Assembly: GCA_000992395.1 (NCBI GenBank)
Contig: LBUD01000002.1
Span: forward strand, 1-38,006
Direction of reading: 5' to 3'
Length of the DNA stretch: 38,006 nt
DNA from: Parcubacteria group bacterium GW2011_GWA2_38_13
GTDB lineage: Bacteria; Patescibacteriota; Patescibacteriia; Buchananbacterales; GWA2-38-13
The first letter of the stretch is position 1. Each line of letters begins with the position of its first letter. Positions 1 to 38,006 of the stretch are shown here, in pieces. The position numbers and the translations under genes are program-made. The notes beneath the pieces were generated by a model that was not told the DNA's origin, did no database searches, and worked only from the letters and a program-made list of their open reading frames with translations.

Positions 1-333
1 GGTCTTTTTTCAGCATTGCCGGCATTTGCCATAACAACAGATATCCAAAACGGTTTTGGTTACGCACAATCAATGGGATTTGGAACAAGAGATTTAAGAA
101 CAATTATTTTCACCATAATCAACGTCATATTGGGATTCTTGTCAATTATCGCGGTTCTTATCATTCTTATGGGCGGATTTAAATGGATGACGGCTGGTGG
201 AAACGAGGAAAAGGTAGAAGAAGCAAAAAAGATGATTATCGCAGGTATCGTTGGTTTAGCAGTCATATTTACATCTTTTGCAATCGCAACGTTTGTGATC
301 AACCAATTAATTTCAGCTACGGGAGCGACATAA
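1..333 (+). CDS. T4SS pilin-like small membrane protein (TrbC/VirB2-type), 5' end outside window
   Basis: Frame is open to base 1 (GLFSALPAFA, end of a signal peptide), so the TTG at 16 is probably not the true start. Motif GGFKWMTAGGNEEKVEEAKKMI followed by a second hydrophobic helix. Confidence 0.75.
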   Translation, partial: GLFSALPAFAITTDIQNGFGYAQSMGFGTRDLRTIIFTIINVILGFLSIIAVLIILMGGFKWMTAGGNEEKVEEAKKMIIAGIVGLAVIFTSFAIATFVINQLISATGAT

Positions 334-357
334 AAAGATTTCGGTATTTGTTTTATT

Positions 358-387
358 AGGGGAGATTTTGTTTTCAAAATCTCCCCT
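358..387. terminator. Stem-loop after pilin 1
   Basis: Perfect 13-bp stem AGGGGAGATTTTG / CAAAATCTCCCCT with a TTTT loop; no strong T-tract follows. Confidence 0.5.
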
Positions 388-394
388 ATATAGA

Positions 395-467
395 AAAATT
401 AAGTTAAAAGTTAAAAATGCAAAGTGCAAACTGCAACTTTTCACTTTGAATTTTTCACTTTGAACTT
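395..467. repeat. Family A degenerate inverted repeat (aaagttaaaagttaaaa ... ctttgaactt)
   Basis: AAGTTAAAAGTTAAAA arm and TTTTTCACTTTGAACTT arm, ending directly at the ATG of the next gene; similar units at 22888-23005 and 29193-29279. Confidence 0.6.
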
Positions 468-845
468 ATGAAGTTACTATTCTCTATTATTATTGCTATA
501 ATACTTTTTTCTATTATCTATCCCATTACCTCGTTTGCAGGAAGCGGCATTATTAGCGTACAAAACGTAGGTTTAAATGTAACCGCAAATGCCGCTGGCC
601 TTCCCTCTCGAAGCGATATCACGGTAATTGTTGGCGATGTGCTTGCTATTGTTTTAGGGTTTTTAGGAACACTATTCCTTGTGCTTGTGGTAATCGGCGG
701 AATCACGTGGATGACAGCTGCGGGAAACGAAGATCAGGTGCGAAAAGCAAAATCAATGATTATGGCCGCGGTTTTAGGACTTGTGGTAATATTTCTCTCC
801 TACACTTTCGCCCGAGTATTGGGCTCAATTTTATCTGTCGTATAA
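468..845 (+). CDS. T4SS pilin-like small membrane protein
   Basis: Signal peptide, two hydrophobic helices, motif GGITWMTAAGNEDQVRKAKSMI. Confidence 0.8.
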   Translation: MKLLFSIIIAIILFSIIYPITSFAGSGIISVQNVGLNVTANAAGLPSRSDITVIVGDVLAIVLGFLGTLFLVLVVIGGITWMTAAGNEDQVRKAKSMIMAAVLGLVVIFLSYTFARVLGSILSVV

Positions 846-846
846 T

Positions 847-1203
847 ATGAAACTACTCGCGTATATTTTTTTTATTAAACCCGCTATTGCCGGATCAACA
901 GCAATAAATGGTTTTATTAATAGTACAACAAACACCGCGGAACGATCAGGGCTTGCTCAACAAAATTCTCCATATGCCGAGTATATTATTGGCCAATATA
1001 TTAACAATCTATTAAATTTTTTAGGCGTTGCCTTTATTGTTTTGATTGTCTATGGCGGTATTTTATGGATGACCGCGGCTGGCAATGACCAAAGGGTTGA
1101 AAAAGCAAAAAAAATAATTATAAATTCCACTATCGGCCTAGCGATCATACTTTTATCAAAGATGATATCGCTTTTCATTGTTGAAATTCTTACACCAATA
1201 TAA
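847..1203 (+). CDS. T4SS pilin-like small membrane protein
   Basis: Motif YGGILWMTAAGNDQRVEKAKKIII; 1 nt after the previous CDS. Confidence 0.8.
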   Translation: MKLLAYIFFIKPAIAGSTAINGFINSTTNTAERSGLAQQNSPYAEYIIGQYINNLLNFLGVAFIVLIVYGGILWMTAAGNDQRVEKAKKIIINSTIGLAIILLSKMISLFIVEILTPI

Positions 1204-1206
1204 TCT

Positions 1207-1605
1207 ATGGCAAAAAAAATATTTATATATTGTATTTTATTATCCGTTTTCTTTTCGGCTCTTTCGCCACTGCAAGTTTTAGCTCAACCCTCGCCCTGCG
1301 CCGAAATGCCAAAGCTTCAAGAAAAAATTAAATGCAGTATTGATAACATGGAATTAGCTCTCAATGATGCTGACAAAGAAACGTATCTTGGCCTTGTACT
1401 CAAAGGACTTTTTTCGTTTTTAGCAGTACTTTTTTTTCTTTTAATCATTTATGGCGGTATTTTATGGATGACAGCGGCGGGCAGCGATCAAAAAATTGAA
1501 AAAGCAAAAAAAATTATAATTTCCTCAACTATTGGTATTGTCGTTGTATTCACCGCGTATCTTATCACGGTTCTTGCCATTACACTTTTACGCCCTGCTC
1601 CATAA
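1207..1605 (+). CDS. T4SS pilin-like small membrane protein
   Basis: Signal peptide and motif YGGILWMTAAGSDQKIEKAKKIII. Confidence 0.8.
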   Translation: MAKKIFIYCILLSVFFSALSPLQVLAQPSPCAEMPKLQEKIKCSIDNMELALNDADKETYLGLVLKGLFSFLAVLFFLLIIYGGILWMTAAGSDQKIEKAKKIIISSTIGIVVVFTAYLITVLAITLLRPAP

Positions 1606-1618
1606 TAATTTAATAATT

Positions 1619-2011
1619 ATGCATATTTTTCTCTCAATAATAGCTATCTTCGGCGCCGTAATAATGTTTTTTCCAAGCCCTGTGCTTGCCGGTGACGCTA
1701 TGCTTGATAAGCTTAATAGGATTGCTGCTGGCTTGGGACTCAGAACCGTAGAGCCGGCCAATGCCCAGGGGTTTTTGGGTGATTATATTGGAATAGTACT
1801 TGCTTCTCTTTTGGCGTTTCTTGGAGTTATATTTATGCTCCTTACTATTTACGCGGGTTTTTTATGGATGACGGCTAAAGGCAATGATGAGCAGGTAAGA
1901 AAGGCGCAAAAAATTCTCCAAACAACCATTATCGGTTTAGTCATCATAGCGCTTGCCTATGGCATTATGCGACTCCTTGAATCAATTTTGGGAGGATTAT
2001 TTAAAGAATAA
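1619..2011 (+). CDS. T4SS pilin-like small membrane protein
   Basis: Motif AGFLWMTAKGNDEQVRKAQKIL. Start moved from 1532 to ATG 1619 (MHIFLSIIAIFGAV, signal peptide) to avoid overlap. Confidence 0.8.
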   Translation: MHIFLSIIAIFGAVIMFFPSPVLAGDAMLDKLNRIAAGLGLRTVEPANAQGFLGDYIGIVLASLLAFLGVIFMLLTIYAGFLWMTAKGNDEQVRKAQKILQTTIIGLVIIALAYGIMRLLESILGGLFKE

Positions 2012-2013
2012 AT

Positions 2014-2427
2014 ATGGATAAAAAAAATTTACATTTCATAATATTGCTAACAGTTATCTTAACTTTAATAATAATAGCAGTTGCTCATCCCATATCTGCA
2101 AGCCCATTTAACAATCCGCTGATAAACGGCATCACAAACCAGCTCTATAATACCAATAGCGTGGGGAGCAGCCCGGAATATACTTTTATTGAAACACTTG
2201 GAGCAATCGTGTTTATGCTTATTTCCTTTCTTGGTGTAATATTTATCGTGCTTATTATGTATGGCGGATTTATTTGGATGGATGCTAAGGGAAATGAAAG
2301 CGATGTGCAAAAAGCTAAACACATTATCCGCGATGCAGTGGTTGGACTTATTATACTTGGATCGTCCTATGGAATTTGGATTATGGTATATAGCCTTCTT
2401 TTCGGCGAATGGGCCGCTGTTTCTTAA
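2014..2427 (+). CDS. T4SS pilin-like small membrane protein
   Basis: Motif YGGFIWMDAKGNESDVQKAKHII. Confidence 0.8.
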   Translation: MDKKNLHFIILLTVILTLIIIAVAHPISASPFNNPLINGITNQLYNTNSVGSSPEYTFIETLGAIVFMLISFLGVIFIVLIMYGGFIWMDAKGNESDVQKAKHIIRDAVVGLIILGSSYGIWIMVYSLLFGEWAAVS

Positions 2428-2436
2428 ATTAATTCT

Positions 2437-2898
2437 ATGAATCTCAACGCTATTAAAAAAATTATTTACAAGGCATATTATTTTTATATTATTTCCTATG
2501 CTTTAATAATGGGGGCGTATGCACGTGCCCAAGATATCACGACCGAAAATCCTATATTTTCAGAAAGACTCGCTGATAAAATGCAACGCTGGTCTTCGGG
2601 TTTTGCACAAAAAATTGGATTTAATGTAATATCATTGCCTGGAGTAATCGCGCTTTTAATTTTTGTTGTTCTTGCCGTTCTCTCCATATTATTCATAGCA
2701 TTGGTTTTTTACGGCGGATACAAATGGATGATGGCAAGAGGAAATGAACAGGAAGTTGAAGAAGCAAGGGCAATAATCAGGCAAGCCATTATCGGCCTTA
2801 TAGTGCTTTTGGCATCATACGCCTTCGGCTATTTTATCTTATATTATCTTATTACCGGAGGGTCGGGAGTGGGCGCGCCGGCAACACCATATAACTAA
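2437..2898 (+). CDS. T4SS pilin-like small membrane protein
   Basis: Motif YGGYKWMMARGNEQEVEEARAII. Confidence 0.8.
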   Translation: MNLNAIKKIIYKAYYFYIISYALIMGAYARAQDITTENPIFSERLADKMQRWSSGFAQKIGFNVISLPGVIALLIFVVLAVLSILFIALVFYGGYKWMMARGNEQEVEEARAIIRQAIIGLIVLLASYAFGYFILYYLITGGSGVGAPATPYN

Positions 2899-2899
2899 C

Positions 2900-3042
2900 C
2901 TTGAATTACGAAATATTTGTTTTATACTCAAATCCATTAAAAAATCCTAAATACGAAATCCTAAATTCTAAACAAATCACAAATTCAAAATCACAAAGTT
3001 TTAAAATGTTTCGGGTTTGGAATTTCGAATTTAATTACTTTT
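2900..3042. repeat. Family B degenerate inverted repeat (aaatcctaaatacgaaat ... gtttcgggtttggaatttcgaattt)
   Basis: Units of AAATCCTAAA/CGAAAT facing TTTCGG/GAATTTCGAATTT; related to 5788-5915, 23477-23618 and 24690-24831. Confidence 0.55.
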
Positions 3043-3486
3043 ATGCGTATCATATTAAAACTTTCTAAAATAATAACGCTACTATTTTTATTTTTTACGC
3101 CAGTATATCCTGTTTTTGCGCAAGGAATCGGCGGAGCAAAGCTTTGGGACAGCGTCAGGGGCTTATTAAGGCCAATCGGAGGAGCTTTTGGATATCAGTC
3201 GGGCATTCCCCCGGATATTCGCATAGTTGCATCCATGATTATTAATATTATGACAAGAATGCTCATATTCGTATTCATACTTCTGATTTTTTACGGCGGG
3301 TATGTTTATATGATGGCAAAGGGAGAAGAAGATGAGGTGCGAAGGGGCAAGGGCATTTTACGCACAGGAATTATCGGCGTAATAATTATTTTTTCTTCGC
3401 TTTCAATAGCAAAATATGTTGTCGGAAGCATTTATTGCGCCACAAGCGAATACACGGATTGGTGCTTATTTTTCATGAGATTATAG
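3043..3486 (+). CDS. T4SS pilin-like small membrane protein (most divergent copy)
   Basis: Signal peptide, two helices, motif YGGYVYMMAKGEEDEVRRGKGIL. Confidence 0.75.
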   Translation: MRIILKLSKIITLLFLFFTPVYPVFAQGIGGAKLWDSVRGLLRPIGGAFGYQSGIPPDIRIVASMIINIMTRMLIFVFILLIFYGGYVYMMAKGEEDEVRRGKGILRTGIIGVIIIFSSLSIAKYVVGSIYCATSEYTDWCLFFMRL

Positions 3487-3511
3487 TGTCTCCGCACATC
3501 TTGCTTTATGC

Positions 3512-3577
3512 TTTAACCCCGCTACCAAAAAAAAATATTTTAAAACACATACACAAATAAAAGGTAGCGGGGTTAAA
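3512..3577. terminator. Long-loop stem-loop at the end of the pilin array
   Basis: Perfect 15-bp arms TTTAACCCCGCTACC (3512-3526) and GGTAGCGGGGTTAAA (3563-3577), A-rich 36-nt loop, followed by TTTT. Confidence 0.55.
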
Positions 3578-3614
3578 TTTTGTCTACTTTTTCTTTTTAA
3601 AATACAATATATTT

Positions 3615-5789
3615 ATGATATTCGCCCTAAAAACACATTTTAATAAATATTCCTATTTTTATTTATGGTTTTCCATATTTTTTTATATACTTTTTTTCAG
3701 CGCATTAAATATATTTAAATATTTAAATTACGGTTACAGCTCGCTTGATCTTGGAATCATCAGCCAAGTTTTTTTTAATTCTGCGAATGGCAATCTCTTT
3801 GCTTCGTCTATTCACTCCCCCACATATCTTGGCGACCACTTCAGCCCCATCCTTTTATTTCTATTGCCTTTTTATACTATCTATAAACATCCGCTAACGC
3901 TATGCGTTATGCAAAATATTGTTTTAGCGCTGTCCACATTTCCCATATTCCTTATTTCAAAAAAATACTTCTCTCCCATCGCTTCGCTTGGCATATCGCT
4001 TGCATGGCTCTTAAATCCGACTCTTCAGAATATGAGCATGTTTGAATTTTCATTTCTTGCTTTTGCAATCCCCTTTTTGCTTTTTGCTTTTTATTTTTAT
4101 AAAAAAAATAACTTTTTACTTTTTCTTGTATGCATTGCTTGCGCGCTTCTTGCGCGAGAAGATGTTGCGCTTTATGTTTTTATGTTCGCGGTTCTGTCCC
4201 TAATTGAAAAAAAAGGCATTATATGGATCGTTACGCCATTTGTTGTAGCTATAGGATATTTTTTTTCAGCAATGAGCGTTATCAATTCGTTCAGATCAGG
4301 TGGCGGATATAAATTTTTTGTCTATTACGCTTGGCTTGGAGAAACCCCATTTGAAATTATTCAAAATATATTTTTACATCCATTAATAATTTTATTTCAT
4401 TTTTTCAATATACCAAATATTGAAATGATCTTAGGGCTTCTTTTACCATTTGCTTTTTTACCAATACTTTGCCCTAAATACCTTCTGTTGGCGATTCCCT
4501 CGTATTTACAAATATTTTTCTTAGCCTCTCATCCGGGCATTATAGTTTTAAAAACCCATTATGGAGCGCTTTTTTTACCGCCTCTTTTTATATCATTTAT
4601 ATATTCCTTAAAAAAGCTTAAAAAAATAAAAAACACCCCTGGGCCCAAGACACAATTTATATCTCTTTTTATTAAAGAACCATTGGGAATCATAATCCTT
4701 ATTATTGCATCAATATATGGCAGTATCACTATAGGACCCATTGCCGGAACCATTGTAAAAAATATTATAAATAGAGATGCTTATGCGATATCTGAAAAAA
4801 AATTTTTATTAAATAAAATACCAAGCCATGCGCCAATTGCAAGTTCCTATGATTTTCTGCCCCAGCTCTCATCAAGAGAACAGCTTTATTCAATGCATTA
4901 TTTCTATCTTGGACAAAAACAATTGAGTAATACCCCGTATGCCCTACCCGAAGATACCCAATATCTTCTTATAAATTTTTCCGATTTCATATCCTATGAA
5001 CTTCAATATAAAAATAATCCCGTATACCAAGAAAACTATTATTTTGGCGATAATCGTATTAATGAAAGAATAAAAAAAGATGATTTTGGCATTGTAGAAA
5101 TTTTTGATGATATTGCTTTGTATAAAAAAAATTACAACTCGAATATTTTCTTATATTCAATTATTGATAATAATACAAAAATATCCAATCCAAAAAATAC
5201 TCAATTTGGCTTTGGACTTACCCTTCTTGGATATAATTCTTCCGGCCTCAGCTTTTACCCAACGACTATCAAGAGAAAGGGATTACCTCTTGCCGATATT
5301 TTTCCCAGACTGTCCGACGATTGTCATTCTGAGGCCAATGGCCGAAGAATCCCCAGGCAATTTGCGCTATATTGTGGGATCCTTCACTCCGTTCAGGATG
5401 ACACAAGGGAGTTGACGGACAGTCTCGGGTCGGGGGTGAGGGTGATCCCGATAGAGCTTTTTTGGAAAGTAAATCAAAAAATAGAAACAAATTATTTTAT
5501 TTCCATACATCTAAAAAATAATGCGGGTAAAAACGTGTATGAAAAAATATATTCATTGGGATATGGGATATTTCCAACCCATGAATGGAAAACAATAAAT
5601 ATTATTCAAACTAATTATTGGCCGTACATACCGGGCTCGGTTTCGGCGGGAGAGTATAGTATATATCTTAATGTTTTTGAAATAGAAGATGGCAATGTAT
5701 TCTTTGATTCTGATTTATCTACAAAAAACTATGTAACAAAAAAACGAATTCTTGGCGAATCCGTCCTGCTTGAAAAAATAAAATTCTAA
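3615..5789 (+). CDS. DUF2079-type polytopic membrane protein with an in-frame palindromic element insertion
   Basis: N-terminal YSSLDLGIISQVFFNSANGNLF...YLGDHFSPILLFLLPFYTIY fits DUF2079 membrane proteins; many TM segments. Confidence 0.7.
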   Translation: MIFALKTHFNKYSYFYLWFSIFFYILFFSALNIFKYLNYGYSSLDLGIISQVFFNSANGNLFASSIHSPTYLGDHFSPILLFLLPFYTIYKHPLTLCVMQNIVLALSTFPIFLISKKYFSPIASLGISLAWLLNPTLQNMSMFEFSFLAFAIPFLLFAFYFYKKNNFLLFLVCIACALLAREDVALYVFMFAVLSLIEKKGIIWIVTPFVVAIGYFFSAMSVINSFRSGGGYKFFVYYAWLGETPFEIIQNIFLHPLIILFHFFNIPNIEMILGLLLPFAFLPILCPKYLLLAIPSYLQIFFLASHPGIIVLKTHYGALFLPPLFISFIYSLKKLKKIKNTPGPKTQFISLFIKEPLGIIILIIASIYGSITIGPIAGTIVKNIINRDAYAISEKKFLLNKIPSHAPIASSYDFLPQLSSREQLYSMHYFYLGQKQLSNTPYALPEDTQYLLINFSDFISYELQYKNNPVYQENYYFGDNRINERIKKDDFGIVEIFDDIALYKKNYNSNIFLYSIIDNNTKISNPKNTQFGFGLTLLGYNSSGLSFYPTTIKRKGLPLADIFPRLSDDCHSEANGRRIPRQFALYCGILHSVQDDTRELTDSLGSGVRVIPIELFWKVNQKIETNYFISIHLKNNAGKNVYEKIYSLGYGIFPTHEWKTINIIQTNYWPYIPGSVSAGEYSIYLNVFEIEDGNVFFDSDLSTKNYVTKKRILGESVLLEKIKF
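5304..5429. repeat. MITE/REP-like palindromic element, copy 1 (intragenic)
   Basis: Terminal inverted repeats CCCAGACTGTCCG ... CGGACAGTCTCGGG; internal GTCATTCTGA...TTCAGGATGAC and GAAGAATCC...GGATCCTTC pairs; homologous to 21907-22013. Confidence 0.85.
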
Positions 5790-5915
5790 ATTCGAATATC
5801 GAAATCCTAAACAAACTCGAAATTCCAATCTTCCAAACTCAAAATATCTGTTTGGAACATTGTGATTTTGGATTTGTCTCGGATTTAGGATTTAAAATTT
5901 CGGGTTTACTTTATA
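5788..5915. repeat. Family B degenerate inverted repeat in a convergent junction
   Basis: aaattcgaatatcgaaatcctaaacaaactcgaaattcc ... ggatttgtctcggatttaggatttaaaatttcgggttt. Confidence 0.55.
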
Positions 5916-7544
5916 TATTGCCACCTCTCCACTATCAAATACCGTGGAGAGGTATTTTTTTTCTTCAGGACTATATTTCCCAAGCATTTTTTCTCGAGAG
6001 CCGTAATATATATGCGTTATGCCATAATTTCGCAAAAACTCAAACTTCTCATTATCAAAAATGTTATCTTGAAAAAATTTTTGCACTTTTTTTTCCTTAT
6101 CTGAAAAATATAATGTTTCTACCGCGTGGCCTGCAAAAACTGTTTTCCCGCTTATCCCAGAAATAAAATGCGCAGAATTTACATCAGCTAAAATCCGCAC
6201 CGTGTCTTCAGGTCGATCTGACAACCACTGCATAGACAATTTCTCTTTTTGAGAAATATATACAGAGGGATTTGCTTCTATGGATAGCGCGATATCTCTT
6301 GCCCAGACAAATACATTTGATGCCCCGAAAAGCATTGCTAAAATATAAATAGCAGCAACCGGATTATTAAAAATATATTTTTTTATAAAAACGCTTTTTA
6401 TAGTATTTTCTATCCTTGGATATAGATACCAAAGATATTCAAAAGCAAAAAATATCAGCGGAATGGATAGCCCTTCCACCATTCTTCTTTGAAAATTGAA
6501 AGGCAAATAAATTATAATTATCTGCGCAACAAGCCAAATGAGTAAAAATATTTTTATATCGTCCTTTTCTTTTTGCTTTAAAAATCTATATATTCCGCAT
6601 ACGCCAAATATGAATAAAAATCCGTAACTTAAGAGAATCAAATGTGGCATCGGGGTTAAGTTAATATTTTGCTCAGCGCGCACACGCGAAACAATATCAT
6701 TTGTCATTATAAACGCGTAATATAAAAGCATTGGCGCGGAAATTAGCAGGATAATAGCTCCTTGATAAAACGCGCGAATATTTTGTTTGTTTTTCGTAGC
6801 AAACAAATATAGTATATGCGAAAAAATAACCGCGCATATAATTGGAAATAAAAATGGATGAAAACTTAGAAGCAAAAGCGATAAAGCCCCTGCAATAACA
6901 CAATAAATAAATTTTTGTCTTTCCAGCCCGACCAGATACAATAAAAAAATTATTACCAATAGCGCAAGGGATAAAACCATATGCCCGGAGTGAAGCATTG
7001 ATAAAAATATATTGGATTCGGCAACCCACACATCCATTGGTTTTCCATAGTACCCGCCGTCCATGTCAACATTCGCAAATAATGGCTCAAGGTAAGCCCC
7101 GACGCCTGATGCAAAACACAGAAATAAAAAAAAGAATTTCCTTTTATTCAACTCTCTATATAAATAACTTGCAAAAACATACAGCGTAAATAATAAAATT
7201 GGAATAGCGGCTATCCGCGCCGCGTGAAATGCCAAAATCGGCGAAAAGGAAAAAACTTTTCCGATCATGCCGGCAAAATTCCAAAAAGTATTTATTATAT
7301 TATATCGGGTTGATTCTGTAGTATATAAATCCCGATACAGAAAATGTCCCTTGTAAGTTTCCAAAATATTGGAAAAATAAACGTGATAATCCCCCGGCGC
7401 CAAACTATGAATGCCGGTAAAATATGCATCCTTGGGAGCATACATATAACCAAAAACAAACGGTATGGATGTACATACGATAATAATACCGGCAATAAGC
7501 CCGACAAACCACCACTCGCTTTTTGTGATTTTTATACCGAACAT
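5892..7544 (-). CDS. GT-C-like polytopic membrane glycosyltransferase-type protein
   Basis: 550 aa, many TM segments, soluble C-terminus with ITHIYYGSREK as in the paralogous GT-C proteins here. Confidence 0.6.
   Translation of the reverse strand: MFGIKITKSEWWFVGLIAGIIIVCTSIPFVFGYMYAPKDAYFTGIHSLAPGDYHVYFSNILETYKGHFLYRDLYTTESTRYNIINTFWNFAGMIGKVFSFSPILAFHAARIAAIPILLFTLYVFASYLYRELNKRKFFFLFLCFASGVGAYLEPLFANVDMDGGYYGKPMDVWVAESNIFLSMLHSGHMVLSLALLVIIFLLYLVGLERQKFIYCVIAGALSLLLLSFHPFLFPIICAVIFSHILYLFATKNKQNIRAFYQGAIILLISAPMLLYYAFIMTNDIVSRVRAEQNINLTPMPHLILLSYGFLFIFGVCGIYRFLKQKEKDDIKIFLLIWLVAQIIIIYLPFNFQRRMVEGLSIPLIFFAFEYLWYLYPRIENTIKSVFIKKYIFNNPVAAIYILAMLFGASNVFVWARDIALSIEANPSVYISQKEKLSMQWLSDRPEDTVRILADVNSAHFISGISGKTVFAGHAVETLYFSDKEKKVQKFFQDNIFDNEKFEFLRNYGITHIYYGSREKMLGKYSPEEKKYLSTVFDSGEVAIYKVNPKF
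5923..5962 (+). terminator. Rho-independent terminator for the plus-strand gene, inside the convergent minus-strand CDS
   Basis: ACCTCTCCAC (5923-5932) / GTGGAGAGGT (5944-5953), 11-nt loop, followed by A and T8. Confidence 0.75.
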
Positions 7545-7559
7545 ATTTTTATATATAGC

Positions 7560-8267
7560 TTACTTGTGCTTACGAAATCTCAGCGCCAGAACTTTCAAAA
7601 AACTCTCCAGCATTATCTTAATTTGAAATTTTGATTTACCTTCGCGCCTTTCTGTAAAAATAATCGGAATTTCTTTAATTACAAATCCGGCTTTATATGC
7701 TTTATAGGTTGTTTCAATTTGAAAGTTATAGCCCACGGATTCCAATGTATTTAGATTAATTGCTTCAAGAACTTTTCGCTTATAACATTTAAATCCTCCC
7801 GTGAGATCCCGTATGGGCACGCTGAGCATTGTTCGTGCATATATATTTCCAAAACGGCTAACCATTCTGCGAGTGAAATTCCAATTTTCCACTCCCCCGC
7901 CCCGGCAATATCTTGATCCCAAAACAAGATCGCTCTCCTGTATAGCCGCAAGAAATTCAGGAATATATTTCGGGCTATGGGAAAAATCCGCGTCCATTTC
8001 AAAAATCAAATCCGCACCGTCGCTAAGAGCTTTTTTAAATCCGGCAACATACGCACGCCCCAGCCCCTCCTTTTTTTCCCGATGAATAATATCCAAGTGT
8101 GGATATTGCGCTTTCCTACTTTCAACCAGCTCACCGGTTCCGTCCGGAGAATTATCATCAACGACCAAAACATGTAAATCTTCAATCGCTAAATCAAAAA
8201 TCTTTTTTATAAGCGCCTCAATATTTAGCCTTTCGTTATATGTCGGTATGATAATAATTTTTTTCAT
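7560..8267 (-). CDS. GT2 family glycosyltransferase, dolichyl-phosphate mannosyltransferase-like
   Basis: MKKIIIIPTYNERLNIEALIKKI, VVDDNSPDGT, EMDADFSHSP, GSRYCRGGGV, RDLTGGFKCY. Start set to the internal Met (8267). Confidence 0.85.
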   Translation of the reverse strand: MKKIIIIPTYNERLNIEALIKKIFDLAIEDLHVLVVDDNSPDGTGELVESRKAQYPHLDIIHREKKEGLGRAYVAGFKKALSDGADLIFEMDADFSHSPKYIPEFLAAIQESDLVLGSRYCRGGGVENWNFTRRMVSRFGNIYARTMLSVPIRDLTGGFKCYKRKVLEAINLNTLESVGYNFQIETTYKAYKAGFVIKEIPIIFTERREGKSKFQIKIMLESFLKVLALRFRKHK

Positions 8268-8979
8268 AAGGTTTTTTAACAATAAATGCCACCGCAGGAA
8301 CTGCAATTTCCCTGATAACGGGAATTTTTGTAAAAAAATGCAATCGAAAATGTGTATCTTTCGTATCGAGAATTTTAAAACCCGATCTCAGAATCATGGC
8401 ATTCATTTTTTTAAAAGTTATTTTATACAAATCGCACTCTTCGTAAGAATTGCCTGGGATATTATTACGAAAAAATAATTTCCTTAAAAATTTTGCTATT
8501 GCAAAAGGAAAAATATGGAATGGCTTGAGCTGATGGCCTGCATGAGGATTATACCATGGCGGTATGGCAAAGTATCCTATGCCTCCAGGCTTTAATACTC
8601 TATATATCTCATCCAAAGACAGCTGTTGTTTTTCATAAGATATGTGCTCAAGAACATTTCTCAATAACGCCACATCAAACGTATTGCCTTGGAATGGCAT
8701 TGCGTCAGCGGGTGCTTTGATAGTATCGGACCAAATAATTTTTTTTGGAAAGGGTTCTACATTAATCGGTTTACAGTTTCGATTTTCAGATAAAAATTTG
8801 CAGAACTCCCCATTCGCCCCGCCAACATCCAAAATTGTTTTGTTTTGAAGCGATATATATTCTTCAATTTCATAAAGAAAGATACCGGCAAAATATTCGC
8901 ACATCCTTGGATAATTGTCTTCCCTAAACCTATAAAAATTAAAAAGAATTAATTTTTTATAATGCTGAAGTAAATTCAT
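8236..8979 (-). CDS. Class I SAM-dependent methyltransferase
   Basis: ILDVGGANGEFCKFL motif I and ALLRNVLEHIS...LDEIYRVLKPGGIGYFAIP. Confidence 0.8.
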   Translation of the reverse strand: MNLLQHYKKLILFNFYRFREDNYPRMCEYFAGIFLYEIEEYISLQNKTILDVGGANGEFCKFLSENRNCKPINVEPFPKKIIWSDTIKAPADAMPFQGNTFDVALLRNVLEHISYEKQQLSLDEIYRVLKPGGIGYFAIPPWYNPHAGHQLKPFHIFPFAIAKFLRKLFFRNNIPGNSYEECDLYKITFKKMNAMILRSGFKILDTKDTHFRLHFFTKIPVIREIAVPAVAFIVKKPYEKNYYHTDI

Positions 8980-9018
8980 TTGTTTATAATATTATTGTTT
9001 CGTGTAATAATAAATTAA

Positions 9019-9735
9019 CTATTTTTTTCTTACAATCACTATATAAAATCCGCCAAAATACTTTAAAAAGGATTTTTGAAATATCCTCTCTATGGCGATC
9101 AAAGCCCCTGAAATAATTGGCACTCGATATAAAAAAGGCAAAAGCGCAAAAATCATCACACCGCGCGTGTCTACGATTTCTACGTTATCCGGCAAATATT
9201 TTTTTATGCGCCATGGGGAATCAATGCGATTAAATAGATCCGCTTCTGTCACGTTATTATTTATTTTCAAAGGAAATAAATAATAACGAATCAATAAGCG
9301 GATTCCGCGCAAGCTTATAGGATTATAAAACTCCAGCACTATGTTGCCATTACTTTTTGTCACACGGACCATTTCTGATATGGCTTTTTTGATTTCTTTG
9401 ATGTGTGGTAAAACTTTTAATGAATATGATACGTCAAAAGTATTGTCTTCAAATGGCATATCAAGCGCAGATCCTTCAATAACATTTAAATTCCTAGCTC
9501 GCGCCTTTGCAAGCATATTTGGCGAGATATCAATGCCGCATATCTCTCGCACATCACCTTTAATTTTTTCCATAATAAGCCCGGTCCCGCACCCAACCTC
9601 TAAAGCATTTTTTCCGCGAGCGTATTCGATAATAATATCCGAATCTATTCTGTCTATCGCCGGCAGATATCCAATATTTCCGGAATAATCGTACTTTTTG
9701 CTAAATATATTGTAATACTCTTTCGCGTTAAGCAT
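9019..9735 (-). CDS. Class I SAM-dependent methyltransferase
   Basis: ALEVGCGTGLIMEKI, CGIDISPNML, MPFEDNTFDVSYSLKVLPHI. Confidence 0.85.
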   Translation of the reverse strand: MLNAKEYYNIFSKKYDYSGNIGYLPAIDRIDSDIIIEYARGKNALEVGCGTGLIMEKIKGDVREICGIDISPNMLAKARARNLNVIEGSALDMPFEDNTFDVSYSLKVLPHIKEIKKAISEMVRVTKSNGNIVLEFYNPISLRGIRLLIRYYLFPLKINNNVTEADLFNRIDSPWRIKKYLPDNVEIVDTRGVMIFALLPFLYRVPIISGALIAIERIFQKSFLKYFGGFYIVIVRKK

Positions 9736-10870
9736 ATAAATAATGTTTATAAATTTTTTCGTATTGTCTCGTGATTACCTTGCTATCAAAATGCTCAAGA
9801 GCTGCCCTTCGTGCGTTTTCTGCAAAATAATCATACTCATTCTTATCTTCTATTAAGCGCACTATTGCATCGGAAAATCCGCATGTATCGCCCATATCCA
9901 CCCCGATACCGGCCTTGAATTTCGCAAACTCCCTCAATGCCCTGACCATATGAAATATTATCGGCTTGGCGCAAGACATTGATTCAATAAGCGTCAACGG
10001 AAGATCAAACTTTCTGTCCATTCTGTTCGCCGGATATATACAAATATCGCATGCGTATACGAGCTCATGTATATCCGGATGCGTTTCAAAGAATACCACA
10101 TTGTCGATAAGCCCTTGTTTTTCCAATTCAACCTTTATTTTTTTTTCAATCATTGTGTCATCCCTATTTCTTTTTCTGCATGCGAAAACAAATTTTGTCT
10201 TTGGCGTTCGCTTTACAACCCCAGAGACGATGGATACAAGGTTGTTAGCACGACCCAAAAGAGAATATTCTCCAGGAAATAATATAACCGGTACGGATCC
10301 GATATTATATTTTTCTTTCAACACGGCTGTGTTTGTCTGTGGTGAAAATGTGTCCGTATCGACAGGAGGATAGATTCTTGACACATTATCATATCCTAAA
10401 CTGTGAAGCATATTTTTAGTAAAATCCGAATATGTTATGATCAAATCTCCGTACAACAATAAATTTAATAATTTCTTGTTATCCCGAAACGTATCAGGCA
10501 GACATGGCAAGGATTGTACATTTTTTTTAGAATGCCTTTTTTTAAGATATTGAAGAACAACAGATGTTTTTTCCAATGGTAAAAAAAATGAATGGATAAG
10601 ATCAAACTCTTTATAATGAGAAAAAAGATACCGCAATAGCCGAAACTTCTGATAATAATTGAACTGGGAATTTGTATATATACTTTTTTTTGTTGCCCTT
10701 GTCTGAAAAAAAGTTTTATTTCCTCCCGTAAGAAGATAAATGTTGTTTGATTGAATGTTTTTTGATAATACAAGTGCGATGTTTTTACTTGCTTCATCCC
10801 ATGGCGGAATAATGGGCCGGGTAATATAAAGTATTTTTGTGCTTTGCGAGCTATTGTCCATATATACCAT
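9728..10870 (-). CDS. GT4 family glycosyltransferase (GT-B)
   Basis: ILFPGEYSLLGR...ANRMDRKFDLPLTLIESMSCAKPIIFH. Confidence 0.75.
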   Translation of the reverse strand: MVYMDNSSQSTKILYITRPIIPPWDEASKNIALVLSKNIQSNNIYLLTGGNKTFFQTRATKKSIYTNSQFNYYQKFRLLRYLFSHYKEFDLIHSFFLPLEKTSVVLQYLKKRHSKKNVQSLPCLPDTFRDNKKLLNLLLYGDLIITYSDFTKNMLHSLGYDNVSRIYPPVDTDTFSPQTNTAVLKEKYNIGSVPVILFPGEYSLLGRANNLVSIVSGVVKRTPKTKFVFACRKRNRDDTMIEKKIKVELEKQGLIDNVVFFETHPDIHELVYACDICIYPANRMDRKFDLPLTLIESMSCAKPIIFHMVRALREFAKFKAGIGVDMGDTCGFSDAIVRLIEDKNEYDYFAENARRAALEHFDSKVITRQYEKIYKHYLYA

Positions 10871-11604
10871 TAAAACTGATTGCTTTTATTCTTAATAAAT
10901 AAAAAAACTCCGAAATTAAATTTTTTTATACTTACGAGATAATCCGGGAAATGGTTCCTTACCTGATCGATAGACCAATAATGAAGGTGAAACATCTTTC
11001 TTTTTTCTTTTTCAAAAACCGGTCCAATGATGAAATTTCCGTTTTTCTTCAAACACTGTTTAACGTTTTCCATTGAAAAATCAAATTTCTCCCTTGCTAC
11101 TATATTATATATCACATTAACCATGAATATAGTATCAAATGTATCTTCAAGAAGTTCCTTCGATATATCCTTCTTGACAAAATGCACATTGGGAAACTTT
11201 ATTTTCAGTTTTAAAAATAAATCGTCGGCGATATCAATGCAGGTCAGATCAGCGGGATGAAGATTATGAAATATTTCGGTATAATACCCGGCGCCACAAC
11301 CGATTTCCAAAACCCGAGGGTTGGAAATAGATATACCCATCTCATTACATAGTCTCAATAATATATCGGCTTGTGCTTTATAGAATTCAGAGTTTTCCTC
11401 ATCTGTTTTAGTTTCTCTGCCAGATGCCGCCAGATGTAAATCGTGTTTTTTATATCTATCGCCCCAATACCTTTCCGCATCATAATCTCCGTCTTTTGTC
11501 CCATATTTCATTTTCTGTACAACTTTTTTTTCAAATAAAATTTTTATCAAAAGAAAAGGATGCGTAAAAATTTTTTTAAAAAGATGAATATTGGCAAAAG
11601 ACAT
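10870..11604 (-). CDS. Class I SAM-dependent methyltransferase
   Basis: VLEIGCGAGYYTEIFHNL, LTCIDIADDLF, CLKKNGNFIIGPV. Confidence 0.8.
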   Translation of the reverse strand: MSFANIHLFKKIFTHPFLLIKILFEKKVVQKMKYGTKDGDYDAERYWGDRYKKHDLHLAASGRETKTDEENSEFYKAQADILLRLCNEMGISISNPRVLEIGCGAGYYTEIFHNLHPADLTCIDIADDLFLKLKIKFPNVHFVKKDISKELLEDTFDTIFMVNVIYNIVAREKFDFSMENVKQCLKKNGNFIIGPVFEKEKRKMFHLHYWSIDQVRNHFPDYLVSIKKFNFGVFLFIKNKSNQF

Positions 11605-11616
11605 AAAAAAATAAAA

Positions 11617-12774
11617 TCACCGCACTTCGCAAATAATTTCTTTCACGGCCCCAATGACATCATCCACGTCATTATCTGTCAGCTTGGGAGTAAAAGGAAG
11701 TGATACGATTCTTTCAGATAACATAGCGGCGTTGGGAAAATCATCTTTTTTAAAACCAAGCTTTTCCCGATAATAAGGATGGAGATGAAGAGAAATGAAA
11801 TGAACCGAAGTGCCGATATTTTTTGCGTGCATTTTCATCTGAAATTCATCGCGGGAATACCCAAGCTTTTCCATATCCAATACCATAGTATAGAGGTGCC
11901 GGGCATGGCGAGTATTAGGCTCCGGGTCCGCTGGTGTTTCAAATGGAAGCCCCGAGAACGCTTCATTATATTCTTTCCAAATCTCCTCCCTTCGCAATAA
12001 AAATTTCTCCTGTTTTTTTAACTGGTGTAGCCCAAGAGCAGCCTGGGTGTCCATCATATTATATTTAAAGCCAGGGTACACGATCTCATAATATTTAGGC
12101 TTTGAGTCTGCATAGCGTTTCCATGCATCCTGGCTCATGCCATGAAGACTATAAACACCTATTTTTTCTGCGTACTCCTTATTATGAGTCGTTACCATTC
12201 CGCCTTCTCCCGTAATTAGATTTTTTGTTACATAAAAACTAAATGCCGTGAAATCGCTCATACTCCCAACCATTTTCCCGTGGTATTGTGCTCCTGTTGC
12301 ATGCGCTGCATCTTCAATAACAATAAGGTTATATTTTTTTGCAATAGCATGTATGGCATCCATATCGCAGGGCCGGCCGGCAAAATGAACCGGGATAATC
12401 GCCTTCGTATGTTTGGTAATTTTTTCTTCAATTTTAGACGGATCAATATTCATGGTCTTCGGATGCACATCCACAAATACTGGCGTAGCTCCCGAGTGTA
12501 TAATAGTGCTGACTGTGGCCGCGAATGTAAATGGCGTAGTAATTACCTCGTCGCCGCTTTTAATGCCGGCGACAACCAAAGAGAGGTGGAGCGCAGCGGT
12601 ACATGAATTTACGGCGCAAGCAAAACCGGCATGAACATAATTTTTAAAATCTTCCTCAAATTTTGCCACCTTCGGGCCGCGCGTCAACCAGCCCGATCTG
12701 AGCGAATCAACCACTTCCTGAATTTCATCTTCTTCAAGACGCGGACTTGCAAAGGATAAAAACTCTTTTCTCAT
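11617..12774 (-). CDS. DegT/DnrJ/EryC1/StrS-family PLP-dependent sugar aminotransferase
   Basis: GWLTRGPKVAKFEEDF, AVNSCTAALHLSLVVAGI, VIEDAAHATGAQYHGKMVGS, SFYVTKNLITGEGGMVTT (K in the usual PLP lysine position). Confidence 0.9.
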   Translation of the reverse strand: MRKEFLSFASPRLEEDEIQEVVDSLRSGWLTRGPKVAKFEEDFKNYVHAGFACAVNSCTAALHLSLVVAGIKSGDEVITTPFTFAATVSTIIHSGATPVFVDVHPKTMNIDPSKIEEKITKHTKAIIPVHFAGRPCDMDAIHAIAKKYNLIVIEDAAHATGAQYHGKMVGSMSDFTAFSFYVTKNLITGEGGMVTTHNKEYAEKIGVYSLHGMSQDAWKRYADSKPKYYEIVYPGFKYNMMDTQAALGLHQLKKQEKFLLRREEIWKEYNEAFSGLPFETPADPEPNTRHARHLYTMVLDMEKLGYSRDEFQMKMHAKNIGTSVHFISLHLHPYYREKLGFKKDDFPNAAMLSERIVSLPFTPKLTDNDVDDVIGAVKEIICEVR

Positions 12775-13928
12775 ATATTTTTTTTTACGAGCTCCTGGGC
12801 TTGAAATATAAATTTTTTTACAGTATTTTCAATATTAAATTCTTGAGCCAAGAATGGAATATTCTTTGTATAACCCAAGTAATCATCGGCTCCCAATGTT
12901 AATGTCGAGATGATTGTTTCAGCAAGGCTTTCTGGATTATTCGGCCTTGCCGCAAACCCGACTTTATGTTTTCTCACAAGATATCCCATATCGCCGACAT
13001 CGCACACTATGAGTGGCGTATTGGACTGCAGGCTCTCAGAAAATACCACTGGGATACTATCGCTTCTTGAAGGTATTATACACCAATCGCACTGCTGTAA
13101 ATATCGTGATACATCATCCTGATTCGCATATCCCTTAAAAAACACAAACGTCTCCAAACCATATTCAATAATTTTTTTATTAACATATTCCTCTTGAGAG
13201 CCAGATCCGAATACGTAAAGACTCATATTTTCGCACTCTTTTTTATATAGTAATAATCTCATGGCCTCAATAAGGATGTCAATTCCTTTAATATACTCGA
13301 GTCTTCCGATAAATACAAAATTTTTTTTATTTCTATCAACGTCCGATACATTTATCTGTATCTTTGGCAAAATTCTCGTTGTAGATAAAAATTCGCAATC
13401 CCTATGCGAAATTTTTTTTACATCCTCTGACATTTGTATACCATCGGCATACAGCGCATTCGCATTCTGTAAAACAGTTTTAATAATATTTTTTATAACT
13501 GGATATTTAGCATACATATTGATATCCGATCCCAAACACCAAACCGCATACGGTATTCCCAATTTCTTTTTTGTGTGCATAGCAAAATATCCGCTTGGCA
13601 AAGCCCAGAGCGCAAGACAAAAATCAATTTTATTATTTTTGCAATACTCTATAATACTTCTTTTACCGCCCGCTATCAGGCTTCCGATTTTAATAAGATC
13701 AAGGGGGTTAAAAAAACTTAAATTAATCAGTGATTTTTTTCCACCAAGCCATGGAAGCCAAAACACACGCATATTATCATTCTCTTCTTTTTTTGCATCT
13801 TTATCGGGCGTAAATATATAAACATTATGCCCAGAATTCCTCAGGGCGACTGCGAATGAATGGCAAAAAGCCCCCTGGTAATCTTGGCTGTTTGCGGGAT
13901 ATCCATTTGTAATTATACAAATATTCAT
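12771..13928 (-). CDS. GT4 family glycosyltransferase
   Basis: FVFIGRLEYIKGIDILIEAM, CDWCIIPSRSDSIPVVFSESLQSNTPLIV. Confidence 0.85.
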   Translation of the reverse strand: MNICIITNGYPANSQDYQGAFCHSFAVALRNSGHNVYIFTPDKDAKKEENDNMRVFWLPWLGGKKSLINLSFFNPLDLIKIGSLIAGGKRSIIEYCKNNKIDFCLALWALPSGYFAMHTKKKLGIPYAVWCLGSDINMYAKYPVIKNIIKTVLQNANALYADGIQMSEDVKKISHRDCEFLSTTRILPKIQINVSDVDRNKKNFVFIGRLEYIKGIDILIEAMRLLLYKKECENMSLYVFGSGSQEEYVNKKIIEYGLETFVFFKGYANQDDVSRYLQQCDWCIIPSRSDSIPVVFSESLQSNTPLIVCDVGDMGYLVRKHKVGFAARPNNPESLAETIISTLTLGADDYLGYTKNIPFLAQEFNIENTVKKFIFQAQELVKKNI

Positions 13929-13949
13929 ACTTAATTTGATACTATCGTA

Positions 13950-16247
13950 TTATTTAATTTTATATATGCAATAATAATTATTTATGCATTGCATCTCTTC
14001 CAAGTATAAATTTTTAAATTCTTCAAAAACTCCGATTTTTTTTAGAAAGGGATATCGCTCAATGGAATCCGTGAACGATTTCATTTCTTCGTAATCATTC
14101 CGTGCAAACACAATATGAGTAATTCTTTGACGCACAAAGACATCCCTAAGTTCTTGAAGATTTTTGGATTTATCCAGAGCCTCAATCCAATACATTCCAA
14201 AGTTATCGGCTATGACATGCTTATCCCATTCATAGATACTCGCTGTTAATGAACTCGGAAACATAAGTATCAACGATTCTTTGTCTTTATGAATAATAAC
14301 ATTATTTATATATTGTGGAAACAAAACAATTGTTTCGCCTCCTGGATATTTTTTAAAATCAACCGTTGATATATTCTGGCTGTTAATAATATGCGGCTGC
14401 CAGCCCATCAAGAAAAAGGAAAAAAATAAAGTGCGTAAGGAAAAAACAATTATTAAAATATGGAGCATGGCCGCAATCCTGCTTTTTTCCATTTTTTCCA
14501 AATACCATGCGCAGAAAATGAATAAAAAATATAATAGTGGCAATGCATACCAAGCCCGCTCGTATCCTTTCATATACCATATCGAAAAATATATGCCCGA
14601 CAGGGCTAATAGCGCGACAAGGTTTTTATCTTTATAATATTTCTTAATAAAAAAATGTAAAAGGAAAAACGGGAGAAATATGAGCAGGAAGGGGCCGATT
14701 TCGGCATAAAGAAAATTAAACCCTTTTTGATTTATCGTAACATTCCAAAGCGTCCAAAAAAAATTAATTAATTTGGAATCGCTAATGTTGTTTTGGCGGG
14801 TAAGCGCCGTATAATCATCCGGATTCCTGTAAATATAATCCGTCTTGGAATAGATATCGTATGCGGTAACGCGCCTATGGGATGCAAATATATTTTCATT
14901 ATTATTGGCGACTATTTTGAATCGGAACGGCGCCAAAGGATTGCCGTAATAATATATATTGTAGAAAAACATTGGAAGAAGCGCGACGAGCGCGAATACA
15001 AAATACAAAATATATTGCCTCAATGGTATTTTTCTAAAAAATAAAAAGATGCTTAAAAGCATGAAAATTGTTAATGCCAAAAACAAACCATTCATTTTAA
15101 TATGGATAGTGAGCCCTAAAAAAACAGCCGAGAGATAGAGCCATTTGGATTCTTTGGAATGTAACCACTGAAAAATGCAATATATTGATAAAATGGAAAA
15201 AAATACCAGAATAAAATCTATCTTCTGTGTGTTGACGAATACAACATGCAGTGGCACGAAAGCTGCTAAAAAAATCGTAATAAAAGCAATTTTTTGAGAA
15301 AAAAATCTCTTGGTAAATAGATAGAGCAGAAAAAGCGAAAGCCATAAAAACAGCCATGATAGGGAAAAATTATAGTTGGGTGATAATATCGTATTCACTG
15401 CGGCATAGAATGGCATTGTTATGCCACTCGTCATGGCTGCTATGGAATTATATAATGGAACGGCGCCATGATAATGCGAAAATAATATTGGCACGCTGTA
15501 ATATATATCAAGATCGTCAAGATCTGAGGAAAAATATCTAAATGTTTGTATAAAAGTAAAAATAATAAATAACACCACAATGCATGCACCGATAATAAAC
15601 AAATTTTTCTGATTGCAAAAACAATCGGGAATTCGGAATTCAATTTTGTGATGGAATAATATGTTGCAATAATATCTCATCTCTTTACGGCACAGAAAAA
15701 TTATGGCAAGTGCCAAAAACACAATATTCCAAAAATATAGCAGCGTAAGCGTTCCAAGCGCAAACGAAATGAAAAGCATTCCCAGAAATCCCGCCCCGAA
15801 AGAAAACGCCACTTCTTCCGATAAGCTATCGAATTGAAAACGGAAAGAATCAAGTATTTTTTTCCCGAACGATATGGCGGTTGCTACAAGAGCGCAAATA
15901 AACAACAACCTTAAAAAAACCGCAAGAAAAATATGCGCCCAGGATGAAAAAATTAGTCCGATACTATATTTTGGATAATTATCGGAAAATCCCACATTGA
16001 AAAGAAATGAAAAAAATAAGGTAAATAAAAATATTATCAATAACGCCCCCCACATTGGAAAAATTTTCTGAAAATGTATTCTTATATGCCATTTTTTATA
16101 TATAATCTTATACATTGTGTAAAAAATCATCACAACGCACAGAGCATAAATAGTAACATCAATATTTCTGCGAAAATGAAAAAAGATGTAACCGGAATAC
16201 ACAAAAATAAACCAAAATAAAAAAAATATTGATTTAATTTTTATCAT
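13950..16247 (-). CDS. GT-C/PMT-like polytopic membrane glycosyltransferase (paralog 1)
   Basis: 765 aa, SDLDDLDIYYSVPILFSHYHGAVPLYNS, many TM; similar along its length to 16267-18597. Confidence 0.65.
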   Translation of the reverse strand: MIKIKSIFFLFWFIFVYSGYIFFHFRRNIDVTIYALCVVMIFYTMYKIIYKKWHIRIHFQKIFPMWGALLIIFLFTLFFSFLFNVGFSDNYPKYSIGLIFSSWAHIFLAVFLRLLFICALVATAISFGKKILDSFRFQFDSLSEEVAFSFGAGFLGMLFISFALGTLTLLYFWNIVFLALAIIFLCRKEMRYYCNILFHHKIEFRIPDCFCNQKNLFIIGACIVVLFIIFTFIQTFRYFSSDLDDLDIYYSVPILFSHYHGAVPLYNSIAAMTSGITMPFYAAVNTILSPNYNFSLSWLFLWLSLFLLYLFTKRFFSQKIAFITIFLAAFVPLHVVFVNTQKIDFILVFFSILSIYCIFQWLHSKESKWLYLSAVFLGLTIHIKMNGLFLALTIFMLLSIFLFFRKIPLRQYILYFVFALVALLPMFFYNIYYYGNPLAPFRFKIVANNNENIFASHRRVTAYDIYSKTDYIYRNPDDYTALTRQNNISDSKLINFFWTLWNVTINQKGFNFLYAEIGPFLLIFLPFFLLHFFIKKYYKDKNLVALLALSGIYFSIWYMKGYERAWYALPLLYFLFIFCAWYLEKMEKSRIAAMLHILIIVFSLRTLFFSFFLMGWQPHIINSQNISTVDFKKYPGGETIVLFPQYINNVIIHKDKESLILMFPSSLTASIYEWDKHVIADNFGMYWIEALDKSKNLQELRDVFVRQRITHIVFARNDYEEMKSFTDSIERYPFLKKIGVFEEFKNLYLEEMQCINNYYCIYKIK

Positions 16248-16266
16248 TTTTTTATATAATAATTTA

Positions 16267-18597
16267 CTATTTTTTTATTTCGTACACACAATCATGTCCC
16301 TCAGTGCAAAAATCTTGTATAAGGTATGTATTCTTAAAATCTTCAAACAATTCCAAATTTTTTACAATTTGGTATTTTTTATCGTCTTTATCAGCAAAAG
16401 ATTTTATCCAAGAATAAAAACTATTAGAAAAAAATATATGCGTAATGCCTTGTTGTATAAAAATATCTTTTATCTCTGAAAAAGAATAATTTTCTTCAAC
16501 CAAGTAGCTCCAATACATTGCCCAGTGATCGGATATAATATGCTTATCCCATTGTTGTATTGTTCCCGTCCTTGATTCCGGCATCATAAGAATCAAAGAA
16601 TTTTTATTTTTTGCAATAATATTTTTATTAATATGTTCATATAAAGATAGCAGGAGTCGGCTTTGAGGAAATTTTGCTAAATTTTGATTTGAAATATTTG
16701 GAGTATTTATTATATGCGGTTGCGAGTCCATGAAGAAAAAAGAAAAAAACAAGGAACGCATGGCAAAAATAAGTATTAATATATAAGAAATAGCCTTTAT
16801 TTTACTATTCTCCATTTTTTCCAGATACCGGGCGCAGAAAATAAAAAGAAAATATAATATGGGCAATGCATACCAAGCACGTTCGTATCCTTTCATATAC
16901 CATATCACAAAATATATGCTTGATAAAACTAATAACGCAACAAGGCTTTTATCTTTGTAATATTTTCTAGCAAAAAAATGCAAAAGAAAAAAAGGAAAAA
17001 ATATAAGTAAAAACGGACCAATCTCCGAATAGATATAATTAAATCCCTTCTGGTTTATCGTAATATTCCACAACAACCAAAAAAAGTTTATTATCCTTGA
17101 ATTACTTGCATTATTTTGGCGAGTAATGGCGGTAATATCGTCCGACCTTCGAAAAATATAATCGGTTTTGGAATAGATGTCGTATGTAGTTACGCGTTCT
17201 TGGAATTTGAATATATTTTCGGTATTATGGCTAAATAATTTAAAACGAAATGGCGCTAGAGGGTTATGGTAATAGTACATATTGTAGAAAACCATGAGAA
17301 TAAGCATGGCGCCAGCAAATATAAAATATACAAGATAGTGCTTCAAGGATATTTTTCTTAATAATAAAAAAATACTTAACAAAATAAATATAGATAATGC
17401 CAAAAATAATCCGTTCATTTTTATATGAATCGTGAGGCCTAAAAAAATAGCCGAAAGATAAAGCCATTTGGATTCTTTGAAATTTAACCATTGAAAAATG
17501 CCATAGACGGATAGAATAGAAAAAAATACCAATATAAAATCAATTTTCTGGGAATTAATAAAATTAATATTAAGCGGAACAAACGCGGAAATAAATAGGG
17601 TTATAAATGCGATTTTTTGAGAAAAAAATTTTTTTGTAAAAACATAAAACAGAAAAAGCGAAAGCCATAAAAACAGCCAGGATATGGAAAAATTGTAATA
17701 AGGTGATAACAAGACATTTATCGTTGTATAATATGGCATTACTATACCGCCAACAATCGCTGATACAGAATTATATGTTGGCACCATCCCATGATAATCG
17801 GCAAAAAGAAGCGGAACGCTGTAATATATATCCAAATCATCGTATTCTGTTGGAACAAGATACAGTGTCTGGATAAAGGTAATAAGAAAAAACAAGCTTA
17901 AAAAAATATAACCCCATGCAACAATATTTTTTTTATCTGAAAAATTATCTGAAAGCTGTATTGAAATTTTTTGCAGTAACAAATTTTTCCATAAAAAATA
18001 AATTTCGTTTTTGCATATCAATACTATGGCAATAAGCGCGAATATAATATACCAAAAATATAATATTCCAAGCGTTCCCATGAAAAATGAGATGAAAAGC
18101 ATTGTCAACGTGCCGGCACCAAAAGAAAAAATATATTCCGTGGTAATGTCTTGAAAAGAAAAATTAAGCTTGCGCAGAATTTTCCTGCCCAAAGACGCTG
18201 ATACAATACATAGGGCAGACAAAAACAATGCCCGCGAAAACATTGTTTTAAAAATAAATATCCAGTGTACAAATATCTGCGATATACCGGATTTCAAGCC
18301 ATCCCCATACGGTATACTTAAAAAACAAGCAATTATATATGCAACAAGGAACAAAAGGACTACTGCCTTCCATAAAGATATATTTATTTGCCAGCGAATC
18401 TTCAATCCAATTTTTTTAATAACGAATTTGTAAAATAAATATAATACCAACAATAGAACAGCATTAAAGAAAAAAAAATGGATGCTATCGTGAAAATATA
18501 AATAAGAAAAATATACAAAACAAAACCACGCCAAAAAAATCATTTTACCCGCGCTTTTCATAATCCATTTTTTTAATTTTTGAAAGTATTTCTTCAT
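16267..18597 (-). CDS. GT-C/PMT-like polytopic membrane glycosyltransferase (paralog 2)
   Basis: 776 aa, EYDDLDIYYSVPLLFADYHGMVPTYNS, SQKIDFILVFFSILSVYGIFQWLNFKESKWLYLSAIFLGLTIHIKMNGLFLAL nearly identical to paralog 1. Confidence 0.65.
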   Translation of the reverse strand: MKKYFQKLKKWIMKSAGKMIFLAWFCFVYFSYLYFHDSIHFFFFNAVLLLVLYLFYKFVIKKIGLKIRWQINISLWKAVVLLFLVAYIIACFLSIPYGDGLKSGISQIFVHWIFIFKTMFSRALFLSALCIVSASLGRKILRKLNFSFQDITTEYIFSFGAGTLTMLFISFFMGTLGILYFWYIIFALIAIVLICKNEIYFLWKNLLLQKISIQLSDNFSDKKNIVAWGYIFLSLFFLITFIQTLYLVPTEYDDLDIYYSVPLLFADYHGMVPTYNSVSAIVGGIVMPYYTTINVLLSPYYNFSISWLFLWLSLFLFYVFTKKFFSQKIAFITLFISAFVPLNINFINSQKIDFILVFFSILSVYGIFQWLNFKESKWLYLSAIFLGLTIHIKMNGLFLALSIFILLSIFLLLRKISLKHYLVYFIFAGAMLILMVFYNMYYYHNPLAPFRFKLFSHNTENIFKFQERVTTYDIYSKTDYIFRRSDDITAITRQNNASNSRIINFFWLLWNITINQKGFNYIYSEIGPFLLIFFPFFLLHFFARKYYKDKSLVALLVLSSIYFVIWYMKGYERAWYALPILYFLFIFCARYLEKMENSKIKAISYILILIFAMRSLFFSFFFMDSQPHIINTPNISNQNLAKFPQSRLLLSLYEHINKNIIAKNKNSLILMMPESRTGTIQQWDKHIISDHWAMYWSYLVEENYSFSEIKDIFIQQGITHIFFSNSFYSWIKSFADKDDKKYQIVKNLELFEDFKNTYLIQDFCTEGHDCVYEIKK

Positions 18598-19495
18598 TTA
18601 ACCGGCGATTAATACCGATAAGATCCGCCAATAATCCAAGAACTATAATAATTATTCCGAAAAGAATAAACACGGCTGATAATATAAGAGATTGTACTTT
18701 GCCCGCACCGATTGTAAAAAAATAATAATATAAAAAACGCAATCCAAGCAATACGCCCATAGAAACAAACACAAGACCCGTTACCGATAGAATCTTTAAT
18801 GGCTTATAAACAAGGATAGTTCGGATAATATTTGCCAATGAGGTTTTTATATGCGTAAATATATTTTTGATTAAACGAGATTCTCCGCTCTCTCTTCTTC
18901 GAAAGATTATGGGAATCTGCGCAATTTTAATTTTTTTATTCATTGCCTCAATTATGGTCTGGTGCGTATATGTATGGTCAAAATAAATATTTAAGGCAAA
19001 CGCTGTCTCACGGCTGAATGCCCGAAAACCCGAAGAGGCGTCAATAACGTTGGCACCGGTCAACCGGCGCAAAACCCAGCTTCCCGCCACATTCCCGTAT
19101 TTATTAATTGCTTTCATATGATCCAATTTCCTCACCTGCCGGTCTCCTATAACCATTCCGGCATTTTCTGAAAAAATGGGCTTAATAAGAGCGCCGATTT
19201 CGTTTGGATCGTATTGTGAATCAGCATCAATATTTACAATAATATCCGCGCCCAACCTTAAAGACTCTTCCAGTCCTTTTCGAAAAGTATATGCCAATCC
19301 TCTGTTTATATTATTTTCAAAAATATAATCAGCCCCAGCCTCGCGAGCAATCCTTGAGGTTTCATCTTGCGACCCGTCATTCATTATCAAAATCCGCACC
19401 TCTTCCACTCCATTAATTTTTCGGGGAATCTCCCGTATAACTTTTGCTATGCTCGCCTCTTCATTGAAAGCAGGCACCATTATTATAAGTTTCAT
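18545..19495 (-). CDS. GT2 family polyprenyl-phosphate glycosyltransferase with C-terminal TM helices
   Basis: IIMVPAFNEEASIAKVI, IMNDGSQDETSRIAREAG, NIDADSQYDPNEI, two C-terminal hydrophobic segments. Confidence 0.85.
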   Translation of the reverse strand: MKLIIMVPAFNEEASIAKVIREIPRKINGVEEVRILIMNDGSQDETSRIAREAGADYIFENNINRGLAYTFRKGLEESLRLGADIIVNIDADSQYDPNEIGALIKPIFSENAGMVIGDRQVRKLDHMKAINKYGNVAGSWVLRRLTGANVIDASSGFRAFSRETAFALNIYFDHTYTHQTIIEAMNKKIKIAQIPIIFRRRESGESRLIKNIFTHIKTSLANIIRTILVYKPLKILSVTGLVFVSMGVLLGLRFLYYYFFTIGAGKVQSLILSAVFILFGIIIIVLGLLADLIGINRRLNEEILSKIKKMDYEKRG

Positions 19496-20217
19496 ATTTT
19501 ATTACTCAAGCGCTTTTTCAATTCTAAAACTTTTTTAATATATTCTATGCTCAATGGTAAAATATTCACCCTGCTTTTTCTGCCCTTTTCATTTTTTTCT
19601 TCCCATGCCACCGGAATTTCTTTTATTCTAAAGCCGTAATGTTCCGCAATGATTATAAGCTCGCTATCAAAAAACCATTCATTGCTTTTAATTTTCGGCA
19701 AAACTTCCTTCCATACCTTTCGATTGATTGCTTTAAAGCCGCAAGGCGCGTCCTTAACTCGCAGATGAAAAACAATTTTCAATATCAACCGGTATCCAAG
19801 CGAGATTATTTTCCGCAAACGTGTCCGCTTCACGCGGGATTCTTTATGATATCTGGATCCGCACGCAATATCATAATGCTCATCCGCTATTGCCGCAATA
19901 AGCCGAGGAAGAGCCTCAAGATCCACCGCAAGATCAGCATCCATAAAGCAATAAATGTCAGCGTCATTTTTTAGCCACGCGCTTCGCACAGCTATGCCCT
20001 TTCCCTTTTGTGAAACCATCATATATATAACCCTTGGCAATTTTTGAGATACGCGTTTAACGATAGATTGGGTTAAATCAGTAGAATTATTATCCGCAAC
20101 AACAATGCTCCAATCGTATTGCGCCATATGGGAAATGCAAAAACGGCATATCTCCATAATATTTTTTTGGATTATTTTTTCCTCATTGTACGCTGGAATA
20201 GCAATTAAAAGTTTCAT
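19492..20217 (-). CDS. GT2 family glycosyltransferase
   Basis: LLIAIPAYNEEKIIQKNI, VVADNNSTDLT, FMDADLAVDLEAL, DAPCGFKAINR. Confidence 0.85.
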   Translation of the reverse strand: MKLLIAIPAYNEEKIIQKNIMEICRFCISHMAQYDWSIVVADNNSTDLTQSIVKRVSQKLPRVIYMMVSQKGKGIAVRSAWLKNDADIYCFMDADLAVDLEALPRLIAAIADEHYDIACGSRYHKESRVKRTRLRKIISLGYRLILKIVFHLRVKDAPCGFKAINRKVWKEVLPKIKSNEWFFDSELIIIAEHYGFRIKEIPVAWEEKNEKGRKSRVNILPLSIEYIKKVLELKKRLSNKI

Positions 20218-21815
20218 AAAACCTCGTATATCTTTGTTTTTTTATCATCAAACACTTCTTTAAATTTAAAATTATCCATAAAATTTTTATCCATTTCCTC
20301 GTGGCGCTTAAGATCAATAAACACATATTTTGCCTTAAAATCATTTTTAATTATTGGATATATGTTTTCTTTTTCCTTCGCTGTTGTTATAGCATCCCAT
20401 TTCGTATAGAGTTCAGGATTTTTCGCGTACATAAACCTTGTATCAAGGCCAACGATATAATAATTGTTGGAATTATAATAAAAAAGCATGGGAAATTCAT
20501 CCCAGTCGCTATGAAATACTATTGTGCCCGCCGCGCTGTTTTCACGAAGCCATTCCATTGGAGCCTCGTATTTATCAAATTCTATCCCATTCTCATAAAA
20601 ATTCATCATGCTAAAATAATCTCGCGTTATAATATAAGGAATCATCAGCGCCGGAATTATTAAAGCAATCAAAAAAAATTTCTGCTCGCGTAAAAAAATT
20701 TTTACGTCTTTTAAAAATGTTTTTACATCATAATATTCTAAAAAGGACGTAAGGGCAACGGAGGAAAATGCGATCACGAGGGGAACAAAATATTCCAAAT
20801 TTCTCCTAGACTTCATTGCTAAAATAAAAAAAACTACCATGGATAAAAATAGATTCATCGTCAGCGCGTTTTTTCTTTTAAAATTCATTATAAAAAATGT
20901 GCCCGCAATAATTAAAAGTATCAGCGCCACGCTGGAATTTGTTATAAGCTCAAGCGGTTTATACGCGCTCCATTCGCCACCCACGCCGATAGCGCTTTTA
21001 TAATTCACAACGGCAATTTTTACAATTTGATTCCAATAAAAAATAAGATTTTTTGGAAAATACGGATTTATTATAATTCCCGAGACAAGCCCTCCTGCGA
21101 CGACAGCAATAAGTTTGAAGTCTGAGCGTATTTTTTCCTTTAATGTATTCTTATGTATATAATAATGCCTGGAAAGAATGGATTTTTCAAAAATTTCAGG
21201 CGCGCGGGACAGGATATCTATAAAAGCTAAAACTAAAATAAGCGGCCATCCGCCGTACAGCCACACATAAAAAAATGAAAAGAAAAAAATATGTAAAAGC
21301 TTCTTTTTTACAATCAAATAATACACGATAAAAAACATGCTTATGGCAAGCGCCTGCGCCTTTGCAAGGTTTATACGGAAGACAAACGATGAATCAACCA
21401 TGAGAATCGCGGTAAAAAACCATGCGCCACGCACACCTATTTTTTTCAAAAACCAATAAAATACCACAATGGTTAGGCTGGCAAAAATAAGCGTGGCGAA
21501 TTTCACGCCATAAAGCGGAGGCAAAAACATAACAAATGGAACAAGGGCAATGTGATACAACAAGTGATGATCGGCAAAGTTTTCATTTAAAATAGTATAC
21601 GGAAGATACGGAAAACTTTTTATAATCCCCTGGTCTCTCATAAGCACTGCTATTTTTGTATGATAAAACGAGTCCGGATCGGTAAATTTCGGCATAGTAT
21701 GTAAAAAATAAAAAAAATAAAATGCCGTTATAAAAAAAAGAATATATACAAGCCATTTTTTTTCAAAAGTTTCTTTCTTAACTGTCAGATATAAATTTTT
21801 CAGCATAGGATACAA
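20214..21815 (-). CDS. STT3/PMT-like polytopic membrane glycosyltransferase
   Basis: 533 aa, FTDPDSFYHTKIAVLMRDQG...FADHHLLYHIALVPFVMFLPP (DxD-type first loop), many TM. Start may be the Met at 21803. Confidence 0.65.
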   Translation of the reverse strand: MYPMLKNLYLTVKKETFEKKWLVYILFFITAFYFFYFLHTMPKFTDPDSFYHTKIAVLMRDQGIIKSFPYLPYTILNENFADHHLLYHIALVPFVMFLPPLYGVKFATLIFASLTIVVFYWFLKKIGVRGAWFFTAILMVDSSFVFRINLAKAQALAISMFFIVYYLIVKKKLLHIFFFSFFYVWLYGGWPLILVLAFIDILSRAPEIFEKSILSRHYYIHKNTLKEKIRSDFKLIAVVAGGLVSGIIINPYFPKNLIFYWNQIVKIAVVNYKSAIGVGGEWSAYKPLELITNSSVALILLIIAGTFFIMNFKRKNALTMNLFLSMVVFFILAMKSRRNLEYFVPLVIAFSSVALTSFLEYYDVKTFLKDVKIFLREQKFFLIALIIPALMIPYIITRDYFSMMNFYENGIEFDKYEAPMEWLRENSAAGTIVFHSDWDEFPMLFYYNSNNYYIVGLDTRFMYAKNPELYTKWDAITTAKEKENIYPIIKNDFKAKYVFIDLKRHEEMDKNFMDNFKFKEVFDDKKTKIYEVL

Positions 21816-21906
21816 AATATAATGCGAATATACTAATGTGTGCTAATGATACCAATAAATACAAATATTTAAATTAGACATTTGAAATTTCATTGGAAAT
21901 TGGATG

Positions 21907-22013
21907 AGGCTGTCCGATAACTGTCATTCTGAGCCTGTGGCGAAGAATCCCCCTGCTAATCTGTGGGATCCTTCGCTTCACTCGGGATGACAAAAGTAGT
22001 TATCGGACAGTCT
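21907..22013. repeat. MITE/REP-like palindromic element, copy 2 (intergenic)
   Basis: aggctgtccgataact ... agttatcggacagtct terminal inverted repeats (15/16); internal GTCATTCTGAG / CTCGGGATGAC and GAAGAATCC / GGATCCTTC. Confidence 0.85.
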
Positions 22014-22087
22014 GTGGTAATGAGAAATTTTATTATCTTTTCTTTTATTATACCCACAATTCTTATTAAAATCAACCCATTTTCGCA

Positions 22088-22116
22088 TTGATTTTATTAT
22101 TAAAATTTGTTATGAT
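22088..22116 (+). promoter_or_regulatory. Predicted sigma70-type promoter of yebC
   Basis: TTGATT (22088-22093), 17-nt spacer, TATGAT (22111-22116) with a TG extended -10. Confidence 0.5.
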
Positions 22117-22173
22117 AATAGTAAATATATTTATAAATTTTAGATATTTTATTAATTTTTTATTATTCATTTT

Positions 22174-22884
22174 ATGTCAGGACACAGCAAATGGGCAAAA
22201 GTTCACAGACAAAAAGGCGTTACTGACGCCAAAAAAGGGAATGTTTTCACCAAACTTGGCAATACCATAACCATAGCGGCAAAACTTGGCGGAGGAGATC
22301 CTGAAATGAATTTCAAATTAAAGCTTGCTATTGAAAAAGCAAAGGGCGCGAATATGCCAAAAGACAACATTGACCGAGCCATAAAACGCGGCACAGGGAG
22401 CATAGAGGGGCAAACCATTGAAGAAGTTATATATGAAGCGCATGGCCCCGCAGGAATTACATGTATTATTGAAAGTTTAACCGACAACAGGAATCGGACG
22501 ACAAATGAATTAAAACATATATTTTCCGATCATGGATTCAGCCTTGGCGCGCCAGGAAGTGTCATTTGGCAATATGAAAACAAGGGTGTTATCGGTATTA
22601 AAACAATGAATGACGAGCTGGAATTAGAGCTTATAGACCAAGGAGCATCAGATATTGAAAAATACGAAGATATAAATTCCGTATACTGCAAACCGCAAGA
22701 TTTGGAAAAATTAAAAAAATTACTGGAATCAAAAAATATTGCTATTGAGTTTGCGGAAATGGAATTTGTTGCGAAAAATAAGACAACTCTTGACGACTCG
22801 TCAGCAAAAGAAAAATTTGAAAAATTTGTTTCAACTCTTGAAGAAAGCGATGAGGTAAATAATTATTATACGAACATTATATAA
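22174..22884 (+). CDS. yebC: YebC/PmpR family protein (TACO1-like)
   Basis: MSGHSKWAKVHRQKGVTDAKKGNVFTKLGNTI...GGDPEMNFKLKLAIEKAKGANMPKDNIDRAIKRGTG. Confidence 0.95.
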   Translation: MSGHSKWAKVHRQKGVTDAKKGNVFTKLGNTITIAAKLGGGDPEMNFKLKLAIEKAKGANMPKDNIDRAIKRGTGSIEGQTIEEVIYEAHGPAGITCIIESLTDNRNRTTNELKHIFSDHGFSLGAPGSVIWQYENKGVIGIKTMNDELELELIDQGASDIEKYEDINSVYCKPQDLEKLKKLLESKNIAIEFAEMEFVAKNKTTLDDSSAKEKFEKFVSTLEESDEVNNYYTNII

Positions 22885-22887
22885 AAT

Positions 22888-23005
22888 TCAAAATTCAAAG
22901 TTAAAAGTTCAAAGTATTGGTGTCGCTTCGCAACTTTATTTTTTTAAAAATAGCGAGCAAGGCGAGCTCCTTAACTTTTAACTTTGAACTTTTAACTTTG
23001 AACTT
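22888..23005. repeat. Family A degenerate inverted repeat
   Basis: attcaaagttaaaagttcaaag ... ccttaacttttaactttgaacttttaactttgaactt, ending at the ruvC ATG. Confidence 0.65.
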
Positions 23006-23476
23006 ATGATAATTTTAGGCATTGATCCGGGACTTGCGGACACTGGCTATGGAGTAATCCGAAAAGAAAAAAATAATCTTTCCTTTATAGCCCATGGATG
23101 CATTCAAACGGATAAAAAAAATACTTTTCCAAAACGGCTTGGCATAATTTCGCTTGAATTAAATAAAATTATTAAAAAATATAAACCGGATTATGCTGCC
23201 ATTGAAGAATTGTTTTTTTGCAAAAATGTAAAAACTGCTCTTCTTGTCGGCCAGGCTCGCGGGGCAATTATCGTCACTTTAGATTTTTCGCAGATTCCGG
23301 TGCACGAGCACACTCCTTTGGAAATAAAACAAGCTATCACGGGGTACGGAAGGGCGGATAAATCACAGATTCAGGAAATGGTAAAAATCATATTAAAGCT
23401 TAAAACCATTCCAACCCCCGATCATGCCGCCGACGCGCTTGCCATTGCCATAACCTGCGCCCACACGATACAATAA
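23006..23476 (+). CDS. ruvC: Holliday junction endodeoxyribonuclease RuvC
   Basis: MIILGIDPGLADTGYGVI, AIEELFFCKNVKTALLVGQARGA, PDHAADALAIAI; downstream of yebC. Confidence 0.95.
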   Translation: MIILGIDPGLADTGYGVIRKEKNNLSFIAHGCIQTDKKNTFPKRLGIISLELNKIIKKYKPDYAAIEELFFCKNVKTALLVGQARGAIIVTLDFSQIPVHEHTPLEIKQAITGYGRADKSQIQEMVKIILKLKTIPTPDHAADALAIAITCAHTIQ

Positions 23477-23618
23477 CAGTATATTAAATCCGAAATACTA
23501 ATTTCGAAAATCGAAACAATGTTTAATAATTAAAATTCTAAACAATGTATATGATTTGAATTTAGGATTTATGATTTGTTTCGGATTTCGGGCTTCGAAT
23601 TTAGTATTTAATCAATTT
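23477..23618. repeat. Family B degenerate inverted repeat
   Basis: aaatccgaaatactaatttcgaaaatcgaaac ... atttgaatttaggatttatgatttgtttcggatttcgggcttcgaatttagtatttaatcaattt; near copy at 24690-24831. Confidence 0.65.
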
Positions 23619-24689
23619 ATGGATAAAAAAGTCCAAAAACTTATTGAAACCAGCATACAAATAATCAAAGACGCCTCTTTGGAAAATGGAGCGATTGTCG
23701 CGGCGAATTCTGATAAAGAATATTATCCGCGGCAAGCAAAAGACTATCATTATGTTTGGCCGCGCGATGCCGCCTATATCTGCGTAGCCGCTCAAATGGC
23801 AGGAATACGCACCATTCAAGAACCATTTTTTCATTGGTTGAATTATCGTCCGGAAAATTTTAAAAAAGAAGGGCTTTTATTTGCCAATTATTCGACCAAT
23901 GGACGGATGGAAGTTGATCAATTCCAGCCGGATCAGGCAGGATCCGTGTTATGGGCTATTTATAATTTTTACAAAGATGATTTGGCGAAAGCGGAAAAAC
24001 AAGAAGTTGTAATCCGAAGGCTTGCTGACGGGCTTTGCTCGGAGTGGCGCGGAAAATATTTTTTTAAAAATACCGTAGACCTTTGGGAAGAAAGCAATAG
24101 AAAAACATCGACAAGAATGGAAAATAACCACACGTATTCTTTGGCAGCTTGCGCCAAGGGGTTGCTTTTAGCCCACAAGATGCTGGGAAATATTGAATGG
24201 GAAGACGTAGCGCGCCAAATGATTGAAAGAATCGACGATTCGTATGATCATAAACAAAAACGTTTTTTGCGTAATCACGGCAGAATTGATGACCCAAATA
24301 TTGACGCCTCATTGCTTGGACTTACATACCCATTTGAAATCATCCTTCCCGATGATGCGCGGATGATTCAAACCGTTAGCGCTATTGAAAAAAATATCAC
24401 AATCAACGGAGGCGTGCATCGATTCCAATTTGATTACTATGACGGAGAAGGATCGGCCCAGGAAGGCGCAGGAGCATGGCCCATATTGAATTTTTGGATG
24501 TCAATTTACTACTCTTTACGAAACGACCGAAAAAAATCAGAGGCATATTTTATGTGGGTAGTAGAAAAAATAAAAGACGATTACATGATTCCGGAACAAA
24601 TATTTTCCGATTTTCGCGAAGGCATTCGCCCATTAGTGTGGTCGCATGCGATGTTTCTCATTGCTTCAAAATATTTAGGATACCTATAA
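23619..24689 (+). CDS. GH15-like glycoside hydrolase (glucoamylase/trehalase-type)
   Basis: DYHYVWPRDAAYICVAAQMAG, LWEESNRKTSTRMENNHTYSLAACAKG, DASLLGLTYPF, GEGSAQEGAGAWP. Start set to ATG 23619, because ORF start 23556 lies within the repeat. Confidence 0.8.
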   Translation: MDKKVQKLIETSIQIIKDASLENGAIVAANSDKEYYPRQAKDYHYVWPRDAAYICVAAQMAGIRTIQEPFFHWLNYRPENFKKEGLLFANYSTNGRMEVDQFQPDQAGSVLWAIYNFYKDDLAKAEKQEVVIRRLADGLCSEWRGKYFFKNTVDLWEESNRKTSTRMENNHTYSLAACAKGLLLAHKMLGNIEWEDVARQMIERIDDSYDHKQKRFLRNHGRIDDPNIDASLLGLTYPFEIILPDDARMIQTVSAIEKNITINGGVHRFQFDYYDGEGSAQEGAGAWPILNFWMSIYYSLRNDRKKSEAYFMWVVEKIKDDYMIPEQIFSDFREGIRPLVWSHAMFLIASKYLGYL

Positions 24690-24831
24690 CATAAATCCGA
24701 AATCCTAATATCGAAATTCGAAACAAATTCAAAACTTAAAATTTTAAATACTAAACTTTTATATTATTTGAATTTAGGATTTATGATTTGTTTCGGATTT
24801 CGTGCTTCGAATTTAGAATTTAATCAATATT
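24690..24831. repeat. Family B degenerate inverted repeat
   Basis: aaatccgaaatcctaatatcgaaattcgaaacaaattc ... atttgaatttaggatttatgatttgtttcggatttcgtgcttcgaatttagaatttaatcaatatt, abutting the glgA ATG. Confidence 0.65.
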
Positions 24832-26322
24832 ATGTCCAAACCCTTAAAAATAGTAAGCATATCGTCAGAAGTCGATCCGTATTCAAAATCGGGCGGGCTT
24901 GCTGATGTTGCGCGATCCCTTCCTCGCGCGCTTAAGCGTCTGAAGCATAAAATAATCGTCATAACACCGCTTTATTCCCAGGTTACAGATATAAAAAAAT
25001 ATGAACTGAAAAAAATATTCAGCGATGTTAAGCTTGCGGTCAGCCAGGACGTGTTTATGGAAGCGAATTTTTGGCAAGGGGAGCTCATGAAAGGATTGCC
25101 GATTTATTTTGTGGAAAACAATAAATATTTTGGAAAAAATAAAAATATATACGGATCGCAGCATGAAAATGCCCGCTTTTTCTTTTTTGACGTCGCAGTT
25201 ATCGAGCTTATTAAATTATTAAATTTTGAGCCGGACATAATACACTGCCATGATTGGCATACCGGACTTATTCCATATTTTTTAAAAGGGCGGTATAAAT
25301 CCGATCCGATTTTTACACGCACCGCGACGATATATACCATACATAATCTGACATTTCAGCTTGGGCAAAATTGGTGGGAAATTCCTTCCAATTTAAAAGA
25401 TGACGGCAGAACCCCATTACCGAAATTTGAGCATTCACCGGCAGTTGAGCGGATAAATTTTGCAAAAAGAGCTATAATGAAGGTTGATCTCATAAATGCT
25501 GTTTCTGAAAATTATGCGAAAGAAATTCTCACTAAAGATTTTGGCGAAGATCTGAACATCATACTAAAAAACAGGAAAGAAAAGCTGTTTGGAATAGTTA
25601 ATGGTATTGATTATAATGATTATAACCCCTTAACCGACCCCGGCCTGAAACAAAATTACGGGCCGCAGACAGTGAGCGATAAATTTAAAAATAAAGAATA
25701 TCTGCAAAAATATTTTGAATTGCCACTAAGGCGCGAAGTTCCAATACTTGGAATGGCCACGAGAATAACCGAGCAAAAAGGGTTTGATCTTCTTATGAAA
25801 ATATTTGATGATCTCATGACCTTGGATATCCAGTTTGTCATTATGGGCTCAGGAGATAAGGCCTATGAAAAATTTTTCGTTGATATGAAAAAAAAATATC
25901 CTGAAAAAGTTGGGCACCACCTTGAATTTGATACAAAAAACGCTTCCCTTATTTACGCCGGCTCGGATATCTTTCTTATGCCCTCGCGTTTTGAGCCATG
26001 CGGACTTGGCCAGCTTATCAGCCTGCGCTACGGATGCATTCCCGTAGTGCGCGCCACAGGCGGGCTTGTGGACACCATCACTGATTTTAATCCCAATACC
26101 GGCAAAGGGAACGGCTTTGTCTTCCATAAATACGATTCAAAGGCCTTTCTTATCGCATGCACAAGAGCCATAGAGACATTCAGGCACGAAAGCGTATGGT
26201 CAAAGCTTATACAAAACGGCTTCCGTGAATCTTTTTCATGGCGGATCCCCGCGAAAAAATATGTGCTTTTATACAGAAAAGCAATAAAAAATAAACTTTT
26301 ATCAAATAACCATACTGCTTAA
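24832..26322 (+). CDS. glgA: Glycogen/starch synthase (GT5)
   Basis: SSEVDPYSKSGGLADVARSLPRAL, DIIHCHDWHTGLIPYFLKG, IYTIHNLTFQ, AGSDIFLMPSRFEPCGLGQLISLRYGCIPVVRATGGLVDTI. Confidence 0.93.
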   Translation: MSKPLKIVSISSEVDPYSKSGGLADVARSLPRALKRLKHKIIVITPLYSQVTDIKKYELKKIFSDVKLAVSQDVFMEANFWQGELMKGLPIYFVENNKYFGKNKNIYGSQHENARFFFFDVAVIELIKLLNFEPDIIHCHDWHTGLIPYFLKGRYKSDPIFTRTATIYTIHNLTFQLGQNWWEIPSNLKDDGRTPLPKFEHSPAVERINFAKRAIMKVDLINAVSENYAKEILTKDFGEDLNIILKNRKEKLFGIVNGIDYNDYNPLTDPGLKQNYGPQTVSDKFKNKEYLQKYFELPLRREVPILGMATRITEQKGFDLLMKIFDDLMTLDIQFVIMGSGDKAYEKFFVDMKKKYPEKVGHHLEFDTKNASLIYAGSDIFLMPSRFEPCGLGQLISLRYGCIPVVRATGGLVDTITDFNPNTGKGNGFVFHKYDSKAFLIACTRAIETFRHESVWSKLIQNGFRESFSWRIPAKKYVLLYRKAIKNKLLSNNHTA

Positions 26323-26325
26323 TAT

Positions 26326-28617
26326 ATGATGTACTGGATAAATTTTTTACATTTTTACCAGCCTCCATACCAAAATCACGACATCATAAATAAGGTAACC
26401 AAAGAAAGCTATATTCCCCTTATAGAAGAATTGAAAAAAAATCCACGTGCGAAAATTACGTGCAATATTTCAGGCTCTCTTATTGAACATTTATATGCGA
26501 CAAAAAATGAAATTGTGATAAACGGCTTCCGCGACCTTTTGGAAAATAAACAAATAGAAATAACCGGATCCGCGTGCTACCATCCCATCCTTCCTCTTCT
26601 TCCGGCGCCGGAAATACAAAGGCAAATTGAATTGAATAATGAGGTTCTCAAAAAAGCGTTTGGCGGCCTCTACCAACCAAGCGGTTTTTTTCTGCCTGAG
26701 ATGGCCTACAACAGGAAGGTTGCAAAAATTATTAAAAAAATGGGTTTTAAGTGGATCATCCTTGATGAAATAAATTATAACGGAAGGCTGAACTCTGTTC
26801 AATTCCAAAAAAAATATAAAATTAAAAATAACGGGCTTTTGGTTATTTTCCGAAATAGAGAAATTTCTAAAACCTTTGTCCCTCGAACGCTTTTTAAACT
26901 TTTGGAATCCACGTCAACCCCGCCCGTCGTGATTACCGCAACGGATGCGGAAATGTACGGGCATCACCACAAAAACGGGCACGATCTCCTTGCGAAAGCC
27001 TATCAGGACGAGCGCATAAACATTCTCACGGTCAGCCAATATATTGAAATGCTTCCTCCCAGATCGGAACTTATTGATCCTATTATTGCATCATGGGAAA
27101 CAACGCCGGCCGATCTTGAACATCACATACCTTTTATTTTATGGGATGATCCGCACAACAGGATACACCACCTCTTATGGAAATTAAGAAAATTGGCGAT
27201 AAGAATTGTTCATAGAAATACCCACTCGCCAAATTATGAATGGGCGCGTTACCATCTTGACCGGGGGCTGGCGAGTTGCGCGTGGTGGTGGGCGTCAGAA
27301 AAAAAACCGGACGTTTTCTCCCCTATCACATGGAACCCGGATGAAATTGAAAAGGGCATCAAAGAGCTTATATCAAGCATCCGATCCCTTACAAATATTT
27401 CTCCCGAGACAAAGCTTCACGCGGAAAAAATCTACCAGCAGCTCATCAAAGAAATATGGAGTCATCACTGGAAAAAATACCATCCGTCTATTTATGAACA
27501 AACCCAGCAGCAACTTGGTACGGCATTTTATCTTTTAAATATGCCGTATCTCATGAAGCTTTTTACAAAAAAACTTCAGCATGAGATACAAACAAAGGGT
27601 TCAATCACTGATATAAAAATTTTTCCATATAAACACCAGATTAATCAGAAATCTTATCACATCGTAACGCGGTACGTTATATCTTTTGCGCGAAAACGCG
27701 CGCTCCCTGTCAATATTTTTTGCAATGCGAATTCACGCGAACCAAGAAAAGGGACATTTAGGGCGCTTCAATTCATTTCCAACCATGGCTTTACTCGCGG
27801 GAGATACCGCGCTCCTGTTCCGCTTTTCTATCAGCAAAACCTTAAAGCAATGTTTTATTATGAGATTCCGGGCAGCGTTAATTTGTACGAATATGTAACC
27901 CAAAAACACCCTTCAATTAATAAAATAAAAAAACAAGTCTCTCTTACCGCGCAATGGCTGAAAAAACTTCATAGTATTCCCACCTCATCGGCGAAAAATT
28001 TTAATCCGCGGCAATCTTCAATAGCCAGGGTAGTTCCCGGCAAAAAATTCATGATGAATAAAATAAAAGAAAAGCATCCGGATTACCCGGAATTTAAGGA
28101 TAAAATTGAAGCGCTATATAAGATTATCATACGAATTGATAGATCAAACAGCAATAAAATAAAAAAATCCATCATCCATGGCGATTTCCATCCGGAAAAT
28201 GTCATTATAAAACCTTATGGAAAAAACAGCATCGGAGTTATTGATTATACTGACTGTTGCATCGCAGACCCAATGCGGGACTTGGGCAATTTTATGCAGC
28301 AATTCAGCACCATGATGCACCACTATATATCCCCCGAAAATACTTCTATCATCAATAGAAGCTTTCTCGGCGCTTATTTTAAAAAAACAAATCTGCCGAA
28401 AAATATTGAAAACCGGCTCAATCTCTACCATGCATGGACCGCTCTTCGATCCGCTATGTACTTTCTCACCATTAGAGATTTTGATATCCACCGCGCGAAA
28501 AAATTATTGAAAGAAACAAAAAATTATCTTAAAAAAATCATTCCAAATCCTGTTTCGCACATATCAAACAGCAGCCGCCACAATAATTTTTATTATATTA
28601 CAAAAAAGCGAATATGA
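26326..28617 (+). CDS. GH57-like N-terminal domain fused to an APH/choline-kinase-like phosphotransferase domain
   Basis: N-term INFLHFYQPPYQ...CYHPILPLLPAPEIQRQI...GFFLPEMAYNRKVAKIIKKMGFKWIILDE (GH57 hallmarks); C-term IIHGDFHPENVIIKPYGKNSIGVIDYTDCCIADPMRDLGNF (APH catalytic and metal motifs). Confidence 0.8.
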   Translation: MMYWINFLHFYQPPYQNHDIINKVTKESYIPLIEELKKNPRAKITCNISGSLIEHLYATKNEIVINGFRDLLENKQIEITGSACYHPILPLLPAPEIQRQIELNNEVLKKAFGGLYQPSGFFLPEMAYNRKVAKIIKKMGFKWIILDEINYNGRLNSVQFQKKYKIKNNGLLVIFRNREISKTFVPRTLFKLLESTSTPPVVITATDAEMYGHHHKNGHDLLAKAYQDERINILTVSQYIEMLPPRSELIDPIIASWETTPADLEHHIPFILWDDPHNRIHHLLWKLRKLAIRIVHRNTHSPNYEWARYHLDRGLASCAWWWASEKKPDVFSPITWNPDEIEKGIKELISSIRSLTNISPETKLHAEKIYQQLIKEIWSHHWKKYHPSIYEQTQQQLGTAFYLLNMPYLMKLFTKKLQHEIQTKGSITDIKIFPYKHQINQKSYHIVTRYVISFARKRALPVNIFCNANSREPRKGTFRALQFISNHGFTRGRYRAPVPLFYQQNLKAMFYYEIPGSVNLYEYVTQKHPSINKIKKQVSLTAQWLKKLHSIPTSSAKNFNPRQSSIARVVPGKKFMMNKIKEKHPDYPEFKDKIEALYKIIIRIDRSNSNKIKKSIIHGDFHPENVIIKPYGKNSIGVIDYTDCCIADPMRDLGNFMQQFSTMMHHYISPENTSIINRSFLGAYFKKTNLPKNIENRLNLYHAWTALRSAMYFLTIRDFDIHRAKKLLKETKNYLKKIIPNPVSHISNSSRHNNFYYITKKRI

Positions 28618-29192
28618 AAAAAAATGGCCACCATATAATATTTGAAGGCGCCGAGCTTGTTGGAAAAAGCTATGTGATGTCGCAGGTATATGATATTGTG
28701 GAAGCAAAATATAATGCAACGGGCAATATCCTTGATGGTTGCCATTGGTTTAATTCTGATATTGGCATCTTTGGAACGCGATTCGGAAAACCATGTATTG
28801 AAAAATACGTGGAAATGCTTGAAATTTTAAAAGAAAAGAATGTTTTATTTGAAAAATTCCATATTTCCGACATTGTTTACAACCGCCTTCGCGGAAATAT
28901 TGCAATATCCTATAAAAGCGTAGAAAAAAAATTATTGCGATTGGAAGCAAAAATTATTTTATGCACCATCAAAGAAGATGAAAGCGTTTTTCAAAAAAGA
29001 ATCCAAGATCGCCTGCGCCTTTACCCGCACTATACAAGAATACTCAAAAGCCCGGGCTGGTATATCGGGCAACAAAGGAAATATATAAACGAAATTAAAA
29101 AGACAAAACTCCCCCATCTGATAGTGGATATGACTGAAATTCCAAATGAAAAAAGCAGCAAGGATATTTTGCGCTGGATTGGGGAAATATAA
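28614..29192 (+). CDS. P-loop nucleotide/thymidylate-kinase-like protein
   Basis: HHIIFEGAELVGKSYVMSQVYDIV (Walker A GxxxxGKS), FEKFHISDIVYNRL; ATGA overlap with the upstream gene. Confidence 0.55.
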   Translation: MKKNGHHIIFEGAELVGKSYVMSQVYDIVEAKYNATGNILDGCHWFNSDIGIFGTRFGKPCIEKYVEMLEILKEKNVLFEKFHISDIVYNRLRGNIAISYKSVEKKLLRLEAKIILCTIKEDESVFQKRIQDRLRLYPHYTRILKSPGWYIGQQRKYINEIKKTKLPHLIVDMTEIPNEKSSKDILRWIGEI

Positions 29193-29279
29193 GTTTAAAA
29201 TTCAAAGTTAAAAGTTAAAAATTTTTTTCCATATCTTTGAACTTTGCACTTTGAACTTTTAACTTTTTATATTTAATTT
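29193..29279. repeat. Family A degenerate inverted repeat
   Basis: aaaattcaaagttaaaagttaaaaa ... tctttgaactttgcactttgaacttttaacttttt. Confidence 0.6.
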
Positions 29280-30176
29280 ATGAAATACGTCATCGGCGTA
29301 GATGTTGGGGCGACTAAAATTTCAGCCGCCATTGTTGCGCATAATCATACCATTTCAAAAACAATAACCCATCCCACTGAGTCGCATCTTGGGAAAAAAA
29401 TCCTATTGGCAAATATCATAAAAATTATAAAAATATTTGATTCTCCTGCCGTTCATTCTATTGGCATCGGCATTGCCGGAGAGATAAATCAAAAAAAAGG
29501 CATTCTTATCTCAAGCCCGAACATGGCTCATGATGTAAAAAACGTACCAATAGCTAAAATTATTAAACACGAGTTTAAAAAAAACGTATATATTGAAAAT
29601 GACGCCAAATGTTTTATCCTTGCCGAAAGCGTTTTTGGGGCTGGAAAAAAATACGATTTTGTGGTAGGGTTGACTCTTGGTACCGGCATAGGCGGAGGTA
29701 TTGTTATAAACAAAAAGTTATACCGCGGTGGCCTTGGAATTGCCGGCGAAATTGGACATATGACTATAGCTGACAATGGAAGTCTTTGCGGTTGCGGGCA
29801 AAGGGGGCATTTAGAATCGTACGCGTCCGGAACGGGCATGATCCATCTTTATAAAGAAATGTCCGGAAAAACTCGCGACACATACACCATTGCGCAAAAA
29901 GCCAAAGACGGCGATGCTAGCGCCAAAAGAGTAATGAAAATTATGGCGCAATCCCTTGGAATAGGCCTTGCCAATATCATGAGTATTCTTGATCCGGAAA
30001 TAATTATTATCGGCGGAGGCATGGCGAGTGTTCGGCCAATCTTTGGGCCAGCAATAAAAATTGCCAGAAAAAACGCATTATATCCGTCTTTGAAAAAAAT
30101 ACCGATAGTCAGGGCGCTCCTTAAGGAAAATGCGAATATCTACGGCGCTGCAATAATCGCCCAAAATCAGCAATAA
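29280..30176 (+). CDS. ROK family sugar kinase (glucokinase-like)
   Basis: IGVDVGATKISAAIV, ENDAKCFILAESVFGAGKKYDFVVGLTLGTGIGGGIV, GEIGHMTIADNGSLCGCGQRGHLESYASG. Confidence 0.92.
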   Translation: MKYVIGVDVGATKISAAIVAHNHTISKTITHPTESHLGKKILLANIIKIIKIFDSPAVHSIGIGIAGEINQKKGILISSPNMAHDVKNVPIAKIIKHEFKKNVYIENDAKCFILAESVFGAGKKYDFVVGLTLGTGIGGGIVINKKLYRGGLGIAGEIGHMTIADNGSLCGCGQRGHLESYASGTGMIHLYKEMSGKTRDTYTIAQKAKDGDASAKRVMKIMAQSLGIGLANIMSILDPEIIIIGGGMASVRPIFGPAIKIARKNALYPSLKKIPIVRALLKENANIYGAAIIAQNQQ

Positions 30177-30181
30177 AAACC

Positions 30182-33025
30182 ATGAAAGATCATCTTCATT
30201 CATACAACACGTGGAGGCACAGCGTTGAACGCAGGCTCCCAGTCTTTGGGAAAAAAAAACGCAATACGCTTGGAAAATTGCGTGCGTTTTTTAAATTTCT
30301 GCTTATACTTTTAGTATTTGGAGCGCTTGCGGGCGCGATTGGTTTTGCTATTTTAATCGCCTGGGTTTCAAAAGATCTTCCTGATCCAAATAAAATTATA
30401 GACCGGCAAGTACCGCTAAGCACAAAAATTTACGATCGATTGGGAACAACGGTGCTGTACGAAGTTCATGGTGCGGAAAAACGTACTATAGTTGAGCTTG
30501 ATGACATCCCAAAATACGCTCAGCAAGCAACATTGTCGGCAGAAGACCGCGAGTTTTATCAGCACAAAGGATTTAGCATAACCGGAATTGTCCGTTCGCT
30601 CATCCGCAATACCCTAACAGGTTCCCGCGTTGGCGGCTCAACCATCACCCAGCAACTTGTTAAAAACGCCATTTTAACAAGCGACAAACAATATACCCGA
30701 AAAGCCAAAGAAATCATATTATCGTACCAAATAGAAAAAAGATTTACTAAGGATGAAATTTTAAAAATGTATTTTAATGAAATACCGTATGGATCTACGA
30801 TTTATGGCATTCAGGCAGCTTCCCAAACCTTTTTCGGCAAGGACGCAAAAGATATAACCCTGGCCGAAAGCGCCATATTGGCGGCAATTCCCCAAAGGCC
30901 TACATATTACTCGCCATACGGCAATAACACGGAAGGGTTGTACAATCGGCAGTGGTGGATCTTAGACAGTATGGCAAAGCTCGGCTATATTTCCGCCGAA
31001 GAGGCTGAGACGGCTAAAAAAGAAAAGGTTGTATTTCGCAAACCAACGGAAAATATCATTGCGCCGCATTTTGTAATGTATATTAAAGAATATTTGAGCG
31101 AAAGATACGGAGAAAAAACTGTCGGCGAAGGTGGTTTGAAAGTCATCACAACGCTTGATTTGGAAAAACAAAAAATCGCCGAAGAAGCCATAACAAAACA
31201 GGCTGAAAAAAATAAAAAATGGGATGCGTCAAATGCCGCGCTTGTGTCGCTTGATACGAAAACCGGGCAAGTGCTTGCCATGGTAGGATCGGCTGATTAT
31301 TTTAATGATGAAATTGACGGCCAGGTGAATGTAACGTTGCGTCCGCGCCAGCCCGGGTCGTCATTTAAACCAATTGTGTATGCGTCCGCCTTTAAAAAAG
31401 GATATACCCCGGACACGGTTGTATATGACGTAGTAACAACGTTTAAAAATACAGACGGAAAACCCTATACTCCATATAATTACAACCTTAAAGAAAATGG
31501 CCCCGTTACCTTGCGCCAGGCGCTTGCGGGATCGCTCAATGTTCCCGCCGTTAAAGTGCTCTATCTTACCGGCATTGATAATGTCTTGGATCTTGCGGAA
31601 AAATTTGGGTATACAACGCTGGAACAGCGTTCAAGATTTGGCCTATCGCTGGTTTTAGGAGGAGCTGAAGTAAAGCTTATTGAACATACCAACGCGTTTG
31701 CCGCGCTTGCACGCGAGGGAGAACTTCATAGTATTGCCCCGGTATTACGGGTTGAAGATAAAGATGGAAGCGTTTTGGAAGAATTTAAAAATGTTGAAAC
31801 AAAGATTATTGAAACACAAATAGCAAGGCAAATCACTTCTATATTATCCGACAACTCCGCAAGGGCTTTTATGTTCGGAGAAAACAATCTTCTCGTCCTT
31901 AAAGACCGTGTAGTAGCGGCGAAAACCGGAACAACAAACGACAATCGGGACGCGTGGATCATCGGATATACTCCAAGCATTGCCACGGGAGTATGGGTTG
32001 GCAATAATGATTTTTCGGAAATGAAAGCGGGCGCTGACGGATCGGTCATTGCCGCTCCTATTTGGAATGAATATATGTCAAAAACGTTGGCGAAAACGCC
32101 GGCTGAAAGTTTTAATGAGCCAAGCCCGGTTATTTCTGATAAGCCGGTGCTAAATGGAAGCATTAAAGACGGCGTAAAAATCGCAATAGACAGAATCACG
32201 GGCAAGCTTGCAACGGAATTTACTCCGCTTGATTTTATTGAAGAAAAAACATTTAAAGAAGTCCATAATATTTTATACTATATTAATAAAGACGACCCGC
32301 AAGGGCCTCCACCCCAAGACCCGGTCCAAGATCCGGAATTTAACGCATGGGAAGCTGCGGTGCAAGAATGGGCAAAGAAAAAAAATATTTCTCCCGAAGA
32401 GCCGCCAAAAGAATATGATGACGTACACACGCTTGAAAATAGGCCGAAGATATCAATTACCTCGCCATGGAACAATCAGACCATGAAAGAGCGCCTATTG
32501 CACGTGGAGGTATCTGCGGAAGCGCCCAGAGGCATACGAAAGGTTGAATATTATCTTGCAGGAAAATTTATTGGAGAAACAACCATATTGCCTTATTATT
32601 TCAATGGAATAATTGATAATAATAATATTCCCAACGGCATATCAACGCTTCGGGTTGTGGCGCTTGATGATGTAGGAAATAGAGATCAGGCGTTCATTGA
32701 TCTTAATTTGGAATTTTCTTCAATTGAAGAGGGAATTGTTTGGTCTAAACCAAACAGCGGAGCCATACTTACAAAAGAAAGCTTCCCCCTTTCTCTTGTT
32801 CTTGAAGTTAGAAGGCCGGAAAATATTGATAGCGCGTATTTCTATGTTGAAAAATCAGATGCTTCAAAAATATATATCAATACCACAAGACTTCCCGCAA
32901 CCAATACCATCGCTACTCAATGGACTTCGTACCCGGGCGCGGGAATTTATACTTTTTATGTAGTTATTAATAATAAAGATGGCTTCGCCTACCAAAGCGA
33001 TCGGATTATGGTAGAGATAAAATAG
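30182..33025 (+). CDS. Class A penicillin-binding protein (GT51 + transpeptidase) with C-terminal Ig-like extension
   Basis: TLSAEDREFYQHKGFSITGIVRSL...GGSTITQQLVKN (GT51), RPRQPGSSFKPIVY (SxxK), SLNVPAVK (SxN), AAKTGTTNDNRDAW (KTG), then ISITSPWNNQTMKERLLHVEVSAEAPRGIRKVEYYL. Confidence 0.93.
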   Translation: MKDHLHSYNTWRHSVERRLPVFGKKKRNTLGKLRAFFKFLLILLVFGALAGAIGFAILIAWVSKDLPDPNKIIDRQVPLSTKIYDRLGTTVLYEVHGAEKRTIVELDDIPKYAQQATLSAEDREFYQHKGFSITGIVRSLIRNTLTGSRVGGSTITQQLVKNAILTSDKQYTRKAKEIILSYQIEKRFTKDEILKMYFNEIPYGSTIYGIQAASQTFFGKDAKDITLAESAILAAIPQRPTYYSPYGNNTEGLYNRQWWILDSMAKLGYISAEEAETAKKEKVVFRKPTENIIAPHFVMYIKEYLSERYGEKTVGEGGLKVITTLDLEKQKIAEEAITKQAEKNKKWDASNAALVSLDTKTGQVLAMVGSADYFNDEIDGQVNVTLRPRQPGSSFKPIVYASAFKKGYTPDTVVYDVVTTFKNTDGKPYTPYNYNLKENGPVTLRQALAGSLNVPAVKVLYLTGIDNVLDLAEKFGYTTLEQRSRFGLSLVLGGAEVKLIEHTNAFAALAREGELHSIAPVLRVEDKDGSVLEEFKNVETKIIETQIARQITSILSDNSARAFMFGENNLLVLKDRVVAAKTGTTNDNRDAWIIGYTPSIATGVWVGNNDFSEMKAGADGSVIAAPIWNEYMSKTLAKTPAESFNEPSPVISDKPVLNGSIKDGVKIAIDRITGKLATEFTPLDFIEEKTFKEVHNILYYINKDDPQGPPPQDPVQDPEFNAWEAAVQEWAKKKNISPEEPPKEYDDVHTLENRPKISITSPWNNQTMKERLLHVEVSAEAPRGIRKVEYYLAGKFIGETTILPYYFNGIIDNNNIPNGISTLRVVALDDVGNRDQAFIDLNLEFSSIEEGIVWSKPNSGAILTKESFPLSLVLEVRRPENIDSAYFYVEKSDASKIYINTTRLPATNTIATQWTSYPGAGIYTFYVVINNKDGFAYQSDRIMVEIK

Positions 33026-33040
33026 TTTTAAATATATATA

Positions 33041-33088
33041 AAATCTAAAAAAACTTCCTCAAAATATTGGAGGAAGTTTTTTAGATTT
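33041..33088. terminator. Bidirectional terminator between pbp (+) and abiEii (-)
   Basis: aaatctaaaaaaacttcctc / gaggaagttttttagattt with a short loop; A- and T-rich flanks on both sides. Confidence 0.8.
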
Positions 33089-33097
33089 AAGCAAAGA

Positions 33098-33874
33098 TTA
33101 AAGCTCTACCTGCCTGATGAAGTCGGCAAATAATTTAATCTTTTGGCTATCATTAGGATTAAATAAAAAAGGCGCAACATCATTTGCAATTTCTTCAAAA
33201 TCAACATTCATTGAATAATCCATTAATTTTTCTTTTAACCTTATGCCATCGCCAATGCCGATTTTTTTCTGAAGATACTCGTAATTTGGCTTAGCTTTTT
33301 GCAATAAAAAAATTACATCAAAAAAATCACGTCCTTTGGCGCGCTTGCGATTCAGCGTTGCATAAATTTTTTGCGAAAGAAGCAAGTCGATAGGCGTTAC
33401 ATTAATTTGAGTAAAAATATCAAATTTATTTAAAATTTTTTTTTCCGGCTTATAATCAAATTCTTGCGGCACCGTATCAATTTGAATTATAATCTTTTCG
33501 TCTTTCGCAAACGATAATTCATTATCAAATAAAATTCCCGGCAATTTAATGTAACATCGGAACGCGCCCTTAAATACATTTTTTATCTCGACAACATAAC
33601 CCTGTTTTTCCAGTTCTTTTTTTATCTCATCGGTCAATTCGGAAAATTCCTTTTCGCTTAAGCCAAAATTATCAAAATCCAGGTCTTCGGAAAAACGGGT
33701 GTTGTCATAAAGAATTCTTAATGCCGTCCCGCCTAAAAATGATAGTGTATTTGCGTATTTTGAATTAAAGATTATTTCCAAAATTTCATACTGCAAATAC
33801 TCGCGCAAAATATTCTTTTTAAAAGCGCGTAAATTTTTTGGATAATAATTTTCTATTTTTTTTAAATCAAGCAT
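33098..33874 (-). CDS. AbiEii-type nucleotidyltransferase toxin
   Basis: LSFLGGTALRILYDNTRFSEDLDFDNFGLSEKEF, the nucleotidyltransferase AbiEii/AbiGii toxin signature; DLLLSQKIYATLNRKRAKGRDFFDVIFLL. Confidence 0.88.
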   Translation of the reverse strand: MLDLKKIENYYPKNLRAFKKNILREYLQYEILEIIFNSKYANTLSFLGGTALRILYDNTRFSEDLDFDNFGLSEKEFSELTDEIKKELEKQGYVVEIKNVFKGAFRCYIKLPGILFDNELSFAKDEKIIIQIDTVPQEFDYKPEKKILNKFDIFTQINVTPIDLLLSQKIYATLNRKRAKGRDFFDVIFLLQKAKPNYEYLQKKIGIGDGIRLKEKLMDYSMNVDFEEIANDVAPFLFNPNDSQKIKLFADFIRQVEL

Positions 33875-34484
33875 ACTGAATATGTTCTAAAAATTTATTA
33901 ACTCTTTTCTCCATACTCTTATTTCCAAATTCTTTCAGATATCTCATGAGCCTGGCCTTATCGGCCCTACCCTTAAATTCCTCGCCATTAAATCTCATTT
34001 CACTAAAATCATTTTCTGTCTTCAGGTGCGGATTGAAATAAAAATAATCCAAAACCGCTTTTTCAATTTCAGCAATTTTAAAATTATGCCCCTTGTATTC
34101 AACGAGCTTATATCCGAACATCAATGCCGGCCTGATATGTTTATAAATAAATTTTCCAACAACGGATTCAAAATCATTGGTCTTTTCAGAAGTTACCGAT
34201 GTAATGCCATAGACGCTTTCCGGTATTACATTGTAATGGGAAAATGCCATTTCAAGAGAGATATATGATGGCGAGTAGATTTTATTGGCCATTAAAAACA
34301 GCGCTGATTCGTTAATTTCCAAATCAGAAAAGATGTAATAGCCCCTGCGGATCATTTTTATATAACCCTTGCCTTGCCACTCACTCAATCTTCGTAAATC
34401 AAAGTCAGCTTCAATCTTTCTGACATCCTGAAGACTAAAAATCTTAAATTGTTCCAATTTTTGCTTTAATTCAATAAATTGCAT
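33867..34484 (-). CDS. AbiEi-type antitoxin / transcriptional regulator
   Basis: MQFIELKQKLEQFKIFSLQDVRKIEADFDLRRLSEWQGKGYIKMIRRGYYIFSD (winged-HTH like), SPSYISLEMAFSHYNVIPESVYGITSVTSEKT; 8-bp overlap with abiEii. Confidence 0.85.
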   Translation of the reverse strand: MQFIELKQKLEQFKIFSLQDVRKIEADFDLRRLSEWQGKGYIKMIRRGYYIFSDLEINESALFLMANKIYSPSYISLEMAFSHYNVIPESVYGITSVTSEKTNDFESVVGKFIYKHIRPALMFGYKLVEYKGHNFKIAEIEKAVLDYFYFNPHLKTENDFSEMRFNGEEFKGRADKARLMRYLKEFGNKSMEKRVNKFLEHIQYA

Positions 34485-34497
34485 ATATTCCCGTATT

Positions 34498-34513
34498 ATG
34501 TTATTTTTAACAT
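34498..34513. promoter_or_regulatory. Palindrome upstream of abiEi, candidate operator
   Basis: ATGTTA TTTT TAACAT (extends to TATGTTA/TAACATA), 14 bp upstream of the abiEi start; TATAAT on the minus strand at 34522-34527. Confidence 0.4.
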
Positions 34514-34536
34514 ACTATGGAATTATAATAGCATCT

Positions 34537-34597
34537 ATTCATAAAAATAACAACAAATCTGGTTATGCTTCCTCAAGCATATTAAGGAAGTTTTTTT
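34537..34597 (+). pseudogene. Degenerate remnant of a pbp 3' end plus its terminator (copy R2)
   Basis: ataaaaataacaacaaatctggttatgc (KNNNKSGYA) then cttcctcaagcatattaaggaagttttttt, resembling the pbp terminator cttcctcaaaatattggaggaagtttttt. Confidence 0.5.
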
Positions 34598-34604
34598 ATA
34601 ATAA

Positions 34605-35492
34605 TTATTTTTTGTCATTGTCCGCTCCAATTTTCCAAATATTCTTCTCTAAGAAAGCTTCAATAGTTTGCCGGGTGGCCTTGTTGATCAAATTTGAATG
34701 CGACAGTTTATTTTCTTTAGCATACTCAGCCAGGGTAACAATTTTTTTGCCCTCCAAATATGCCAACCGTTTATGATAGCTATTGGTCAGCGCTTTTCCT
34801 ACTATTTCTTCCATAATTGAAGCCTTGCCTTTCATATCAAACTCTCTAAATGCTTCGTAATACTTCTTCCGATCAATAAATTTGATATTTATCGGAACAA
34901 ACCCCTCGCGGATTAAAGCATAATTATTAATGACTCTCCCGATCCGGCCATTGCCATCGCAAAACGGATGGGTATATTCAAAAGTCAAATGCAGCTTTGC
35001 AATACGGTTGATAATATTTTCATAGTTCGTCGCATTATATTCAGCTAACATTTTTTCCAACCGATCCGCCACTTCTTTTGGATTGGGAGCAATATGATTT
35101 CCAACCCGCACAAATTCGTTATCTTTCCTAAATCTGCCGGCGATGTCATCCCGTATGTTAGAAATTAGCATTTTATGCAGAGACAAAATCACTTCCAAAG
35201 AAAGCTCTTGTTCTTTGGCTCTTGTATCAATATACGATACGACCCTGGCCAAATTTTTGGCTTCAAAAATTTCTCGTTCAGTAATATATCTGTCCAAATC
35301 AATTTGCAACAATATTTTTTCGGTTTCTTCAAGAGTAAGCGTGCTATTTTCGATGGCGTTGGAGTTATAGACCTGTTCGGCCACTTCGGTTTCCGCGATA
35401 AGCTTAATAAGCGCGTCTTTACCCAAAGACGCTTTATAGTATCTTTCGCGGAGCGAATTTATTTCGTTGAAAACTTTAAGTATTTTTGTCAT
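34605..35492 (-). CDS. Fic family protein
   Basis: HLTFEYTHPFCDGNGRIGRVINNYALI (Fic motif HPFxxGNGRxxR); C-terminal HTH-like region VTLAEYAKENKLSHSNLINKATRQTIEAFLEKNIW. Start set to 35492 because 35510 lies upstream of the predicted TSS. Confidence 0.9.
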   Translation of the reverse strand: MTKILKVFNEINSLRERYYKASLGKDALIKLIAETEVAEQVYNSNAIENSTLTLEETEKILLQIDLDRYITEREIFEAKNLARVVSYIDTRAKEQELSLEVILSLHKMLISNIRDDIAGRFRKDNEFVRVGNHIAPNPKEVADRLEKMLAEYNATNYENIINRIAKLHLTFEYTHPFCDGNGRIGRVINNYALIREGFVPINIKFIDRKKYYEAFREFDMKGKASIMEEIVGKALTNSYHKRLAYLEGKKIVTLAEYAKENKLSHSNLINKATRQTIEAFLEKNIWKIGADNDKK

Positions 35493-35500
35493 ATATAACC

Positions 35501-35543
35501 AGTATACCATTTTTCACGGTTTTGTCAACATAACCGTGAAAAA
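35501..35543 (-). promoter_or_regulatory. fic promoter with embedded 12-bp inverted-repeat operator
   Basis: Minus strand TTGACA (35528-35523), 16-nt spacer, TATACT (35506-35501) with TGG extended -10; perfect arms TTTTTCACGGTT (35510-35521) and AACCGTGAAAAA (35532-35543). Confidence 0.75.
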
Positions 35544-35603
35544 TATATTAAAATCATACCATTTTCATCTTTTTGGCTATAAATCTCCAATAAACTGCAT
35601 ATC

Positions 35604-35678
35604 CCACAGTATGCTAAAAATAACAACAAATATGGTCATACCTACCAAAGCGATCGGATTACGGTAGAGATAAAATGA
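35604..35678 (+). pseudogene. Remnant of a pbp 3' end (copy R3)
   Basis: Encodes PQYAKNNNKYGHTYQSDRITVEIK*, compare pbp end VVINNKDGFAYQSDRIMVEIK*; 35/36 nt identical between 35641-35676 and 32988-33023. Confidence 0.85.
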
Positions 35679-35764
35679 TTTTATTTAGTAAAATTCCGCA
35701 CGAGTGCATGTTTTTGACATAAAAATTACAAAATGCTACCATTAAACTTATAACATCAAATACT

Positions 35765-36094
35765 ATGGATAAAAACAAACAGCATCTCTTATTATCTGAA
35801 GACTTTAAGGGGTTGGCCAAACTTATGAATGGTCGTTTTGATGAGCTTGAAGAAAACCTCAAAACCGAAATTAAACAGTCGTTCAATGAGGTTGATGACC
35901 GATTCAATGGAGCAGATAAACGATTTGATGCAATAGACGAACGATTCGAAAAAGTGGAAAAACGATTCGACAAAATTGATGGAAAACTGGATAAAATTGA
36001 GAAAACTCTAAAAACGAATGAAAAGCGAGACGAGGTTTTCGCCGAGAAGCTTAATCTTGATCTTAAAGCAGTTGACGCAGGAGCTCAAGGATAG
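35765..36094 (+). CDS. Small heptad-repeat coiled-coil protein
   Basis: Consecutive 7-residue units DDRFNGA DKRFDAI DERFEKV EKRFDKI DGKLDKI EKTLKTN. Confidence 0.7.
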   Translation: MDKNKQHLLLSEDFKGLAKLMNGRFDELEENLKTEIKQSFNEVDDRFNGADKRFDAIDERFEKVEKRFDKIDGKLDKIEKTLKTNEKRDEVFAEKLNLDLKAVDAGAQG

Positions 36095-36150
36095 CATCTT
36101 TCGGCAGCATTTGACTCCATACTCATAATCTATAAATACTAAACTATTAC

Positions 36151-36177
36151 AAAAAGACGCTCACTGAGCGTCTTTTT
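36151..36177. terminator. Rho-independent terminator
   Basis: AAAAAGACGCTC ACT GAGCGTCTTTTT, perfect 12-bp stem. Confidence 0.85.
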
Positions 36178-36212
36178 AAATCGTTCCTTATAATCTAATC
36201 CAGTAATTTTAT

Positions 36213-36384
36213 TTATAACTTTCCAACAGGAATCTTCCTTAAATTAATATTTGTTATACCCACCCCTAATATTTTCATAATTCTATATGCCTCGTCGCCA
36301 CCTCTTAAATAATATCTCTATACATGGACTTGATCCGTCTATAACCTGAATAACTATTTTATCAGATCCAGTGTTTTGCAACAT
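36213..36384 (-). pseudogene. Frameshifted small ORF downstream of the methyltransferase
   Basis: Starts 4 nt after the MTase stop: MLQNTGSDKIVIQVIDGSSPCIEI then, after a 1-nt shift, YLRGGDEAYRIMKILGVGITNINLRKIPVGKL*. Length 172 nt = 57 codons + 1. Confidence 0.35.
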
Positions 36385-36388
36385 AAAT

Positions 36389-37396
36389 TTAAGCAATTTG
36401 TAGCTGTATCTGTAAGCCCCCCTTTTCCTGTTTTTCTGTATTTGCTATATTTCTAAATAAATTAGGTTTTTTATCCAATTCGCTTAACCTTCTTTCTGAA
36501 ATTTTTACATATTTTTCGTTCGCATCAATACCAATATAATTTTTCCCTAATTTTTTAGCCGCCACCGCGGTTGTCCCGCTGCCAACAAACGGATCTAACA
36601 CGACCGCATCTTTTGAAAAAGCCGACAATTTAATTAAATATTCACAAATAGCTAAGGGCTTAACGGTTTTATGGTCATTGTAATCTCCTTTTTCTTTTTT
36701 TGTCGGTTTCGGCAACAAAAAAGCTCTATCAATTAATTCGTCTATTTTATCTACTGTAAAAACATTCGCCGGATACATATTATCGCCAATTCTGACATTG
36801 GTATCAAATAAACCGACTTCGTGTTTGAGCATATTTTTAAGATATGTTTGATCAGTTGGCTTCTGAGCCATCGCAATTGGCTCAAAGCATGATTTAATTT
36901 GTGGGGTTTTCCATCCTTTCAATTTTTCTTTAATTTTTTCTTTTGCTTTCTCATCTATATCCATCTTTTTAATAAAGTGATCAACGCCCATTGCTTTGGC
37001 TTGATTTTGAGTATAGAGCCACATAAAAGCGTCTCTGATTTCAAAGCCAGCGTCATCTATAGCAGAAGCCATTCTATGGTATAGTCTAGGGCTGGAAAAA
37101 GAAAAGAAAAAACCACCCGGTTTTAAAATCCTGAAAATTTCCGCTGAAATTTTTAAATACCAAGCGTAAAATTTTTTTCCCTGTTCTCTGTCAAATTTCA
37201 TTCCAGCAGGAAGCGATTTAATTGTGTATTGATTACTTTTATTTGATACTTCTTCATAATCCCAATTATTATCAAGCTTATCTAAAAAATATGGGGGGTC
37301 GGTTAAAACAACATCTATTGAATTGGTTTCAACTCGAGGTAAAAATTCTAAGGTATCAGCACAAATTATATTGTTTATAAATTTATCGTTTTTCAT
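36389..37396 (-). CDS. Site-specific DNA methyltransferase (N6-adenine/N4-cytosine type, DPPY, beta-like motif order)
   Basis: IDVVLTDPPYFLDKLDNNWD (motif IV) near the N-term; AVVLDPFVGSGTTAVAAKKLGKNYIGIDANEKYV (motif I) near the C-term. Confidence 0.9.
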   Translation of the reverse strand: MKNDKFINNIICADTLEFLPRVETNSIDVVLTDPPYFLDKLDNNWDYEEVSNKSNQYTIKSLPAGMKFDREQGKKFYAWYLKISAEIFRILKPGGFFFSFSSPRLYHRMASAIDDAGFEIRDAFMWLYTQNQAKAMGVDHFIKKMDIDEKAKEKIKEKLKGWKTPQIKSCFEPIAMAQKPTDQTYLKNMLKHEVGLFDTNVRIGDNMYPANVFTVDKIDELIDRAFLLPKPTKKEKGDYNDHKTVKPLAICEYLIKLSAFSKDAVVLDPFVGSGTTAVAAKKLGKNYIGIDANEKYVKISERRLSELDKKPNLFRNIANTEKQEKGGLQIQLQIA

Positions 37397-37469
37397 TTTT
37401 TAGAATTTAGGATTTTTTCCTTTAAATTCTTTGTAAAGTATTCTATAGATTATTGTTCTTACGTCTTTA

Positions 37470-38006
37470 TCATTGAGGAATAATATTTCCAGGAACAAGC
37501 GACTTATTTGGATCCATATGCGATTTTTCTAAAATTGTTTTTGACGCCGGCCAATGAAAATGCGGCTTTCCTTCTTGCGAACCGCAAGTGGCACAACGAT
37601 AATTATACTTTTCTTTTATTGCGTCCCAATCGTCAGTTTCTGAAATTCTATGCCCCTTTTTAAATCCAGGATAGGGTTCCTCTAACGTCCAAAATTGGTA
37701 TGATCCTCTTTCTATTTTTAAAACAATATTATCTCGTCCGCCTGCGACTATCCACCAGCCAGCTTGAGCGCCTAAATGTCTGGCCTGTTGGACATCATTT
37801 GTGTTTGGATAATAACTTCTGACAAATTTAGTAAGTTCTTCCTTGCTGACTTTTCTAGTATTTGGGTAATCATATGCTAAATAAACTAAAACCAGTGCAT
37901 CTTTTGTAAATTTTTTCTTTGAAGCGTAAAGTTTAGGTAGCTTTACTCCAAATTGTGCCAAATACTTTTTGTGGTATTCACAAACAGTTTTATAAATGCT
38001 TTCTAT
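37470..38006 (-). CDS. HNH-type restriction endonuclease, 5' end outside window and C-terminus apparently truncated
   Basis: Frame open to the window edge (IESIYKTVCEYHKKYLAQFGVKLPKLY). HNH-like YNYRCATCGSQEGKPHFHWPASKTILEKSHMDPNKSLVPGNIIPQ* stops before the expected CxxC; adjacent to the MTase. Confidence 0.65.
   Translation of the reverse strand: MESIYKTVCEYHKKYLAQFGVKLPKLYASKKKFTKDALVLVYLAYDYPNTRKVSKEELTKFVRSYYPNTNDVQQARHLGAQAGWWIVAGGRDNIVLKIERGSYQFWTLEEPYPGFKKGHRISETDDWDAIKEKYNYRCATCGSQEGKPHFHWPASKTILEKSHMDPNKSLVPGNIIPQ

What the first reader, a model, noticed from the sequence alone, without database searches (positions are those of the whole stretch)
32965..35678. AbiE and Fic modules sit between graded copies of the pbp 3' end: a stacked-insertion hot spot
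The last 36 nt of the class A PBP gene (32988-33023) recur at 35641-35676 with one mismatch. Protein-level similarity extends further upstream (NNKDGFAYQSDRIMVEIK* vs NNKYGHTYQSDRITVEIK*). A third, more decayed copy lies at 34537-34590, between the AbiE pair and fic (KNNNKSGYA, 17 identical nt with the 35.6-kb copy), followed by a hairpin resembling the pbp terminator. The arrangement is pbp end / abiE (-) / decayed end + terminator / fic (-) / end. This suggests successive acquisition of toxin-antitoxin-type modules at the pbp 3' end, with the gene end restored each time, as integrative elements do at tRNA 3' ends. No integrase is visible, so homologous recombination between related loci is an alternative.
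Basis: partly seen in the sequence, partly recalled or inferred. Interest (0 to 1): 0.8.

Follow-up and report, generated by a model that had tools for sequence, protein, structure and literature searches.

The report
Foreign genes inserted at gene ends
In this uncultured dwarf bacterium, foreign gene cassettes (here two toxin-type modules) sit right after the end of a housekeeping gene and are followed by a leftover copy of that gene's end, and the same footprint recurs at seven other genes of the same genome without any integrase, pointing to insertion by ordinary recombination rather than by a mobile element.

Summary
The repeats are real. The pbp 3' end (32968-33030) recurs at 35621-35683 (83% of 63 nt; 93% of the last 43). 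A decayed copy with a terminator-like hairpin lies at 34542-34596. A probable remnant of an older abiEi start (about 35550-35602) adjoins the last copy. AbiE and Fic are therefore stacked insertions at the pbp end. Relatives show the gene-order empty site (pbp directly against dnaN in seven loci) and other cargo, HicAB included.

The pattern is not peculiar to pbp. I rebuilt the 1.04-Mb genome and found seven further genes (holA, cvpA, a sortase, a radical-SAM activase, a T2SSE ATPase, an aminotransferase, an unknown) whose last 43-250 nt recur 1-12 kb downstream behind unrelated cargo, always same strand and at the stop codon. No gene start or interior does this without being a paralogue. The holA remnant abuts rpsT, its direct neighbour in a relative.

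Remnants differ from their genes mainly at synonymous sites, so they are diverged alleles, and exact matches are shorter than the assembler's 99-nt overlap. Two other genomes hold one short case each; a same-order genome has none. No integrase lies in any cargo. Best reading: one-sided homologous integration leaving the displaced native 3' end downstream.

The parts
30182..33025 (+). class A penicillin-binding protein (PBP1A family, C-terminal Big_7 domain); host gene whose 3' end is repeated
   Evidence: Pfam Transgly 9.7e-61, Transpeptidase 6e-22, Big_7 8.5e-10; TIGR02074 2.5e-154
32968..33030 (+). copy 1: 3' end of pbp in the intact gene (...NNKDGFAYQSDRIMVEIK*)
33044..33086 (+). pbp terminator hairpin
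   Evidence: -17 kcal/mol, z -5.6
33098..33874 (-). AbiEii (nucleotidyltransferase toxin, type IV toxin-antitoxin), cargo
   Evidence: Pfam PF08843 4e-20; PADLOC 8.4e-99; patchy in the class, best relative 67% in another family
33867..34484 (-). AbiEi antitoxin, overlaps abiEii by 8 nt, cargo
   Evidence: PADLOC 1e-64
34497..34514 (.). palindrome TATGTTA-TTTT-TAACATA in the abiE promoter, possible AbiEi operator
   Evidence: sequence; function inferred
34542..34596 (+). copy 3: decayed pbp 3' end (NNKSGYA) joined to a pbp-like terminator hairpin
   Evidence: 81% of 37 nt to copy 2; best match in the window 23 vs 13.5; hairpin -7.8 kcal/mol
34605..35510 (-). Fic-domain protein (closest PADLOC models PDC-S04, SoFic), cargo
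   Evidence: Pfam Fic 9e-22; PADLOC 3e-34
35550..35602 (-). probable remnant of an older abiEi start (MQFI...), next to copy 2
   Evidence: score 22.5, 0 of 500 shuffles; best non-self match in window
35621..35683 (+). copy 2: displaced pbp 3' end (NNKYGHTYQSDRITVEIK*)
   Evidence: 83% of 63 nt, 93% of the last 43; shuffles max 30 vs 42.5
35765..37396 (.). genes after copy 2: coiled-coil protein (35765-36094 +) and N6/N4 DNA methyltransferase (36389-37396 -); native neighbour dnaN not reached in this contig

Best explanation
The abiE and fic modules were added one after another, immediately behind the pbp stop codon, by one-sided homologous integration of foreign DNA. The incoming piece carried a related bacterium's pbp 3' end followed by cargo. 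It recombined with the resident gene through that end, so the gene stayed whole (now with the incoming 3' end), the cargo followed, and the resident's own 3' end was pushed downstream as a remnant. The far side was closed without matching homology, either by circularisation of the trimmed fragment and a single crossover, or by homology-facilitated illegitimate joining. Shown: several pbp-end copies; a probable older abiEi start; the same footprint at seven further genes of this genome; coding-type divergence of the remnants; a remnant beside the native neighbour (holA/rpsT); no integrase in any cargo scanned. Inferred: the donor, the route of DNA entry, the crossover and its order, and the cause of the 3' bias (in a compact genome an insertion behind a stop codon harms neither neighbour).
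For: (1) Eight genes in this 1.04-Mb genome have a partial 3' duplicate, same strand, 1-12 kb downstream, behind unrelated genes; no gene start or interior does so without being a paralogue, dispersed repeat or contig-end overlap. (2) Empty sites by gene order: holA abuts rpsT in relative G008, whereas here 9.3 kb of cargo precedes a 57-nt holA remnant and then rpsT; cvpA-tatD are adjacent in G008; pbp-dnaN gaps range from 4 to 6949 nt while dnaN-dnaA stays at 254-316 in all but one measured case. (3) Gene/remnant differences are 42 synonymous to 28 nonsynonymous, 22% synonymous expected, p = 1e-11; without cvpA p = 2.5e-4. (4) Divergence is graded, from about 2% (C38, holA) to about 15% (cvpA) and 17% (pbp). 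(5) Cargo looks foreign: AbiEii patchy in the class, C41 cargo 56% GC against 38%. (6) Two other genomes have a case each: L017 (30 nt around a DUF559 gene) and L072 (35 nt). (7) PMC3240628: a one-end-homology assay in E. coli mostly gave 109-950-bp duplications of the homologous 3' end by single crossover. PMC5361080 proposes stacked displacement by the same kind of event.
Against: No donor locus was found, so crossover points and microhomology cannot be seen. ComEC was not found in this genome or its family member G001, so natural transformation is not supported as the entry route. Remnants (43-250 nt) are shorter than most duplications in the E. coli assay. G008 (818 kb) and the G001 sample (242 kb) show none, so the process is not general in the order. 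The mirror class (5' remnants) is absent and its absence is explained only by selection. The C16 case extends into a dispersed intergenic repeat. A single draft MAG underlies most cases.
Confidence: 0.6

Rival explanations
1. Site-specific integrative elements: each cargo entered through a recombinase that targets gene 3' ends and restores them, the recombinase gene having been lost or acting in trans.
For: Flanking direct repeats ending at the stop codon and restoration of the reading frame are what integrases leave at gene ends (general knowledge); stacked copies at pbp.
Against: No integrase or transposase in the cargo proteins scanned; one Phage_integrase in the assembly, on contig C52, while the order's genomes hold none to five. 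The repeats share no common core among eight sites and differ in length (43-250 nt). Gene and remnant differ along their length at synonymous sites rather than being identical in a core.
Confidence: 0.13
2. Double homologous recombination between related loci that already carry different cargo (the minimal-mobile-element or hotspot model): flanking core genes supply both crossovers, and the 3' remnants are old scars carried along.
For: pbp-dnaN holds different cargo or none in relatives. PMC5635113 reports that many hotspots lack mobile elements and recombine at flanking core genes. A probable older abiEi start beside copy 2 suggests repeated exchange among abiE-bearing loci.
Against: It moves existing arrangements but does not explain how a truncated 3' end arises, at eight genes, always 3' and behind new cargo.
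Confidence: 0.15
3. Assembly artefact: scaffolds chimeric between co-occurring strains, one with and one without the cargo.
For: Single draft MAG with N gaps in 13 contigs; contig ends overlap by exactly 99 nt at 12 termini; a chimera would also put the remnant next to the native neighbour.
Against: No Ns in C2, C38, C16, C4 or C17 and none near the C23 or C41 junctions; the longest exact run in any pair is 21-84 nt, below the 99-nt overlap; pbp and cvpA copies are 15-17% diverged; independent assemblies L017 and L072 show the same footprint.
Confidence: 0.1
4. Decayed tandem paralogues: the host genes were duplicated whole and the second copies eroded to their 3' ends.
For: Tandem paralogues do exist in this genome (C6, C15, C17, C60, window 13950-18597).
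Against: All eight retain only the 3' end, none a 5' or internal piece; the cargo is unrelated; holA and cvpA are syntenic in G008 without a second copy there.
Confidence: 0.02

Closest known systems
Single-crossover products of end-trimmed, recircularised DNA in the E. coli HFIR assay (Amarir-Bouhram et al. 2011, PMC3240628)
   Same: Insert flanked by a partial duplicate of the homologous gene's 3' end (109-950 bp); no site-specific recombinase; RecA-dependent
   Different: Laboratory plasmid DNA by conjugation; here natural cargo at eight chromosomal genes, remnants 43-250 nt, donor alleles diverged
Sequential displacement of T6SS effector-immunity modules in Vibrio cholerae (Kirchberger et al. 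2017, PMC5361080) and Rhs C-terminal displacement
   Same: Upstream homology anchors insertion; displaced 3' ends and old modules stack downstream
   Different: There the displaced piece belongs to a polymorphic toxin locus; here housekeeping gene ends, with cargo unrelated to the gene
[quoted passage not shown]
   Same: Conserved flanking genes, changing cargo, no integrase
   Different: Those need homology on both sides and leave no truncated gene end
Integrative elements at tRNA or protein-gene 3' ends
   Same: Gene end restored, displaced end at the far side
   Different: No integrase, no common core, a different target sequence at every site
AbiE type IV toxin-antitoxin system
   Same: Overlapping abiEi-abiEii pair, both matching PADLOC models
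   Different: Nothing unusual in the pair itself

Membership tests
Site-specific integrative element | Integrase or recombinase gene in the element | tested here: not met
   window cargo genes by Pfam and ten cargo proteins of other sites: no integrase or transposase; the only Phage_integrase of the assembly is on C52
Site-specific integrative element | Direct repeats at the gene 3' end with the reading frame restored | tested here: met
Site-specific integrative element | Common, identical core sequence used at each insertion | tested here: not met
   repeats at the eight genes are unrelated to each other and diverge along their length
Homology-facilitated illegitimate recombination (HFIR) | Homology at one end only | tested here: inconclusive
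   the gene 3' end is shared and the cargo end is not, but no donor locus is available
Homology-facilitated illegitimate recombination (HFIR) | 3-10 bp microhomology at the illegitimate junction | not testable with these tools
   needs the donor sequence
Homology-facilitated illegitimate recombination (HFIR) | Deletion of recipient DNA at the insertion | tested here: not met
   at holA and cvpA the native neighbour is kept and a duplication is present instead
Single crossover of recircularised trimmed DNA (as in PMC3240628) | Full gene - insert - partial duplicate of the gene's 3' end | tested here: met
   eight genes in G000; remnants shorter than most in the assay
Single crossover of recircularised trimmed DNA (as in PMC3240628) | RecA dependence | not testable with these tools
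   needs an experiment
Type IV toxin-antitoxin AbiE | Adjacent abiEi and abiEii genes of the right families | tested here: met
   PADLOC 1e-64 and 8e-99; 8-nt overlap
Type IV toxin-antitoxin AbiE | Toxicity and neutralisation | not testable with these tools
   needs an experiment
Diversity-generating retroelement (considered because 3' gene ends are repeated downstream) | Reverse transcriptase and adenine-specific differences | tested here: not met
   no reverse transcriptase in the cargo scanned; differences are mixed, mostly third positions
Transposon with target-site duplication | Transposase and a duplication of fixed short length | tested here: not met
   no transposase in the cargo scanned; duplications of 43-250 nt, diverged

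The most novel reading that the evidence does not exclude
This lineage has a general, integrase-free way of adding foreign cassettes precisely behind gene stop codons, perhaps through an unrecognised factor, so that gene 3' ends all over the chromosome act as insertion ports that keep the host gene whole; a lineage of small, probably host-dependent bacteria without detected ComEC would thus gain defence and surface genes.
Probability: 0.12. Interest if true: 0.85.

Novelty: new variant of a known kind. Interest (0 to 1): 0.58.

Why it matters
Most gene-gain hotspots lack mobile elements, and how cargo first gets in is rarely visible. Here one reduced genome keeps at least eight scars of graded age, from about 2% to 17% divergence, in which the displaced resident gene end still lies beside the cargo. 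That gives a readable record of how a Patescibacterium acquires genes, and a simple screen (gene end repeated downstream, same strand, synonymous differences) that can be run on thousands of genomes to measure integrase-free insertion.

Tried and rejected
Diversity-generating retroelement (no reverse transcriptase, no adenine bias). Transposon target-site duplication (variable 43-250 nt, no transposase in the cargo scanned). Ku-dependent end joining (no Ku in any of 12 genomes of the order). Natural transformation as the stated route (ComEC found in 7 of 12 genomes but not in this one or its family member). Phage origin of the block (no similar phage record). k-mer overlap artefact (contig overlaps are exactly 99 nt, remnant exact runs 21-84). 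DUF559 cassettes with dispersed repeats on C19 and C63 were excluded from the count because their matches lie in those repeats. A close-relative nucleotide empty site could not be had: the held genomes of the order share only 53-66% PBP identity, so empty sites are by gene order.
Full report
OBSERVATION. The described repeats are present. The last 36 nt before the pbp stop (32988-33023) recur at 35641-35676 with one mismatch, and similarity extends to 32968-33030 / 35621-35683 at 83%. The gapped score is 42.5 against a shuffle maximum of 30. Copy 3 (34542-34578) matches copy 2 better than anything else in the window (23 versus 13.5) and is followed by a pbp-like hairpin. The genes are a PBP1A-family PBP with a Big_7 C-terminus, AbiEii and AbiEi overlapping on the minus strand, and a Fic protein on the minus strand.

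WHAT ELSE IS AT THE SITE. The stretch just before copy 2 (about 35550-35602) is the best non-self match in the window to the abiEi start (34438-34486), reading MQFI... on the minus strand. Copies 2 and 3 therefore probably both once followed an abiE promoter, and an older abiE module seems to have been lost where fic now lies. Copies 1, 2 and 3 all read as coding variants of the same segment: NNKDGFAYQSDRIMVEIK*, NNKYGHTYQSDRITVEIK*, NNKSGYA.

THE SITE IN RELATIVES. In many relatives the pbp end faces dnaN and dnaA. The pbp-dnaN gap is 4 to 119 nt in seven loci and up to 6949 nt in others, while dnaN-dnaA is 254-316 nt in all but one measured case. Cargo differs: HicAB and a DUF262-like gene in G005, a DUF559 gene in L017, a hydrolase in G008, a methyltransferase in L019 (these names come from reading the translations, not from a family search). 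AbiEii is patchy in the class (75 of 286 genomes). Its best relative is 67% identical in another family, and none is found in the window's own family. dnaN and dnaA are not in this assembly, and the contig ends inside the variable interval.

THE FOOTPRINT IS GENOME-WIDE. I took the window's genome by regions (63 contigs, 1,036,202 bases) and scanned it by DNA and by protein. Besides pbp, seven genes have their last 43-250 nt repeated downstream on the same strand behind unrelated genes (identities over the aligned stretch): C38 210-aa protein (106 nt, 98%, 2.5 kb); C23 sortase (91 nt, 96%, 2.4 kb, ending exactly at the stop); C41 radical-SAM activase (129 nt, 90%, 3.6 kb); C4 CvpA (231 nt, 85%, 2.2 kb); C16 T2SSE ATPase (179 nt, 94%, 1.1 kb, partly a dispersed repeat); C17 HolA (57 nt, 98%, 9.3 kb); C23 aminotransferase (43 nt, 95%, 11.6 kb) (families). 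No gene start and no gene interior shows a comparable non-paralogous partial copy. The remaining terminal hits are paralogues, dispersed repeats, a 10-residue match on C61, or 99-nt contig-end overlaps (C15, C62).

EMPTY SITES ELSEWHERE. In G008 (same order) holA lies 15 nt from rpsT, with bactofilin next. Here holA is followed by 9.3 kb that includes radical-SAM and GH3-family genes, then the 57-nt remnant, then rpsT and bactofilin. The intact gene ends ...LLVMR*, the remnant ...LLVMRG*. In G008 cvpA and tatD are 12 nt apart; here cvpA, two genes, the cvpA remnant, a 902-aa gene, then tatD. So the remnant is most likely the resident's native end.

REMNANTS ARE DIVERGED ALLELES. Over the eight pairs there are 42 synonymous and 28 nonsynonymous differences, where 22% synonymous would be expected without constraint (p = 1e-11; without cvpA p = 2.5e-4), and 45 of 70 fall at third positions. 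Most of the divergence therefore arose while both were functional, in different lineages, before the insertion. At pbp the upstream half of copy 2 has also changed conserved residues (DGF to YGH), as expected of an old remnant.

NOT AN ASSEMBLY TRICK, AS FAR AS CAN BE SEEN. Contig ends overlap by exactly 99 nt at 12 termini, which points to an assembler overlap of 99. The remnants' longest exact runs are 21-84 nt. There are no Ns in five of the seven contigs and none near the junctions in the other two. Two independent assemblies show the same footprint: L017 (30 nt around a DUF559 gene) and L072/G002 (35 nt). Read mapping was not possible.

HOW COMMON. G008 (818 kb taken, 52 kb of it masked) and a 242-kb sample of G001 show none; 565 kb of other loci show only the two short cases. 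Eight of 895 genes here against 0 of 1323 elsewhere by the same protein scan gives p = 0.0007. The lineage differs from its relatives in this respect. ComEC was not found here or in G001 but is found in 7 of 12 genomes of the order, Ku in none; with an 83%-complete assembly these absences are weak.

MECHANISM. The geometry full gene - cargo - 3' fragment is what a single crossover leaves when the incoming circle carries only part of the gene's end. In the E. coli test of one-end-homology integration, 56 of 60 clones gave a PCR product diagnostic of that outcome, and sequencing of 14 confirmed duplications of 109-950 bp, while true HFIR was rare (PMC3240628). Stacked displacement by homology-anchored insertion has been proposed for V. 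cholerae T6SS modules and Rhs (PMC5361080). Recombination at core genes flanking element-free hotspots is documented (PMC5635113). I did not find a paper describing this footprint at housekeeping genes across one genome, but the library is incomplete.

VERDICT. The finding is correct as an observation and right in outline: stacked insertions at the pbp end. The integrase analogy is not supported; one-sided homologous integration is favoured. The larger result is that the same scar occurs at eight genes of this genome.

Noticed in passing
G000 assembly, contigs C10, C15, C16, C18, C20, C22, C23, C24, C38, C40, C55, C62: Contig ends share exact 99-nt overlaps with other contigs (e.g. C18-C38, C16-C23, C20-C22, C40-C55), which show the assembler's overlap and allow neighbouring contigs to be ordered.
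   Followed up: yes
L149 and L094 (C23), L112 (C41), L109 (C38), L075/L137 (C4), L088 (C17), L087 (C16): Seven further gene 3' ends repeated downstream behind unrelated cargo; the C41 cargo is a 1140-aa protein with weak PPDK_N and dockerin matches at 56% GC in a 38% GC genome.
   Followed up: yes
L017:10732-11305: A Falkowbacteria MAG has a DUF559-type endonuclease gene between CCCTC/GAGGG-type repeats inserted behind pbp, with a 30-nt copy of the pbp end after it.
   Followed up: partly
L072:1584-1618 and 3426-3460: A 249-aa gene next to bactofilin in G002 has its last 35 nt repeated behind a TrmB-like regulator gene.
   Followed up: partly
C44 4621-4815 / 7360-7554 of G000: A 195-nt, 96% direct repeat lying just downstream of a gene's 3' end, 2.7 kb apart, not overlapping a called gene.
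   Followed up: no
window 23485-23621 and 24692-24834: 144-nt repeat of a dispersed family (about 14 hits in the genome) between genes.
   Followed up: no
C29 8991-10097 and 1054-1143 of G000: A piece coding 30 residues of a 368-aa protein recurs at 100% identity in inverted orientation 7.8 kb away.
   Followed up: no
L019:12890-14779: Two small genes in the pbp downstream interval share nearly identical flanks (66 nt 94%, 57 nt 93%) but different interiors, as if cassettes had been swapped between common flanks.
   Followed up: no
G000 and G001: ComEC (PF03772) not found in either member of the family, though present in 7 of 12 genomes of the order.
   Followed up: partly
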